Shown here: positions 1 through 45,538 of the stretch, piece after piece
How positions within the stretch are numbered: the first letter of the stretch is position 1
Layout of the letters: every line of letters begins with the position of its first letter
Source of the DNA: an archaeon GW2011_AR19
GTDB taxonomy: Archaea; Nanobdellota; Nanobdellia; Pacearchaeales; GW2011-AR1
DNA length: 45,538 nucleotides
Direction of reading: 5' to 3'
Assembly (NCBI GenBank): GCA_000806015.1
Contig: JWKY01000012.1
Span: 1 to 45,538, forward strand
Program-made: the position numbers and the translations under genes
The notes under the pieces: model-generated
Database searches by the model: none
Told to the model about the DNA's origin: nothing
The model's input: only the letters and a program-made list of their open reading frames with translations

Positions 1-1060
1 CTTCCATCACTAAACCTGTTACAGGATGCTTTTTCATTGCTTGATAAGTATGATACAAAATAACTTTTTCTTCATCTGTCATTTCTCTTTCAGGAGAATA
101 GCTGTCTTTTTTTATCAACTCTCCATTTGGTCCTATTTCAGCTGTCCCAACAATTTTATATCTAACTTGTCCTTCTGGATTCATTCCTCTTTCTTTGAAA
201 TATTCATCTGCTATTTTTGCTTCTTCTTCCAATTTCTTTTTTGTTTCTGGAGAATATTTATTTTGTTCTTTTACTAAATCACTAAGTTCTTTTGATAGCT
301 TATCTGTTTTTTCTTCCCACCAATTTTTATTTTCTTTTTTTGGTTCTTTTGTTTCTTCCCACCACTGCTTTTCAGAAATATAATTTTTTTCAGCATTTAC
401 ATTAGCGGGAGGATTTACTTTTGGAGGCTCCGTATAAACATACTTCGGTTTTCTTGGTTTGAAAAGTTCATTAAGTAAATATATTCCTCCAATAACTGCT
501 CCGCCTATAATTACTGCCTTTCCTAGATCTTCTAAATCAGAATTTTTATTTGAATTGCTTGGAGTGGAATAATTAATATTTCTGCCAGGAGTTATTTTAT
601 TTTGAGTATTAGAATTTTGAATTGTTTGGGAATTATTTGATTTAAATTCAACTTGTTTTGTTGGAGTTGCCTGATAGCTTCCTGCTTTATAACTTTGAGT
701 TGTTTTTGGTGCAGACCCGGACGATCTAAATCCGCCATTTTTATCCTCTCCAGGAATCACATACCATTTTGTTAACGGACTCTTATTAAGTTCATCTTCC
801 ATTCCAGAACGATAGTGGTTATTCTCCTTAGCTATTTTCCAAAAAGTTTCTTCATCAACCTTTTTTATTCCTTCTTCTGAATAAGTAGGATCCCCTACAT
901 AATATTCTTTTTCCTGAGAATATCCTTTATTAATTCCAAAACTTATTCCAACGGTTGTTGCGAGCAAGTTCGCGAGAAAATATTTGCGAAGTGAAAAGTA
1001 AAAATCCGAGCGGGCTTGGGAGTAGAGTAAAATATTTTTTAGTGTTTTTAGTTTTCTCAT
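1..1060 (-). CDS. secreted or membrane protein, C-terminus beyond window edge
   Basis: An uninterrupted frame runs from an ATG at 1060 off the left edge (353 codons seen). The N-terminus is a signal peptide (MRKLKTLKN... to about GYSQ-E) of the same style as the secreted proteins at 7791 and 9146. A Gln/Asn/Ser/Thr-rich stretch follows, then a glycine-rich hydrophobic segment (GKAVIIGGAVIGGIYLL) that could be a membrane helix, and a charged Trp/Lys/Glu-rich region with two WWEE motifs. The signal peptide is interrupted by 21 codons of a repeat sequence (962-1024). I do not recognise the family. Position at the head of a minus-strand run of secreted proteins suggests an extracytoplasmic role. 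Confidence 0.75.
   Translation of the reverse strand, partial: MRKLKTLKNILLYSQARSDFYFSLRKYFLANLLATTVGISFGINKGYSQEKEYYVGDPTYSEEGIKKVDEETFWKIAKENNHYRSGMEDELNKSPLTKWYVIPGEDKNGGFRSSGSAPKTTQSYKAGSYQATPTKQVEFKSNNSQTIQNSNTQNKITPGRNINYSTPSNSNKNSDLEDLGKAVIIGGAVIGGIYLLNELFKPRKPKYVYTEPPKVNPPANVNAEKNYISEKQWWEETKEPKKENKNWWEEKTDKLSKELSDLVKEQNKYSPETKKKLEEEAKIADEYFKERGMNPEGQVRYKIVGTAEIGPNGELIKKDSYSPEREMTDEEKVILYHTYQAMKKHPVTGLVME
962..1024. repeat. repeat fragment inserted in frame in a signal peptide
   Basis: Sixty-three bases (21 codons) sit between LKNILL and ATTVGIS of the signal peptide. On the plus strand they carry the blocks cgagcaagttcgcga and gagcgggcttgggag, which recur in the intergenic repeats at 31232-31602, 32429-32611 and 39813-40106. 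Removing them leaves a typical signal peptide like that of the paralogues. The insert has no stop codon in the coding frame. Confidence 0.7.
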
Positions 1061-1122
1061 TTTAATTTAAATGGTTTGAAGTTTAATTAATTTTTGATTT
1101 TAGTGTTTTCATTTTATTCTCT

Positions 1123-1716
1123 CTAATCTGTGAAAAAACCTTCTTTAAGAACTTCCATTAATTTAGTTTTAGATTGTGAACCATTTATTCTTCTTCTAAT
1201 TTTATCTCCAAAAGGAGATCCAAAAAGTTCATAAAGATTTTGTTCTGTTAAAGCTTTCCAGGAATTATTAGAATAGGGTTGCAAGAGGGTGCCTTTTTTT
1301 AAAATCTGTTTATAACCTTTTACATTTTCTTCATGAGACATCTTGGAAAGGGCTTTTTCGGATTGCCTATTAAGACCATACTTTTTAATTGAAATATCTA
1401 TAAATTCTGAGCTTTTGCTAACGTATAATTCTTGAATAACGAAGATGTATGGAAAATAACGCCCTTTAACATTTGAATCAATTTTGATAGATAAATTTTT
1501 TATATTCTCATGAAAATTGTCATCGTCTTTATCAGAATAATAAATAATCTCTTTCTTGTCTTCATTTTCTTCATAAACCCCAAAAACTTCTTCAGGAAAA
1601 TCGTCGCTGTCATTATTTATAAATTCGGAATCAAAGAAATCCTGGGCTTTTGATTTATTTCCAACTCCAAAAGCTAAACTTCCTGCCAGTAAAATATTTA
1701 ATAAAGTTTTTTTCAT
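1123..1716 (-). CDS. small secreted protein, unknown function
   Basis: A 197-aa protein with a clear Sec signal peptide (MKKTLLNILLAGSLAFGVG... cut near SKAQ-D). The mature part is acidic at the start (DDF, EENED, DKDDD), then lysine-rich, without cysteines or a membrane helix, so it is probably exported and soluble. The signal ending in Ala-Gln is shared with the proteins at 7791, 9146 and 13799. The gene starts 5 bases after the truncated gene at 1722 ends, on the same strand. No family recognised. Confidence 0.7.
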   Translation of the reverse strand: MKKTLLNILLAGSLAFGVGNKSKAQDFFDSEFINNDSDDFPEEVFGVYEENEDKKEIIYYSDKDDDNFHENIKNLSIKIDSNVKGRYFPYIFVIQELYVSKSSEFIDISIKKYGLNRQSEKALSKMSHEENVKGYKQILKKGTLLQPYSNNSWKALTEQNLYELFGSPFGDKIRRRINGSQSKTKLMEVLKEGFFTD

Positions 1717-1721
1717 TTTGT

Positions 1722-2366
1722 TTATTCCTTTTCTTCTCTATAATTTTCAATTTTCTTAATCTCTTCTTCAGAAAGAAGTTTTTCTATAGGGGTTCTTGAA
1801 TTCCCAGCAAGTCTTCCATCAGCCATTTTCAACTTATGAGAATATTCCTTTCTAACAAGTTCTTCTAATTGTCCTGAATTAAATTTGCTGAATTCTTTTT
1901 GGACTGATGAAAATTCTTTTATTCTTTCAGAAAAACCCTCTCCAAGCTGTTCTGCTTCTTTTTGACCTATCCCGTTATAAATTTTGCTTATAATTTTGTC
2001 GCAATAACGAATTTCTTCTGGACAGAAGTCATAAATCTCTAAAACATAATCTATTTTTTTTGTATCAAAATTAAATGAAAATTTCTCTTGAGATTCTATT
2101 GAAAAACCCGTATTTTTAACATAAATATAATCATAAACGCCATCATTATTTGTATCTCTATAATAGAACCAAATTTTTCCTATCCGGTCTTCTTTAGGCG
2201 AATCACTCAACCATGCCTCAACATATTTTTTAAATTCTGGATAACCAAGATTATTTGCATATTCCCCTGTTTCAAAATAAAAATTTAAATTTGGAAAAAG
2301 TTTTTCTTTTGAAGTTTGAGAGGCATCTTGGGCAAAAGATTTGTTTGTTGCTCCGAAAATTAAAAT
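1722..2366 (-). pseudogene. truncated duplicate of the secreted protein at 13799-15205
   Basis: From about 2366 down to 1722 the frame is nearly identical to residues 8 to about 220 of the 468-aa protein at 13799. The shared part covers the end of the signal peptide (GATNKSFAQDASQ), the calcium-loop-like DTNNDGVYD and the block FSERIKEFSSVQKEF. It lacks the beta-barrel half: after IENY it diverges and stops. No ATG, GTG or TTG lies at the expected 5' end, because the sequence switches to the direct repeats at 2365-2449. A TTG at 2210 could start a 162-aa cytoplasmic remnant. Both ends differ from the paralogue, so this reads as a decayed partial duplication; translation is doubtful. Confidence 0.65.
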
Positions 2367-2449
2367 TAAAATATACCTACTTTGGGTATAAAATTTACCG
2401 AAAAGTTTATAAGGATTAAAATATACCCAATTTGGGTATAAAATTTACC
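2365..2449 (+). promoter_or_regulatory. two 35-bp direct repeats 50 bp apart with a 19-bp palindrome
   Basis: The sequence attaaaatatac-N4-tttgggtata-aaatttacc occurs at 2365-2399 and 2415-2449. The second copy has a perfect 9-bp dyad around one base (TATACCCAA T TTGGGTATA, 2422-2440); in the first the left arm is degenerate. The dyad lies between a TATA-like AT-rich box and the ATG at 2450, where a repressor could block transcription of the downstream gene pair. Confidence 0.6.
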
Positions 2450-2878
2450 ATGACCTCAATAGGAGAGCACAAAAAAAAGATAAAAGAGCATTTAGAAGAA
2501 ATAGAAGACGCTATAGATGAAGGAATAGAAAAAAAGCCCATAACTATCGGATTTCATTGTTCCGCATGTTCCATCCAGTTTTTAGAATTATATCTGCATG
2601 TCATAAATAAGATTTCTATCGGGAAAATCGTTAAACACGATTGGTTTAAAAAACCAAAACCGGAACAAAAAAAAGAACCTTTAATAGAGCGAAAACTTAA
2701 TGTTAATTTTTCTAAAAAACAAGAGATTTATGATTTAATTTATAAAATAGAAGAAGAGAGAAATATCCTGATGTACGGCAAGCCGGTTAAAAATCAGATA
2801 AAAGAAATATTAAATAATTTTCTAAAATTAAAAGAAACTTTTTTTGGTTTATTTAAAAATGAAAATGTTAAAATCTAA
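2450..2878 (+). CDS. HEPN-like partner of an MNT nucleotidyltransferase (putative)
   Basis: A 142-aa, mostly helical, lysine-rich protein. The first helix is rich in Glu and Ile (HLEEIEDAIDEGIEKK), followed by FHCSACSIQFLELYLHVINK, which resembles the helix packing of HEPN proteins paired with small nucleotidyltransferases. I chose the ATG at 2450, directly after the palindromic operator, rather than the TTG at 2432, which lies inside the palindrome. It overlaps the next gene by about 20 bases, as toxin-antitoxin pairs often do. The HEPN assignment comes mainly from context and size; no RxxxxH motif is seen. Confidence 0.6.
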   Translation: MTSIGEHKKKIKEHLEEIEDAIDEGIEKKPITIGFHCSACSIQFLELYLHVINKISIGKIVKHDWFKKPKPEQKKEPLIERKLNVNFSKKQEIYDLIYKIEEERNILMYGKPVKNQIKEILNNFLKLKETFFGLFKNENVKI

Positions 2879-3473
2879 AGACTTAATCGCTTATGCATCA
2901 TCTTTTGTTTCATTTATTTTGTCAAAGATTAAGGCAAAAGAGATTATTTTATTTGGGTCTGCAGCAAGAGGAGAGGCAGGCAAAGAAAGCGATATTGATT
3001 TATTTGTAAATGTTGAAAATAATGAAAAAGAGATTAAAAAAACAATTAATAAAGAAATTAATAAATTCTATAAATCAAAAATTGCAGATGCTTGGATTTT
3101 AAAAGGAATAAAAAATCCTCTTGCAGTTAAAGTAGGAAATCTTGATAAATGGAAATTAAAAAGGAGCATTATAAGTGAAGGAATAGTTCTGTATGGAAGA
3201 TATAAAGAGAGTCCTGAAAAAATGAGAGGCTTTAGCTATTTTAATTTATCTTCAATAAAAAATATTGCAAAAAGAAATTTTATACTGAGAAAATTATTCG
3301 GCAGGAAAGAAAAGGGTTATTCTGCAGAAGGGCTTCTTAAAAAGACAAATGGAAAAAAATTATCAAGTTTATCTTTTGTAATTCCAATAGAGCATACTCA
3401 AGAGACCATAAATTTATTGAACGCTAATAAAATTGATTATAAATTTTTTGAATTTTGGAGTGATCAAATTTAA
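2859..3473 (+). CDS. MNT-type nucleotidyltransferase domain protein
   Basis: About 205 aa. The N-terminal domain has the polymerase-beta-fold signature ILFGSAARGEAGKESDIDLF, that is GSxxxG followed by DxD. The C-terminal half (after IVLYGRYKES) is basic and ends with a stretch around SSLSFVIPIEHTQETINLL that may be a helix-turn-helix. MNT proteins usually act as antitoxins that AMPylate or otherwise inactivate a HEPN RNase. Start ATG could be 2859 or 2865. Its 3' end overlaps the convergent E1-like gene by 4 bases. Confidence 0.75.
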   Translation: MKMLKSKDLIAYASSFVSFILSKIKAKEIILFGSAARGEAGKESDIDLFVNVENNEKEIKKTINKEINKFYKSKIADAWILKGIKNPLAVKVGNLDKWKLKRSIISEGIVLYGRYKESPEKMRGFSYFNLSSIKNIAKRNFILRKLFGRKEKGYSAEGLLKKTNGKKLSSLSFVIPIEHTQETINLLNANKIDYKFFEFWSDQI

Positions 3474-4480
3474 AATTCTCTCCATTCAACTCTTAAATCC
3501 ATAAAATCTATTTCTGCAAATCTATTAGTGTTTATTCTTCCTTTTCCTGTGAGATATTTGAAAATCTCCATTGTTTGAATATTTGCAACTGCTCCGGCAA
3601 TTGGTCCAAGATTTCCTGTTTGTTTGATATCTCTTATTTTTTCTAAATCTTTTAAAGGGTCCATTCTTTTTTGATATTCTATAAAATCATCAAATGTTTT
3701 AGTAATTCCTGGAATGATAATTGGACCAACCATTCCTAAATGTAAATTATACCCTCCAGCAACACAATAAGCAATTCCGTGCTGCGCAGCATATTGGTCA
3801 ATAATTCTTGTTGTTTCTGTAACTGATGGAGAATCGGCGCAATTTACTAAAAAATTACAGCCAGAAATAATATCTTCAAGATTTTGGTTTAATTCTATTC
3901 TTTTTTTAAAAGGTAAAATTTTTGCATCTTTTAATTTTTCTTTTATAACATCAACTTTATACTTGCCAACATCACCAGAATCAAAAAATAATTGTCTGTT
4001 CAAATTGCTTTCATTCACAATATCGGGGTCAGTAATTCTTATTTCTCCCGCGCCAATTTGATATAAGCCATTTACAATCCAGGTTCCGATTCCGCCAACA
4101 CCAAAAACTGCAATTTTAGAATTTTTTATTTTTCTTTGCAGTTCTAAAGTTTCTTTTCTTGAATCAGTTAGTTCATCTAAAAATAATAATTGTCTATGAT
4201 TTCTGTCTTCTTTTAAATCTTCTTCATATTTTCTTATTATTCCTTCTTTTTCTAATGCTTGCAAGCATAAATTTATATCCCGAATATTATAATCTTTAGA
4301 TAGTCTTTCAATTAAATCTTGTTCTGAAGATTCTGAGTCAAGAAATTTAATCACATTTTTAACTAAAGAGTCTACTTGAAACTTTTTCACTTTTCGGGTT
4401 GCAGTGGAAATAAAAACATAATTATCCTCAGCATCTTTTAAGATATATAAAGAATCTTTAATTTTCAGTTTCTGCGTCAT
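3470..4480 (-). CDS. E1/ThiF-like adenylating enzyme with N-terminal RiPP recognition domain
   Basis: A 336-aa protein. Residues 1-85 resemble a PqqD-like/RRE peptide clamp (IKDSLYILKDAEDNYVFIS, then helices to LEKEGIIRKYEED). Residues about 110-336 are a ThiF/MccB-type E1 domain: GVGGIG nucleotide-binding loop (127-132), DPD (151-153), NLNRQ (159-163) and GKYK (172-175). The paired CxxC zinc motifs of many E1 enzymes are absent. Family members adenylate a peptide C-terminus or a side-chain carboxylate (MccB in microcin C7, PaaA in pantocin). Here it is third in an operon with a 49-aa peptide gene and a Tiki/TraB-like gene and overlaps the latter by 23 bases, so the peptide is the likely substrate (inference). 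Confidence 0.8.
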   Translation of the reverse strand: MTQKLKIKDSLYILKDAEDNYVFISTATRKVKKFQVDSLVKNVIKFLDSESSEQDLIERLSKDYNIRDINLCLQALEKEGIIRKYEEDLKEDRNHRQLLFLDELTDSRKETLELQRKIKNSKIAVFGVGGIGTWIVNGLYQIGAGEIRITDPDIVNESNLNRQLFFDSGDVGKYKVDVIKEKLKDAKILPFKKRIELNQNLEDIISGCNFLVNCADSPSVTETTRIIDQYAAQHGIAYCVAGGYNLHLGMVGPIIIPGITKTFDDFIEYQKRMDPLKDLEKIRDIKQTGNLGPIAGAVANIQTMEIFKYLTGKGRINTNRFAEIDFMDLRVEWREF

Positions 4481-5051
4481 TTGAAATTATCTCTCCATAT
4501 TTAATTTTCTTATCTTTTTGTGGAGCAAACATAACTTTTCCTTTATCATCTATGGGAGCAATAATCTTATAATTTTTTAATTTTTTTCTTAATAAAGAAT
4601 CTTCCCTTAAATGCCAGCATCCAATAATAATTATAATTGGTTTATTTGTTTTTTCTTTACATTCTAAGATTTTAGAGAGGTGGTATTTTTCTCTTTTCTT
4701 AATTATTTCATTTAATTTTCTTTCCTCTTCTTTTGTAAGTTCTTTTTGATTTTTAATTTTTTTTTGCAAATAATCATCAAATCCAAAATTATGGAAATCT
4801 ATTCCGATTAGATTAATTTTGTTTTCAAAACACAATTTTATTAGTTTTTCAACATCATTAAAAGAGGTCATATTAGAAATATCTCTCTTTTTTAGAATTT
4901 CCTTAAACTTATCTTCTGTATCTAATTTTAAATTTTCTAATTCTTCACTTAATACAAATTCTGGTTTTATTAATTCTATAATTTCTTTTTGCTTTAAAAA
5001 ATCATTTACAAAAGAATGAGTGTTGCCTATAAAAATAAAAGAAAAGTCCAT
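4458..5051 (-). CDS. Tiki/TraB/ChaN-like protein, putative RiPP maturation enzyme
   Basis: About 197 aa with two GxxH-type motifs, one at the N-terminus (FIFIGNTHSF) and one near the C-terminus (IIIIGCWHLRED), with acidic and Arg residues between (LSEEL, GIDFHNF, REKYHLSK). This pattern recalls the TraB/PrgY, Tiki and EreA/ChaN superfamily, whose members include metal-dependent proteases and esterases. No signal peptide or membrane helix is seen, so it is probably cytoplasmic. The frame could start at TTG 5069, but ATG 5051 is more likely. It sits between the peptide gene (stop 5071) and the E1-like gene, which suggests leader cleavage or product inactivation. The family call is by motif only. 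Confidence 0.55.
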   Translation of the reverse strand: MDFSFIFIGNTHSFVNDFLKQKEIIELIKPEFVLSEELENLKLDTEDKFKEILKKRDISNMTSFNDVEKLIKLCFENKINLIGIDFHNFGFDDYLQKKIKNQKELTKEEERKLNEIIKKREKYHLSKILECKEKTNKPIIIIIGCWHLREDSLLRKKLKNYKIIAPIDDKGKVMFAPQKDKKIKYGEIISNDAETEN

Positions 5052-5070
5052 TTTATATTCCAAAGACAAA

Positions 5071-5220
5071 TTACATCCAATATTTAATATTTGTTGGGCC
5101 CATATAAGCGCTCTCTTCTACTTTTAGGAGTCCTTTATAAAGAGGTTTTTCCACAAGTAAAAGTTTTGCTTCTTTTGTCTTTAGTTCAACTTTTTTCAAA
5201 ACTTTCTCAAGTTGTTCCAT
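5071..5220 (-). CDS. putative RiPP precursor peptide A (49 aa)
   Basis: The peptide starts MEQLEKVLKK and ends YMGPTNIKYWM. The N-terminal part is lysine/glutamate-rich and amphipathic, as expected for a leader; the last about 15 residues (GPTN, KYWM) differ in composition and are the probable core. Residues 1-10 match precursor B at 18570 in 8 of 10 positions, and the DNA upstream is almost the same. It is first in a minus-strand operon with a Tiki/TraB-like protein and an RRE-containing E1-like enzyme. A TATA-like box lies about 25 nt upstream of the ATG, so the transcript is probably leaderless. No other peptide of this kind is known to me in archaea. Confidence 0.7.
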   Translation of the reverse strand: MEQLEKVLKKVELKTKEAKLLLVEKPLYKGLLKVEESAYMGPTNIKYWM

Positions 5221-5275
5221 GCTTTTTTAATGTATAACTTCTATTTAAGCTTTTTGATTGTAGTTATTTTATAAT
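5221..5275 (-). promoter_or_regulatory. promoter of RiPP-like locus A
   Basis: On the minus strand a TTAAATA box (5242-5248) lies about 25 nt from the ATG at 5220, the usual distance from an archaeal TATA box to the transcription start. The 26 nt at 5223-5248 are identical to 18755-18780 upstream of precursor B, at the same 2-nt spacing from the ATG. Similarity continues weakly about 25 nt further upstream. Confidence 0.7.
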
Positions 5276-5286
5276 TAAAACACTTT

Positions 5287-7767
5287 TCATTCAAAACTTT
5301 CAAAAGCTCTTACAATAATACTGCACTGTCCGGGAAGAGGCTGATTTCCAAATTCATCTTTGCATTTAATGAAATATTTTTTGTTTGCCTGCCATGAAGT
5401 GTAGTGAATTGACTCTCCGATTTCATTCATTGCAGTTCCGTCTGCAAAATTATAAGTGCATCCAAGATTTGTTTGAGAAGTATAAACGCATTGCGCAGGC
5501 TCGTCGGTTATAACTTTTAAATTATTCACGTCGTAATATGCTCTCGCGACTACTGGCGCTTCTCTGTCTGTAACAAGAGTAAATTTTATATTTCCTTCAT
5601 CGCTATTTAATCCAGCATCAAAGCATCTTATGCTGTAATTATAAAATCCTTCAGAAAGAGGAATTCTCTGAGTATTTACATTTACAAAACCTGAACTTCC
5701 CTCATTATAAAAATCAATCCAGTTTCCTCCAAACTCGTATTGACATATTGATTTTCCATTGTCTGCTCCAAATTTAGCTTTTGCTTCCAGTTTTACATTT
5801 ATAGTTGAAACAGAATCTTTTATTGTCGCTCCACTTTGTTTTCCATTGATAGTTATTTCATCCAATACTAACGGCTCTGTTCCCTGAAGTTTTAAAACAT
5901 GTGATTGTTCATTTGCATATCTTGCTCCTTTGTCTGTAGATGTCCACCATGGCTTGTCATTACATCTTATATATACTTTATTTTCAACTCTGTCTTTCAT
6001 GCCTTCTAACTTCCCAAGACATCCATAACTGAATGGCGGAAACATATAATCTCCTTCTGTTTGTGAACATTGATTCATTTCAAATTGCATTGCATCATAA
6101 TTTAAATCTTCAAAACTCCATTTGCATTCGGCAGGTTCATTTGTATATATTTGCAAATTTGCTTCAGACTGATTGTATTGCAAAAATTTTCCTTCAAGAT
6201 TAGTTCCCAAAATTACTGGCGGGAATGCATCCGGTCCGTCCTGAACGCAGAATTCCATAATATACTCGTCTACATTTGAGATTCCATTTGCGCTTTCACA
6301 TCTTATAAAAAATTCTTGATTCTGGCCATTTGTAATTTGAGTTATAGGAATTCCCGATGCTGTTTGGCTTTCTACACTCGGAGCTGCAACATGCGGAAGT
6401 TTTAATATATGTTCATTTTCAAATCCTTCAAAGCTAGTCATTGAAGCAATCATCTCTTCATAACTTGAAGTTCTCTCTGTATCTATTTTACAATCTGCAT
6501 ATTTAGTTGTATTAATTCCAAGAGTAACTGAAGAGTAAGGGAGAATACATCCATTGGAAGAAGAATCTTTTGTATAAAATATTTTGACTCCTGTAACTAC
6601 TCCCGACAATGGTCTGTATTCATAATCAGCTGAAGGCAAAACTTTCTCTAAAGCAGTAATTTTCGGAGGGAAAATATCATCAGGATCTTTCCAGACGCAC
6701 ACTTCCTGAACACTGCCCGGATTTACTATTTCACATCCTTTTCCAAAACTCCTGCATTGATATTCAGTGCATCCAAATTCTAATTCATTACATAAATCAC
6801 AATCACCCCCTCCAACATCAGGCTCCCATGCTTCAACAAGATAATTGAAAACTTCTTTTGAATAATTTTCAAATGAAGCTAAAGTGATAAATAGTGCAAC
6901 TACGAGTGCGACAATTAATCCAATTCCGAAAGTTCCAATTCCTAAAAGAGTGCCCCCGGTAGCGATCGTAGCTCCAGTAGCAACAGTAGCGCCAAGAGCA
7001 GTAGATGTTCCAACCGCAACGCCAGCAGCAGTGCCGGCAGCAAAACCTATAGCTGAAGCAGTTGATGCGCTCCTCATATTTCTTACATCTGCTCCTACAA
7101 TCCATTTAAAAATTGCCCAATTTATCGCAGCTCCGAGAGCTGAGCCTGCCGCTGAAATTGCAAGTTGTCCTCCAAAAGTCTTGCTTAATGCTCTCTTTGC
7201 TACTTCCTCTCCTACCTTTTCCGTTGTCTTTCCTGAAAGTTTTAATATTTCTTTTCCAAAAAGTTTCACTTCCCCAGTATTAATCAATTCAGTTACTTTA
7301 GAGGCCACAATACCGCCCCCTGTAGTTAAAAGCCAATTATTTACTTTATTTTTCCCCTTATCACTAAGCTCATCCTTTCCAGTCTCATTTTTTTTAGTAT
7401 CGTCTTCGTCCAATAATTCTTTGTTTATGATCTTGCCTTCACTATCTCTAATTACATAATATTTTTTTCCGTCTATTGTTTCAACCTTTCCAGTTACTTT
7501 TTCTTCTTTATCTTCACCCGGGGTTGTTTGTGTAGTGATTGGAGGGATTTCTTCTCTATTGATTTCTGCCCAATAAGCACCTTCTCCTTGGGATAAATTT
7601 GCATTCTGCCCGCTCACAATTCCCACACCTCTCGCAATTTCAATTCCTTGAGATTTTCCGATTTCTCCAATCATGAAACTAAATGCAAAAATTCCAATTA
7701 ATAAAATTAATATTTGTGTTAAACCTAAAGTTTTATTTAATTTCATATTTCCTCTTTTAATTTTCAT
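5287..7767 (-). CDS. large membrane-anchored cell-surface protein, unknown function
   Basis: An 826-aa protein. It has an N-terminal hydrophobic helix (ILILLIGIFAFSFMIG), a Thr/Asp/Lys-rich linker, a long glycine/alanine-rich hydrophobic block (residues about 195-315, with GLIVALVVALFITLA) that probably spans or inserts in the membrane, and an approximately 500-residue outer part with scattered cysteines. Within the latter a motif like EPAECKWSF / EPAQCVYTS recurs, suggesting repeated Ig-like or cysteine-bridged domains. ATG 7767 gives MKIKRGNMK; the ATG at 7746 (MKLNKTLG) is equally possible. It is probably the last gene of a surface locus with the genes at 12136 and 9873. No family recognised. 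Confidence 0.75.
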   Translation of the reverse strand: MKIKRGNMKLNKTLGLTQILILLIGIFAFSFMIGEIGKSQGIEIARGVGIVSGQNANLSQGEGAYWAEINREEIPPITTQTTPGEDKEEKVTGKVETIDGKKYYVIRDSEGKIINKELLDEDDTKKNETGKDELSDKGKNKVNNWLLTTGGGIVASKVTELINTGEVKLFGKEILKLSGKTTEKVGEEVAKRALSKTFGGQLAISAAGSALGAAINWAIFKWIVGADVRNMRSASTASAIGFAAGTAAGVAVGTSTALGATVATGATIATGGTLLGIGTFGIGLIVALVVALFITLASFENYSKEVFNYLVEAWEPDVGGGDCDLCNELEFGCTEYQCRSFGKGCEIVNPGSVQEVCVWKDPDDIFPPKITALEKVLPSADYEYRPLSGVVTGVKIFYTKDSSSNGCILPYSSVTLGINTTKYADCKIDTERTSSYEEMIASMTSFEGFENEHILKLPHVAAPSVESQTASGIPITQITNGQNQEFFIRCESANGISNVDEYIMEFCVQDGPDAFPPVILGTNLEGKFLQYNQSEANLQIYTNEPAECKWSFEDLNYDAMQFEMNQCSQTEGDYMFPPFSYGCLGKLEGMKDRVENKVYIRCNDKPWWTSTDKGARYANEQSHVLKLQGTEPLVLDEITINGKQSGATIKDSVSTINVKLEAKAKFGADNGKSICQYEFGGNWIDFYNEGSSGFVNVNTQRIPLSEGFYNYSIRCFDAGLNSDEGNIKFTLVTDREAPVVARAYYDVNNLKVITDEPAQCVYTSQTNLGCTYNFADGTAMNEIGESIHYTSWQANKKYFIKCKDEFGNQPLPGQCSIIVRAFESFE

Positions 7768-7790
7768 TTTTATATTTTTCTTTTAAAATT

Positions 7791-8360
7791 TCAGTAAAAT
7801 TTCTTAGCAACTTTCTCTATTTTTACTTCATTATTGATTAATTTTCCAAGTTCATACTCTTTTTTAGCCAAATTTATCATGCTCAAAGAGTCTTTGCGGG
7901 AATCAAATATCTCTTTTGTTCTTCTTACAAATGCTTCCTCAAAACGATTTTCAAGTTCGTCTTTTGTTAGTTTTTTCCCTCTATATAATACTTCTGGGGG
8001 AGATTTACAATAATCTATTTGGGAATAATCAATAAGTCCTAAATTATTATGAACAGTAAAAAATTCCACAATCTTCTCTATGTCTTGACACGCTCTCAGT
8101 TCTTCTGTTCTATGACCTAAGATTACTACAAAATCTTTTGTTTCTTTATTAATAAGATAACGCAGAGTTAGTAAATATTTCTCCCCATCTTTTAAGATTA
8201 GTGATTTTTCTATAGAATATGTTTCATTATAGTTATTATTTATACTATAATAAACTTGATATTCTTTATGTTGGTTTTCGGAATTTTGCGCATCCGCATT
8301 TCCAAAAAACCCAAGAGTTGCTACTGCGCCAATTAAGAGTTTGTTTTTTAGTGTTTTCAT
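7791..8360 (-). CDS. small secreted protein of the MKTLKNKLL family
   Basis: About 189 aa from the ATG at 8360, with a signal peptide (MKTLKNKLLIGAVATLGFFG, cut near ADAQ-N). The mature part is Tyr/Asn-rich with two lone cysteines, and ends in a lysine-rich helical region (FVRRTKEIF...DSLSMINLAKKEYE) that matches the C-terminus of the protein at 9146. DNA of the signal peptide and of the 20 bases before the ATG is almost the same as for that gene. It lies between two large surface-protein genes. Function unknown; upstream ATG 8384 is possible but adds residues before the signal. Confidence 0.7.
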   Translation of the reverse strand: MKTLKNKLLIGAVATLGFFGNADAQNSENQHKEYQVYYSINNNYNETYSIEKSLILKDGEKYLLTLRYLINKETKDFVVILGHRTEELRACQDIEKIVEFFTVHNNLGLIDYSQIDYCKSPPEVLYRGKKLTKDELENRFEEAFVRRTKEIFDSRKDSLSMINLAKKEYELGKLINNEVKIEKVAKKFY

Positions 8361-8401
8361 TATAAAGTTACTATAAATTTTCATATTTTTAAAGTTTTGT
8401 A

Positions 8402-8737
8402 TTAGTATTTTATTTCAATTCCTTCTTTTACAGCTTGCTGAACAATCCCTAATTGATTTATTCTTTTTTTAATTTCTTCTGGAGTATAACAAATAATATC
8501 TAAATTTTGTTTTTTGTCCCATAATCCATATGCTCTTGAAATTCTTTCCCTGAATTCAACACCCTGAAAATTTTCAGAGATTATTATTAAATCAACATCG
8601 CTTCCTTCTAAATGTTCCCCTCTCGCTCTGCTTCCAAATAATATAATTTTCTGCGGCTTAAATTTTTTTAAAAACTTTAAATGTTTTTTAATCAACTGAT
8701 ATGTTTTTTTATCTATTTTATTTGCTGTTTTATCCAT
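8402..8737 (-). CDS. MNT nucleotidyltransferase (antitoxin type)
   Basis: A 111-aa minimal nucleotidyltransferase with ILFGSRARGEHLEGSDVDLI (GSxxxG and DxD at about residues 37-52). The end QQAVKEGIEIK is the same as in the MNT at 12994. Minimal NTases of this kind pair with HEPN RNases and can neutralise them by modifying a tyrosine. It overlaps the upstream HEPN gene (8713-9093) by 25 bases and is cotranscribed with it. The pair is wedged between secreted-protein genes, consistent with insertion as a cassette. Confidence 0.85.
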   Translation of the reverse strand: MDKTANKIDKKTYQLIKKHLKFLKKFKPQKIILFGSRARGEHLEGSDVDLIIISENFQGVEFRERISRAYGLWDKKQNLDIICYTPEEIKKRINQLGIVQQAVKEGIEIKY

Positions 8738-9093
8738 TTTATTAATCTCCCGGATTTAATTAAATAATCTTGCGCTTTTCCTTTTGAATAAAGTTTGTAA
8801 GGTGCGTCTCCGGCAACATCAGGATACCTCGTTGTCACAAATTCAGGGGATAAATCTTGAAATATTCCAAAAAATCCAGAAGGAATTTTTGTTTCTTTTG
8901 CTAAATATATTAAAGAATGTGTTGGTCCTGCAGATTTGCCTTTTTTAATCATAAAAAAAGCTTTTAACGTTTTTTCAACACTTTGCTGGCAGAAAAAAGC
9001 TGAAACATAATACTCTTTAATCTTAAAATTTTTTTCAGCAACTTCAAAATCTTTTTCTGTCTGTTCCCATAAATTTTTAATTTCTTCTCTCAT
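8713..9093 (-). CDS. HEPN domain protein
   Basis: A 126-aa helical protein with the HEPN features MREEIKNLWEQTEKDFEVAEKN, then YYVSAFFCQQSVEKTLKAFF, then TRYPDVAGDAPYKLY. HEPN proteins paired with MNT genes are probable RNA-cleaving toxins. The start MREEI(K/R)N is the same as in the HEPN at 13290. The canonical Rx4-6H motif is not obvious; a TRYP segment takes a similar place in archaeal members. Confidence 0.85.
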   Translation of the reverse strand: MREEIKNLWEQTEKDFEVAEKNFKIKEYYVSAFFCQQSVEKTLKAFFMIKKGKSAGPTHSLIYLAKETKIPSGFFGIFQDLSPEFVTTRYPDVAGDAPYKLYSKGKAQDYLIKSGRLIKWIKQQIK

Positions 9094-9145
9094 TTTTTAT
9101 CAGCCTCTTTTATTCACCTTTTTTTTGTTCATTTTAATTTTTTAT

Positions 9146-9817
9146 TTATTCCGGCATTCCAGCTTTTGCTCTCTGAAAAAACACATTAGATATTTCAGGT
9201 TTAATTTCAACCATATTCCCATTTTCGTCTTCTATAATTTTCCACCTATTATATTCTTTTTTAAGCAAATTAACAAATTCTAAAGAATCTTGACATGAAT
9301 TTATTAATTCTTTAGCTCTTTTTACATATTCTTTACCGAATATTTCATAAGCTTCTTGTTCTGATGAAACTGATAAAGAAGATGCTAGAGTATCTTTTGG
9401 AGTAAATTCTATTCTTTCATAAAACATAGTACCGATAGGCACTTTCGTAAGTATTTCCTTGTTATGAGTAAATGAAAATTTTTCTTGCACCTGTTTTCCT
9501 GAATCTCTGATGTATTTTCCACTGGAATTTTCAATTTGGAGATCATTTATTACAGCTATTACAATTCTTGACTTATCCTCTAAATATATAATCCTCGCTT
9601 TTTTCCCGCCCAGTTCTCCCCAGAAAAGCTCTCTTTTAAAATGCCCCTCTTCAAAACAATCAAAAGTTTTATTATTATTTTCATCCCTGCACCCAAATGT
9701 TATCTTCATCTCGTCTTGATTTAAATTTTTAGACTCCGTATTTTGAGCATCCACATTTCCAAAAGCTCCAAGAGCTGCCATTGCTCCAATTAAGAGTTTG
9801 TTTTTTAGTGTTTTCAT
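9146..9817 (-). CDS. small secreted protein of the MKTLKNKLL family
   Basis: About 223 aa from ATG 9817, with a signal peptide (MKTLKNKLLIGAMAALGAFG, cut near VDAQ-N). The mature part begins with a calcium-loop-like DENNNKTFD between two cysteines and ends with a helical region (YVKRAKELINSCQDSLEFV, then KKEYNRWK) shared with the gene at 7791. An in-frame ATG at 9865 would add 16 residues. The bases upstream of the chosen ATG match those of the gene at 7791, supporting a copied promoter plus signal-peptide unit. Function unknown. Confidence 0.7.
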   Translation of the reverse strand: MKTLKNKLLIGAMAALGAFGNVDAQNTESKNLNQDEMKITFGCRDENNNKTFDCFEEGHFKRELFWGELGGKKARIIYLEDKSRIVIAVINDLQIENSSGKYIRDSGKQVQEKFSFTHNKEILTKVPIGTMFYERIEFTPKDTLASSLSVSSEQEAYEIFGKEYVKRAKELINSCQDSLEFVNLLKKEYNRWKIIEDENGNMVEIKPEISNVFFQRAKAGMPE

Positions 9818-9872
9818 TATAAAGTTACTAAATATTTTGGTGTTTTTAAATATTTGTTTATTCATTTTATTT

Positions 9873-12032
9873 TTATAAACCCCTATACCCTAATCCTGAT
9901 ATTGATATTGGTTTGCCTGCCCTTATATCTGGTCCCCTATAAAGAAGTTTTTTCTCTCCAATAAGTTCTTTTTCTTCCTGTTTTTGCGTTAATTTAAAAA
10001 AGCTTACAATTATTTTTTCAGAATCAGGATTTCCAATCCAATTAAAAGTCTTACCGCCGATTTTTTTTCCGTTGTAAGCGTGTGGTTTATATCCGCAATC
10101 CCCAAGAGATCTTGTTCTTTCTGAAATTGCGTCCAGCCATTGCTCATGAGTATAAAATTGTTTAAATCTTCTTTCTTGTGAATCTTTTCCGCCTCCGCAA
10201 TTTATTGTATTTCCTTTTTCAGCACCACCTTTCCAGTTATCAATTATATCTGGTTCGCCCGCTTTTTTCTTACAATAATATCCCTCTCTTTTAGAAAAAT
10301 ATCCATCTTGAACTTTAGTATCCAAATTTCCATCTTCAAGCTGAAATGCTTTTAAAGTTTCTATGTCTGCATATTTTTTATCATTCTTGCTTCCATACCA
10401 AGGAATTGCCCAGCAATTATCTATACATCTGTTTGAAGCTCTTTGAACATCATCTTTAGCAAATTCTTCTCTTTCTGTTCCTACGCCTGTTTCAAACAAT
10501 ACATTTTCTGTTATGCTTAAAGCTTTGCAATCATTTTTGCCGTCTGCTGTCCAAAACTCAGTTCCGGGAGTAATTAAAGGAAGGCAAGTTCCCTGCAAGT
10601 CATTATATCTTGCTGTGTTATTTTCATATATTTTTCCAAGTTCAGTTTCAACTTCATCAAGACCGTATCCAATAAACAATCCTCCCAGAGCATATCCTGG
10701 AAGCCATTTACAAAGGTCATTTTCTTCGCATGATTCTGCATTATTATTGTCAAAACATTTTGCTGCAGGATTATGATAACAAGCAGCAGATTTTTTTTCT
10801 GTAGCGGGATCTTTGCCTTCCCTACAAACATAATTTCTTGCAAAATCCCCGCATGTTTCAGGAATAATTTCTCCATCATAACATTTTAATCTTGTATATT
10901 CACTTCCCGGAAGATTATATGTATCAGATCCTCTCGCTATTTTTTCTTTTTCTTTTTTATCTTCATTTAGATTAAGAGGGATTCTGGGATAAACTCCTGG
11001 AGTTTTAGCGCACCAACTTTCTCCGTGTTTATATTCTTCATCTTCATAAACACAACCTAAATCTCTGCAAACATTATTTCCATATTTAGGTTTTGTAGGC
11101 ATTCCATTTTCTCCACTTTTATATTCAGCGCCTATAGTTCCTAATCTATAACTGCAATCTCCGCAAGTTGAACTTGGCGTGCTCCCAACAGAACAAGTTG
11201 GAGTTTGAATTTTTGTCCAATAATCTCCGACTAATGATCCCTCAAATCTTGACGAATCATAAATATTTGCGCGATTTCCGCAAGTGTCAACAAAATAAAC
11301 TTTATCTCTATAAATTATTGTTTTTGTGCTGTCTTTTGCGCAATCTGAAAGGTATCCTCCAGTATTAGGGTCTTGAGCGGTGCATAAAAGTCTGGTGTGA
11401 AAATTTCCCTTTAAAGAGCTGCAGCCGCTTTGAGTAGTGCGGACGCAATCTATTTTTAAGGTTGTTTCAGGCGCAGAACTTCCCCCTCCAAAAAGATTTT
11501 CAAAAAATCCTGAAGGCGCAGATTCGGAAGTAATTGCATTTTCTAAAACACAAGCACCTTCTGTTGGTGTTGTGTCTAAAGCAAGGCAGGCAGATTGTGT
11601 ATTTATATCAGCTCTAAAATTAACATTAACTCCATAATCACTCGCAAGACCTTTACATGTGGCCTGATTTACAAATGAAATTTCCTGTCCAAGAATGCAA
11701 CATCCCGGTCTGCAAGCCTGAATATTATCTTTAGGTTCTTGACTCCAACTATTTCCCTGCGATTCACAAAGTGCTTGAGGAGTATTTTGAGTGCATGTTC
11801 CGGAATCCCCGCTTATGCAAGTTCCTACTTTACAAAAGGCAGTTATTTGACATGCTTGTGGAGCCCATCTAAAATCTTTATCAACTTTATTTTCAGGAAC
11901 GTTCTGACACCAAGTGTTATCGGTTGTTTTTTCAGCGCAAAAAAGAGTTTCAGATGAAACAAAAGAGCTAAAGCTGATTAAACTTACAAATAAAATTAGC
12001 GAAAAAATTATCGCTCTTTTTTTAATTTTCAT
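9873..12032 (-). CDS. large cysteine-rich secreted protein
   Basis: A 719-aa protein with a signal peptide (MKIKKRAIIFSLILFVSLISF). The mature part is very cysteine-rich (about 40 Cys) with several repeats of a C...GCC / C..C pattern (RPGCCILGQ, CGDCSYRLG, CRDLGCVYED), which suggests many disulfide bonds. There is no C-terminal membrane helix; the end (RAGKPISISGLGYRGL) is glycine-rich. It lies just after the pilin-like 255-aa gene and upstream of the 826-aa gene, so the three may form one surface structure. No characterised homologue recalled. Confidence 0.75.
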   Translation of the reverse strand: MKIKKRAIIFSLILFVSLISFSSFVSSETLFCAEKTTDNTWCQNVPENKVDKDFRWAPQACQITAFCKVGTCISGDSGTCTQNTPQALCESQGNSWSQEPKDNIQACRPGCCILGQEISFVNQATCKGLASDYGVNVNFRADINTQSACLALDTTPTEGACVLENAITSESAPSGFFENLFGGGSSAPETTLKIDCVRTTQSGCSSLKGNFHTRLLCTAQDPNTGGYLSDCAKDSTKTIIYRDKVYFVDTCGNRANIYDSSRFEGSLVGDYWTKIQTPTCSVGSTPSSTCGDCSYRLGTIGAEYKSGENGMPTKPKYGNNVCRDLGCVYEDEEYKHGESWCAKTPGVYPRIPLNLNEDKKEKEKIARGSDTYNLPGSEYTRLKCYDGEIIPETCGDFARNYVCREGKDPATEKKSAACYHNPAAKCFDNNNAESCEENDLCKWLPGYALGGLFIGYGLDEVETELGKIYENNTARYNDLQGTCLPLITPGTEFWTADGKNDCKALSITENVLFETGVGTEREEFAKDDVQRASNRCIDNCWAIPWYGSKNDKKYADIETLKAFQLEDGNLDTKVQDGYFSKREGYYCKKKAGEPDIIDNWKGGAEKGNTINCGGGKDSQERRFKQFYTHEQWLDAISERTRSLGDCGYKPHAYNGKKIGGKTFNWIGNPDSEKIIVSFFKLTQKQEEKELIGEKKLLYRGPDIRAGKPISISGLGYRGL

Positions 12033-12135
12033 TTTTTTGGCATTTTTAGTTTTCTTTTACATTGTAGCTTTTCTTTTTTAAAAAGAAAAACCCATTTTCA
12101 TTGAATTCTTTTTTTTAAATTTTTTATTTAACATT

Positions 12136-12903
12136 TTAACCAAACGGACCTATTATCAAACTTCTTGAAGCAAACTGAAATTTGTCATCGGTGGCTTTAT
12201 TTGTTATAACATAGATTGTTCCATCGGTTGTTCTCTTAGGTTTTTCACATTTTATTTCGGAATACAAGTCCATGTAGTAATCACAATCAGCATCTCCATA
12301 TCTTGTTTCCCAATTCAATATATTCTGTGCAATAGCTGTAAGTTCATAAAGATTATTGTTCAAAATTACTCTGAATGTTTCGCGTCTCTGAGTTTCATCT
12401 GCTTTTGAAGATGTAAATTCATAATCCATTGTTGTCACAATTCTTTGCGGAAGTAATTCAACTATCGTCTTTCCAGGTTTGAAATTAGCCACATAATTAT
12501 TTTCCACATAAGTATCTCTCAAAGATTTAAAACAAAAATCAACATCTTCTTCAATACTTTTTTTAATTTCATCTTCAATATGCTCTTTTAAAAAAGGTAT
12601 TTGAGTTACGCAGGGTTTTAAATCTTCATTTGTATAACATAAGAATTGCAATTCAATATCCTGATATAAAATACTTGGCGACGGCTCCAAACTCCCTCCC
12701 TGCAACGAGATTAATTCAACATTTTCTTTTATTGTATCTTCAAGACAGGTCTGAATAAAATTTTCAGGAGATTCAGGTTTTTCAAATCCAACAGCAGTTC
12801 TTAATTTAGGGATTGCAAAAAGCAAAGCAACTATTGCCACAACAACTATTGCAACGATGATAAAGATTGTAAGTTGAGCTTTTTTTCCTCTTTTAATTTT
12901 CAT
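12136..12903 (-). CDS. membrane-anchored protein with pilin-like N-terminus
   Basis: A 255-aa protein that starts MKIKRGKKAQLTIFIIVAIV and continues into a 20-residue hydrophobic helix. A short basic head followed by KKAQLT and the helix resembles archaeal class III (prepilin-like) signals and is common in DPANN surface proteins. The mature domain has about seven cysteines (TCLED, LCYTNED, PCVTQ, DADCDYY) and ends IIGPFG. As the first gene of the surface locus it may anchor or initiate assembly of the 719- and 826-aa proteins (inference). Confidence 0.75.
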   Translation of the reverse strand: MKIKRGKKAQLTIFIIVAIVVVAIVALLFAIPKLRTAVGFEKPESPENFIQTCLEDTIKENVELISLQGGSLEPSPSILYQDIELQFLCYTNEDLKPCVTQIPFLKEHIEDEIKKSIEEDVDFCFKSLRDTYVENNYVANFKPGKTIVELLPQRIVTTMDYEFTSSKADETQRRETFRVILNNNLYELTAIAQNILNWETRYGDADCDYYMDLYSEIKCEKPKRTTDGTIYVITNKATDDKFQFASRSLIIGPFG

Positions 12904-12993
12904 TTTTTTGTTTTATTTTATTTCAATTCCTTCTTTAATTCGGCTTTTCCCTGAAGACGAATTTGTCAAAAATTTTCCTGATTTTTGTTCCAT

Positions 12994-13311
12994 TCATTTT
13001 ATTTCAATTCCTTCTTTTACAGCTTGCTGAACAATGGTTATTTTATTTTTTAATTTATTAAATTCATTGGTTGTTAAGCAAATAAAATCAACAGGATAAT
13101 CAAAATTCCAATCTTCATAAAAACCAATTCCTCTCTTAAATGACTTTTTTCTTTTAAAATTATCACTCACAACAATTAAATCAAAATCACTCCACGGATG
13201 TATTTTGCCTTTTGCTCTGCTTCCAAATAATATCAATTTTTTAATTGGAATTTTCTTTTGCAATTTTTCTTTAAATTCCTTGACAATGTTTATATCTTCT
13301 TTTTTAGCCAT
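12994..13311 (-). CDS. MNT nucleotidyltransferase (antitoxin type)
   Basis: A 105-aa minimal nucleotidyltransferase with LILFGSRAKGKIHPWSDFDL (GSxxxG, DxD), ending QQAVKEGIEIK as in the copy at 8402. It overlaps the upstream HEPN gene (13290-13664) by 22 bases. Downstream (about 12905-12945) is a second, displaced copy of the coding sequence for KEGIEIK without the rest of the gene, a scar of duplication or recombination. Confidence 0.85.
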   Translation of the reverse strand: MAKKEDINIVKEFKEKLQKKIPIKKLILFGSRAKGKIHPWSDFDLIVVSDNFKRKKSFKRGIGFYEDWNFDYPVDFICLTTNEFNKLKNKITIVQQAVKEGIEIK

Positions 13312-13664
13312 TCTAAAATCTCCTTAGCAATAAAAATAAATTCTAAAGCATCTTTTTCTTTAAATTTTTTATAAGGGGGTTCATTTTCTAAAATTCCATA
13401 TCTGGATTCTATATACACTTTTGAAAGCTTTTCACAATTTAACAATAAATTTTCCGGCAATCCTATTTTCCTGCCAAGAATTACTAAATCATGCATTTTA
13501 ATAAGTTTCTTTTCTTTTTTAATAATTAATGCTTTTAGTCCTTTTTCAGCTGCTTGCTGGCACATAAAAGCGCATAAATAATAATCTTCGCTTTTCAAAC
13601 TATTCTCCGCGCTTTTTAAATCCCTTTTTGCCTGCTCAATCCAATTTCTAATTTCTTCTCTCAT
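13290..13664 (-). CDS. HEPN domain protein
   Basis: A 124-aa helical protein: MREEIRNWIEQAKRDLKSAE, then YYLCAFMCQQAAEKGLKALI, then MHDLVILGRKIGLP and ESRYGILENEPPYKKF. This is the common archaeal HEPN layout. It is the probable toxin (RNase) of the pair with the MNT at 12994. It diverges well from the HEPN at 8713 beyond the shared core motifs, so the two pairs were probably acquired separately rather than copied in place. Confidence 0.85.
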   Translation of the reverse strand: MREEIRNWIEQAKRDLKSAENSLKSEDYYLCAFMCQQAAEKGLKALIIKKEKKLIKMHDLVILGRKIGLPENLLLNCEKLSKVYIESRYGILENEPPYKKFKEKDALEFIFIAKEILEWLKKKI

Positions 13665-13798
13665 TTTTTATTTTTCAATAATTATTTTTGAATCTAATTT
13701 ATTTTTTATAAAATTCTCTTCCCCTCTTTCCATTATTATTCTATGAATTTTTAATTTAAAAACATTTAGTTTATATTTTCTAAATTTTCAACATTGAT

Positions 13799-15205
13799 TT
13801 ATTTTCTAAAAGTGTATTTTAGTCCGGTGTTTATTATAGAATGTCTTGGAGAATAAATGATTCCTCTTCTATACAGAGTTTCCATCTCCCTCTTTAAACC
13901 AATCAACCCGTCAAAAGAAAGGGAAAGATTCTTTTCATGACCATTTTCTTTAGAAAAAGGAAAAATTTCAATTCCAAGACCAAGATAGAAAGGTCCAAAG
14001 AATTTTTTTGTTTCCCAAGAGCTTTTTCTGATTTCAAATGAAGATTGTCCTTTAATTCCGTCTTTAATATAATATTCTTCTACATTATCAGTTGTTGTTA
14101 TTAGCATTTTTTGTCTTAAGAATCCAAAACTTGTAAACATTTCAAAAGCAGGAGAAACATAACCCATATTCAATCCAAGACGGACAGTATTCTTTGCTGA
14201 AATATTTAGGTGATAGAACATATCGGAAACGAAGTATTTACTACCACTATATCCAGCCACTTCATTTTCGTAATAATCTCTTCCAGAAACTTCAAAATCT
14301 ATTTTTGAATTCATAAAAAACATATCAAGATCCATTGCAAATCCTTTTCCTTTTTTATTTGTTATTTGTGGGCTTATTCCAAAATATGACCCAACATGCG
14401 AACTTTTAGTATTTAGCACAACTCCGCCCCCAATTTTTAATTTTGCTTTTGGTTTTCTGGCTTCTTGTTCTATTCTAATTTTCTCCTGCTTTTCATATTC
14501 TATTTTTCTAGCTTCTTCTTGTTCTTTTTTAATCTTCTCTCTTTCTGGCTTTTCCCCGATATAATTTTCAATTTTCTTAATCTCTTCTTCAGAAAGAAGT
14601 TTTTCTATAGGGGTTCTTGAATTCCCAGCAAGTCTTCCATCAGCCATTTTCAACCTATAAGAATATTCTTTTCTAACAAGTTCTTCTAATTGTCTTGAAT
14701 TAAATCTGCTGAATTCTTTTTGGACTGATGAAAATTCTTTTATTCTTTCAGAAAAACCCTCTCCAATCTGTTTTGCTTCTTTTTGGTCTATCCCATTATA
14801 ACTTTTGCTTATAATTTTGTCGCAATTATTAATTGACTCTCGGCAATAGTCGTAAATCTCTAAAACATAATCTATTTTTTTTGTATCAAAATTAAATGAA
14901 AATTTTTCTTGAGAGTTTATTGGAGAACCAATCTTTTGAACATTAATATAATCATAAACGCCGTCCTCATTTGTATCTCCATAATAAAACCAGATGTTGC
15001 CCTTGTTATTCTCTTTAGGTTCATTAGTTAACCATGCCAAGACATGTTTTTTAAATGCTGGATGACCAACATAATTTGCGTATTCTCCTGTTTCAAAATA
15101 AAAATTTAAATTTGGAAAAAGTTTTTCTTTTGAAGTTTGAGAGGCATCTTGGGCAAAAGATTTGTTTGTTGCTCCGAAAATTAAAATTATTATAATCTTG
15201 TCCAT
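13799..15205 (-). CDS. secreted protein with predicted outer-membrane-type beta-barrel
   Basis: A 468-aa protein. It has a short hydrophobic start (MDKIIIILIFGATNKSFAQ-DA) as signal peptide, an N-terminal domain with the calcium-loop-like DTNEDGVYD, a helical charged stretch (residues about 210-250), and a C-terminal half of about 220 residues of alternating strands: KLKIGGGVVLN, YFGISPQI, TVRLGLNMGYVSPAFEM, GPFYLGLGIEIFPFS, SLSFDGLIGL. It ends INTGLKYTFRK, much like the last strand of bacterial outer-membrane barrels. Bacteroidota proteins often show both this barrel type and signals ending in AQ. In an archaeon it would be unusual. The first half is duplicated at 1722-2366. An in-frame TGA just upstream supports the ATG at 15205. 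Confidence 0.65.
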   Translation of the reverse strand: MDKIIIILIFGATNKSFAQDASQTSKEKLFPNLNFYFETGEYANYVGHPAFKKHVLAWLTNEPKENNKGNIWFYYGDTNEDGVYDYINVQKIGSPINSQEKFSFNFDTKKIDYVLEIYDYCRESINNCDKIISKSYNGIDQKEAKQIGEGFSERIKEFSSVQKEFSRFNSRQLEELVRKEYSYRLKMADGRLAGNSRTPIEKLLSEEEIKKIENYIGEKPEREKIKKEQEEARKIEYEKQEKIRIEQEARKPKAKLKIGGGVVLNTKSSHVGSYFGISPQITNKKGKGFAMDLDMFFMNSKIDFEVSGRDYYENEVAGYSGSKYFVSDMFYHLNISAKNTVRLGLNMGYVSPAFEMFTSFGFLRQKMLITTTDNVEEYYIKDGIKGQSSFEIRKSSWETKKFFGPFYLGLGIEIFPFSKENGHEKNLSLSFDGLIGLKREMETLYRRGIIYSPRHSIINTGLKYTFRK

Positions 15206-15234
15206 TTCGTCTCAACCCTTGGAGTAAGAAGCGG

Positions 15235-15492
15235 TCATATTTCAAATTCGTCTTTTTCTTTATTTTTTGCAGCGACGATAGAGAGAATGTCTTTCTCTGT
15301 TAAAGTTTTTCTTCCTTCAAGCATAAGTTTTCTTACCATTAATTTAGAATCTTCTTTTAGTTCATCAATGATTTTTTTTTCTATGGTTTTTAATGCTTTT
15401 TTTTCAAATCTTTTTATGCCCCATTTTTTTAATATTTCTGTAAGTCGGTTTCTTTTTATTAATGAATTATCATTATTGGCATTATTTCTCAT
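15235..15492 (-). CDS. small histone-fold-like protein
   Basis: An 85-aa basic protein. The stretch FEKKALKTIEKKIIDELKED, then a central helix, then EGRKTLTEKDILSIVAAKN matches the end of archaeal histones, where GRKT precedes the last helix. The N-terminus (MRNNANNDNSLIKRNR) is longer than in HMf-type histones. Archaeal histones wrap DNA as dimers and larger assemblies; the loop residues needed for standard dimers are only partly visible. It lies between an MNT gene and the barrel gene on the same strand. It could also be a distantly related DNA-binding antitoxin. Confidence 0.6.
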   Translation of the reverse strand: MRNNANNDNSLIKRNRLTEILKKWGIKRFEKKALKTIEKKIIDELKEDSKLMVRKLMLEGRKTLTEKDILSIVAAKNKEKDEFEI

Positions 15493-15498
15493 TTTTGA

Positions 15499-16050
15499 TT
15501 AATGTATTAATACGTCTTTTTTATTGAAATTTACTTTGAAATTATCAAAAAGCTCATCAAAAATCTTTTCAGAATTTAAAGGTGAGATAAAAACCTGATT
15601 AGCTACCCATTTTCCGTTATTGCTTTCAACAATTCCTTTTTCGCCTCTTTTTCCTCTTAAAATATTCACTAATCTTACTTTATTTGAAGGAGAAAGCGAA
15701 GTAAGAACATAGTTATACATTACTTTATTTGAAAACCTAAAATTCTCAGAAATAAATTTTTTGTTCTTTAAGCTGTATCCTTCTCTTATTAAAGTATGAA
15801 TAATAGATGGAGAATTAATAAAAAATTCTTTAGCAGTAATTACGCTTATATGAAAACCTTTTATTGAATTTATTTTTTCAAGAAACTCCTTTGAAGGCTT
15901 TTCGTATAATATCGCTGCAATGTCTACATCTCCTGGAATTAATTTTCCTTTTATAGCAGATCCAAACAGAATAATATCAATTACCTTTTTATCTGAAAAA
16001 AGATTTTTTAGCTTATTCTTTATTAATGAAAGATTTAAGATAGCGGGCAT
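15499..16050 (-). CDS. MNT nucleotidyltransferase with extra C-terminal domain
   Basis: A 183-aa protein. The N-terminal NTase motif is IILFGSAIKGKLIPGDVDIA, with the GSxxxG loop and a DVD metal site. The C-terminal half (from about residue 95) has YNYVLTSLSPSNKVRLVNIL, a probable winged-helix or helical DNA-binding segment, and ends in a Lys/Asp-rich tail. The same architecture occurs in the MNT at 2859, so the two may belong to one subfamily. It overlaps the upstream helical gene by 38 bases. Confidence 0.75.
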   Translation of the reverse strand: MPAILNLSLIKNKLKNLFSDKKVIDIILFGSAIKGKLIPGDVDIAAILYEKPSKEFLEKINSIKGFHISVITAKEFFINSPSIIHTLIREGYSLKNKKFISENFRFSNKVMYNYVLTSLSPSNKVRLVNILRGKRGEKGIVESNNGKWVANQVFISPLNSEKIFDELFDNFKVNFNKKDVLIH

Positions 16051-16342
16051 ATTCTCTTATTTTTATTGTATCCTCCTTTTTTATTTTAAAATTATAGGAT
16101 TTGACATAAATTTGGAATAATTCAGAAACTTTAGAGTAAATTTCTTTAAAATGCCTGCTTAATAAAGAAAATCTTTGAGAATGATTTTTTGGAAAGATTT
16201 TTATTTTTGAATAAATGAGATAATCGCATGTCACAACAATTGCCTTAAAAAAATCAGTTGCAGAGGCATTAAATCTTTCTTTTTTTAAGTTATCCTCTCC
16301 AGAATCTAAAAATTCATTTATATTCTCAATAATCTCTTCCAT
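16013..16342 (-). CDS. helical HEPN-like partner of the MNT at 15499
   Basis: A 109-aa all-helical protein (MEEIIENINEFLDSGEDNLKKERF, then ASATDFFKAIVVTCDYLIYS, NHSQRFSLLSRHFKEIYSKV). Size, helix pattern and overlap with an MNT gene fit a HEPN-type or HEPN-like toxin. The overlap and order match the other MNT pairs of the window. A RHFKEIY segment could be the catalytic site, but this is speculative. Confidence 0.6.
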   Translation of the reverse strand: MEEIIENINEFLDSGEDNLKKERFNASATDFFKAIVVTCDYLIYSKIKIFPKNHSQRFSLLSRHFKEIYSKVSELFQIYVKSYNFKIKKEDTIKIREYARYLKSFINKE

Positions 16343-16519
16343 TAATACATTAATGGATTTTTATATTTTTAAGCTTTTTGGTTAATGTATTAATTATTTT
16401 AATTAATTACTTTCGCGCAAACGCTCGCTAACACTCCTCGGATTTTCAATAAATCTGTTATCTTCGCTTTTTATTTTGAAGTTCAATAAGTTAATAAATT
16501 AACAAATATATGCAAAATT

Positions 16520-17263
16520 ATGAAATTTGATTTTAAATTAGCGCCTATTAAATACGATGTTGAAAAAATATATCATTTTTTAAACCCTGATGAAGAAGAT
16601 TGGAATTGGAGCAGATATATTAAAAATTGTTATTCTGAATTAAACAAAATGGATTCAAAAGAAAAAATTAAAAAAATTTTAATAAAGGTTAGAGAAGAAA
16701 ATAAAAAAAAGTTACAAGATAAATTATTTAATTATAAAAAAGAATTTGAAAAAATTTCTAATAAAATTATTTCTGAATTTAAGGAAATTTTAGAGATAAA
16801 TGCGATTAAAACCCATAAAATAGATATTCTAATCTCATTAAGCCCAATAAATCCTTATAATTTAGAAAAAAAAGAATTTTCAGTGTATTGGAATTTTCCA
16901 ATTAAAGATATGATTGCTATTTCTATACATGAGATTTTTCATTTTATTTATTTTGAAAAATGGAGGGAAATTTTTCCGAAAACAACTATTAAAGATTTTG
17001 AACCTCCAAGTTTAATTTGGCATTTAAGTGAATTGGTTGTTCCAGCAGCATTAAATGATAAAAAAATTCAAAATGTTTTTAAATATCTTCATAGAACTTA
17101 TGAGGAATACACTAAACGAAGAATAAATAAAAAAAGTATAAATAAAAAAAGTATAAATGAAATTATCTTAGATTTATATAGTAAAAAAAGGCCTTTCTCA
17201 TTATTTATAAAAGAAGCGTATAATTTTGTATTAAAACATGAAAAAGAGATTCAAAAGGTTTAA
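16520..17263 (+). CDS. HExxH metallopeptidase-like protein next to RiPP-like locus B
   Basis: A 247-aa protein with no signal peptide. The motif SIHEIFHFIYFEKW (about residues 136-149) is a zinc-protease HExxH. Downstream WHLSELVVPAAL supplies a possible third ligand (Glu). The C-terminus has a short tandem repeat (INKKSINKKSIN, from an 18-bp DNA duplication near 17121-17156). The rest is lysine-rich and helical. It converges on the radical SAM gene, overlapping its end by 4 bases. If it is part of locus B, it could cleave the leader or act on the product; this is inference from position only. No closer family recognised. Confidence 0.6.
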   Translation: MKFDFKLAPIKYDVEKIYHFLNPDEEDWNWSRYIKNCYSELNKMDSKEKIKKILIKVREENKKKLQDKLFNYKKEFEKISNKIISEFKEILEINAIKTHKIDILISLSPINPYNLEKKEFSVYWNFPIKDMIAISIHEIFHFIYFEKWREIFPKTTIKDFEPPSLIWHLSELVVPAALNDKKIQNVFKYLHRTYEEYTKRRINKKSINKKSINEIILDLYSKKRPFSLFIKEAYNFVLKHEKEIQKV

Positions 17264-18555
17264 TTTCTAAAAAAATAAGAACACATCCAAGAATCCGGGG
17301 CATTGATAGAATCATTAAAAAATAAAGATTTTGCTTTACATCCTCCAGCGCAGACATTTAATACTTTACAATCTTTACATTCCGAGCTGGAGATATATTC
17401 TTTTTTTCTAAAATAATTGAGTAATAGAGAATTTTCCCAAATATTCGTTAATGATTTTTGCTTAACATTTCCAAGAATATATTTTCCAAAGTTTAACATG
17501 GGACAAAGAGATACAGAGCCGTCACTTCCTAAATAAAAGAAACTTTCCCCTAATCCACAATAGCTATTTATCTTTCTTTTTTGACCCTCGGGAGTTTTAA
17601 TAAATAATTCTCCATCAAATACTTTTTCATATAATCTTGAAATTTTTTTCATTGCCCCCATTTTATCTCTTAAATTATAAGTAGGAATTTGAACGCCTCT
17701 TCCCTCTGGAACTATTTCATCAAAAGAAATATCATTTTTATCCATCCCTAAATATTTAAGATAAATCAATGTATTTTTTATTGAATCATAAGAATCATTT
17801 ATGTCTTTAAATAAAACTATATTTGCCCTTGTTCTTATTCCTTGTTTTAACATTTCTTCTAAATTATCTAAAACTTTTTTATTGTCTGTTTTTCTTATCT
17901 TTTTATATTCTTCTGGATTGACAGAATCTATACTCACTGCCACAAATTCTGGATTAAGCAAGGATAATTCTTTTATATGTTCTTTTTCCATTAAAATCCC
18001 ATTTGTAAAAATACTAAAATCTATCATAGAAGAGTATGTTTCTTTGAGAATATCAAATAAGTCATTTTTTATAAAAGGCTCTCCCCCAGTTATTCTAATT
18101 TTTAATGCTCCTAATTTTTTAATTTCTGAGATTAAATCAAAAATATTCTCTTTTTGCAATTCTTTTGTTTTAGTCTGAGGATTATAACAATGAATACAAT
18201 TGAGATTACATTTTTTTGTTATCTCAAAAAACACCGAATCTAAAGAATATACGGAATTATCTTTATTTATAATTCTTAATTTACTTTTTTCATCTTTTGC
18301 AGAGTATTTTATAATGCCTTTTTTGTTTAATTTTTCAATTATGTTGAGAGTCTTTTCTAGAATCTCGGCTTTATTATTCTTAATATTATTTGAAATTTCT
18401 TCTATCGTCTTTTTTCCATCACATTTTTTTAATATTTCTGTAAGATCTTGATTGCAAATTATATGCTTTTTAGAAATTAAATCATATAAAATAGAACCAG
18501 AACGAGTTAATTTAAGTATGCTCCTTTCTAAATAAGGTCTTTCATTTATTTCCAT
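17260..18555 (-). CDS. radical SAM/SPASM peptide-modifying enzyme with PqqD-like domain
   Basis: A 431-aa protein in three parts. Residues about 19-86 form a PqqD/RRE-like helical domain (IEEISNNI, EKLNKKGIIKYS) that binds a leader peptide. The radical SAM core has CNLNCIHC (C116, C120, C123) and the SAM-binding GGEP (157-160). The SPASM domain has seven cysteines in the classic order: C333, C351, C393, C396, C402, C406, C425. Such enzymes introduce thioether or carbon-carbon crosslinks in sactipeptides, ranthipeptides and related RiPPs. The gene follows a Cys-rich 60-aa peptide gene by 14 bases on the same strand, its probable substrate. Confidence 0.85.
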   Translation of the reverse strand: MEINERPYLERSILKLTRSGSILYDLISKKHIICNQDLTEILKKCDGKKTIEEISNNIKNNKAEILEKTLNIIEKLNKKGIIKYSAKDEKSKLRIINKDNSVYSLDSVFFEITKKCNLNCIHCYNPQTKTKELQKENIFDLISEIKKLGALKIRITGGEPFIKNDLFDILKETYSSMIDFSIFTNGILMEKEHIKELSLLNPEFVAVSIDSVNPEEYKKIRKTDNKKVLDNLEEMLKQGIRTRANIVLFKDINDSYDSIKNTLIYLKYLGMDKNDISFDEIVPEGRGVQIPTYNLRDKMGAMKKISRLYEKVFDGELFIKTPEGQKRKINSYCGLGESFFYLGSDGSVSLCPMLNFGKYILGNVKQKSLTNIWENSLLLNYFRKKEYISSSECKDCKVLNVCAGGCKAKSLFFNDSINAPDSWMCSYFFRN

Positions 18556-18569
18556 GTTGATTCTTAAAT

Positions 18570-18752
18570 CTATAATTTATACTTAGAATCAACCTCTATT
18601 GAGATATATTCTACTGATGAATAACGCTCTGGTGGAGGGCATGCTCCAGGTGTAGCGCAAGCGCATCTACATCTCATTGAGACCAAATTGTCTTCAACAA
18701 TTTCAAAAACAGGTTCAAACTTTTTCTCCAAAGCTTTTTCAAGTTGTTCCAT
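18570..18752 (-). CDS. putative RiPP precursor peptide B (60 aa, Cys-rich core)
   Basis: The peptide starts MEQLEKALEKK, nearly the same as precursor A at 5071. An acidic leader (FEPVFEIVEDN) follows, then the core MRCRCACATPGACPPPERY with four cysteines close together, and a tail YISIEVDSKYKL. Closely spaced cysteines with a radical SAM/SPASM enzyme 14 bases downstream fit a thioether-crosslinked RiPP (sactipeptide or ranthipeptide type), but the exact chemistry cannot be read from sequence. A TATA-like box about 25 nt before the ATG predicts a leaderless transcript. The tail beyond the core might be removed or be a second, follower part. Confidence 0.8.
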   Translation of the reverse strand: MEQLEKALEKKFEPVFEIVEDNLVSMRCRCACATPGACPPPERYSSVEYISIEVDSKYKL

Positions 18753-18805
18753 ATTTTTTTAATGTATAACTTCTATTTAAATCTTTTGGTTGTTACTATT
18801 TTAGA
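18753..18805 (-). promoter_or_regulatory. promoter of RiPP-like locus B
   Basis: On the minus strand TTTAAATA lies about 25 nt from the ATG at 18752. The 26 nt at 18755-18780 are identical to 5223-5248 of locus A, with the same spacing to the start. AT-rich similarity extends upstream (CAAAAG and AAAATA blocks). Confidence 0.7.
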
Positions 18806-18874
18806 ATTATTAATCTTTTCAGTGAAATTGCTCGTCGGATTTTTTTAATAATTAATTACTTTCGCACTAATCTT

Positions 18875-19010
18875 CTACTCGAACCGACACTCAAAATATT
18901 TTTTACTAATGCTCAATTTAAGTTTGTTTCCGTGTCAGTCCTCTACTCGAACCGACACTCAAAATATTTTTTACTAATGCTCAATTTAAGTTTGTTTCCG
19001 TGTCAGTCCT
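18875..19010. repeat. 68-bp tandem duplication, two copies, overlapping the end of pcna
   Basis: The unit from ctactcgaaccgacactc to gtgtcagtcct occurs at 18875-18942 and again, identically, at 18943-19010. The second copy contains the stop codon of pcna (19003-19005). Identity of the copies suggests a recent event or an active slippage site. It contains gaaccgacac and gtgtcag, a weak inverted repeat that may act as a transcription end for pcna. Confidence 0.85.
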
Positions 19011-19737
19011 CGGATTCCACTCTCGGGGCAAGAATAAAATTAAGCTCCAGATTATCAATTTTCAAGTCTATTCTCAAAGGATGGTCGTTTGCAAAATTTA
19101 AAATTGTTTTATCGCAGAGTTTGCTTCCTTTCATGAATTTGTCCAGATATTCAATGCTGTATCTTGATTTGCAATTTTCTGCTTTAATAACTGCTTCATC
19201 GCCTGAGAATTCAGATTTTGCTGAATTCAAATTTTTTGCTTCAATTATAAAATTATTATTTTCAATAATAAAAGAGCAGGCATCAGCGACAACGGCGCAG
19301 TCTTCAACAGCGTCAATTAAATCAGCGGAATTCATCTCAACTCTTGCGCTGAATTCTAAGTTTGGAATTTCTTTATCTTCGCTTTTTATGTCAATTAAAT
19401 TCAAGGTGAAATTCCTTTTGATTTTATCGGGAATTTCTATGTTTAATTTATTTTCATCTCTTTTTAATATCAGCGAACTTTTTATTCCTGCCCTCCTTAA
19501 AATTTTTTTCAAGTCTTCTAAATTCACCCCCCAAATTTCTTGTTTTGATTTGTCAAGTTCAAACTGCGAGAACGCATCTTTTGACAGAAAAAATCTCACC
19601 ATCGCGACATTTGCAGGATCAATAGCAACGACACTCATTCCGGAACTGTCTATTTTAAATTTAACTTCTATTACAAGAGCCGAGATAAGTTCAACGACTT
19701 TAGATAATAACGCGGGGTTTTCAAGTTTTATTTGCAT
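19003..19737 (-). CDS. pcn: DNA polymerase sliding clamp (PCNA)
   Basis: A 244-aa protein of the usual archaeal PCNA length. Recognisable are the start MQIKLENPALLSKVVELISA, the block IDSSGMSVVAIDPANVAMVRF, the interdomain region after LNIEIPDKI, and the end LEINFILAP-type segment (LELNFILAPRVESED). PCNA forms a ring that tethers DNA polymerase, ligase and other enzymes to DNA. A single copy is seen here. The last residues (ESED) and stop fall at the edge of a 68-bp tandem duplication. Upstream, 19738-19862 is AT-rich with no gene, and holds the promoter. Confidence 0.95.
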   Translation of the reverse strand: MQIKLENPALLSKVVELISALVIEVKFKIDSSGMSVVAIDPANVAMVRFFLSKDAFSQFELDKSKQEIWGVNLEDLKKILRRAGIKSSLILKRDENKLNIEIPDKIKRNFTLNLIDIKSEDKEIPNLEFSARVEMNSADLIDAVEDCAVVADACSFIIENNNFIIEAKNLNSAKSEFSGDEAVIKAENCKSRYSIEYLDKFMKGSKLCDKTILNFANDHPLRIDLKIDNLELNFILAPRVESED

Positions 19738-19862
19738 TCTTGTAAAAATAATGTTTCTCTTTTAAATATTGTTATTATTGAAATTAATGGGTTTAGAATA
19801 AAAAAATAAAAGAATAAAAGAATAAATGAGTAAAAATCGATATATAAAAAAATTTGTATTAT

Positions 19863-20111
19863 TCATTCAGAAATATCAATTTCTTTGGGAAGTTTTTTAT
19901 TAAATTTTGAAAGGACTCTTCCCAAAATTTCTACCCTTTTTTTGAAACTTAATATTCCTATACTATACACTTCATCAGTATCTTCATTTCGGGTGATAAA
20001 AACCCCTTCTTCTATTTCATCAGTATATTCTAATTCTGGCGGTTCACCAAATGTTATCTCTAAGAAATCGCCTTCTTGGTCATAATATATTCCATATGTT
20101 TGATTTTCCAT
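19863..20111 (-). CDS. DUF2283 family small protein
   Basis: An 82-aa acidic protein. The pattern YYDQEGDFLEITFGEPPE, then EIEEGVFITRNEDTDEV and IGILSFKKRV is typical of DUF2283. Members are commonly encoded next to a small nuclease-like or toxin-like protein, as here, and probably act as its antidote. It follows the gene at 20113 with one base between them, on the same strand, so the two are cotranscribed. Confidence 0.75.
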   Translation of the reverse strand: MENQTYGIYYDQEGDFLEITFGEPPELEYTDEIEEGVFITRNEDTDEVYSIGILSFKKRVEILGRVLSKFNKKLPKEIDISE

Positions 20112-20112
20112 A

Positions 20113-20412
20113 TTATTTTATTTTCCTTTCAAAATAAGATTTAATAACAAATCCATCGCCGTTTAAATATTTAACGATAGCCAAGAGGTATTTGTTTTTT
20201 GATTTTAGGTGTTTAAAATATTTGTAATAATATCTAACATTTTGATCAAGGCTATAATCAGTTATTGCATCTGGCTTAATGATTGTCTCTTTTATTTCTT
20301 CAAGATACACTGCCATGTTCGGGTGTTTCAAGTTTGTTTCCCGCCATTGCCTTTTTGTCAGTCTTATCTTTCTCCCTGTTTTATCAATTATTTCAAAAAT
20401 ATGCTCCATCAT
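20113..20412 (-). CDS. small PBECR/RelE-like nuclease (putative toxin)
   Basis: A 99-aa basic protein. The pattern TKRQWRETNLKHPNM, then IKETIIKPDAI, YYYKYFKHLKSKNKYLLAIV and the end GFVIKSYFERKIK is typical of the BECR-fold group (phage-type PBECR proteins) that cleave RNA. It is the first gene of a pair with the DUF2283 gene. Start could be 20412 or the next ATG three bases later. Activity is inferred. Confidence 0.65.
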   Translation of the reverse strand: MMEHIFEIIDKTGRKIRLTKRQWRETNLKHPNMAVYLEEIKETIIKPDAITDYSLDQNVRYYYKYFKHLKSKNKYLLAIVKYLNGDGFVIKSYFERKIK

Positions 20413-20533
20413 TTTTAAAATAAGTTAGATATTATAAATTTATTGAATTTTCTATTAAAAAGAAAAAAAGAAAAACTAATTGCTCCAAAACGGCTATAAC
20501 TAATTATATAAATCTTTTAGTTTATTAAAAAAT

Positions 20534-21793
20534 ATGACTTTCAAAGAAGAAAGAATCAGAAAAATAACTAACTTGTATTATTCAAGGCAGGATATACAAA
20601 AAACAATTTGTGACTTTTCTAAAAATAGGGAAATCTGTCCGCGATATTTTGAAGGTTTTGGAAAACGCCCTGATTCTTTTCAATACCCAAACGATGTTTT
20701 TGAAATGGTAAAAAAAGGAGCAACATCTTTTAATTGTTCAGAAGAATTATGGGAAGACCCAATGAAAATTGTTACAGGAATGTCAGAGAAGCAGGCAAAT
20801 CAGCTTCGGATAGGCTGGGACTTGATTATAGATATTGACAGCAAATATATTGATTACAGCAAGATTTGCGCAGAAATAATATTTAATTTTTTAAAATTTC
20901 ATGGAATTAAAAATTTCGGGGCGAAATTTTCAGGCGCAAAAGGATTTCATATAATCATTCCATGGAAGGCGTTTCCAAAAGAAGTGAATGGGATACAAAC
21001 GAAAAATATGTTTCCCGAATGGCCGAGGATAATGATAAAATATATAATAGAATCAACAAAAAAAGATTTAATTGAAAAAATTTCAGATATAGAAAGACCA
21101 AATAAATATGTAAAAAATTTCCAGGCTTCTAAAGAAGTTATGCCCGATATTATTCTTGTTTCCCCCCGCCATTTATTCAGAATGCCTTATTCTCTGCATG
21201 AAAAAACAGCTTTAGCAAGCATTGTTATAGACCCTGAACAAATTTCAAAATTTGAGCTAAAAGATGCAGATCCATTAAAAGCAGAAGCAAGAAATTTTAT
21301 TCCGAATATAAAAGAAGGCGAGGCTTCAGAATTTTTAATTCAAGCATTAGACTGGCATAGGGAAAATTATGGAAAAATAGAATCTTCTGAAAAAAATAAA
21401 GAAGAATTCAAGCCAATGAATTTAGGAGAGATTTTTGATAAAAATTTTCCTGGCTCAATCAAAAAAATTCTTGAGGGGCTTGGCGACGGAAAACAAAGAG
21501 CGTTGTTTATTTTAATAAATTTTTTCCGTTCAATAGGAATGAAAAGAAATGAGCTTGAAAAAAGAATTTATGACTGGAACAAAAAAAATAATCCCTCGCT
21601 TAATGAGAGCCGTATTAAATCCCAATTTATTCAGAGTTATAAAAATAAAATTATTTTGCCTCCAAATTTTGACAAGGATTATTACACCGGCATCGGAATT
21701 ATCCCGACAAAAGAAGAAATTCGTTATAAAAATCCAGTTAATTATTTTGTTAAAAAAACACTTCAAAATAAAAATAATTTTTCAGAGGAATAA
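20534..21793 (+). CDS. archaeo-eukaryotic primase small-subunit-like protein
   Basis: A 419-aa protein. The catalytic DxD lies in WDLIIDIDSKY (D100, D102) and the nucleotide-binding motif in SGAKGFHIIIPW (133-144), as in primase small subunits and related primase-polymerases; a later SPRHLFRMPYSLH contains another active-site region. The C-terminal 100 residues (KRQALFILINFFRSIGMKRNE) are helical, like a primase C-terminal domain. It is longer than a typical PriS (about 350 aa). No large subunit gene is in this window. It synthesises RNA/DNA primers if it is the replicative primase. Confidence 0.8.
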   Translation: MTFKEERIRKITNLYYSRQDIQKTICDFSKNREICPRYFEGFGKRPDSFQYPNDVFEMVKKGATSFNCSEELWEDPMKIVTGMSEKQANQLRIGWDLIIDIDSKYIDYSKICAEIIFNFLKFHGIKNFGAKFSGAKGFHIIIPWKAFPKEVNGIQTKNMFPEWPRIMIKYIIESTKKDLIEKISDIERPNKYVKNFQASKEVMPDIILVSPRHLFRMPYSLHEKTALASIVIDPEQISKFELKDADPLKAEARNFIPNIKEGEASEFLIQALDWHRENYGKIESSEKNKEEFKPMNLGEIFDKNFPGSIKKILEGLGDGKQRALFILINFFRSIGMKRNELEKRIYDWNKKNNPSLNESRIKSQFIQSYKNKIILPPNFDKDYYTGIGIIPTKEEIRYKNPVNYFVKKTLQNKNNFSEE

Positions 21794-21817
21794 AAAAAGA
21801 AATTAAACTTAAAAATT
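21794..21817. repeat. 24-bp direct repeat, left copy, flanking the Fic cassette
   Basis: Identical 24 bases (beginning aaaaagaaattaaactt) occur at 21794-21817 and 22448-22471, followed in both by ttactaaa (after 3 extra bases on the left). They bracket the Fic/RHH operon. Confidence 0.7.
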
Positions 21818-21819
21818 AG

Positions 21820-21908
21820 CTTACTAAAGATTATGTGTATAAATCTTAGTAAGATAGAAAGATTTAAATAGGAGCTTACTAATATTTATGTGTATGAAAA
21901 TTAGTAAG
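21820..21908 (+). promoter_or_regulatory. two 34-bp palindromic operators around the Fic promoter
   Basis: CTTACTAA ... TTAGTAAG inverted repeats delimit two 34-bp units, 21820-21853 and 21875-21908, whose middles also match (tatgtgtat). A TTTAAATA box (21863-21870) lies between them, and the second unit covers the start of the Fic gene. This arrangement suits binding by the ribbon-helix-helix partner to repress its own operon. Confidence 0.7.
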
Positions 21909-22229
21909 GAAGAATTGCTTAGAATAAACCGGGGATTTGGCGGCGGTTTGAGAAATGATTCCAGCCTGGACTTTGCTTTAGAGATGCTGAAAAACAAGAA
22001 AATCGGAGATTATAAAAAACTGGCTTATTTAATAAGAGCAATACTCGTTGACCATCCATTTTCAGATGGAAACAAAAGAACTGCGGCGTATCTTGCTTTG
22101 AAATTTACAGAAGGAAAAAATAAGGAAGTTGATAGAGAACTCCTTTTGCACCATATTGTCTCCATAGCAAAAAAGAATATAACTGAAATAAAAAACATAG
22201 AATACCGGCTTAAAAATGCAATCAAATAA
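21888..22229 (+). CDS. Fic/Doc-like protein (putative toxin)
   Basis: A 113-aa protein with the Fic core motif HPFSDGNKRTAAYLAL (residues about 51-66). Histidine, Gly-Asn-Lys-Arg and the small size make it Doc-like. Fic proteins transfer AMP or phosphate from nucleotides to targets. Doc phosphorylates the elongation factor EF-Tu. It overlaps the downstream RHH gene by 14 bases. Start may be ATG 21888 (MCMKISKEE) or 21894, the latter fitting a leaderless start about 25 nt after the TATA box. Confidence 0.85.
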   Translation: MCMKISKEELLRINRGFGGGLRNDSSLDFALEMLKNKKIGDYKKLAYLIRAILVDHPFSDGNKRTAAYLALKFTEGKNKEVDRELLLHHIVSIAKKNITEIKNIEYRLKNAIK

Positions 22230-22419
22230 AATCCTTTCAAAATACAAAGAAATGTTTCAAGCTCTTGAAGATTATGACAAAACAAGAGAACTTCCATTTC
22301 AGAGAAAAAGAATAGACATCACTTTATCAGTAAACGCAATCCGCAAGTTAAGGGAAATTAGCAAGAAAACAGGAAAGCCCATTTCAAGAATTGTTGAAGA
22401 AAAATTTAGAGTAGATTAA
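22216..22419 (+). CDS. ribbon-helix-helix small protein (putative antitoxin)
   Basis: A 67-aa basic protein. The C-terminal half (RIDITLSVNAIRKLREISKK, then KPISRIVEEKF) is a ribbon-helix-helix DNA-binding domain of CopG type. The N-terminal helix (KYKEMFQALEDYD) could bind the Fic protein. Doc toxins usually have Phd antitoxins, so an RHH partner is a variation. It overlaps the Fic gene by 14 bases and is expected to repress the operon through the palindromes at 21820-21908. Confidence 0.75.
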   Translation: MQSNKILSKYKEMFQALEDYDKTRELPFQRKRIDITLSVNAIRKLREISKKTGKPISRIVEEKFRVD

Positions 22420-22447
22420 TTAGCATTTGCTAAGCCATAAAAGAAAG

Positions 22448-22471
22448 AAAAAGAAATTAAACTTAAAAATT
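22448..22471. repeat. 24-bp direct repeat, right copy, flanking the Fic cassette
   Basis: Right partner of the repeat at 21794-21817. Confidence 0.7.
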
Positions 22472-22544
22472 TTACTAAAAATCAAACTCCAGACATCCTC
22501 TAAAAAAGAACAATATTTATAAACAATTTTTAATTAATTCATAT

Positions 22545-24407
22545 ATGAAAAAGAGAATTGAGAATTCTCAATTGTTTATCTTTCCCAACAAGAAGCGGAA
22601 ATCTAAACAAAAGAGGGCTGTTTTATTTGGTTTTTTTGTTTTGATATTTATTTTGCCTTTTATAACCCCGCTGAATCAAACGCTTAATTCAGATGCAATA
22701 GAATGTATAGAGAATAAAGTTCAGGAAAAAGGTTGTTCAACTTTCGGTCTTGAAAGCAAGATTTTTGCTTTGCTATCAACGGACCAGTGTGAAGCAGATG
22801 TTTTAGCAAGCGACTCTCAAGACGAGTGTTTTGTCCCGGTAAATGCAAATTCATGCGAGTTAAAAACAACTTCTCAGGCAGTTTTAGCTTTAGACAGCGC
22901 AGGTTCAGATACAGATAAATATGCTGATTGGATTTTAGCGCAAAACAAAACAGCGTCGGGAATTGACTGGCTTTTGCAAATTGAAACTTCAGAGCCGGCG
23001 TCGTGCAGCCTTGAAGATTTAAATGCAGACACCTATCAGGTTTCTATAGACCAAAACAAAAAACTTTCTTTATCTGGAGCAAATTGTCTGACTCTTGATT
23101 CTTCTAATTATTGGCTAAAGATAGATTCTCAATGTCAAAAACAGGAATTTACAGTTTCCTGCGACAAAGCTTTTCAGGTAAATTTATTATTTAAGAAGCA
23201 ATTATCGTCAACAATTTATGTTTTTGATGAAAGTGTAAAATCCGAAACAGCTGGAGGAACAGATTTCATTAAAGCAAAAGAATCTTTATGTTTTAAAAAA
23301 GGAAATGCCTGCGATTATGAAGGAAGTTTATGGGCAACTCTTGTTTTAAAAAAACTTGGCAAAGATATTTCTTCTTATCTTCCTTATTTAATTGTTTTTG
23401 AAGAAGACAATGAAAAATTTTTGCCGGAATCTTTTTTATATTTCTTAACTGCTGAACAGGATTTCAAAACAGAATTATTAGCAAAACAAATTGGCGAAAG
23501 ATATTGGGATGAAGCATATGACAGATATTACGACACTGCTTTGGCTTTAATGGGTGTTTCCAGCGAGCAGACAGATGCAAAAGACAATGCAATAAACTGG
23601 CTTGCAGAAGTTCAGGGAGCTGACGGATGCTGGGATTCAGGAAATGTTGCAAAAACAGGATTTTTATTATATTCACTTTGGCCAAGCTCTTTTTCCGGAG
23701 CTGACGGTGGAGAAGAACTGGAAGATTGTGAAACATTAGGAAATTTCTGTATTTCAGATATTGAATGTTCAGAATCAGGAGGAGATTCTCTTTCAGGATT
23801 CAACTGTCCTGGTTTGTCTGTTTGTTGCACTAATGATAAACCTTCACAAACCTGTGCAGAATTAGGAGGAGAAGTTTGCGATTATTCAGAAACCTGCGAC
23901 GGCATTTCAGAATACGAAGCTTCTGATTTATTATCAAGTGAATCCTGTTGTATTGGAACTTGCGAAGCGCCGACAATTACAACTCAAAGCGAATGTGAGC
24001 AAAATTTTGGAAATTGCAAAGATACTGCCTGTGAATCAGGGGAAAAAGAAAATTTAAATTATTTATGCAATGATGTTTCCCAATATTGTTGTATACAAAA
24101 AAGTGAAAAAAGTTTCTGGTGGCTTTGGGTTTTAGGAATTTTAATTGTTTTAACAGCTTTAGCAATAGTGTTTAAAGATAAATTAAAAGATTTTTATGAT
24201 AAATTTACAACTAAAAAACCAGCTCCAAAATCGGGAATGCCTCCAAAGATGTCTGAAATTCCTCAGAGAAGGCTCACCAGAGTCATCCCCGTGGGAAGAA
24301 TTTTTCCGCAGCAACAGCATCCTCCACAATATCCAAGAAGACCAATTCCCCAGAAAAAAAGCGAGTTAGATGATGTTCTTAAAAAGTTAAAGGAAATGGG
24401 GAAATAA
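22545..24407 (+). CDS. membrane-anchored surface protein with toroid-like and Cys-rich regions
   Basis: A 620-aa protein with an N-terminal helix (AVLFGFFVLIFILPFITPL). Its outer part has motifs like ASGIDWLLQIET and NAINWLAEVQGADGCWDSG, which recall the alpha-alpha toroid (terpene cyclase/prenyltransferase-like) fold. A cysteine-rich domain (SVCCTND, SESCCIGTCE, SQYCCIQK) follows, then a single C-terminal membrane helix (WWLWVLGILIVLTALAIVF) and a Lys/Pro-rich cytoplasmic tail. The orientation puts the Cys-rich part outside. The CC-repeat style matches the genes at 9873 and 27720. Function unknown. Confidence 0.75.
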   Translation: MKKRIENSQLFIFPNKKRKSKQKRAVLFGFFVLIFILPFITPLNQTLNSDAIECIENKVQEKGCSTFGLESKIFALLSTDQCEADVLASDSQDECFVPVNANSCELKTTSQAVLALDSAGSDTDKYADWILAQNKTASGIDWLLQIETSEPASCSLEDLNADTYQVSIDQNKKLSLSGANCLTLDSSNYWLKIDSQCQKQEFTVSCDKAFQVNLLFKKQLSSTIYVFDESVKSETAGGTDFIKAKESLCFKKGNACDYEGSLWATLVLKKLGKDISSYLPYLIVFEEDNEKFLPESFLYFLTAEQDFKTELLAKQIGERYWDEAYDRYYDTALALMGVSSEQTDAKDNAINWLAEVQGADGCWDSGNVAKTGFLLYSLWPSSFSGADGGEELEDCETLGNFCISDIECSESGGDSLSGFNCPGLSVCCTNDKPSQTCAELGGEVCDYSETCDGISEYEASDLLSSESCCIGTCEAPTITTQSECEQNFGNCKDTACESGEKENLNYLCNDVSQYCCIQKSEKSFWWLWVLGILIVLTALAIVFKDKLKDFYDKFTTKKPAPKSGMPPKMSEIPQRRLTRVIPVGRIFPQQQHPPQYPRRPIPQKKSELDDVLKKLKEMGK

Positions 24408-24436
24408 TTTGATTTATTTGTAAAATTTGTTGTTTC

Positions 24437-24459
24437 GCGTCAGACATTCGTCAAGACGC
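24437..24459. terminator. hairpin GCGTC...GACGC after the surface-protein gene
   Basis: A GC-rich hairpin in AT-rich DNA, followed by ttcgctaa. A related one with the same ttcgctaa follows the AsnRS gene at 44738. Confidence 0.4.
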
Positions 24460-24478
24460 TTCGCTAAAAGAAAAGTTA

Positions 24479-24826
24479 TCACCGCAAATATTTTTTTAAA
24501 TCGTTTTCTTCAATTAATGGATAAATATCTAAAGCAATTTCTTCGTAAGGGTGAACTTTCTTTATTGCGTTAATAACTTTTTTAGCAGTTTTTCTTGGGC
24601 AGATAAACTCAATTTTTTCTTCATCAACTTTTTCTAATTTATTTGTTTCTCCAATATGCGGATTGGCTTTTTCATTTGGTTTAAATCTGCCAATTCCTTT
24701 AGAAGAAAAACTGCAATAAGAATAATTTCCTAGAATTCCTCCATTTGCCTCTCCAATTGCTTTTCTAACGATATCACAATGAGTTAAAGGGACGAAAACT
24801 ATAATTTTTACATTTTTGGTCTGCAT
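24479..24826 (-). CDS. stand-alone YqfO/NIF3-insert-like protein (COG3323 type)
   Basis: A 115-aa protein. The pattern VFVPLTHCDIVRKAIGEANG, GNYSYCSFSSKGIGRFKP, ANPHIGE and KKVHPYEEIALDIYPL matches the PII/CutA-like domain otherwise found inserted in YqfO/NIF3 proteins. Stand-alone members may bind metal or a small ligand; no activity is established. It is transcribed alone, convergent with the surface-protein gene. Confidence 0.75.
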   Translation of the reverse strand: MQTKNVKIIVFVPLTHCDIVRKAIGEANGGILGNYSYCSFSSKGIGRFKPNEKANPHIGETNKLEKVDEEKIEFICPRKTAKKVINAIKKVHPYEEIALDIYPLIEENDLKKYLR

Positions 24827-24921
24827 AAAAAAAGAAATATTCAGATATTTATTAAGTTTATCCTTCTAATAAAAAAGAAATTAACTAAACTTGATTTCTG
24901 TGAACATAATAAGCAAGTTAA

Positions 24922-25101
24922 TTATCTCTTTAACTTTTTCTCTTGTTCTTCCTTTTTCTTTTTAAAACTCTTAATTTCTTTTTCCCAATAATTTATTAAA
25001 TGAGATTCTTTATTTTCATATTCTTCAATTTTTTATTCATGTTCCCTTATTCTTTTTTCAAAACTTTCAATAGACTTTCTTAACTTTTTCTTTTTGCCCA
25101 T
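24922..25101 (-). pseudogene. decayed coiled-coil protein with internal stop
   Basis: From ATG 25101 the frame reads MGKKKKLRKSIESFEKRIRE, HE, stop (TAA at 25033-25035), then KIEEYENKESHLINYWEKE and a Lys/Glu-rich end at 24922. Without the stop it would be a 58-residue coiled-coil protein. Similar small proteins accompany MNT genes in archaea. It overlaps the end of the fusion gene at 25080. Confidence 0.6.
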
Positions 25102-25862
25102 TTTTCCTGTTCTTTTATTTTTTTAATAATATAATTATATAATTTTACAGATTCTTCTGTTGGAAATTCATTTTTATATTTTTTATTATTTTTTACTCTT
25201 AAATATCCTTCATAAGCTTTTAATGAGCCAGATATTTTTTTTATTAAATTAAGTAATTCTTTTTTAGTTGGAATTTTATTTTTAATTAAACAATCAACAA
25301 GATATGTTCCTCTAAGTCTTAATATTAAAGAATAAGCAACACCGTCGCCTGAATTAGAGTTAATATCTTTATCAAGTTTTATGAATTCTCTGTTAATTCC
25401 TAATGCAGATTTTGTTAATTCTATATGCCATTTTAAATTTTTTTTAGTTAATTGTGTTTCTCGATACTTTTTGATTAAAATGCTATTAATAATTGGTTTC
25501 GCTTCTTTTAACATGGGGAGAATCGGAAGAATGTTTTTTTCAAGCGCTGATTCAACCTTTCCTTTTGGAATTAAAATTAGCTCATATTTTCCTTTTTTAA
25601 TTTTTTTGTTTATTTTATTAGTTATAACTAAAATATCAACATCACTTTCTTTTGTCTGCTCTCCTCTGGCATAGCTCCCAATAAGATAAATTCCTTCAAT
25701 ATCTTGCAGATAAGGATTAAGAATCTCCAGAATATCTTTTTTTATGTCAAGAGGTTTTTCAATTAGTTCAATTCTCGCTTCGCCGTTTATCCAATTTTTT
25801 GGCAGGAGAACTCCTGCCGAATTTCCAACTTTTATAATTGGTTTAATTAGTTCTTGTATCAT
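25080..25862 (-). CDS. fusion: swapped-hairpin domain, MNT nucleotidyltransferase, helical domain
   Basis: A 260-aa protein. Residues 1-35 (IKPIIKVGNSAGVLLPKNWI) resemble a SpoVT/AbrB DNA-binding hairpin. Residues about 40-100 are an MNT nucleotidyltransferase (IYLIGSYARGEQTKESDVDILV). The rest is helical (residues 135-260), with a possible HEPN-like layout (HIELTKSALG, YSLILRLRGTYLV). A single protein would then hold operator binding, antitoxin and perhaps the toxin fold. A coiled-coil gene that would follow it is broken. Confidence 0.75.
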   Translation of the reverse strand: MIQELIKPIIKVGNSAGVLLPKNWINGEARIELIEKPLDIKKDILEILNPYLQDIEGIYLIGSYARGEQTKESDVDILVITNKINKKIKKGKYELILIPKGKVESALEKNILPILPMLKEAKPIINSILIKKYRETQLTKKNLKWHIELTKSALGINREFIKLDKDINSNSGDGVAYSLILRLRGTYLVDCLIKNKIPTKKELLNLIKKISGSLKAYEGYLRVKNNKKYKNEFPTEESVKLYNYIIKKIKEQEKWAKRKS

Positions 25863-25916
25863 GTTAGAACAATGTTATAACCTTTTATAAACTTTATGGA
25901 TGAAAAAATAGTTAAG

Positions 25917-27626
25917 CTATTTTTTATTTTTCTGCTCCCCATAAGCATCTTCAACATCCTTAATATCTGTAATTTCAGAAAGAGGTTTATCTGGACGCAA
26001 AACATTCACCCTTGGAAAACGTAGAGCATATCCTGAAGAATAATTAGTGGATTTTTGAATTTCCTGATAAGTCACTGCAACAATTATTTTAGGTTTAACC
26101 TGAACAGTGGTTCCTTTTTCATCTATAATTAAAGGTTTTAATTGCTTGGTCAATTCTTTAAATGTTATTTTTCCTTCTTCTTCTTTTTCATTTATTCCTG
26201 TTCCAACTTTTCCAATTTCTAAATATTCATCTTTTTTATCTCCCATGCAGGATAAAATAAAACTTGAAAACCAACCGGCTCTTTTTCCTGCCCCATATTC
26301 GGCGCCTGTAATCACTAAATCAAAATCTCTAAGCTCTTCTTTTAATTTCAGCATATATCCGACACGGCTTCCGGGCTTGTACGGCGCATTTAAATTTTTT
26401 AAAATCAAACCTTCCTGATTATTTTTTATCGCTTTTTTATAAAATTCTCTTACTTTTGAAACATTATTTGTTATAAGCTGGTCAGCAGTTGTTATTTTGT
26501 ATTTTTCGCTTTTAATAATTTTTTTTAGCAATTCTGAACGCTGTTTAAAAGGAGAATTAATTAAATCTTCGTCGTTGAAGAGAACTATGTCAAATGCTTT
26601 TACTTCTACAGGCAATTCTTTTACAAGTCTGTCAATTTCATATTTTCTTCTGATTCTCTGACTTATTGCCTGAAAAGGCATATATCTTTTTGTTTTTGGA
26701 TTATATCCGATAATTTCTGAATCTATTATGCAGGATTTTGCTTTGATATTTTTTTCAACAACTTCAACAATATCTGGAAATTGTTTTGTCACATTTTCAA
26801 GTCTTCTTGTATAAAGAGCAACTAAATCATCTTTTTTATTTATCAGCATCCTGAATCCGTCGTATTTGTATTCTGCCGCCAAATATTCCCCGCATTTTTC
26901 AAATCCGTCTTCTATTGACAAAGCTTTTTGCGCAAGCATTACTTTTATTGGCTTGTCAGTTTTAAGAGAAACTTTTTCTAATTGTTCAATGCCTTTCTTG
27001 GATAATTCAAAAATAATTGCAAGGTCAGAAAGTTTGTCATACGCGTTTTGAATTTTTTCAGAAGCTTGTTTTCTTGCATCGCCGGGAAAAAATGCGCTTG
27101 CCAGCGCCTCTCTTATTGTGCTGGATTTTATTCCAATCCTTAAATCTCCGATTAATGTTCTTGTTAAATATTTTGCTTCAAGCGGAGAGGCAGAAGCAAG
27201 CAATTCAGTTATTAACAGCAATTTTAACGAGACTGTCCCCTTTCCTTCAAGTTCGGGAAGTTTTCGCAGATTTCCTAATACTTTCTGAATTGTTAATTTG
27301 CTAGTGAATTTAAGAGTGGTCTGTTTTTTTTGCTTGGAAAGTTCTTCAGCAACTTTTCCGAGATCCCCTATTTTTTTCCACATCTCCAAAACTTTTGAAT
27401 CAGTTGCTCCACTGGATTTTGAAATCGCTTTGAGCGCGATCTGAGTAGAAATTCCAATTTCTTTTTCATTGCCCTCAGGATGAATTCTCCCCATTAAAAG
27501 ATACATTACATCTTTATCTTCATCAGAAAGTTCTTTTAAGAATTTTGATAAAATTTCTGTTTTTTCAAGACGTTTCGTTGTGCTTTCAATCTGTTTGTAA
27601 AGTTCTGCAAGTTCTTGATATAACAT
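25917..27626 (-). CDS. lig: ATP-dependent DNA ligase
   Basis: A 569-aa protein of archaeal Lig1-like length. The N-terminal DNA-binding domain is residues about 1-220 (MYLLMGRIHP, IGDLRIGIKSSTIREAL). The adenylation core has motif I EYKYDGFRM with lysine 254, followed by the other nucleotidyltransferase motifs (SEIIGYNPKTK, EGLILKNL, WLKLK-like YMLKLKEEL) and the OB-fold end. It seals nicks in replication and repair with ATP, and is held by PCNA. It stands alone on the minus strand. Confidence 0.95.
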   Translation of the reverse strand: MLYQELAELYKQIESTTKRLEKTEILSKFLKELSDEDKDVMYLLMGRIHPEGNEKEIGISTQIALKAISKSSGATDSKVLEMWKKIGDLGKVAEELSKQKKQTTLKFTSKLTIQKVLGNLRKLPELEGKGTVSLKLLLITELLASASPLEAKYLTRTLIGDLRIGIKSSTIREALASAFFPGDARKQASEKIQNAYDKLSDLAIIFELSKKGIEQLEKVSLKTDKPIKVMLAQKALSIEDGFEKCGEYLAAEYKYDGFRMLINKKDDLVALYTRRLENVTKQFPDIVEVVEKNIKAKSCIIDSEIIGYNPKTKRYMPFQAISQRIRRKYEIDRLVKELPVEVKAFDIVLFNDEDLINSPFKQRSELLKKIIKSEKYKITTADQLITNNVSKVREFYKKAIKNNQEGLILKNLNAPYKPGSRVGYMLKLKEELRDFDLVITGAEYGAGKRAGWFSSFILSCMGDKKDEYLEIGKVGTGINEKEEEGKITFKELTKQLKPLIIDEKGTTVQVKPKIIVAVTYQEIQKSTNYSSGYALRFPRVNVLRPDKPLSEITDIKDVEDAYGEQKNKK

Positions 27627-27719
27627 TTTTAAATTAAAGAGAGCAAGTTTTTAATATTATTCTTTATTGTTAATCTGCAATTAAATAAACTTTATTAACC
27701 GCATTATTCTTCTTTTAAT

Positions 27720-29048
27720 ATGAAAAAGGAGTTGTTAATATTTGCATTTGTTTTATTATTTATCCCGTTAGTATTTTCCATTCAGATAGAGACTGATTCA
27801 GAATTAAATTTGGGAGAAACTTTAGTTGTTAAATTTTCTGGAAATTTTTATGAACCAATCTTAGAGAACGATGTTTATTTTTATAGAAATATTTATACTG
27901 CTGTGCCTCTTGAATTTGAATTATTAAAAATTGAGGGAGATTATTATATTTCTGCTTCTAGTTTAGGTAAAACTCCCGGAAATTATTCTCTGGTTGTTAA
28001 AAATTCAAAATATTCTGTTGCAGGAGGGCAAAAAAGTTCTCAGGACATAATAATTAATTTTACAATTCTTGAAGATTTTGCAGAGTTTTCAACAAATCCC
28101 GGAATTCAGATTTTAGCAAATTCTCAGGACTCATTTTATTTAGAAATACAAAATTTAAAAGACAATCAAATAATTGTTTCTGTTGATAAAAATCCTTCTA
28201 TAGAACAAGAGGATCAAGGAGGATTTTTTGAATCTTTATTTGGTTCTAATGAAGATACATCGGCAGAAAATCAATTTGTTTTTAAGACAAATGAAAAAAA
28301 GCAAATTAAATTAGAATTTGAAAATTTAACTGAAACTGGATTAAGAACTATTCAACTTTCTTCTGGAAATTTTACTCAAAATGTTTTCGTTTATGTTTTA
28401 TCATCAGAAGAAAAATTAGAAACAGAAAAAATTTATTTTGAACAGAAATTTTTTAATGTCTCTATGGCTGTAAATTCCGAAACTGAAATAATTTTATATC
28501 TTAAAAATTCAGGAGCAAAAGATTTTGAAAATGTAACCTTGGTTATTCCGGATTCTTTAAAAGAATATGTTTCAGTTTCTCCTGATTTTTTTGAATTTTT
28601 TGAAAACAATGAAACTCAAAAAATAATTTTAAATTTCTCTTCTAAATCTAATTCAGAGACAATCTCCGGCGCAATAAAAGCGCAAACTTCAGACAATGCT
28701 TTTGCATATGTTGATATTTCTATTGAAATTATAGAAGGATTTGTTCCAGAAGACAGCGTTGTTAATCAAAACGAATTGCCAAAAATTACTAAAATGTGCG
28801 AAGAACTTAATGGAAGTTTTTGCGCTAAATCCCAGAAATGTTCAGGCGAGCAGGTTACAGCCAGCAACGGAATTTGTTGCCTTGCAGAATGCGTTGAAAA
28901 AAAGAAAAGTCCTGCAGGAAAAATAATCGGCTGGATAATTGTTGCTATTTTAGTTGCATTATATATTTGGTTTTATTTAAACAAATATAAAAAAACAAAA
29001 TCAAAAATTAATTTGTTAGAAATTGCTGAAGGCAAAAAGAAAAAATAA
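27720..29048 (+). CDS. membrane-anchored surface protein with Ig-like domains
   Basis: A 442-aa protein with a signal peptide (MKKELLIFAFVLLFIPLVFS), beta-rich outer domains (for example TSAENQFVFKTNEKKQIKL and VFVYVLSS, similar to NEW3/Ig-like modules), a small Cys-rich piece (MCEELNGSFCAKSQKC, GICCLAECV) and a C-terminal helix (IIGWIIVAILVALYIWFYL) with a basic tail. The Cys module matches those at 22545 and 9873, suggesting one surface-protein family. It may help build or bind the cell envelope. Function unknown. Confidence 0.75.
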   Translation: MKKELLIFAFVLLFIPLVFSIQIETDSELNLGETLVVKFSGNFYEPILENDVYFYRNIYTAVPLEFELLKIEGDYYISASSLGKTPGNYSLVVKNSKYSVAGGQKSSQDIIINFTILEDFAEFSTNPGIQILANSQDSFYLEIQNLKDNQIIVSVDKNPSIEQEDQGGFFESLFGSNEDTSAENQFVFKTNEKKQIKLEFENLTETGLRTIQLSSGNFTQNVFVYVLSSEEKLETEKIYFEQKFFNVSMAVNSETEIILYLKNSGAKDFENVTLVIPDSLKEYVSVSPDFFEFFENNETQKIILNFSSKSNSETISGAIKAQTSDNAFAYVDISIEIIEGFVPEDSVVNQNELPKITKMCEELNGSFCAKSQKCSGEQVTASNGICCLAECVEKKKSPAGKIIGWIIVAILVALYIWFYLNKYKKTKSKINLLEIAEGKKKK

Positions 29049-29056
29049 TTTTTAAG

Positions 29057-29557
29057 TTAATTTAAATAACTTTTCTCTTCTGAATCATCTTTCTTAACTA
29101 TTTTTCCCTCTTTAATTTCAAATCCGTGTTCTTTTAAATCTCTTTGAAGTTTTGCGGTTTGAATTTGTAAAACTCTTGCCATTTCATCGTATGCATGAAG
29201 TCTTCTTGCTAATTCATTGAAAATCTCATTCAATCCATTATTTGATAAAGCAATCGTTTCTGGTTCAATTATTTCTATATTTGCAGGCATATACTTAAAC
29301 ATCAACATAGCAATCTGCAAAATTTCTTCAACTTCAACTTCAACTTCAGCAAAAGTCGTGTAAAAATCTTTATTATTTTCTAATTCAACAGGTTCATTGA
29401 TTTTTTTTTCAATTACCTTGACGCCTTTTTCCTGATTAATTGCTTCAACTATTTTCTCAAGAGTTTGAACTAAATGTTCTTTTGGTCTGCCGATTATTTC
29501 TAAAATGAAGACAGCTTTTATTCTCTTTGTTTTCAAATTATTGTTTTTGGAATTCAT
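29057..29557 (-). CDS. conserved-looking hypothetical protein, cytoplasmic
   Basis: A 166-aa protein without a signal. After a Lys/Asn start comes an alpha/beta region (RIKAVFILEIIGRPKEHLVQ, EVEVEVEEILQIAMLMFKYM) and a helical end (LARRLHAYDEMARVLQIQTA, KLQRDLKEHGFEIKEGKIV). No family identified. It overlaps the end of the lamin-tail-like gene by 20 bases on the same strand. The alpha/beta part looks like a ferredoxin-like fold. Confidence 0.6.
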   Translation of the reverse strand: MNSKNNNLKTKRIKAVFILEIIGRPKEHLVQTLEKIVEAINQEKGVKVIEKKINEPVELENNKDFYTTFAEVEVEVEEILQIAMLMFKYMPANIEIIEPETIALSNNGLNEIFNELARRLHAYDEMARVLQIQTAKLQRDLKEHGFEIKEGKIVKKDDSEEKSYLN

Positions 29558-30643
29558 TTTTGTATTCTTTTTTAAATATTTTTTTCTTTAATAAAAATAA
29601 TCCCCCTATTAAAAAAGCAAATGCAATTAAAATATATTTTGCATAATTATTTTTATTTAATTTTTCCGTATTTTCTTTGCTTTTTATATCTTTTGAATTG
29701 GCTGTTGCGCTTCCAGTAAGAATTATTGTTCCGTTTTCATTTGGCTCGCTATCTTCTACTGGATTTTGATAGGCAGATTCTCCTCCTGTTTCATTAATTG
29801 TTTCGTTTGATTTTGATATTAAATATCCCTGAAAGATTTTTATTTTTTCTGATGAATCTTTTATTTTAATTTCAATTGTTGCGTCAGCAAATTCTTCAGT
29901 AATTTTCATTAAAAATTCTTTTTCTTCATCAAAATTAATTATATCATTCACATAATATGAAGTAGATTTCCAAACTTCCCAGTTTAAAATTTTTGAAATT
30001 CTGTTTCCGTTATATAAAATATCAATTTTCACATCATAAACATCTTCGTCAAAATTAATTAATTTTATTTTAAAACTAAATTCCTGATTTAAAGCGACTT
30101 TTTCTGAATAATTAACTCCTATGGTTGGAGAAGAAGTTTCATTTAGCGTGGTGGTGTTTGTGGTTGCTTGTGTTTGATTTTGAGTTTGATTAGTTTGTGT
30201 CTGATTTGTTGAACATAAATTCAGACTTCCGGGAGTTGGAGAATTATCTGTCCACACTCCCCCGCATAATTGCAAACTATTTCCGTCGCCATTTGCCCCC
30301 ATTAAAGGATTGTAAGTTACGCTATTAATTGTGATATTGTTATTATTTTCTAAAATTATTGTTTTTCCGGAATTTGTTAACGCACCATTACATAAACTTG
30401 CTGCATTAATATGCAAAGCCAAACTGCTTCCATCAACTGCAAAATTTGAATAAACTTCCCACATAAATTCCACCCAGTTAAATCGATGTTAGAACCACCC
30501 TCATTATAAATTTCAATCCATTCGTTATAATGTTCGTTTTGCACGGGATTGTACATTATTTCATTTATTATAACCGCCGAAACATTCCCAATTAAAAAAA
30601 TAAAAACAATTCCAAAAAGAACAAAAATATTTTTATTCGCCAT
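29538..30643 (-). pseudogene. lamin-tail-domain surface protein split by a frame change
   Basis: The first part (ATG 30643) has a signal peptide (MANKNIFVLFGIVFIFLIG) and the lamin-tail-like start VIINEIMYNPVQNEHYNEWI to DLTGWNL. The frame then runs out of homology. A second frame, open from 30473, carries the expected rest (EVYSNFAVDGSSLALHI, PLMGANGDGNSLQLCGG, TPGSLNLC), a Thr/Gln linker, another domain, a C-terminal helix (YILIAFAFLIGGLFLL) and a basic tail. The two frames meet near 30440-30465. About 40 residues typical of the lamin-tail fold seem to be missing at the joint, so an out-of-frame deletion is more likely than one lost base. Sequencing error cannot be excluded. Confidence 0.6.
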
Positions 30644-31142
30644 ATCTCTCCTTAAAATCAATGTATTCAATTTCTCCTCTTTTTTCCCCTTTTTTTGCTA
30701 TTAGTATTTTGGAAAATATTTCATTTTTTAAATACCATCTGCATTTTTCTTTTTCTATTTTTGATAAAATTCCGTTCATTTTAACTTCTACACCAATTAC
30801 ATCATAATTTTTTTTGTTTGTTTTTTTGAATGCAATAAAATCCGGAAAACCGGTTCCAATAACCATTAATTTCATAAAAGGATTATATTTTCTTTTTGCT
30901 TTTACAATTTTGTCTTCTTCTAAATCAAGGTTATTTGTCCACTTGTCCATTATCCATTTTTGTGCTTCTAAATTTTCCCTAACTTTTAATTCAAATCTTG
31001 CTCCTCTTGCTCTTGATATTCGCCCTTTTTTAATTTCAGATTTTTTCTTCAGAAGTTTTGAGGGATTATCCCACGAGATTTCGTAATCTCCACTAACAGC
31101 ATCCATTACTCTTTCCTTGACCTCTTTTGAAATTCTTTCCAT
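30633..31142 (-). CDS. PD-(D/E)XK nuclease-like protein
   Basis: A 169-aa protein. The sequence RARGARFELKVRENLEAQKW supplies the first acidic residue, GFPDFIAFKK the PD, and YDVIGVEVKMNG the ExK of the fold. The N-terminal 50 residues are basic (ERVMDAVSGDYEI, KLLKKKSEIKKGRIS). These features fit an archaeal endonuclease of the VRR or Holliday-junction resolvase group. It overlaps the following lamin-tail gene by about 11 bases. Substrate unknown. Confidence 0.75.
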   Translation of the reverse strand: MERISKEVKERVMDAVSGDYEISWDNPSKLLKKKSEIKKGRISRARGARFELKVRENLEAQKWIMDKWTNNLDLEEDKIVKAKRKYNPFMKLMVIGTGFPDFIAFKKTNKKNYDVIGVEVKMNGILSKIEKEKCRWYLKNEIFSKILIAKKGEKRGEIEYIDFKERYGE

Positions 31143-31231
31143 GGTATTTTAAAAACAAAGGAGATATAAAAATATTTTTGTTTGTGATTTTTACAAATTT
31201 AAATTGAATAAATTATAAAAACAGGATATGG

Positions 31232-31602
31232 GACTCTGTTGAAAAAGTTTTGAGTTCGTAACTTCTTTGGAAATTCAAATATTAAAAAAAGATAAACGAC
31301 TTCACGAAGGACAACCCCCCTTATCCCGATGCGGGGTCGGTGGCGGGGGCGAGCTAAGTTCACGGAAGATAAATTATCTTTTGTCAATTACTGAGTGAGC
31401 TTGGGAGTAGAAGTGCTGGGGGGTGGGGCAGATAACTTCGCAAGAGAAACTTAAAAAATAAAATTATACAAATAAACAAGCAGGGTCGGGAGCGAGCGAC
31501 TTCGTGGGAGGCAGTAACTAAAAAATAAAAATAAGCCGTGCGAGGTCGGGAGAGAGGAATTTGAACTCAAAACTAAAATAAAAATTGAGATTTTCAACAG
31601 AA
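31232..31602. repeat. repeat element C (371 bp) with terminal inverted repeats
   Basis: Starts gactctgttgaaaa and ends ttttcaacagaac, an inverted repeat, with gttttgagttc and gaactcaaaac just inside. The interior is G-rich and carries the family blocks gagctaagttcacgg, gtgagcttgggagtag and aggtcgggag. No protein-coding frame is credible. Confidence 0.75.
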
Positions 31603-31651
31603 CCATGGCGTGGGCAAAGTTTTTAAAACATCTCTACCATTAATTAATCGT

Positions 31652-31879
31652 AAGTCAGGCAGTTAACTTTCGGAACTTTGATATTAAATTATCAAGAAAT
31701 AAAAATTTATGATTTCTAAGTTTTGAGGAAGGTCCGCCCACTAAAATAGTCCATTGAGGAAATCTCAATTGTCGTGAGGCAAAGCACTGCTACAGAAACG
31801 CCACAGCTCATTTTGAGTTATGAAACTTGTGTTGAACTTTGAAGAATGAGATTTGAAAAGGTGGCCTATGCCTGACTTA
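31652..31879 (+). ncRNA. rnpB: archaeal RNase P RNA
   Basis: The catalytic RNA that trims the 5' ends of tRNA precursors. The P1 helix is formed by aagtcaggca (31652-31661) and tgcctgactt (31869-31878). Conserved core blocks are present in order: gaggaaggtccgcccac (near 31724), then gaggcaaagcactgctacagaaac near 31776-31799. A TATA-like tttttaaaa lies about 25 nt upstream and a T-rich run follows the end. The RNA is short (about 228 nt), as in reduced archaeal forms. Its 3' end overlaps the convergent protein gene by about 14 bases. Confidence 0.85.
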
Positions 31880-32264
31880 TTTTTTTGTATTTAGAATGAA
31901 ATTCTCCATCCTTTGAGAAAGTGTTTATCATCTTTATTGTATATTTTAAATCTTTAATTTCTTTCGCATTTTTTTCCAATCTCTCAATTAATTTTTCAAT
32001 AGTTTGTTTTTCTTTTTCTGGGATTTTAACAACCGAGTTTTTTTCAAATTTTAATTTGATTCCTTTAGAATATAATACTCCAAAATTTAACAATTTATTT
32101 AATGCATCCAAAAAATCTCCTTCATCTAAACCCTCATTTAAGTGACTATAGGTATAGTTTTCTATTTTATCAGTATCGCGATTGTAATAATGATTATTAG
32201 TTAGATGTATGTAATATCCTCTCCCATTTTTTCCAATCCAGATTTCATTTTTCTTTTCTGTCAT
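31866..32264 (-). CDS. hypothetical protein, unknown function
   Basis: About 132 aa from ATG 32264 (MTEKKNEIWIGKNGRGYYIH), with an upstream in-frame ATG at 32279. A TATA-like box about 25 nt upstream of 32264 favours that start. The first half is beta-like and Tyr-rich (YYIHLTNNHYYNRD), the second half helical and charged (KQTIEKLIERLEKNAKEIK). Its stop lies within the 3' end of the RNase P RNA gene on the opposite strand. No family recognised. Confidence 0.6.
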   Translation of the reverse strand: MTEKKNEIWIGKNGRGYYIHLTNNHYYNRDTDKIENYTYSHLNEGLDEGDFLDALNKLLNFGVLYSKGIKLKFEKNSVVKIPEKEKQTIEKLIERLEKNAKEIKDLKYTIKMINTFSKDGEFHSKYKKISQA

Positions 32265-32355
32265 AAAATTCTTTACCACATTTAATTTTTAAAGATTAAG
32301 TTCCTGCAAAATATATTTCTAAACATTTAAAAAATAGTTTAATCTTCTTTTAATC

Positions 32356-32427
32356 GGAGGTCTAGCTCAGCGGGAGAGCACATGACTGAAGATCATGGTG
32401 TGCCGGGTTCGACTCCCGGGACCTCCA
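32356..32427 (+). tRNA. tRNA-Phe (anticodon GAA)
   Basis: A complete 72-nt cloverleaf. The acceptor stem is GGAGGTC/GACCTCC with discriminator A. The D stem is GCTC/GAGC. The anticodon stem CATGA/TCATG carries the loop CTGAAGA (GAA). The T arm is CCGGG-TTCGACT-CCCGG. CCA is not encoded. A repeat element begins directly after it and ends with a copy of the last 11 bases region. Confidence 0.95.
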
Positions 32428-32428
32428 T

Positions 32429-32611
32429 TTATTCAACTGAAAGTTGAATTATTTCTTGATTCGGGAGAAGAACCTTCGACTCCGAGCAAGTTCACGAAAG
32501 ATTATCACGAAGTCAAACTTAAAAAATTTGAGTGGGCTTGGGAGCCGAGCGACTTTGATTTCAATCAATCACGAAGGCATTTGTAGAAAATAGAAATCGG
32601 GGTCGGGAGCA
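32429..32611. repeat. repeat element E inserted behind tRNA-Phe
   Basis: A 183-bp block between two copies of GGGACCTCCAT (32418-32428, the end of the tRNA, and 32612-32622). It begins with a hairpin (ttcaactgaaagttgaa) and contains the family blocks cgagcaagttcacgaa, gagtgggcttgggag and ggggtcgggag. About 60 of its bases are nearly identical to element A. It lacks the terminal repeats of elements A to D. Confidence 0.7.
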
Positions 32612-32744
32612 GGGACCTCCATCTCTTTTGGAATTGTATAAGTTAAATTAAAAATTATTTTTTAAGATTAAAATTTATCTGATGCAAACAAAGTCTATTC
32701 TCTCAATACCTTTATAAATGAAAATTTCTATCAAATTGCATAAA

Positions 32745-33335
32745 ATGGCAGCTAAAAGTTCTAAAAAATCTGAAAAAACATCAAAAAATTCAACATACAA
32801 AATTCAAAACATCGTTGCAACTGCTTCTCTTGGAAAACCGGTTCCCTTGACAAAACTTGCAAGAACTCAGCCAAACACAGAATATAATCCGGAAACATTT
32901 CCGGGTCTTGTTTTAAGAGTAAAAGAACCAAAATCAGCTGTTCTTGTTTTCTCGTCGGGAAATTTAGTCTGCACAGGAACAAAATCCACCACTCAGGTAA
33001 GGCAGGTTATTAATGCAGTTATAAAACAATTAAGAAAAATAAATGTAAATATTACAGCAAAACCAAAAATTACTGTTCAAAATATTGTCGCATCAGGCTC
33101 AATTAATTTAAAACTTAATTTAAACTTCTTGGCGCTGGAAATGGAAAATACTGAATACGAACCTGAACAATTTCCAGGGTTAGTTTATAAATTAATTGAA
33201 CCAACAGCAACTTTTCTTTTATTTTCAAACGGAAAACTGGTTTGCACCGGAACGAAAAACAAATACCAGCTAGAAGACAGCATGAAACAACTTTTAAAAA
33301 ATGTTAAAACAGCTTTAAAAAATTACGAAAGATAA
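32745..33335 (+). CDS. tbp: TATA-box binding protein (TBP)
   Basis: About 196 aa with the twofold TBP repeat: IQNIVATASLGKPVPLTKLA ... FPGLVLRVKEP ... GNLVCTGTKS, and VQNIVASGSINLKLNLNFLA ... FPGLVYKLIEP ... GKLVCTGTKN. A Lys/Ser-rich N-terminal tail precedes it. TBP binds the TATA box and recruits TFB and RNA polymerase. ATG 32745 is about 30 nt after a tttataaa box and suits a leaderless transcript. The upstream ATG at 32718 lies too close to the box. Single copy in the window. Confidence 0.95.
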   Translation: MAAKSSKKSEKTSKNSTYKIQNIVATASLGKPVPLTKLARTQPNTEYNPETFPGLVLRVKEPKSAVLVFSSGNLVCTGTKSTTQVRQVINAVIKQLRKINVNITAKPKITVQNIVASGSINLKLNLNFLALEMENTEYEPEQFPGLVYKLIEPTATFLLFSNGKLVCTGTKNKYQLEDSMKQLLKNVKTALKNYER

Positions 33336-33365
33336 TTTTAATAAAAAAATTTATTTGACTTTTGG

Positions 33366-33575
33366 CTCTGTCCGGAGTTTTGATTTTTTGGTAATGTTTT
33401 TGGAAAATTCAAATAAAAATTAAGGGTGGGTTTTCGAGCTTTAGCTCGAACTTGGAGTGGGCGAGCGACTTTGATTTCAATCAATCACGAAGGCTATTTA
33501 TAAAAAGTAGAAATCGGGGTCGGGAATAAATTGGAAAAAATCAAAACATCAATTTCAAAACAATTCCGGACAGAG
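33366..33575. repeat. repeat element A (210 bp) with terminal inverted repeats
   Basis: Begins ctctgtccggag and ends ccggacagag. It contains the hairpin ttcgagctttagctcgaa and the family blocks gcgagcgactttg and ggggtcggga. It is similar to element B at both ends. No coding frame. Confidence 0.8.
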
Positions 33576-33576
33576 C

Positions 33577-33900
33577 TTAACTTTTAAAAGAATCAAATTC
33601 TTTTCTATAAAAGGGGACTGATTTTTTATAAAATTCTTTGATTCCGCTCTCTCCAAACAAATCCTCCGCTTCTCCCGCAAGAGAATTTAATTCTTTTCTT
33701 GTGCAGAAATATGCATCAAAATATCTTTTATGGCGGGGAGAATTTTGAAGATGACATTCAGAGAGATAATCTGTAAGATCTATCGCAGATTTAGCATCTT
33801 TCTCAAAATAAATCTCCCGCAAAAGAGTCTTAAGATAAAGAGGGGAGGGTTCATCATCTTCATTCTTCATTTGTTCAATCAAGGGGGAATAGTTTGTCAT
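33577..33900 (-). CDS. small helical protein, paralogue of the next gene
   Basis: A 107-aa protein (MTNYSPLIEQMKNEDDEPSP), helical and charged, with YLKTLLREIYFEKDAKSAID and FYKKSVPFYRKEF. Its layout matches the gene at 33902, suggesting an old duplication. The last base of element A is two bases away. The two genes are the only content between elements A and B. Function unknown. Confidence 0.6.
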   Translation of the reverse strand: MTNYSPLIEQMKNEDDEPSPLYLKTLLREIYFEKDAKSAIDLTDYLSECHLQNSPRHKRYFDAYFCTRKELNSLAGEAEDLFGESGIKEFYKKSVPFYRKEFDSFKS

Positions 33901-33901
33901 T

Positions 33902-34237
33902 TTAATTGGCCGTCTTTTCCAGAGAATTTATAAAAAATTTCCGGATATTGTCTTTACCATTAAGCTTAAAAAATTCGTCTGAGCTTTCAGAATAATAACT
34001 TAAATCTTTCAGCGCCTTTCTAAAAGCTTCTTGATTATCCAGATTTCCATTCCTGATATAATAAGCCGTCAAACTATTTGCAATTTCATTAATTTTTCCT
34101 GAATTATTTGAAAAATAGGCCTGATGAAGCACGGACCTAAATTCCTGTTTATGAGGAAAAGGATTTTTTGGAGTGTTGTCACTAATTTTAAGCTTTTCAA
34201 TTAAATAATCAGGACAGTTATAATCAAATTTTACCAT
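33902..34237 (-). CDS. small helical protein, paralogue of the previous gene
   Basis: A 111-aa protein (MVKFDYNCPDYLIEKLKISD), with FRSVLHQAYFSNNSGKINEI and the end FFINSLEKTAN. Its first, central and last helices correspond to those of the gene at 33577, and one base separates the two. It is upstream, so it leads the pair. Family unknown; the composition would fit cytoplasmic regulators or toxin/antitoxin parts, but nothing proves this. Confidence 0.6.
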   Translation of the reverse strand: MVKFDYNCPDYLIEKLKISDNTPKNPFPHKQEFRSVLHQAYFSNNSGKINEIANSLTAYYIRNGNLDNQEAFRKALKDLSYYSESSDEFFKLNGKDNIRKFFINSLEKTAN

Positions 34238-34321
34238 AACATTTACAGGTAAATGCTCTTTTTAAATCTTACTAAAGATTACTATTTTGAAATGACGATT
34301 ATTTTTATTAATTTTAATAAA

Positions 34322-34515
34322 CTCTGTCCGGAGTTTTTGATTTTTTACTAAATTTTGGAAAATTCAAATAAAAATTAGGGGCGGGTCTCGTCTGAAAGAC
34401 GAGGTTGAGTGCGAGCGACTTTGCAAGACAAATTTAAATTATTTATAACGAGCGGGGTCGGGAGTGGGGATTTAAAAAATCAAAAACTCCGATTTGAAAA
34501 CAATTCCGGACAGAG
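34322..34515. repeat. repeat element B (194 bp) with terminal inverted repeats
   Basis: Begins ctctgtccggag and ends ccggacagag, as element A and in the same orientation. The inner hairpin is ctcgtctgaaagacgag, different in sequence from that of A but at the same place. Blocks gcgagcgactttg and ggggtcgggagtgggg are shared. The remaining gap from 34516 to 34643 holds the MCM promoter and no other gene seen. Confidence 0.8.
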
Positions 34516-34643
34516 CCTTTGAATAGATATAATCAAAAACCACTCAAAAAGAGATATATAAATTTATAAAAATGAAATCCCAAAAAATAACATGAAAAAA
34601 AATAAATTCTTATACTTTCTAAGAATAAGGGAATTTTATTAAG

Positions 34644-36686
34644 ATGGAAGAGGAAAACGAAAAAGAAATAACCGAGCAAAAAACAAAACAAGAAGATTTA
34701 TTAATTGAAGCAAAAAACTTTTTTGAAGCGCATAAAAAAGAGTTATTAGAATCAAGAAGAAGAGGGGGAAAAGTTATCTTTTTGGATTTTGAAAGTCTGA
34801 TAAAATTCTCAAAAATACTTTCAGATGAGATTCTTGAAAATCCGGAAGAAACATTAAGAACTTTTGAACAGGCAATTGAACAATCTCCCTTAATTGATAC
34901 GGCTAGAATAAGGTTAGAGAATCTTCCAAAATCTCAGATAGTAAAAATACGGGACATTCGTTCAAAACATTTAAATGAAATGGTTGTAATTGAAGGGATT
35001 ATCAGGCAGGCTTCTGATGTTCGGCCGCAAGTAGTAAATGCAAAATTTGAATGCCCGAGTTGCGGAGCAATTATTGGAGTTTTACAGATAGAAAAAAAAT
35101 TCAGAGATCCGTCAAGATGTTCTTGCGGAAGAAAGGGGGGATTCAAATTAATTTCAAAAGAAATGGTAGATACACAAAGGCTTGTAATAGAGGAATCTCC
35201 TGAATCTCTTTCAGGAGGCGAGCAGCCAAAAAGAATAAATGTTTTTGTAAAAGAAGATTTAGTTGAACCAAAAATGGAAGAAAAAACTACTCCGGGAAGC
35301 AAAGTTAAGGCTATCGGAGTTCTAAAAGAAGTTGCTGTTCCCTTGCCAACTGGAGGCCTATCAACACGATTTGAATTAGCGATTGAAGCAAATAATTTAA
35401 TTCCTTTAGAAGAAACATTTGAAGATGTTGAAATGAGCGAAGAAGATGAAAACCAAATAATTGAATTGTCGCAATCTCCAAACGTCTTCGATAAATTAGC
35501 AGCCAGCATTGTGCCGAGCGTATGGGGTTATGAAGAAATAAAAAAATCATTAATCTTGCAATTATTTGGAGGGGTTAAAAAAGAATTATCAGATGGTTCA
35601 AATCAGCGAGGAGATATTCACATTTTATTAATAGGAGACCCGGGTGTTGCTAAAAGTGTAACTTTGGGTTTCATGTCAAAAATAGCTCCAAAAGGAAGAT
35701 ACGTCGTCGGTAAATCTACTTCAGGGGCAGGATTAACTGCAACAGTTGTTCGTGATGAATATTTAAAAGGATGGGCTTTAGAGGCTGGCGCAATGGTCTT
35801 AGCAAATAAAGGCCTTGTTTGTATAGATGAATTAGAAAAAATGGACCCGCAGGACAGAAGCGCAATGCACGAGGCAATGGAACAGCAAACGGTTACAATT
35901 AGTAAAGCAAATGTTCAGGCATCATTAAGGGCAGAGACTTCTGTATTAGCTGCAGCAAATCCAAAATTTGGAAGATTTGACCCTTACCAGCCAATTGCCC
36001 AGCAGATTGATCTCCCTCCAACATTAATAAATCGTTTTGATATAATTTTTACATTAAGAGACTTGCCTGACAGAAAAAAAGATGCAAGAATCGCCACTCA
36101 TGTTTTATCTGAACATTCAAAAGAAACAGAAATTCCACTTGTATCAAGAGATCTGCTTAGGAAATATGTTGCATATGCAAAACAAAAAATAAAACCCGTA
36201 TTAACTAAAGAAGCGATAGAAGAATTAAAAAATTTTTATGTAGAATTAAGAAATAAAGCTGTTTCTTCTGAGAGCGCAGTAAGACCAATTCCAATTTCTG
36301 CGAGACAGTTACAGGCATTAGTTAGAATGTCAGAAGCATCTGCAAAAGTCCGTCTTAGCGAGGTCGTCTCAAAACAAGATGCCCAGCAATCAATTGAAAT
36401 TATAAAATATTATTTAATGCAAGTTGGATATGATTATGAAAGCCACGCTTTTGACATTGACAGAATTAATGCAGGATTCTCGCACTCTCAAAGAAGCAAG
36501 ATATTCGCTGTTAAAGAAACAATTACTGCGCTATCAAGCAGAATGGGCAAAGAAATTCCAATTGAAGAAATTAAAAATGATTTAAAAGATAAAATGAAAG
36601 AGCAGGATATTGACGAAGCAATTGAAAAATTAATTCAGAGCAATGAAATTTACAGACCTAAATATGGATATGTTGGAGTGTTTTGA
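34644..36686 (+). CDS. mcm: MCM replicative helicase
   Basis: A 680-aa protein. The N-terminal domain contains a zinc motif (CPSCGAII and SRCSCGRKG, about residues 138-165). The AAA+ core has Walker A GDPGVAKS, the insert with LEAGAMVLANKG, Walker B LVCIDELEKMD and the arginine finger INRFD. A C-terminal winged helix follows (EIPIEEIKNDLKDKM). MCM unwinds DNA ahead of the fork as a hexamer. It sits upstream of an RPA-like gene on the same strand, a replication pairing. Start ATG 34644 fits the family. Confidence 0.95.
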   Translation: MEEENEKEITEQKTKQEDLLIEAKNFFEAHKKELLESRRRGGKVIFLDFESLIKFSKILSDEILENPEETLRTFEQAIEQSPLIDTARIRLENLPKSQIVKIRDIRSKHLNEMVVIEGIIRQASDVRPQVVNAKFECPSCGAIIGVLQIEKKFRDPSRCSCGRKGGFKLISKEMVDTQRLVIEESPESLSGGEQPKRINVFVKEDLVEPKMEEKTTPGSKVKAIGVLKEVAVPLPTGGLSTRFELAIEANNLIPLEETFEDVEMSEEDENQIIELSQSPNVFDKLAASIVPSVWGYEEIKKSLILQLFGGVKKELSDGSNQRGDIHILLIGDPGVAKSVTLGFMSKIAPKGRYVVGKSTSGAGLTATVVRDEYLKGWALEAGAMVLANKGLVCIDELEKMDPQDRSAMHEAMEQQTVTISKANVQASLRAETSVLAAANPKFGRFDPYQPIAQQIDLPPTLINRFDIIFTLRDLPDRKKDARIATHVLSEHSKETEIPLVSRDLLRKYVAYAKQKIKPVLTKEAIEELKNFYVELRNKAVSSESAVRPIPISARQLQALVRMSEASAKVRLSEVVSKQDAQQSIEIIKYYLMQVGYDYESHAFDIDRINAGFSHSQRSKIFAVKETITALSSRMGKEIPIEEIKNDLKDKMKEQDIDEAIEKLIQSNEIYRPKYGYVGVF

Positions 36687-36791
36687 CTTTGACAAAATTT
36701 TGTTATTTTATTAAACCAAAATCAAAACTTGAAAAATTATTTCCGTGAATATAAGATTTTATAAACTAAATTAAACTTTTATAAAAATAAA

Positions 36792-37427
36792 ATGGATTCA
36801 GAACAACAATTCAAAAGAAACATTGCGTATAAATTAAAAGTAGGAGACATCTTAACTGGAAAACAAATTCTAAATCAGGAAAAATTTCAGTTTCTTGAAT
36901 TAGGAAATAAAAAAATAATAAGGGTAAATGTTATTGGAAATATTGTTGATAAGTACCAAAGTGAAGGTGAAAAAAAATATCTCTTTTTAACTTTAGACGA
37001 CGGCTCGGGGCAAATTCAAATAAGGATTTTTGGGGATGATATGGAAAAATTCAAAGAAGTTCATTCTGGAGAAACCATTTTAATAATTGGAGTAATTAGA
37101 TGCTGGAATAATAATACGTATCTCTCTCCGGAAATAATAAAAGAGCAGCCGCCAAAATACCTGCTGGTAAGAAAACTTGAATTAGAAAAACAGGGTTTAG
37201 AATTTCAAGAAAACAAAACATTAGAAAAAGAACAAATAAAAGAATTAAAAGATAAACTTCTTGAGATGATAAAAAATTCTGAAAAAGACGGGGGCATTGA
37301 AACAAACAAATTAATTACTGAAATAAAAGATGTTTCACTAGAAATAATTAATCAAGAAATACAAAGCCTGCTTGAAAAAGGAATGATTTTTGAACCAAGA
37401 CCCGGGAAAGTCAGATATTTAGGGTGA
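36792..37427 (+). CDS. RPA-like single-strand DNA-binding protein
   Basis: A 211-aa protein. Residues about 40-125 form an OB fold (IIRVNVIGNIVDKYQ, YLFLTLDDGSGQIQIRIFGD, GETILIIGVIR), the RPA2/RPA32 type. A helical linker and a C-terminal winged helix (TNKLITEIKDVSLEIINQE, KGMIFEPRPGKVRYLG) follow. RPA32-like proteins bind single-stranded DNA and recruit partners through the winged helix. It is 105 bases downstream of mcm, on the same strand, and may have its own promoter. Confidence 0.8.
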   Translation: MDSEQQFKRNIAYKLKVGDILTGKQILNQEKFQFLELGNKKIIRVNVIGNIVDKYQSEGEKKYLFLTLDDGSGQIQIRIFGDDMEKFKEVHSGETILIIGVIRCWNNNTYLSPEIIKEQPPKYLLVRKLELEKQGLEFQENKTLEKEQIKELKDKLLEMIKNSEKDGGIETNKLITEIKDVSLEIINQEIQSLLEKGMIFEPRPGKVRYLG

Positions 37428-37505
37428 TGGTGAATAATAAAACTTAGTTATCATTTAAAAGTTACATTTAGAAAGCTTTAAATATAGATTTTTGTTTAGG
37501 AGGTT

Positions 37506-38312
37506 ATGGCTAATAATGAAGTTAGAAAATTTAAATCTGGAATTTATACTCTAGACAGCCGGTTGGTTGGAGAAAGTTTGAAGGGGATTAGTTTATTAAA
37601 TAATAAAGAGCCCTACTGCATCGTTGGAGGAATCGCTACTCAATCATATCTTCCCGCTTTTTGCAGGAGACCAACATTTGATATTGATGTTTTGATTATA
37701 AAACCTATGAATTACGACGATTTTAGAAATTTGTCTAAACCTCTTATTGAATATTTTTCTGACAAAGGTTATAAAACTGATTGGAAAAAATATTCAAGAT
37801 CTTTTGCATTAAAACTATCTGAAGGAGATAACAAACTTTTAATAGAGTTTTCTAGAAGAAATGGAAAGAATTTTAAAAAATCTAAGAAAATTTTAGAAAG
37901 AAAATTAAAAAATTCTAAAAAAAAGACTATTGGAGTTAGCAGGGCAGAATGTTATGTGATTGCCCCGGAAGATATTTTTGTTCCAAAATTAGTGAGGTGT
38001 GTTGGATCTCTTTTTAGAAACCCGCAATTAAAAAAAACACTTCCAAAAAACAAAGAAATTTCTCCGAATTTTATAATAAGCCAATTAAAACTAATAAATG
38101 ATTTAAGAGAATATGCAATTTTAAATCCCGGAAATTTGGAAACCGCAGAGGAATTAAGATTTATTTCAGATATTTATGATATGAATCTTTTGTATAAGCT
38201 TTCCAAACTAAGAAAAAGATACTTAAAAGAATCAATGAACGATTGGGATGCCCTTACTGAAAAAAAATCTGAAAAAGCAACCTTGCTTGATTTTATTTTT
38301 GACAAAGAATAA
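37506..38312 (+). CDS. AbiEii-like nucleotidyltransferase domain protein
   Basis: A 268-aa protein. IVGGIATQSYLPAF and RRPTFDIDVLIIKPMN supply the GG loop and the DxD metal site of a nucleotidyltransferase fold like that of AbiEii/toxin-type proteins. The remainder is Lys-rich and helical. No antitoxin gene adjoins it, so the toxin role is unproved. It has a strong Shine-Dalgarno sequence (aggaggt, 37499-37505) directly before the ATG, unlike most genes here, which look leaderless. Confidence 0.7.
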   Translation: MANNEVRKFKSGIYTLDSRLVGESLKGISLLNNKEPYCIVGGIATQSYLPAFCRRPTFDIDVLIIKPMNYDDFRNLSKPLIEYFSDKGYKTDWKKYSRSFALKLSEGDNKLLIEFSRRNGKNFKKSKKILERKLKNSKKKTIGVSRAECYVIAPEDIFVPKLVRCVGSLFRNPQLKKTLPKNKEISPNFIISQLKLINDLREYAILNPGNLETAEELRFISDIYDMNLLYKLSKLRKRYLKESMNDWDALTEKKSEKATLLDFIFDKE

Positions 38313-38342
38313 TTTTATTAACCTTTTTTCTTTAATAAATTC

Positions 38343-39794
38343 ATGTCTGAAAAAGAGTTAGATTATAAAAAACTAAAATTTAAATCAGGTCTGGAAATTC
38401 ATCAACAGATTGATACAGAAAAGCTTTTTTGTAAATGCCCGAGCATCTTGAGAAGTGATGAACCAGATTTCATCATAACCAGAAGGCTTCATGCAGTTGC
38501 GGGAGAATCCGGAGAAGTTGATATCGCCGCGCAATATCAATCTTCTTTAAAAAAAGAATTTGTTTATCAATTTTATAAAGATAATAATTGTTTGATTGAA
38601 CTGGATGAAGAACCTCCTCACAAAATTAATCAGGAAGCATTAAAAATTGCTTTGCAAATCTCGCTTTTGTTAAATTGCAAGATTATTCCAATAACTCAAA
38701 TAATGAGAAAAACGGTTATTGACGGAAGCAACACTTCCGGTTTTCAAAGAACTGCTTTAATTGCTTACGGCGGATTTGTAGAAACCACTTTTGGAAAAGT
38801 TGGAATTGATACAATTTGTTTAGAGGAAGATTCTGCAAGAAAAGTAAGAGAGGAAGGAAATAAAGTTTATTATAATTTAGACAGGCTCGGAGTTCCTTTG
38901 ATAGAAATTGCAACTGCTCCGGATATTAAATCCCCTGAACAAGCTAAAGAAACTGCTTTGCATATTGGAGAAATTTTAAGAAGCTGTAAAGTTAAAAGAG
39001 GAATCGGCACCATCAGGCAGGATGTTAATGTTTCCATTCATGGCGAAAGTCGTGTTGAATTAAAAGGTGTTCAGGATATGAAAATGTTTGTTAAAATTAT
39101 TGAGAATGAAGTTTTGAGGCAAAAAAAACTTTCTGATGAAGGCAAACCGACAAAAGCAGAAGTTCGAAATGCTTTACCGACGGGTTTAACTGAATTTATC
39201 AGACCAATGCCGGGCGCAGACAGAATGTATCCTGAAACAGATTTGCCTTTGCTAAAAATTTCAAGAGATTTTCTTAATGAAATTAAAAAAGAACTTCCTA
39301 AATTAAAATCAGAAATTGAAGGAGAATTAAAAAAAATTGGTTTAAACAAAGAAATGATTAACTTATTATTAAACCAAAATAAAATTGAGGAATTTAAGAA
39401 TTTGTTAAAAATTTATGAAAATCCTAATTTTATTGCAAAGATGATTTTACTTTTTCCAAAAGAAATTTCAGCCAAGATAGAAAAACCCCTCGATAAGATT
39501 GAAAGAATTTTTGAAGAAATTTATGGAGATGTTTTAATTGCCTTAAATAAAAAGAAAATTTCTGAATCAGATGTTAAAGAAATTTTGACTAAATTTGCAA
39601 AAGGCGGGAAATTTGAAAATGTGATTAAAACTGAAAAAGCGGATGTTTCTGATATTGAAGAAAAGATTATGAATTTAATTAAAAATAAACCGGGATTATC
39701 TATTAATGCATACATGGGTCTGGTAATGGGCGAGTTTAAAGGAAAACTCGACGGAAAAAATGCAATGGAAATTATAAAAAAATTTGTGAAATGA
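38343..39794 (+). CDS. gatE: glutamyl-tRNA(Gln) amidotransferase subunit GatE, lacking the inserted domain
   Basis: A 483-aa protein. KSGLEIHQQIDTEKLFCKCP, EPDFIITRRLHAVAGESGEV and RPMPGADRMYPETDLP are GatE signatures. Archaeal GatE is usually over 600 aa with an AspRS-like (GAD) domain inserted before the RP(M/L)PGA motif. Here ALPTGLTEFIRPMPGA is reached directly, so the insert is absent. With GatD it converts Glu-tRNA(Gln) to Gln-tRNA(Gln). GatD is not in this window. The C-terminal YqeY-like tail (SIEEKIMNLI, GLVMGEFKGKLDGKNAM) is intact. Confidence 0.9.
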   Translation: MSEKELDYKKLKFKSGLEIHQQIDTEKLFCKCPSILRSDEPDFIITRRLHAVAGESGEVDIAAQYQSSLKKEFVYQFYKDNNCLIELDEEPPHKINQEALKIALQISLLLNCKIIPITQIMRKTVIDGSNTSGFQRTALIAYGGFVETTFGKVGIDTICLEEDSARKVREEGNKVYYNLDRLGVPLIEIATAPDIKSPEQAKETALHIGEILRSCKVKRGIGTIRQDVNVSIHGESRVELKGVQDMKMFVKIIENEVLRQKKLSDEGKPTKAEVRNALPTGLTEFIRPMPGADRMYPETDLPLLKISRDFLNEIKKELPKLKSEIEGELKKIGLNKEMINLLLNQNKIEEFKNLLKIYENPNFIAKMILLFPKEISAKIEKPLDKIERIFEEIYGDVLIALNKKKISESDVKEILTKFAKGGKFENVIKTEKADVSDIEEKIMNLIKNKPGLSINAYMGLVMGEFKGKLDGKNAMEIIKKFVK

Positions 39795-39812
39795 AAAATT
39801 TAAAAGATATAG

Positions 39813-40106
39813 CACTTTCAAAAAAGTTTTGGATTTAGCAAACTTCGGAAATTCAGATAAAAAAGGTCTTCGTCTAAAAAACGAATATTAGTGGGCAAAT
39901 GACTTCGCGAAAGAAATTCCCTTCTCCCAAAGCTGGGTTGGAGGATGGGGGAACGAAGTGCTGGTGGCGAGCAAGTTCACGGAGGGTAAATTATTTTTAT
40001 CAATTACCGAGTGGGCTTGAGAGGAGTGGGGCAAACGACTTCACAAAGCTTGAGTAGGGAGTTTTTTTTAAATTCAAAAACTCAAAAAAATATTTTCAAC
40101 AGAGTC
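39813..40106. repeat. repeat element D (294 bp)
   Basis: Ends ttttcaacagagtc, the inverse of the start of element C. The left end (actttcaaaaaagttttgg) is a degenerate partner. The interior carries gcgagcaagttcacgg, gagtgggcttgaga and caaacgacttcaca. It fills most of the 362-bp gap between gatE and the decarboxylase gene. Confidence 0.7.
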
Positions 40107-40156
40107 AAGAAATAGGAATATTTAAAAGAGATAAATATTTTAGTTAATTAAAATAA

Positions 40157-40735
40157 ATGGTTCCAAATAAAATATTTTTTACGAAAGGTGTTGGCAGGCA
40201 TAAAGAAAGATTAGCGAGTTTTGAATTAGCTTTAAGAAATGCGGGAATAGAAAAATTTAATCTTGTTTATGTTTCAAGTATTTTTCCTCCAAATTGCAAA
40301 ATAATTTCTAAAGAAGAAGGATTAAAATTTCTGAATCCGGGAGAGATTGTTTATTGTGTTATGGCAAGAGTGGAAAATAATGAACATCACAGACTTACTG
40401 CGGCTTCTATTGGTGTAGCCATACCTTCAGATTCAAATCAATACGGATATCTTTCAGAACATCATACTTATGGGGAAACCGACGAAGTTGCAGGAAATTA
40501 CGCCGAGGATTTGGCTGCAAGCATGCTTGCAACAACATTAGGAATAGAGTTTGACGCAAATATGGGATGGGATGAAAGAGAACAAGTTTACAAAATGTCT
40601 GGAAAAATAATAAAAACAAAAAACATCACGCAGTCTGCTGAAGGAAAAGGCGGACTTTGGACAACGGTAATTGCTGCTGCTGTTTTAATTACAGATGAAA
40701 AAAAACCCGTTGCAGAAGCAAACCCGGTAATTTAA
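40157..40735 (+). CDS. pdaD: pyruvoyl-dependent arginine decarboxylase
   Basis: A 192-aa protenzyme. The self-cleavage site is [11 protein letters not shown], between Ser40 and Ser41, making an alpha chain with an N-terminal pyruvoyl group. Other family blocks are [40 protein letters not shown] and [13 protein letters not shown]. The product agmatine feeds polyamines and, in archaea, the agmatidine modification of tRNA-Ile. It stands alone, with a TATA-like box (tttaaaagag) before it. Length fits the family. Confidence 0.92.
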
Positions 40736-40790
40736 AAATTATTTTCTACTCAAACATTAGATTAATAAATCCTTTTTCTTTTTTAAAATA

Positions 40791-42065
40791 ATGAAAAGAG
40801 AATATATTAAAGAAATAAAAGCCGGACAGGAGGTTTTATTAAAAGGATGGGTTTTTGAAATTCGTGAATTATCAAAAATGTCTTTTATCTTGTTAAGAGA
40901 TATTACAGGGATGATTCAATGCGTTATTCAGGGGGATTTAACAAAAAAAATTCCTGAACTTTCTCTTGAAAGCGTTGTTGAAATAAAAGGAAAAGTAAAA
41001 CCGGCAAATATCAAGGCAGAATTTACGAGAAAAGATATTGAAATTGAAGTTAGCTCTTTAGAAATTATCAGCAAAGCAGAAAAATTGCCGATACATGTAA
41101 ATGAAAAAGCAGAAATTAAAACAGAATTCGCGCACAGACTTGATTACAGATTTTTGGATTTTCACAAGCAAAAAATACAGGCAATTTTTAAAATTCAAAC
41201 TGTAATTGAAAATTCTTTCAGAGAATTTTTTTACAACAAGAACTTTATTGAAATGCAGCCACCTTGTATAATTTCTGCTGCTTCTGAAGGCGGAACCGAC
41301 TTGTTTTCTGTTCAGTATTTTGAAAAAAAAGCATTTCTTGCGCAAAGCCCGCAGCTTTACAAACAGATGCTCGCTTGTTCTATGGAGAAAACTTTTATGA
41401 TTACTCCGGTATGGAGGGCAGAAAAACACCACACTACCCGGCATATTAATGAAATTCGCCAGATGGATATTGAATGCGCATTTACAAATCAAATGGAAGT
41501 TATGAAAGAATTAGAAGAAGTTATCAAATTTATTGTTAAAAAGATTTTAGAAAAATGCAAGGAAGAATTAAAGTTGCTGGATGTTAAAAATTTGAAAATT
41601 CCTAAAGGAATTTATTTAAGCTATGAAGAAGCAATTAAAAAAGCAGGCGGAAAGATTGGAGAAGATTTTACACCGGAGCAAGAAAGAAAATTATGCAATT
41701 TATATCCTGACAACATTGTTTTTACTTATTCCTGGCCGTCATCATTAAAACCATTTTATATTATGACTAAAGATGAAAAAAAAGATTCTAAATTCAGCGA
41801 AGGTTTTGATGCTCTTTACGGCGGAATGGAAATTTCTTCCGGAGGACAGAGAATTCATCTTCCAGAATTATTGATTGAAAGATTAAAAATTAAAGAACTA
41901 AATCCAAAAAATTTTGAATCTTATATAAACAGCTTTAGATACGGCGCCCCTCCGCATTCTGGCTGGTCGATTGGACTTGAAAGATTAACTCAGGTAATTT
42001 GCAGATTAGACAATGTCAAAGAAGCAACTATGTTTCCAAGAGATAGGGAAAGATTGACGCCGTAG
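40791..42065 (+). CDS. aspS: aspartyl-tRNA synthetase
   Basis: A 424-aa class II synthetase. An OB-fold anticodon domain (VLLKGWVFEIRELSKMSFIL) leads into the catalytic core: motif 2 PVWRAEKHHTTRHINEIRQM, and motif 3 GWSIGLERLTQVICRLDN; it ends ATMFPRDRERLTP, typical of archaeal AspRS. It charges tRNA-Asp. The presence of AsnRS at 43369 suggests this one need not make Asp-tRNA(Asn), but discrimination cannot be read with confidence. Confidence 0.93.
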   Translation: MKREYIKEIKAGQEVLLKGWVFEIRELSKMSFILLRDITGMIQCVIQGDLTKKIPELSLESVVEIKGKVKPANIKAEFTRKDIEIEVSSLEIISKAEKLPIHVNEKAEIKTEFAHRLDYRFLDFHKQKIQAIFKIQTVIENSFREFFYNKNFIEMQPPCIISAASEGGTDLFSVQYFEKKAFLAQSPQLYKQMLACSMEKTFMITPVWRAEKHHTTRHINEIRQMDIECAFTNQMEVMKELEEVIKFIVKKILEKCKEELKLLDVKNLKIPKGIYLSYEEAIKKAGGKIGEDFTPEQERKLCNLYPDNIVFTYSWPSSLKPFYIMTKDEKKDSKFSEGFDALYGGMEISSGGQRIHLPELLIERLKIKELNPKNFESYINSFRYGAPPHSGWSIGLERLTQVICRLDNVKEATMFPRDRERLTP

Positions 42066-42181
42066 TTTCTAATTTCTATTCTCCTTAATATTTTCTACCA
42101 ACTTCCGTCAGAAATTCCTTAAATTTTCATTCTTTTATTTTTTCTTTAGAATTTTTGTTAAAAAATTATCTATGAAAGAAT

Positions 42182-43309
42182 TCATTCTTCGTAATTATTT
42201 TCTATCTCATTCAAGAATTCTTTGAATGTTCCTTTTTGAATTCTTTCTTTTGCTTTTTCAATTAGCTTTTGCAAAAAATAAATATTATGGTAGGTTGCGA
42301 GTTTTTTGCCCGTTAATTCTTCATGAATCAGCTGGTATCTTATAAAAGCTCTTGAATAATTCCTGCACACAAAACAGTTGCAATTTTTATCTATTGGAAA
42401 TTTATCAAATTCATATTCTTTTTTTAATAATCTTAATTTTCCATTTGAAGTGAATAGAGTTCCGTGACGGGCATTTTGCGTCGGCATGCGCGAGTCAAAG
42501 ATATCAACACCTAATTTTATTGCTTTTAAAATTTCAAGAGGATTTCCAATTCCCATAAGATACACTGGCTTATTTTCAGGAATTAATTTTTTTAATTGTT
42601 TTACAACAGAAAATTCTTCTTTAATTGTTTCCCCCAATCCAAAACCTCCAATAGAATATCCGTCAAAATTTAATTTAAGAAGTTTCTTTGCCGATTTTTC
42701 TCTTAAGTCTTTGTAAATTCCTCCCTGAATTATCCCAAATAATAATTGTCTTTTTTCTTTTGAAATATTTTTTTGTATTAAATCGTGATGCTCTTTGCAT
42801 TTTTTAGCCCATAAAGAAGTTTTCTTCACTGCTTCTTCAATTTCCTTTTTTGAATTGTGATAAAGAGGCATAGAATCCAAACACATGGCAACATCGCTTC
42901 CAACATCCAGCTGAAGTTTAATATTTTTTTCAGGAGTCATAAATATTTTTTCTCCTGTCAAGGGATTTTTAAAAAAAACTCCGTCGTTGTTTGACTTAAT
43001 ATAAATGCTCTTTGAATACATCTGAAATCCTCCGGAATCGCTGAAATTTACGCCTTTGTATTTCATAAAATTTCCAATTCCTCCAAATTTTTTTAAAATT
43101 TCAGCTCCGGAACGAAGATAAAGAATTAATGCATTTGAAATTACCGCGGAAATTTTTATTTCATGAAGTTCTTCAGAAGTCAGACCTTTAACGCTTCCGC
43201 GGGTTGCAACGGGCATAAAAAAAGGAGTTTCAATTGTTCCTTTTTTTGTTTTTAAAATTCCAATTCTTGCTTTTGTTTTTTTATCTTCATGAATTATTTT
43301 GAATGCCAT
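42182..43309 (-). CDS. tgt: bacterial-type tRNA-guanine transglycosylase
   Basis: About 375 aa from ATG 43309. It has the base-exchange signature (NFSDSGGFQMYS, LFGIIQGGIYKDLREKSAKK, GYSIGGFGLGE), the nucleophile Asp in IFDSRMPTQNARHGTLFTS, and the zinc site NCNCFVCRNYSRAF ... TYHNIYF. Length, PTQNARHGTLFTS and lack of a PUA domain match bacterial queuine/preQ1 Tgt and not the longer archaeosine enzyme. It may place preQ1 or queuine at position 34 of tRNAs (inference). It diverges from asnS over a 59-bp promoter region. The upstream ATG 43378 overlaps asnS and is unlikely. Confidence 0.9.
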   Translation of the reverse strand: MAFKIIHEDKKTKARIGILKTKKGTIETPFFMPVATRGSVKGLTSEELHEIKISAVISNALILYLRSGAEILKKFGGIGNFMKYKGVNFSDSGGFQMYSKSIYIKSNNDGVFFKNPLTGEKIFMTPEKNIKLQLDVGSDVAMCLDSMPLYHNSKKEIEEAVKKTSLWAKKCKEHHDLIQKNISKEKRQLLFGIIQGGIYKDLREKSAKKLLKLNFDGYSIGGFGLGETIKEEFSVVKQLKKLIPENKPVYLMGIGNPLEILKAIKLGVDIFDSRMPTQNARHGTLFTSNGKLRLLKKEYEFDKFPIDKNCNCFVCRNYSRAFIRYQLIHEELTGKKLATYHNIYFLQKLIEKAKERIQKGTFKEFLNEIENNYEE

Positions 43310-43368
43310 AATTTTATTAATAACTATTATAAAAGAAGATTTAAATATTACCCTTTTTTTAAGATAGA
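43310..43368. promoter_or_regulatory. divergent promoter of tgt and asnS
   Basis: A 59-bp AT-rich region. gatttaaata (43338-43347) lies about 25-30 nt before the asnS ATG, and cttttataata on the other strand is about 20-25 nt before the tgt ATG, both fitting leaderless starts. Confidence 0.55.
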
Positions 43369-44697
43369 ATGCCTGCAAAAAAAGAATCAGAAATTGAAGC
43401 TCAAAAATTTATATCAATTCGCAAGGCAATGGAGCAGGAAAAAGGTAAAGTAGCTGTGCGTGGATGGGTTTATAGGGAGAGGGGAAGCAACAAATTAAAA
43501 TTTATTGTTTTAAGAGATTCTTCTGAAATTATCCAGTGTGTTCTTGAGAAAAATAAATTTGAAAAACAATGGAATGAAATTGATAAATTGCAAATTGAAT
43601 CAAGCATTGAAATTGAAGGAGAAATCAAAGAAGATAAAAGAGCGCCGACAGGTTATGAAATTTCTGCTGAAAAAATAAAGATCGTCGGCTTAAGCGAGAG
43701 TTTTCCAATTAACAGGGATTTAAACGAAGAATTGCTCGGAGACAGAAGACATCTTTGGCTAAGAAGCCGAAAAATGACTTCAATTTTAAAAATCAGAAGT
43801 ACAATCTTCGGAGCAATTCACGAATATTTTAGAAAAAATAATTTTTATGAATATCAAAGTCCGATTTTTCAGAGTGTCCAGTGCGAAGGCGGATCAACAT
43901 TATTTTCTGTTCCATACTTCGGGCAAAAAGGAGTTTTTCTCGCCCAGACCTGGCAATTATATGCAGAGCCTGCAATTTTCAGCTTGGAAAAAATTTACAC
44001 TCTTGCTCCTTCTTTCAGAGCAGAAAAATCAAAAACTTCAAGGCATTTGACGGAATATTGGCACGCAGAAATGGAAGTTGCCTGGGCAAATTTTGAGGAC
44101 ATTCTTTTTTATGGCGAGGGATTAATTAAACATATTGTAAAAAAAGTTTTAGACGAAAACAAAGAAGAGCTGAAAATTCTTGAAAGAGACGCAAAAAAAC
44201 TTGAACCGGTTATTAAGAAAAAATTTGTAAGAATGACTTATACAGAAGCGCTAAAACTCCTTAAAGAAAAAGCAAATATACATGTTGAATGGGGAAAAGA
44301 CCTTCGGACAGTTGAAGAGGACAAATTAAGTTCTATGTTTGATGTTCCGATTATGATTACAAATTATCCCAAGATTGTCAAAGCATTCTATATGAAGGAA
44401 GATTCTAAAGACAAAAAAGTTGTGCATGGAGTTGATTTTATTGCTCCCGAAAATTACGGCGAAATTATCGGCGGAAGTGAAAGAGAATCCGACATTGAAA
44501 AAATTAAAAAGAATTTAATTGAAATGAATGAAGATCCCGCGAACTATGAATTTTATTTAGATACAAGAAAATACGGGAGCATTCCGCACGGCGGTTTTGG
44601 ATTGGGAGTTGAAAGAGTTATTGCCTGGATCTGCGGTCTTGATACAATAAAAGATGCAATTGCATTTCCTAGGACGATGACGAGGTGGAAACCTTAG
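43369..44697 (+). CDS. asnS: asparaginyl-tRNA synthetase
   Basis: A 442-aa class II synthetase of AsnRS type. Seen are the OB fold (VAVRGWVYRERGSNKLKFIVLR), motif 2 region (APSFRAEKSKTSRHLTEYWH), YRKYGSIPHGGFGLGVERV-like end (TRKYGSIPHGGFGLGVERVI) and IAFPRTMTRWKP. The Asn-specific ending and VERVIAWICGLD differ from the AspRS upstream. It makes Asn-tRNA directly, so transamidation is needed only for Gln here. A hairpin and a G-rich stretch follow downstream. Confidence 0.93.
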   Translation: MPAKKESEIEAQKFISIRKAMEQEKGKVAVRGWVYRERGSNKLKFIVLRDSSEIIQCVLEKNKFEKQWNEIDKLQIESSIEIEGEIKEDKRAPTGYEISAEKIKIVGLSESFPINRDLNEELLGDRRHLWLRSRKMTSILKIRSTIFGAIHEYFRKNNFYEYQSPIFQSVQCEGGSTLFSVPYFGQKGVFLAQTWQLYAEPAIFSLEKIYTLAPSFRAEKSKTSRHLTEYWHAEMEVAWANFEDILFYGEGLIKHIVKKVLDENKEELKILERDAKKLEPVIKKKFVRMTYTEALKLLKEKANIHVEWGKDLRTVEEDKLSSMFDVPIMITNYPKIVKAFYMKEDSKDKKVVHGVDFIAPENYGEIIGGSERESDIEKIKKNLIEMNEDPANYEFYLDTRKYGSIPHGGFGLGVERVIAWICGLDTIKDAIAFPRTMTRWKP

Positions 44698-44737
44698 AAA
44701 TACCTGCTCGTTTTTCTCGCAAAAATTAATTTGCTCC

Positions 44738-44760
44738 GCGTCAGGATAAATCCATGACGC
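44738..44760 (+). terminator. hairpin after asnS
   Basis: GCGTCAGGA-taaa-TCCaTGACGC forms a nearly perfect stem with one bulge, followed by ttcgctaaga. The same ttcgctaa follows the hairpin at 24437. It may be a transcription end or a processing site. Confidence 0.5.
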
Positions 44761-44863
44761 TTCGCTAAGAAAAATTGTCGTCGTCCAGAGATTTTGAAAA
44801 GCAGAATTAATTAAACTTAGAGGTTAAATAATAAATTATGAGAATTAGCTGTGGCGGATAATT

Positions 44864-44878
44864 GGGTGGGTGGGCGGG
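44864..44878 (+). other. G-quadruplex motif in intergenic DNA
   Basis: GGGTGGGTGGGCGGG has four G triplets with single-base loops, in AT-rich surroundings. It lies in the loop of an inverted repeat TTAGCT (44845-44850) / AGCTAA (44888-44893). The whole gap 44698-45013 otherwise holds only the hairpin at 44738 and the promoter of the next gene. Confidence 0.7.
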
Positions 44879-45013
44879 ATTATATGGAGCTAACCCCAAA
44901 TTCCAAAAAATTTCCTTTTAAACTCTTTCATCATCTTCTAATGTATAGTTATCTTTAAAAGGGAAATTGATTTTTAAGAAATTACTTACTTAAATTTTAA
45001 AATTTTTTATAAA

Positions 45014-45538
45014 ATGAAAATAGGAAATATTGAATTAAAATGGCTCGGACATTCAGGATTTTTAATTATAAATTCAAAAAAAATTTACATTGACCCGTAT
45101 AATATTCCTGAAACTTCTGAAAAAGCAGATTTAATTCTTATAACCCACAGCCACTATGATCACTGCAGTTTTGAAGATATTAACAAAATTATTCAGGAAG
45201 GAACAAGAATAGTCATGCCTGCAGATTGCCAAAGCAAAATTACAAGATTTGAAACTAAAATTAAAATGGAAGTTATTGAACAAGGTCAGGAGCTGGATTT
45301 GGGCGATTTAAAAATTTCTGCTGTTCCAGCATATAATATTGACAAGCAGTTTCATCCAAAAGACGATGCCTGGCTTGGATATTTAATTAAAATGGAGGAT
45401 GTTTTGATTTATCATGCCGGCGATACAGACATCATTCCGGAAATGCAAAAATTAACTGGACACAGGCAGGAAGGAAAAGAATTTGTCGCGCTTCTCCCGG
45501 TCGGCGGGAGATTTACAATGTCTGCAGAAGAAGCTGCT
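45014..45538 (+). CDS. metallo-beta-lactamase-fold hydrolase (UPF0173 type), truncated by window edge
   Basis: The first 175 codons from ATG 45014 (MKIGNIELKWLGHSGFLI). It has the zinc motif THSHYDHCSFEDI (HxHxDH) and a later YHAGDTDIIPEM, plus LLPVGGRFTMSAEEAA at the edge. These are the features of UPF0173-like MBL hydrolases. Substrate unknown. A TATA-like aattttttataaaatg region lies directly before the start. Confidence 0.85.
   Translation, partial: MKIGNIELKWLGHSGFLIINSKKIYIDPYNIPETSEKADLILITHSHYDHCSFEDINKIIQEGTRIVMPADCQSKITRFETKIKMEVIEQGQELDLGDLKISAVPAYNIDKQFHPKDDAWLGYLIKMEDVLIYHAGDTDIIPEMQKLTGHRQEGKEFVALLPVGGRFTMSAEEAA

Follow-up and report, generated by a model that had tools for sequence, protein, structure and literature searches.

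A likely RRE-ThiF-type RiPP operon in a DPANN archaeon, with a conserved precursor tail and a Tiki/TraB-like middle gene

By following up a short peptide gene in the archaeon GW2011_AR19, we identified a three-gene operon that likely encodes RRE-ThiF-type RiPP biosynthesis in a DPANN lineage (Pacearchaeota/Woesearchaeota). The operon comprises a 49-aa peptide, a Tiki/TraB-like protein and an E1-like enzyme. The peptide and the E1-like enzyme are very likely a precursor/modifier pair; both this pairing and the ATP-dependent modification are inferred. The evidence presented below shows gene order, homology, the conserved tail of the peptide, the fold of the RRE, the ATP-site residues of the enzyme, the sharing of a promoter and leader start with a second peptide gene, and horizontal spread.

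Operon structure and genomic context

The whole stretch of DNA that was analysed (45,538 nucleotides), hereafter the window, is one whole contig of a 678-kb assembly that is 75% complete, and its source archaeon is tiny and probably symbiotic. The features of the operon and of a second RiPP-like cluster in the window are listed with the supporting evidence in brackets; G and L numbers in the text are our own handles.

5071..5220, minus strand: precursor peptide gene, 49 aa, MEQLEKVLKKVELKTKEAKLLLVEKPLYKGLLKVEESAYMGPTNIKYWM (ORF; homologues in 12 genomes; alignment; C-terminal purifying selection)
5107..5220, minus strand: leader, residues 1-38 (alignment; Y28 and G30 invariant)
5074..5106, minus strand: core YMGPTNIKYWM, residues 39-49, up to the stop codon (alignment, pN/pS)
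4458..5051, minus strand: Tiki/TraB/ChaN-superfamily protein, 197 aa, ATG at 5051 (HMM, fold, motifs; weak HMM support)
3470..4480, minus strand: E1-like (ThiF) adenylyltransferase with N-terminal RRE, 336 aa (Pfam, fold, alignment)
4205..4480, minus strand: residues 1-92 of the E1-like protein, forming the peptide clamp or RRE (AF2 secondary structure; MccB/PaaA alignment)
3482..4144, minus strand: ThiF adenylation domain, residues 113-333 (Pfam, invariant columns, MccB alignment)
5223..5248, minus strand: 26-bp promoter/start element TTAAATAGAAGTTATACATTAAAAAA, 2 nt upstream of the peptide ATG (pattern search)
18755..18780, minus strand: identical second copy of the 26-bp element, upstream of another precursor-like gene (pattern search)
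18570..18752, minus strand: 60-aa Cys-rich precursor-like peptide, second RiPP-like cluster, outside the E1 operon
17260..18555, minus strand: radical SAM/SPASM enzyme, directly 3' of the 60-aa peptide gene (Pfam)

The Tiki-like and E1-like genes overlap by exactly 23 bp, and the peptide and Tiki-like genes are separated by exactly 19 bp. This arrangement on a common strand had been described in the first-pass annotation, made from sequence alone, and held in every detail. Since a TATA-like box precedes the peptide start in most copies of the operon (~25-30 nt upstream, identified by eye), the peptide gene heads the operon.

Elsewhere the window contains toxin-antitoxin-like genes, namely two HEPN-MNT pairs recognized by Pfam (8402-9093 and 12994-13664 (-)) and two more nucleotidyltransferase genes and their small partner genes (15499-16342 (-) and 2432-3473 (+)). 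Secreted-looking proteins are encoded at 1123-2210, 7791-8384, 9146-9865 and 13799-15205 (-); none of those tested had a Pfam match, and from the stretches they have in common, a MKTLKNKLLIGA start and FSFNFDTKKIDYVLEIYD, we infer a local paralogous family.

The E1-like enzyme

The E1-like protein matches the Pfam ThiF family far above the cutoff (1.9e-39), and its best sequence matches in the PDB are PaaA, which ranks first, and MccB. Its AF2 model (pLDDT 84) aligns with both over ~345 columns, that is over the full length including the RRE, with MccB found at an E-value of 3e-22 and PaaA giving the highest TM-score (0.72-0.75), whereas only 217-257 columns are aligned for most RRE-less ThiF/MoeB entries. 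This difference in alignment length is the best evidence for an RRE, the region of which is modelled as four strands, three helices and one strand. The PqqD HMM produced no significant match in the E1-like proteins, the best being 0.043 in one of eight members. Identification of the N-terminal RRE rests on the fold of the model and not on an HMM match.

The ThiF domain carries the motifs GGIG, D151/D153, N159-N161-R162-Q163, K175 and NCAD216, and its ATP-site residues R162, K175 and D216 are invariant among the members and aligned with those of MccB. C72 and C214 are the sole invariant cysteines, of which C214 belongs to NCAD, a motif that follows the ThiF/MoeB pattern; therefore, neither a relay cysteine nor a thioester relay is expected. 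Zn-binding Cys pairs are present in the G210 enzyme and in bacterial relatives, and were lost from the other members.

The closest full-length bacterial relatives on plasmids (27-29% identity over 97-98%) belong to small clusters that include a transporter of the MFS or ABC type, joined in Acinetobacter by a Cys-rich 66-aa gene; no Tiki relative was found on plasmids. The locus on an Acinetobacter johnsonii plasmid (L109:3604-8199), which combines the 66-aa gene with an ABC transporter and a pair of ThiF genes, is a RiPP-like cluster that is apparently uncharacterised. Acidobacterial relatives (L039, L040) were set aside, being fusions with a membrane-peptidase-like part and lacking such a peptide.

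The precursor peptide

When 200 genomes of the order were searched, the E1-like protein and the peptide, used as separate queries, led to the same genomes and to neighbouring places within them. Further searches added G567, G210 and G500 to the peptide-bearing genomes, and the peptide is encoded in 12 DPANN genomes. The peptide gene is real.

The precursors are 44-56 aa long and share the C-terminal end T(S/N)I(K/M)YWM, with the stop codon directly after M49 in every aligned precursor, while the leader varies in both length and sequence. Residues Y28, G30, Y39, T43, I45, Y47, W48 and M49 are invariant in all 12. A typical leader starts with MExLEK, continues with a Glu/Lys-rich stretch of variable length and contains a conserved YxG[LF]xx[VI]E segment, which we infer to be a putative RRE-binding motif. 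The core has no invariant internal Glu or Asp. Glu35 is nearly invariant (Ser in G109); Lys46 is not invariant (Met in G109), nor is Ser at position 44 (Asn in the window).

Within the last seven codons replacements are rare and synonymous differences common (pN/pS of 0.04, versus 0.35 for the last 22 codons), and w for the full-length peptide is mostly 0.15-0.5. The comparison of one close pair, the window and G102, yields a peptide w of ~1, based on few synonymous sites and mainly due to the leader, versus 0.16 for the E1-like and 0.20 for the Tiki-like gene. Weak and partial peptide matches in G103, G177, G181, G240, G273 and G348, mostly within longer frames, were attributed to chance.

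According to the first-pass annotation, its reading would fail if no RRE or ThiF match exceeded the threshold or if the peptide frame lacked conservation. Neither outcome was observed: 12 genomes preserve the frame, the C-terminus being almost invariant, and the ThiF match is well established, the RRE being identified by fold without HMM significance. The proposed E1-like gene with an N-terminal peptide clamp is supported (ThiF by HMM, RRE by fold only), and so is the proposal that the enzyme acts on a short precursor peptide, with the modification itself still inferred.

Shared promoter and nearby RiPP genes

An identical 26-bp element, which includes an archaeal TATA-like box, was found upstream of the 49-aa and 60-aa peptide genes, and a pattern search allowing up to three mismatches detected only these two copies anywhere in the 678-kb assembly, against 0 in the control. 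The 60-aa Cys-rich peptide (MEQLEKALEKK...) is encoded 14 bp upstream of the radical SAM/SPASM gene (Pfam Radical_SAM 5.6e-27, SPASM 1.4e-11) and shares the leader start MEQLEK with the 49-aa peptide. The shared promoter and leader start strongly indicate that the 49-aa and 60-aa peptides are precursors of one type. Direct BLAST of the RRE regions of the E1-like against the radical SAM enzyme found nothing, and for the radical-SAM cluster no convincing orthologue was found. Within this second cluster (17260-18752 (-)) the radical SAM/SPASM enzyme has an RRE-like N-terminus, and an HExxH-containing protein is encoded next to it (16520-17263 (+)).

Other RiPP genes occur near the operon in several genomes. 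In G135, a gene for a 48-aa peptide starting with MEKLES stands in front of a radical SAM/SPASM gene at a distance of 2.2 kb from the E1 operon; its promoter resembles that of the operon, the sharing of promoter and leader start being less perfect than in the window. In G138, a His-Xaa-Ser cluster is located ~6 kb away (HxsB 1.5e-142, above the curated cutoff), and genes for SagB (G077 and G087) and YcaO (G077) were also detected. The closeness to SPASM genes is only mild support, since SPASM proteins are common, being encoded in 108 of the 200 genomes of the order.

The G135 locus (L024:4473-6510 (-)) contains a GNAT gene besides the peptide and radical SAM/SPASM genes, and the G138 locus (L023:14391-18999 (+)) encodes HxsB, an HxsC-like protein and a peptide of 95 aa in which SHGSHGSH repeats occur. 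The G077 locus (L096:5476-7651 (-)) codes for a SagD-like YcaO, the dehydrogenase SagB and a precursor-like peptide of 72 aa that is rich in Cys and Gly; it is a RiPP cluster of the azole type from a DPANN genome, and a remnant with SagB is present in G087 (L025:4084-4960).

The Tiki-like middle gene

Two GxxH motifs mark the Tiki superfamily, and the Tiki-like protein has two such motifs (GNTH and GCWH), which are conserved in most members, the first being ADTH in G210. The match of the window protein to TraB_PrgY_gumN (E 0.003, 17.9 versus 26.8 bits) is below the gathering cutoff; among relatives, weak matches were obtained to TraB in five of nine and to ChaN/Tiki in three of nine. The top fold matches are ChaN (E 1.7e-3) and HopBA1, and the Tiki profile had no match when run against PDB sequences. 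Based on weak HMM and fold evidence together with the two motifs, we assign the protein to the Tiki/TraB/ChaN superfamily. The earlier suggestion that the middle gene is a protease remains an inference, supported at the level of superfamily only.

We infer that the protein is likely a hydrolase of the peptide or its product, with its activity untested, and the balance of evidence leans slightly towards its acting on this 49-aa-type peptide. Maturation of the peptide and self-inactivation of the product are inferred roles between which we have no preference; Tiki genes without an E1 gene in G093, G160 and G077 are compatible with self-protection as well as with maturation. PrgY is a precedent for self-protection. 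Homologues in G040 and G131 (conserved residues lost) and a remote one in G170, all without the peptide, were not considered further.

Distribution in DPANN genomes

Relatives were found in assemblies of Pacearchaeota, Nanoarchaeota and Woesearchaeota. The Tiki gene follows the peptide wherever the contig extends beyond it (in G058 the contig ends), with one additional gene between the two in G176. The E1 gene follows Tiki in 10 of the 12 peptide genomes, being frameshifted in two of those (G087, G500). G046 has a truncated Tiki gene, and a piece of E1 is found on another of its contigs. The order peptide, Tiki, E1, which the first-pass annotation had suggested looking for in other DPANN genomes, does recur there. 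A thirteenth genome, G077, has Tiki and a 17-aa core-only peptide SYSDGTSIMYWM without E1, and G093 and G160 have an intact-looking Tiki copy without peptide or E1. Apart from Tiki and E1, no conserved neighbour was identified within about 9 kb of the operon, and there is no conserved transporter.

The frameshifted or broken E1 copies (G087, L025:753-1762; G500, L076:5127-6138; G046, L028/L029) accompany an intact peptide and mostly an intact Tiki gene; decay and assembly errors are both possible explanations.

Identity to the window is much higher for E1 than for the MCM helicase in G102 (82 versus 61%) and G567 (79 versus 53%); the two values are much the same in G138 (77 versus 75%) and G135 (64 versus 62%), and two genomes of the same genus (MCM 87-89% identical) gave no E1 match. 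The excess of E1 identity in G102 and G567, together with the same-genus absences, indicates that the cassette is accessory and probably mobile, and horizontal movement is likely. A phage cassette is not supported, as no E1 relative was found in viral contigs.

Proposed pathway

The operon meets the following features of an RRE-ThiF pathway: i) a ThiF enzyme with ATP-site residues, ii) a fused N-terminal RRE, and iii) an adjacent precursor with a leader and a conserved core. A transporter and a leader peptidase are usual and not strictly defining; no conserved example of the former was found within about 9 kb, and the Tiki-like protein is a candidate for the latter.

In the proposed scheme, the YxGLxxVE segment and/or the MExLEK start would bind the RRE, as do the leaders in MccB, PaaA and IndF, and the ThiF domain would adenylate the C-terminal carboxylate of the Met closing T(S/N)I(K/M)YWM. 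Activation of the Met49 carboxylate is likely by analogy with IndF and EnfB, and it is the best candidate because the core has no invariant internal Glu/Asp. The acyl-adenylate would be attacked directly, since the enzyme has no catalytic cysteine, by a nucleophile that would most simply come from within the tail, where the candidates Thr43, Tyr39 and Tyr47 are all invariant. The predicted product is a C-terminal macrocycle, closed either as a lactone through Thr43 or Tyr or as a backbone imide, or else a C-terminal adduct; we infer an intramolecular ring to be no more and no less probable than its absence. Finally, the Tiki-superfamily hydrolase may free the core from the leader or inactivate the product in the producer. 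Statements on the modification and its chemistry, on what Tiki does and on the biological target are all inferences.

Several observations speak against the RiPP reading. Beside the operon no transporter is conserved, and the PqqD HMM does not detect the RRE at significance. Antimicrobial cores are usually far more diverse than this tail, which could point to a signal or cofactor, and E1 is broken or frameshifted in G087, G500 and G046, with Tiki found without E1 in G093 and G160. Nearness to SPASM genes, which are common in these genomes, counts for little by itself. A bolder reading, possible but less likely than not, is a new RiPP class confined to DPANN, in which E1 would cyclise the tail to a single conserved product, used by episymbionts and hosts as a signal to, or a weapon against, each other, with dedicated Tiki processing or self-protection. 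In the genome of the window, copying of the promoter and leader start would then allow co-expression with a second peptide, made by the radical SAM enzyme.

Alternative explanations

The peptide could be a tag, joined through its C-terminus to a protein, lipid or RNA by E1 as a minimal ubiquitin-like modifier and removed by Tiki. The E1 fold, the invariant C-terminus and the hydrolase within the operon favour this explanation, which is nevertheless unlikely: no E2 or E3 is encoded nearby, the E1 lacks a conserved relay cysteine, a beta-grasp fold would call for a longer and less variable peptide, the GG end is missing, and an RRE is present instead.

Modification of an internal side chain, as in the Glu activation of pantocin, with the tail as a mere recognition follower, is suggested by PaaA as the best sequence match and by the nearly invariant Glu35. 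It is likewise unlikely, as Glu35 is Ser in G109 and all 12 precursors, like the leaderless G077 copy, preserve the tail through its final residue.

A microcin C-like peptide-nucleotide, carrying AMP or a derivative on the C-terminal Met as a Trojan-horse inhibitor, perhaps of methionyl-tRNA synthetase, is favoured by MccB as the closest fold by E-value and by the invariant C-terminal residue but is very unlikely, since MccB chemistry requires a C-terminal Asn (succinimide) where all copies here have Met, and no conserved uptake or export gene was found.

Comparison with known systems

The preferred reading, an RRE-ThiF enzyme acting on the C-terminus of a leader-bearing precursor, can be compared with several systems. 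MccB of microcin C7 is the best full-length fold match and shares the RRE, ThiF domain and ATP-site residues; however, its precursor has 7 aa, ends in Asn and yields a nucleotide product, whereas the archaeal precursors have 44-56 aa and end in Met, and its Zn-binding Cys pairs recur among archaeal E1s only in G210. PaaA of pantocin A, also RRE plus ThiF, is the best match by PDB sequence and TM-score but acts on internal Glu residues (a Glu-Glu core) of an unrelated precursor, in contrast to the archaeal core without invariant Glu. Ubiquitin-like conjugation involves a beta-grasp modifier with a GG end and a relay cysteine in E1, neither of which is found here. The middle protein resembles the Tiki/TraB/PrgY/ChaN superfamily in its two GxxH motifs, weak TraB/ChaN HMM matches and ChaN/HopBA1 fold, and differs in being short (197 aa) and below Pfam cutoffs; no Tiki/TraB-superfamily member of a ThiF-RiPP cluster was found in the literature searched.

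Both IndF and EnfB activate the C-terminal carboxylate of the precursor (PMC12150305, PMC12250964). Enterofaecin EnfA/EnfB (PMC12250964), whose backbone imide is a precedent for a C-terminal macrocycle (reviewed in PMC12250964), differs from the archaeal operon in being bacterial, with four transporters, a different tail and no Tiki gene described. IndA/IndF/IndP of Streptococcus (PMC12150305) similarly combine a short precursor, an RRE-ThiF enzyme and a protease, and the IndA tail NWYFI, the C-terminal carboxylate of which is activated, is aromatic/hydrophobic like the archaeal one. The Ind cluster, however, is bacterial and has an M16 protease and a transporter. Its nucleophile is a Trp three residues before the end, whereas Trp48 is penultimate in all archaeal copies; because Trp48 adjoins Met49, the Ind-type ring is impossible here.

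Archaea are not mentioned in a review of the ThiF-type class (PMC12250964), nor ThiF in a survey of archaeal RiPPs (PMC12144867). The first-pass annotation knew of no such three-gene system in archaea, and no report of one, nor of any archaeal ThiF-type RiPP, was found in the literature searched, which is not proof of absence. Given the ordinary homology and consistent operon, we regard the system as a new archaeal form of an operon type already known from bacteria: its archaeal occurrence and core are new, its hydrolase is unusual and its chemistry is inferred. If this is correct, the unusual tail predicts new bond chemistry, the Tiki/TraB superfamily gains a defined peptide partner, and the poorly understood, probably host-dependent DPANN cells with their small genomes gain a defined small-molecule product.

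Follow-up and report, generated by a model that had tools for sequence, protein, structure and literature searches.

Two putative RiPP cassettes on one archaeal contig share a promoter and the start of a leader peptide

Described peptide-modification systems and the two cassettes

RRE-ThiF-like RiPP systems, among them those of microcin C (MccB), pantocin A (PaaA), GRC (GrcB), enterofaecin (EnfB) and indolylamide (IndF), combine an RRE with an adenylating domain that carries catalytic Arg, Lys and Asp residues, and the enzyme is encoded next to a short precursor peptide. GrcB, EnfB and IndF activate the C-terminal carboxylate of their precursors (PMC12250964, PMC12150305), while RREs normally bind a segment of the leader as a beta strand (PMC7470986, PMC12710340). 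The maturases of sactipeptides and ranthipeptides (CteB, StsB, AlbA, SkfB) possess a radical SAM core, a SPASM domain and an N-terminal RRE, and act on adjacent Cys-rich precursors. A single leader type can be combined with several types of maturases, as described for the leaders of the NHLP and Nif11 types (Haft 2010, in PMC3023750). Archaea are not mentioned in a review of the ThiF-like RiPP enzymes; genome mining has catalogued RiPP clusters of DPANN archaea as well as archaeal radical SAM RiPPs (PMC12144867).

The window, by which we mean the whole stretch of DNA that was analysed, is contig C12 (45,538 nt) of the 678-kb genome bin, 74.5% complete, of a Pacearchaeota-type archaeon. It contains two precursor genes, A and B, the first beside a ThiF-like and the second beside a radical SAM enzyme gene. 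Both loci are located on the minus strand with a start-to-start offset of 13,532 bp, and their description as unlinked in the first-pass annotation of this DNA was therefore wrong.

At locus A, a precursor of 49 amino acids is encoded (5071–5220, minus strand; MEQLEKVLKKVELKTKEAKLLLVEKPLYKGLLKVEESAYMGPTNIKYWM), with a leader beginning MEQLEKVLKK and a C-terminal part of the type Y.G.TNIKYWM. Between the precursor gene and the enzyme gene lies that for a TraB/PrgY/ChaN (Tiki superfamily)-like protein, a candidate peptidase (4458–5051, minus strand; 197 amino acids from the ATG at 5051). Its Pfam assignment is weak (TraB_PrgY_gumN in five and ChaN in three of nine members, best E 6e-4), and the residues T11-H12, E36, D85 and H147 are invariant. 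The adenylating enzyme itself (3470–4480, minus strand; 336 amino acids) matches the Pfam ThiF family (E=1.9e-39), and R162, K175 and D216, which are invariant in an alignment of eight sequences, correspond by motif and spacing to R167, K180 and D225 of EnfB. An AlphaFold2 model (pLDDT 84) has MccB and PaaA as its top Foldseek matches over the whole length, and these are the closest solved structures. Residues 1–86 of the model form a block of four strands, three helices and one strand (pLDDT 72–95); judged by this fold, an N-terminal RRE is fused to the ThiF-like enzyme, to which the Pfam RRE models gave no match. Cassette A differs from the described RRE-ThiF-like systems in being archaeal, in its TraB/ChaN-like partner and in that no transporter was recognised nearby.

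The ThiF-like protein is found in 8 of 200 genomes of the order. A scan of contig collections recovered relatives with 53–82% sequence identity from Pacearchaeota, Woesearchaeota and unclassified Nanoarchaeota bins; all matches below these were distant ThiF proteins, from bacteria and one Hodarchaeota bin. Relatives with at least 53% identity thus came only from DPANN archaea, and none were found among viral contigs. The loci of these relatives, together with a precursor-profile search, yielded ten further members of the precursor family, situated beside TraB-like and/or ThiF genes. In the 200 genomes of the order, the precursor search matched in ten, nine of which (this one included) have a full-length precursor, always one per genome. 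Hence, a short precursor is both adjacent to and co-occurs with the ThiF-like enzyme, as in other RRE-ThiF systems, and cassette A represents a sporadic family of the Pacearchaeota and Woesearchaeota. We found no description of it in the literature searched. In places this cassette is decaying: the ThiF gene is interrupted in genome G122, and in G116 a TraB-like gene is accompanied by a short ORF ending SYSDGTSIMYWM, with no ThiF gene within the 3 kb read.

The A-type precursors have a common layout of an ME.LE-like start, a variable stretch, a Y.GL..VE segment and a near-invariant C-terminus (Y..G.TSIKYWM), the latter two being the strongly conserved parts. All of them end in Met, whereas MccA, the microcin C precursor, ends in an Asn that receives the nucleotide. 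The precursor of pantocin contains an internal EEN. Precursor A lacks this Glu-Glu-Asn core; its family has a VE[ED] element, but VSS or VES stands in its place in two relatives. The YWM end also differs from those of EnfA (WWIVI) and IndA (NWYFI). In the mechanism that we envision, precursor A would be bound by the N-terminal RRE of the ThiF/MccB-like enzyme and adenylated, with the conserved TSIKYWM-type C-terminus as the most likely site, after which the peptide would be cyclised or otherwise capped. No part of the peptide is more conserved than the C-terminus, and activation of the C-terminal carboxylate by GrcB, EnfB and IndF fits this conservation; for both reasons, the likeliest chemistry is that the enzyme activates the terminal Met and that the peptide is then closed to a ring or capped. 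By its near-invariant C-terminus, the A peptide looks more like a cofactor or a signal than like a fast-evolving toxin. The family adds to the DPANN archaea a compact RRE-ThiF peptide system that is small enough for in vitro tests.

Locus B encodes a precursor of 60 amino acids (18570–18752, minus strand; MEQLEKALEKKFEPVFEIVEDNLVSMRCRCACATPGACPPPERYSSVEYISIEVDSKYKL) that was recognised as an ORF, with a leader beginning MEQLEKALEKK and the Cys-rich core RCRCACATPGAC, and next to it a radical SAM/SPASM peptide maturase of 431 amino acids (17260–18555, minus strand). The Radical_SAM (5.6e-27) and SPASM (1.4e-11) Pfam matches are both above cut-off, and the core motif CX3CX2C is present as CNLNCIHC. 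The N-terminus resembles PqqD (0.037) and PaaA-like_N (0.022) weakly and below the Pfam cut-offs; from these traces, the maturase probably carries an N-terminal RRE. The longest match among solved structures is to 5wgg, which we take to be the thioether-forming maturase CteB, and covers residues 50–420; a single-sequence model of the enzyme (pLDDT 31) was unusable. In its radical SAM core, SPASM domain and adjacent Cys-rich precursor, and probably also in an N-terminal RRE, the B system resembles CteB, StsB, AlbA and SkfB. It differs from the sactipeptide and ranthipeptide maturases in scoring far below the NCBIfam cut-offs of its best-matching families (StsB 113.7 of 625 bits, AlbA 72.8 of 850, PapB 69.5 of 340) and in the core pattern CRCACATPGAC. 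Searches of 200 genomes from the order, 371 from the phylum and the contig and viral-contig collections brought up no close relatives. Up to E=0.1, precursor B has no Pfam match, and neither precursor matches an NCBIfam model. The core composition suggests cysteine cross-links, which the radical SAM/SPASM enzyme would probably introduce.

The shared promoter-leader block

Precursors A and B both begin with MEQLEK and agree in eight of their first ten residues, a shared leader start that had already been noticed in the first-pass annotation and that the translations confirm. The 26 bases TTAAATAGAAGTTATACATTAAAAAA precede both genes at the same distance, from −28 to −3, ending 2 nt before each ATG. 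Allowing up to three mismatches, this stretch occurs in the genome at two sites only, 5223–5248 and 18755–18780 (both minus strand), and the MEQLEK-coding pattern ATGGARCARYTNGARAAR, searched with zero mismatches, has two sites as well. A whole-genome search for further copies of promoter plus MEQLEK, which had been proposed as a check, thus returned no third copy, and the 26 bases stand before precursors A and B alone, not before many unrelated genes; in a genome that is 74.5% complete, further copies of the blocks could be missing. In 200,000 Markov-simulated pairs, the top match over 26 bases was 18/26. The first seven or so of these bases form a TATA-like box (at −28), which is also found at a similar place before other genes of this genome and at most other A-type loci. 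This part of the shared stretch is consequently generic, while the roughly 19 bases that follow are common neither to other genes nor to the A-type relatives and are specific to A and B.

The likeness does not end at the promoter. It extends to a block of about 112 bp (5184–5295 at A, 18713–18827 at B), in which 92 of 115 positions are identical (80%; E=3e-22, gapped BLAST). At A, the block starts at the end of an upstream ORF of 826 amino acids, spans intergenic DNA and the promoter, and stops at about leader codon 12. When its DNA was used as a whole-genome query, the two copies and one AT-rich match of 23 nt were recovered. The earlier reading of a duplicated promoter-leader cassette fitted with new cores and enzymes agrees with this extent, as homology covers the promoter and the leader start and ends inside the leader codons. 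Positions 1–21000 of the window gave no Rfam match.

Within the block, the promoter is identical at 26 of 26 positions, compared with 33 of 47 in the bases just upstream; at the latter rate, 26/26 is expected about once in ten thousand. The promoter therefore appears to be under selection, and since it has stayed identical, joint transcription of the two precursors is probable. Co-regulation of the two peptides, as previously suggested, is in this indirect manner plausible. General archaeal promoter spacing predicts that the transcripts start at or near the ATG and are near-leaderless. The shared leader start may serve the start of transcription or translation, or a common protease.

Origin of the shared segment

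A second block of homology had been overlooked at first reading. It comprises 641 bp (1728–2368 at A, 14549–15189 at B) that are 89.4% identical, has two copies genome-wide, and lies at the far side of each locus, with order and orientation agreeing between the two. The B copy is situated inside an intact ORF of 468 amino acids (13799–15205), of which the A copy is a fragment without start codon and 3' half. Between the two blocks, locus A contains TraB-like, ThiF-like and HEPN/nucleotidyltransferase-like genes, and locus B radical SAM, HExxH, HEPN-like and nucleotidyltransferase genes. The interiors are comparable in length (2.8 and 3.5 kb) and their DNA is non-homologous; a DNA-level comparison found no remnants of the enzymes of one cassette in the interior of the other.

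Each block has just two copies, and their order and orientation agree between the loci. The pair thus resembles a segmental duplication in which the interiors are not homologous, and we consider it rather probable that the two RiPP cassettes arose in this way. A segment with the promoter and leader start of A would have been duplicated 13.5 kb away. This segment was most likely larger and included the gene that is now at the far side, and its interior would then have been lost or replaced in one of the copies, so that a new core and new enzymes follow past about leader codon 12. With the promoter unchanged, both precursors would probably have continued to be co-transcribed. Two observations bear on when and in which direction this might have happened. 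First, A-type relatives whose enzymes are up to 82% identical have leader starts of the same type (e.g., METLERTLEKVE and MEKLEKTLE) and unrelated promoter spacers, which indicates that the likeness between A and B arose within this lineage. Second, residues 1–11 of precursor B match the profile of the A family (none of the 1987 full shuffles that were scored does as well). Its leader start is hence of the A type, and B most likely adopted the promoter and leader start of A. The reverse direction, from B to A, is less likely at the leader, although the searches recovered no close relatives of the B maturase that could show its family to have another leader normally. At the far side, the A copy of the 641-bp block is truncated at both ends and, taken alone, would point to B as the donor there. 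Either the copying direction differed between the two ends, or it may have been blurred by later decay.

An unlikely but serious alternative to this segmental duplication is that two small duplications or gene-conversion tracts arose independently. The promoter-leader block would in that case have been copied alone, a capture of the promoter by B, and the 641-bp block would be a separate repeat that stands on the same side of A and B by chance. Indeed, the two blocks have different identities (89% vs. 80%) and offsets (12,821 vs. 13,532 bp, 0.7 kb apart), dispersed repeats with other offsets (4.6 kb and 1.5 kb) abound in this part of the window, and the 641-bp block is a mosaic in which stretches of 100% identity stand among stretches of 60–80%, a pattern resembling what gene conversion can leave. 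Separate events would, however, have had to place exactly two copies of both blocks at one and the same pair of loci, equally ordered and oriented, around interiors of 2.8 and 3.5 kb. We therefore favour the segmental duplication.

A further set of explanations concerns leader recognition. The first-pass annotation had raised the possibility that the clamp domains (RREs) of both enzymes recognise the same leader and that the two chemistries could act on one peptide. In its stronger form, the duplicated promoter-leader would be a working 'slot', a leader start recognised by two unrelated RRE enzymes, with chemistries that can be swapped behind a fixed promoter and leader, and each enzyme could act on the peptide of the other within one cell; this we regard as quite improbable. 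That both RREs bind the shared start, so that either enzyme acts on either or both peptides, is likewise highly improbable, even though an N-terminal RRE is present in the ThiF-like and probable in the radical SAM enzyme, and the GRC system provides a precedent for a ThiF-like and a radical SAM enzyme on one peptide (PMC12150305). The N-terminal domains show no detectable similarity (none by BLASTP; hhalign probability 0.5%), a comparison limited by B being a single sequence. Beyond residue 12, precursor B is no more A-like than chance (1888 of 2000 shuffles that keep residues 1–12 score at least as high as B against the A-precursor profile), and it lacks the Y.GL..VE and TSIKYWM segments that are conserved in A-type precursors. 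Moreover, the core of A has no Cys, the C-terminus of B is unlike that of A, and close B-type maturases are absent from the eight further genomes of the order that encode a full-length A-type precursor. In view of the dissimilar N-terminal domains and the segments missing from B, the two enzymes need not recognise the start that their leaders have in common. For RRE binding in A, the Y.GL..VE segment with its conservation is probably a better candidate than MEQLEK, and nothing in the evidence argues for two chemistries on one peptide. Two candidate traces of a closer kinship were rejected: KFEPVFEIVED of B fits KPLYEGLRKVED of A no better than shuffles, and the KY near both C-termini is too short to be meaningful. 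Finally, that a standard archaeal promoter and a generic charged MEQLEK start converged is scarcely credible: TATA-like boxes do occur at similar distances before other genes and A-type relatives, but the specific 19 bases or so after the box, the E value of the block and the lack of a third copy with up to three mismatches refute it by alignment statistics.

A proposed exchange of chemistries, and neighbouring genes

If the segmental duplication is the right explanation, the A/B pair would be a fresh natural example of an exchange of peptide-modification chemistry with its junction inside the leader codons. Promoter and leader start would have been kept while core and enzymes changed, comparable to what engineers attempt with chimeric leaders; in this picture, a finished 'on switch plus tag' was duplicated and then equipped with a new peptide chemistry. 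The arrangement recalls the mix-and-match leaders of the NHLP and Nif11 types in that one leader type is joined to unrelated enzymes. It differs from them in that only the first 12 or so residues and the promoter DNA are common, that the duplication took place within one genome, and that the corresponding family models are unmatched.

Convergent with the radical SAM gene of locus B lies the gene for a putative HExxH metallopeptidase, a possible leader peptidase (16520–17263, plus strand; 247 amino acids), which is found in 14 of 200 genomes of the order. A role as dedicated leader peptidase was set aside as evidence: the gene stands beside a radical SAM gene and a Cys-rich precursor in L079 and beside a radical SAM remnant in L077, and elsewhere beside NifS/IscU-like or other genes. 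It bears a weak likeness (E 0.002) to an HExxH protein encoded upstream of cassette A in G038. The Cys-rich precursor of G190/L079 was dismissed as a relative of precursor B, as its leader differs. This locus, in a genome of another family, has genes for a Cys-rich precursor, a radical SAM enzyme, a methyltransferase and an HExxH protein in a row and forms a loose parallel only.

Cassette A and peptide clusters in other genomes

The locus of genome G116 (L132) is a reduced form of cassette A (precursor A with its TraB/ChaN-like and RRE-ThiF-like proteins); a very short ORF ending in SYSDGTSIMYWM precedes the TraB-like gene, and a ThiF gene is absent from the 3 kb read.

A probable further peptide-modification cluster, comprising two radical SAM proteins and small ORFs, is present in the relative G052 (L064:15290-19898) at a distance of about 6 kb from cassette A, and is presumably reminiscent of His-Xaa-Ser systems. 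In G190, genes for a Cys-rich precursor (CSCQCACDCVCICDCD), a radical SAM protein, a methyltransferase and an HExxH protein follow each other consecutively (L079:2815-5794). An HExxH protein is encoded immediately upstream of cassette A in G038 (L065:7957-8628). The HExxH protein of the window has a closer homologue on that contig, at a distance of about 13 kb (L066:2799-3557).

The 468-residue protein and the duplication-rich island

A Pfam search with the 468-amino-acid protein (13799-15205; C-terminal end ...GLKYTFRK) returned no match. Judged from its sequence, its C-terminal half looks like a beta-barrel, an odd feature in an archaeon.

The window's first 19 kb form a duplication-rich island. 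Four HEPN/nucleotidyltransferase-like gene pairs are present (2432-3473, 8402-9093, 12994-13664 and 15499-16342), two of which are mutual duplicates. Two tandem 68-bp copies (18871-19006), 99% identical, lie between the promoter of precursor B and a PCNA-like gene.

Follow-up and report, generated by a model that had tools for sequence, protein, structure and literature searches.

Transmembrane beta-barrels are held to mark diderm bacteria and the organelles that descend from them. In the envelope tethers of diderm Firmicutes (OmpM/Slp type), an N-terminal domain and a helical stalk precede a C-terminal outer-membrane barrel. The outer membrane pore protein of the archaeon Ignicoccus, Ihomp1, is built of helical subunits and forms no beta-barrel. 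Two membranes have been imaged in ARMAN and SM1 archaea (PMC4110969, PMC4122167), and the DPANN archaeon ARM-1 carries an S-layer in place of a lipid outer membrane (PMC11329633). Cultivated DPANN archaea live with archaeal hosts (PMC11291902). Enrichment in the host-attached fraction of large size has been reported for Pacearchaeota, and Gram-negative hosts have been found to bear ultrasmall cells that lack an outer membrane (PMC7906910). In the open-access literature we found no report of outer-membrane-protein (OMP) type barrels as a class in DPANN, the only hint of an OMP-like barrel there being a possible relative of the PopA superfamily in Altiarchaeales (PMC12228718).

The locus compared here with these systems lies in a stretch of 45,538 nucleotides (the window), which makes up contig C12 of a genome of 678 kb and carries PCNA, primase and GatB-type genes. 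According to the ORF list and its translation, an intact reading frame of 468 aa with an ATG start occupies 13799-15205 (-). Its product is a predicted exported barrel protein. Residues 1-19 (15149-15205, -) form a putative Sec signal peptide that is weakly hydrophobic and ends in FAQ|D; read by eye, the signal and its cleavage site are MDKIIIILIFGATNKSFAQ|D. The orthologue P0003 has a fuller signal. The rest of the minus-strand gene falls into an N-terminal domain (residues 20-205, 14591-15148), a charged helix or stalk of about 44 aa (residues 206-249, 14459-14590, from the DSSP assignment of the model) and a predicted C-terminal eight-stranded OMP-type barrel (residues 253-468, 13799-14449). 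The N-terminal domain, modelled with low confidence, gave no significant match in Pfam and NCBIfam searches. It is duplicated at 1740-2378 (-), near 1722, as a second copy that covers residues 3-228 at 80% identity and has neither an ATG start nor a barrel; the truncated copy at 1722 mentioned in the earlier note is thereby confirmed. Immediately upstream of this copy, at about 2390-2450, stand a palindrome, ATACCCAAATTGGGTAT, and a second, imperfect version of it, which may mark an operator or the junction of a rearrangement. At its other end the protein reads ...NTGLKYTFRK. Within it, NTGLKYTF (residues 459-466, 13808-13831, -) follows the pattern polar-x-G-x-x-hydrophobic-x-hydrophobic and resembles a C-terminal beta-signal with an aromatic end. 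Both the signal ending in Ala-Gln and the terminal GLKYTFRK, pointed out earlier, are read directly in the translation.

The proposed barrel was examined through its sequence pattern and through structure models. In the C-terminal half, alternating hydrophobicity exceeded that of shuffled sequences (mean, p=0.005; segments, p=0.016); in the N-terminal half it was no higher than in the shuffles (p=0.5-0.7). The AlphaFold2 model of the window protein, for which a 5-row alignment served as input, placed the helix at 206-249 and strands at 254-467, which number eight if 384-401 and 406-414 are counted as one. Confidence in the barrel was moderate, with pLDDT mostly at 60-78. With VIA-align, the best solved match of this model was OmpA (Z 14.9, 2.2 Å over 150 aa), accompanied in the top ranks by OprF, OmpW, OprG, PagL, NspA and OmpX. 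Soluble PsbO ranked below the OMPs (Z near 9 for the window model, 9-10 overall). A paralogue barrel from a sister MAG, about 32% identical to the window barrel, was modelled independently and yielded eight main strands at a pLDDT of 87.2. Its fold search returned OmpA at Z 16.1 and NspA at Z 15.9, and its 30 best solved matches (OmpA, NspA, OprF, OmpW and designed barrels; Z 16-10) were all transmembrane. Most strands of the paralogue are two-faced: a hydrophobic face (IVAV, LVLF, LAVAF, LIYL), which presumably points outward, is opposed to one of Gly and charged residues (RKGGT, DGGAS, SGKTS). The amphipathic belt measures about 9 residues and the strands run to as many as 31, as would befit an OMP whose membrane belt is short and which extends beyond it in a polar part.

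An OMP barrel fold of the C-terminal domain is therefore well supported by the modelling, and the outer-membrane-type barrel that the earlier note had seen in this half is borne out by two structure models whose best matches are 8-stranded OMPs. A jelly roll or another beta fold, the alternative raised at the time, is ruled out by these two models and the fold searches. The window barrel itself had no significant match in Pfam and stayed below any threshold, so that we call the gene OMP-type by its fold and do not file it under OMP_b-brl. A sequence search of the window gene against solved structures likewise gave nothing useful. Across the archaeal barrel proteins, the motif GxxOxO was present in the last 14 residues of 9 of 22, as against 5 of 201 controls (p=2.4e-7), an enrichment that is somewhat biased, as part of the 22-protein set was found by a Pfam model covering the last strand. 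Ten of the 22 ended exactly in F or Y; controls ending in F, Y or W numbered 26 of 201 (p=0.0006).

Does the gene belong to the archaeon? The window holds an archaeal PCNA gene (19003-19737, -; Pfam PCNA_N/PCNA_C) and, as an archaeal anchor, the gene of the primase small subunit (20534-21793, +; Pfam DNA_primase_S; orthologue in L004). In an independent MAG of the same genus (G002 = JAUYHR01, 'Nanoarchaeota archaeon isolate C24_maxbin.164_sub'), a 58% identical orthologue of the barrel gene lies directly beside PCNA and primase on contig C89. On contig C125 of that MAG, a further barrel gene is directly followed by orthologues of the downstream window genes at 12136-12903 (-) and 9873-12032, their order matching that of the window. 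The home genome, too, has a further member of the barrel family, on contig C7. Mis-binning or a chimera is ruled out by this independent MAG with its archaeal PCNA/primase synteny. Archaeal residence of the gene, as the earlier note had argued, is well supported by the synteny together with like barrels on archaeal contigs; an origin specifically from Bacteroidota is not supported. No relative turned up in viral contigs scanned with a profile, and a viral origin was dropped. The dN/dS of the window gene was 0.24-0.48 and that of its barrel 0.55 (NG86), compared with 0.06-0.07 for PCNA. The barrel gene is under purifying selection yet fast-evolving, and evolution faster than that of PCNA is expected of a contact surface.

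Several other features of the neighbourhood were recorded. Pairs of a nucleotidyltransferase gene and a small helical (HEPN-like) gene flank the barrel gene at 12994-13664 and 15499-16342 (-); the downstream gene order in G002 is without this insert. An additional nucleotidyltransferase-like ORF lies at 2844-3473. A Radical SAM/SPASM protein with a weakly PqqD-like N-terminus, possibly peptide-modifying, is encoded at 17260-18555 (-). Three more short secreted proteins with Ala-Gln-type signals (1123-1716, 7791-8384 and 9146-9865, -) match no Pfam family and show no sign of a barrel, so that the signal style is a shared one in the home genome.

The next question was how far such barrels extend beyond the genus. 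Against a collection of 84,980 genomes, the single window protein found no match, and an alignment query found the sister MAG as its sole match. With a profile of the window barrel, close relatives were confined to the genus; the weak matches in G081 and G194 were rejected as relatives, being cytosolic-looking proteins. The Pfam family OMP_b-brl, by comparison, matched 14 of the 180 genomes from the order, with 7 exceeding its curated cut-off, and 12 of the 371 in a phylum-wide draw, and the control genomes that it matched were bacteria with an outer membrane. Four archaeal relatives of the class scored above the cut-off. The barrel proteins of the order sit on contigs of up to 351 kb, and their distribution is patchy. 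Weak OMP_b-brl matches in G122 (a false-looking frame) and G148 (a short contig, possibly contamination) were set aside. These order-wide matches make the barrel gene one of a recurring class, and a reading of it as one isolated oddity finds no support. With hhalign, neither the window barrel against other archaeal barrels nor the barrel groups among themselves showed a significant link, for which reason we do not claim that all archaeal barrels descend from one ancestor. In G080, a second exported protein (L046:5209-5952, -) ends in FVRYNY and has no Pfam match; it is possibly another barrel.

Two gene layouts recur around these barrels. In one, a gene for a protein with a signal and a C-terminal barrel stands directly upstream of, and often overlaps, a gene for a surface protein with its own signal, mostly Ig-like, at an intergenic distance of -11 to +47 bp. 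This layout spans about eight genera in five families. Its loci are C7 in the home genome (G000), C111 in G002, and those in G087 (a 351-kb contig with a thermosome nearby), G085, G134 (PCNA and primase nearby), G080, G034 (another family) and G106; those in G332, G470 and G240 have weaker barrel scores or no demonstrated Ig domain. The Ig partner of C7 is homologous to that of G106 over 432 residues (E 1e-30), which, through synteny, connects the window genus with the rest of the set. The window copy itself has no Ig partner next door. In the other layout, a small protein of 186-194 aa with a signal and a barrel is encoded beside the gene of aRF1, the release factor of archaea, in G108, G106 and G002 (three genera). 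The signals of the barrel proteins are weakly hydrophobic (0.9-1.7; KD19 of 1.06 in the window protein) and those of the Ig partners strongly so (2.2-2.8). The difference is systematic and might stem from export by separate routes. Three of the Ig partners have a strong transmembrane helix at their C-terminal end.

Bacterial OMPs are inserted by a BamA-type machine, and we searched for its counterpart. No Omp85/BamA was found in G000, G001 and G002 (genomes 75-93% complete), and the wider searches gave matches in 1 of 180 genomes of the order and 1 of 371 of the phylum-wide draw. The one from the order, a protein of 1035 aa in which an Omp85 barrel accompanies a TolB-like propeller and an HExxH peptidase-like region, is encoded in G046 on contig C39 (L018:3431-6538, +); its neighbours, named by eye from their translations, are Cdc6-like and PolD-like genes. 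This is an Omp85-type gene in an archaeon, which is notable in itself. With the bacterial insertion machine missing, either these archaea would have an outer membrane that has so far gone unrecognised, or they would seat the barrel in another cell. Small OMPs are able to fold into bilayers unaided in vitro, which makes insertion free of BamA possible. Lipobox-like neighbours prompted a search for LspA, which is absent in the window genus; a bacterial-type LspA above the cut-off occurs in two genomes of the order, in L023 (G033:C15:36609-36986) and L024 (G034:C31:14876-15244), and lipobox-like proteins are encoded at L022:12844-13311 and L045:4334-4726.

Taken together, the window gene probably encodes a Sec-exported DPANN surface protein that an OmpA/OmpW-type eight-stranded barrel anchors or tethers in a second membrane. 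We infer the membrane, the insertion route and the function as follows. After export through Sec, the barrel would fold into a further bilayer, beyond the cytoplasmic membrane, either spontaneously or with the help of an unknown factor in place of BamA, and would act there as an anchor. The helix and the N-terminal domain, on the same side as the barrel termini, would reach back toward the archaeal surface and, in the paralogues, also to the Ig partner. As all three project from the same side of the barrel, such a protein could bridge the archaeal surface and the bilayer, and would be a tether between the two. Whether the class as a whole makes true transmembrane beta-barrels, often encoded with Ig-like proteins and seated without BamA in a second membrane, we regard as an even call.

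This explanation takes two versions. The barrels could be residents of an outer membrane of the archaeon's own, with N-domain and Ig partner tying them to the inner membrane like an OmpM tether; the unusual envelope suggested in the earlier note would be of this sort. The termini, N-domain and stalk on one barrel side recall periplasm-facing OMP domains, and the C-terminal helices of the three Ig partners, the inner and outer membranes reported for ARMAN and SM1 archaea (PMC4122167, PMC4110969) and the Omp85/TolB-like protein on an archaeal contig in one genome of the order point the same way. However, BamA is missing from nearly all genomes examined, the occurrence is patchy and in ARM-1 an S-layer takes the place of a lipid outer membrane (PMC11329633), and we place this version somewhat below even chances. 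Alternatively, the barrel of an episymbiont might be planted from outside, as a grapnel, in the membrane of a partner cell. Fast evolution and paralogues, an adhesin-like Ig protein encoded next door, a beta-signal retained despite the absence of BAM, and the attachment to hosts of Pacearchaeota, which may include this genus, and of ultrasmall cells to Gram-negative hosts (PMC7906910) would all suit this version, which we nevertheless consider rather unlikely, given that insertion from outside is no established OMP route and that the hosts of cultivated DPANN are archaeal (PMC11291902).

Outside these two versions, the protein might be a soluble or periplasmic barrel of the PsbO or lipocalin kind that enters no membrane. 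PsbO and other soluble barrels do match, at Z 9-10, but about 30 transmembrane barrels score higher, the Gly-rich polar strand face is as in OMP interiors, the C-terminal beta-signal is present and the family matched by the relatives is OMP_b-brl, all of which makes a soluble barrel improbable. Least probable is a recently transferred or contaminating bacterial gene with no role in the archaeon: a signal and fold of bacterial style and the patchy distribution would fit, but the gene adjoins archaeal PCNA and primase in the second MAG, it is under purifying selection, and the modules are conserved in several families.

Were such barrels truly a recurring set in archaea lacking BamA, either outer membranes would be commoner in DPANN than thought or these symbionts would anchor in the membranes of other cells. 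Both answers bear on host attachment by DPANN and on barrel assembly in vivo without Omp85, and the barrel genes and the two-gene module offer specific handles for testing both.

Compared with known systems, the predicted fold is common to the bacterial 8-stranded OMPs (OmpA N-terminal domain, OprF, OmpW, NspA, OmpX; OMP_b-brl PF13505; Z 14-16), which also share amphipathic strands, a signal peptide and a C-terminal beta-signal; some of the archaeal relatives score above the cut-off of this Pfam family. Unlike those OMPs, the window protein is encoded in an archaeon without detectable BamA, its barrel stands C-terminally after a unique N-domain and helix, a paralogue gene adjoins an archaeal Ig-like gene, and the window copy falls below the Pfam thresholds. 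The modelled order of N-domain, helix (206-249) and barrel (254-467) resembles OmpM/Slp, but the predicted barrel has eight strands where OmpM is a trimeric porin, a Pfam search found no SLH domain in the window protein, and peptidoglycan is not expected here. The PopA superfamily comes near through its possible relative in Altiarchaeales, a hint of an OMP-like barrel in DPANN, but PopA is pentameric, lipid-trapping and porin-like. With Ignicoccus the common point would be an archaeal second membrane, its Ihomp1 pore being helical in contrast to the predicted beta-barrel here. The fold is already known; what is new is its setting, in an archaeon, without BamA, behind an N-domain and a helix, and with an Ig partner.

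Follow-up and report, generated by a model that had tools for sequence, protein, structure and literature searches.

A Cys-rich peptide gene beside a radical SAM/SPASM enzyme gene shares its promoter region and leader start with a second precursor, a member of an apparently undescribed ThiF-type family of DPANN archaea

DPANN archaea have tiny genomes and are often attached to their hosts. In one of them, GW2011_AR19, we have analysed a stretch of 45,538 nucleotides (contig JWKY01000012.1, hereafter the window), whose minus strand carries a short gene for a Cys-rich peptide followed almost directly by the gene of a radical SAM/SPASM enzyme. The features of this locus are:

18570-18752, minus strand: predicted Cys-rich precursor peptide of 60 aa, with an ATG start, the leader start MEQLEKALEKK and CRCACATPGAC within its core
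18753-18832, minus strand: promoter region before the Cys peptide, duplicated ahead of both precursors described here
17260-18555, minus strand: radical SAM/SPASM enzyme of 431 aa with a PqqD-like N-terminal domain, a probable peptide maturase (motifs; Pfam, NCBIfam and PDB matches)
16520-17263, plus strand: HExxH (HEIFH) protein, convergent with the radical SAM gene and, from its motif, a candidate zincin peptidase with an uncertain link to the pair

The original prediction, made from the bare sequence, described a Cys-rich 60-aa peptide gene located 14 bases before the enzyme gene, with a leader-like acidic N-terminus and four clustered Cys, and the analysis bears out this description. The peptide (MEQLEKALEKKFEPVFEIVEDNLVSMRCRCACATPGACPPPERYSSVEYISIEVDSKYKL) is encoded on the minus strand and a spacer of 14 bases (18556-18569) separates its ORF from that of the enzyme, residues 1-26 include seven acidic and three basic ones, and the core holds four Cys inside 12 residues, together with ERY and EY pairs, while the C-terminal half is rich in Y, S, V, E and I. 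Among ORFs of 30-100 aa, 0.23 with four Cys in 12 residues are expected per Markov-resampled window; two were observed among the 106 in the window, the other one being antisense to the gene at 5287-7767. Read by eye, the list of window ORFs showed no recognisable transporter next to the pair.

All the motifs claimed for the enzyme were located in the 431-aa protein. Besides Cys 34 and 45, it contains the CxxxCxxC site (residues 116-123, with Cys 116, 120 and 123), the GGEP motif (157-160) and the full seven-Cys SPASM pattern in the order Cys 333, 351, 393, 396, 402, 406 and 425, in agreement with the Pfam matches to Radical_SAM (5.6e-27) and SPASM (1.4e-11). The PqqD-like domain that had also been proposed stands in part. 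When the N-terminal 101 residues are searched alone, PqqD families rank at the top of both libraries, in Pfam (PqqD 0.0018, followed by PaaA-like_N at 0.0036) and in NCBIfam (the four best matches, 0.0069-0.024), but every match is weak and under its curated cut-off. Against the PDB, the same residues returned PPR and other chance matches and no PqqD structure, and a single-sequence structure model of the enzyme was unusable (pLDDT 31).

The assignment of this enzyme to a known class is less direct. The sactipeptide and ranthipeptide maturase families StsB, AlbA and PapB are among its 25 best-scoring NCBIfam models, with StsB in first place, but their scores of 113.7, 72.8 and 69.5 bits lie far under the curated cut-offs of 625, 850 and 340, and the mycofactocin enzyme MftC (111.9), the heme d1 enzyme NirJ2 (110.9) and PqqE (96.2) score so similarly that these models fail to separate peptide from non-peptide SPASM families in this case. 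The only PDB match that covers most of the protein is 5wgg (residues 50-420, 3.3e-10), ranked below shorter matches to MoaA and viperin, an entry titled 'Radical SAM domain protein' which we take to be CteB, the thioether-forming maturase of the SCIFF ranthipeptides. Both proteins combine a radical SAM and a SPASM domain with an N-terminal extension; however, the E-value is modest, the two precursors are not homologous and the peptide described here has four Cys instead of the six of SCIFF. The original prediction saw in the pair a standard sactipeptide/ranthipeptide layout. Its reading as a RiPP precursor with its maturase is well supported by the layout, the motifs, the PqqD-like N-terminus and a leader start common with a conserved precursor family (see below), but the subclass label is unproven: the enzyme reaches the curated cut-off of no sactipeptide maturase model in NCBIfam, and neither the PapB score nor the number of Cys matches the ranthipeptides. 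Because the curated models are not reached, we file the pair under neither name.

The peptide/enzyme pair is an orphan among the genomes searched. Enzyme matches at E 1e-15 or better occur in 28 of 181 genomes of the family, where the best relative other than the enzyme itself (8.6e-32, 30% identity) aligns over residues 108-422 only, and seven of 371 genomes of the phylum, its own included, have a match passing 1e-25. Single-sequence scans of the genome contig and viral contig collections revealed no close relative, and the 51 viral loci found with a radical SAM profile are all distant; in a search of plasmids, the 399 records all showed less than 60% identity. For the peptide, no relatives were found in the 181 family genomes (19 have a match passing E 0.5, the best outside its own locus at 0.0059). 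A likeness to the DNA ligase at 25917-27626 of the same genome (E 0.0059, 29% over 51 residues) was judged to be due to chance because the match crosses the ligase interior and retains one of the four Cys.

An orthologous pair was likewise not found in the family and phylum genomes and the genome contigs. A comparable layout does occur in one family member (L004), in which a 57-aa ORF is spaced by 9 nt from the following gene, that of a radical SAM/SPASM enzyme with an N-terminal extension. That peptide has one Cys, and the N-terminus of the enzyme had no family match at E 10 in either Pfam or NCBIfam. A further likely peptide-maturation cassette occurs in a pair of genomes from the same class (L063 and L064): there, radical SAM/SPASM genes arranged in twos follow a short ORF with the shared ending DGGC[LM]IN[SG]N. 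At one more locus (L003:1163-2484), the gene of a stand-alone PqqD-family protein (WgkC model 2.8e-8, under its cut-off) and that of a radical SAM/SPASM enzyme overlap by 4 nt.

The promoter region and the first eight codons of the Cys peptide gene recur 13 kb away in the window, ahead of a gene for a 49-aa peptide that opens a second cassette (3470-5220), outside the coordinates of the peptide/enzyme pair:

5221-5300, minus strand: promoter region ahead of the second precursor gene, a paralogue of 18753-18832
5071-5220, minus strand: predicted second precursor of 49 aa, MEQLEKVLKK...GPTNIKYWM (promoter/leader match; conserved family)
4458-5051, minus strand: TraB/TIKI-like protein, a candidate peptidase of 197 aa from its ATG (Pfam TraB_PrgY_gumN 0.0031, under the cut-off)
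3470-4480, minus strand: ThiF/E1-type adenylyltransferase of 336 aa with an N-terminal RRE-like domain (Pfam ThiF 1.9e-39; PDB profile; model)

With blastn, the region before the Cys peptide gives one strong match in the window, 80-81% identical over 105-112 nt. Genome-wide this match has an E-value of 8.1e-24, and the next-best site (2.5e-7) covers the upstream part only. Identity is highest around the start codon: it amounts to 22/24 in codons 1-8 before dropping to 4/12 in codons 9-12, and in successive blocks of 20 nt outward from the ATG it is 18/20, 16/20 and 14/20. At the protein level, the Cys peptide ranks first of 702 short ORFs against a profile of the second precursor family, above 2000 of 2000 shuffles, by virtue of residues 1-11 alone. 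Homology over the whole length was rejected, since it fails past residue 11 and 1596 of 3000 shuffles score at least as well as residues 12-60. A scan of nine genomes with the leader DNA pattern, limited to ORFs that have an ATG start and at least 20 aa, found that the ORFs under 110 aa starting with it are precursors of this family, the Cys peptide and a single ORF of 24 aa; family precursors with other starts escape the pattern. As far as sequences can tell, the promoter and leader held in common with the second precursor are the decisive evidence that the Cys peptide gene is not a product of chance.

Two sets of repeats were observed in the window. The segments 1728-2368 and 14549-15189 are 89% identical over 641 nt, and because this repeat is collinear with both copies of the promoter/leader region (5184-5295 and 18713-18827), it suggests a larger and old segmental duplication, whose interior would since have been replaced. 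Just upstream of the Cys-peptide promoter (18871-19006), a 68-nt sequence is directly repeated in tandem, with 99% identity between its two copies, and the repeat overlaps the 19003-19737 gene at its 3′ end. The window also encodes four pairs of a nucleotidyltransferase and a small protein (2432-3473, 8402-9093, 12994-13664 and 15499-16342), some members of which are mutually similar. They look like MNT/HEPN toxin-antitoxin modules, judging from the Pfam match of 2844-3470 to NTP_transf_2 (1.6e-12) and an MntA match of 15499-16050 under its cut-off; the small proteins are presumably of the HEPN kind.

The second precursor (MEQLEKVLKKVELKTKEAKLLLVEKPLYKGLLKVEESAYMGPTNIKYWM), followed in order by the TraB-like protein and the ThiF/E1 enzyme, belongs to a family of ten distinct precursors from Pacearchaeota, Woesearchaeota and Nanoarchaeota. 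They are 44-55 aa long, start mostly with M-E-x-L-E-K/R, and all ten end in T-x-I-x-Y-W-M, the final residue being Met: nine finish in IKYWM and the remaining one (G106) in IMYWM, and the pair of residues that reads T-N in the window is T-S in nine of ten. Nine of the ten were included in the precursor alignment. A neighbouring E1 gene was seen for nine of the ten precursors; in one genome (G084) the E1 is interrupted by stops, and in another (G043) the precursor and a partial E1 lie on different contigs. One relative (G173, L060:8168-9103) has a gene for a 311-aa protein, without a family found in Pfam or NCBIfam, that overlaps the precursor and precedes the TraB-like gene.

The distribution of the E1 enzyme is patchy. 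Thirteen of the 181 family genomes have a match at 1e-8, eight of them (the window included) below 1e-80, and the cassette is absent from both other genomes of the genus; in the phylum, 26 of 371 genomes pass 1e-20, with five strong matches, one of these outside the family. A scan of the genome contigs gave 30 loci, 22 with distant E1s and eight strong ones, the latter all labelled Pacearchaeota, Woesearchaeota or Nanoarchaeota. In viral contigs, a single-sequence search found one distant E1 (E 8e-5) and a profile search no ThiF-family copy, and the C-terminal pattern occurs in 12 stretches, of which four end an ORF and none resembles a precursor.

Searched as a profile against the PDB, the ThiF enzyme matches first MccB (2e-26) and then PaaA (3.3e-25). 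A structure model built from eight sequences (pLDDT 83.8) has an N-terminus of four strands followed by three helices. MccB can be superposed on residues 3-336 of the model (315 aligned, Z 26.9, rmsd 4.8) and PaaA on residues 8-336 (303 aligned, Z 24.5, rmsd 4.0), whereas MoeB and ThiF align with it only from about residue 88-89. As modelled, the enzyme is of the peptide-activating kind, with the fold of MccB and PaaA including their leader-binding domain. A profile comparison with hhalign does not support homology between the N-terminal domains of the ThiF and radical SAM enzymes.

These features bring the second cassette close to the TLAT RiPPs, represented by MccB (microcin C), PaaA (pantocin), GrcB, EnfB (enterofaecin) and IndF, with which it has in common a ThiF fold fused, according to the model, to an N-terminal RRE over the full length, and an adjacent precursor with a conserved C-terminus. 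Known ThiF-type RiPP enzymes activate the precursor C-terminus to yield a phosphoramidate, thiolactone, imide or indolylamide, and in several of these systems the conserved precursor ends are aromatic or hydrophobic, such as WWIVI and NWYFI (PMC12250964, PMC12150305). By analogy, TxIxYWM would fit this aromatic pattern. The cassette differs from the known TLAT systems in being archaeal, in its T-x-I-x-Y-W-M end and in the TraB-like protein between precursor and enzyme, and its precursors are unlike the short, Asn-ending MccA type of microcin C. We found no report of ThiF-type RiPPs from archaea in the open-access literature searched; the TLAT review does not mention archaea (PMC12250964), and the IndF mining list consists of bacterial proteins (PMC12150305). 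The cassette represents a conserved, apparently undescribed archaeal ThiF-type peptide family.

With regard to the leader peptidase, the TraB-like ORF, which has an alternative TTG start at 5069, shows invariant G, TH, E, D and GxxHLR residues in an alignment of seven loci, and matched nothing in the PDB at E 1. The HEIFH protein at 16520-17263, for which no Pfam family was found, resembles (pairwise E 0.003) a HEIMH protein encoded directly before the precursor of another family member (G132). TraB-family and zincin proteins have been proposed as leader peptidases in graspetide loci (PMC8939145). Those are ATP-grasp systems, unlike the cassettes described here, and the homology of the TraB-like and HExxH proteins is weak; by this analogy, both would be candidates for leader removal and no more.

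These sequences would best be read as follows: a RiPP precursor, the Cys peptide, has been built on a promoter and a leader start borrowed from a ThiF-type precursor, and has been passed to a radical SAM enzyme. The pair is real, of RiPP type and probably functional, and we hold with reasonable confidence the following explanation of it as a small operon. A predicted promoter of archaeal type would drive the gene of the 60-aa peptide, leaving a very short 5′ UTR, and the acidic N-terminus of the peptide (MEQLEKALEKK...) would act as the leader, to which the PqqD-like domain would bind. The enzyme would then modify the Cys-rich core, most likely through thioether cross-links from Cys to residues of the C-terminal half, and a peptidase, perhaps the TraB-like or the HExxH protein, would cut off the leader; export of the product and a biological role for it are presumed. 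The Cys peptide itself would have arisen by reuse of the promoter and leader start of the conserved precursor 13 kb away.

Thioether cross-linking is probably the chemistry involved: four packed core Cys beside a SPASM enzyme are the usual setting for it, and the single near-full-length PDB match is the thioether-forming CteB. A Cys-first peptide with an acceptor-rich C-terminal half also resembles the sactipeptide hairpins. The packed Cys and the CteB match weigh against a carbon-carbon or other cross-link, such as a PqqE-like Glu-Tyr bond, a cyclophane or a mycofactocin-like step, which would leave the Cys for disulfides or metal binding. We see this as a real but lesser possibility, encouraged by the closeness of the MftC, NirJ2 and PqqE scores to that of StsB and by the ERY and EY pairs of the core. 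The comparable scores of heme and cofactor-route models, together with the lack of conservation of the pair in the other genomes searched, would also agree with a small metal-binding or structural protein beside an enzyme that acts on a cofactor or another protein; the PqqD-like N-terminus, and a promoter and leader start that come from a conserved family of peptide precursors, make this improbable. That the ORF is a chance one, or a decayed and functionless copy of the second precursor, is very hard to believe: the remainder of the peptide is unrelated to that family and homologues were not found, but promoter and start are intact, short ORFs this rich in Cys seldom arise by chance, and 14 nt separate the end of the ORF from a probable maturase gene.

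A bolder and doubtful extension of our preferred reading, that of a RiPP precursor with a borrowed leader start, would make one combinatorial system of both cassettes, with two precursors co-made from a common promoter and leader for two chemically unrelated leader-binding enzymes, and the Cys peptide perhaps a substrate of each. It is a similarly long shot that a radical SAM cross-link would come first and ThiF activation at the C-terminus second, giving a hybrid RiPP class not yet seen in archaea. The Cys peptide does end in KYKL, comparable to KYWM, a likeness noted after the fact (the ending KYx[LM] occurs in 17 of 100,000 shuffles).

The suggestion that such RiPP loci would be new or rare in DPANN archaea proved too strong. 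A 2025 antiSMASH survey of archaeal genomes lists ranthipeptide and sactipeptide clusters among the RiPP clusters found across superphyla including DPANN, and its count for Nanoarchaeota is 221 clusters of every type (PMC12144867). Moreover, one relative (L056:12074-15999) encodes, at a distance of some 6 kb from one of the KYWM cassettes, an HxsB maturase of the His-Xaa-Ser system above its cut-off (475.6 bits against 370), together with an HxsC-like enzyme below its own. From the sequences compared, the more interesting result appears to be that the Cys peptide pair descends in part from a family of ThiF-type RiPPs conserved in archaea. Such a family, conserved and patchily distributed, with a radical SAM offshoot that shares its leader, would provide a defined and synthesizable set of peptides, would show the transfer of a leader between unrelated maturation chemistries, and would bear on how DPANN archaea signal to or attack others.
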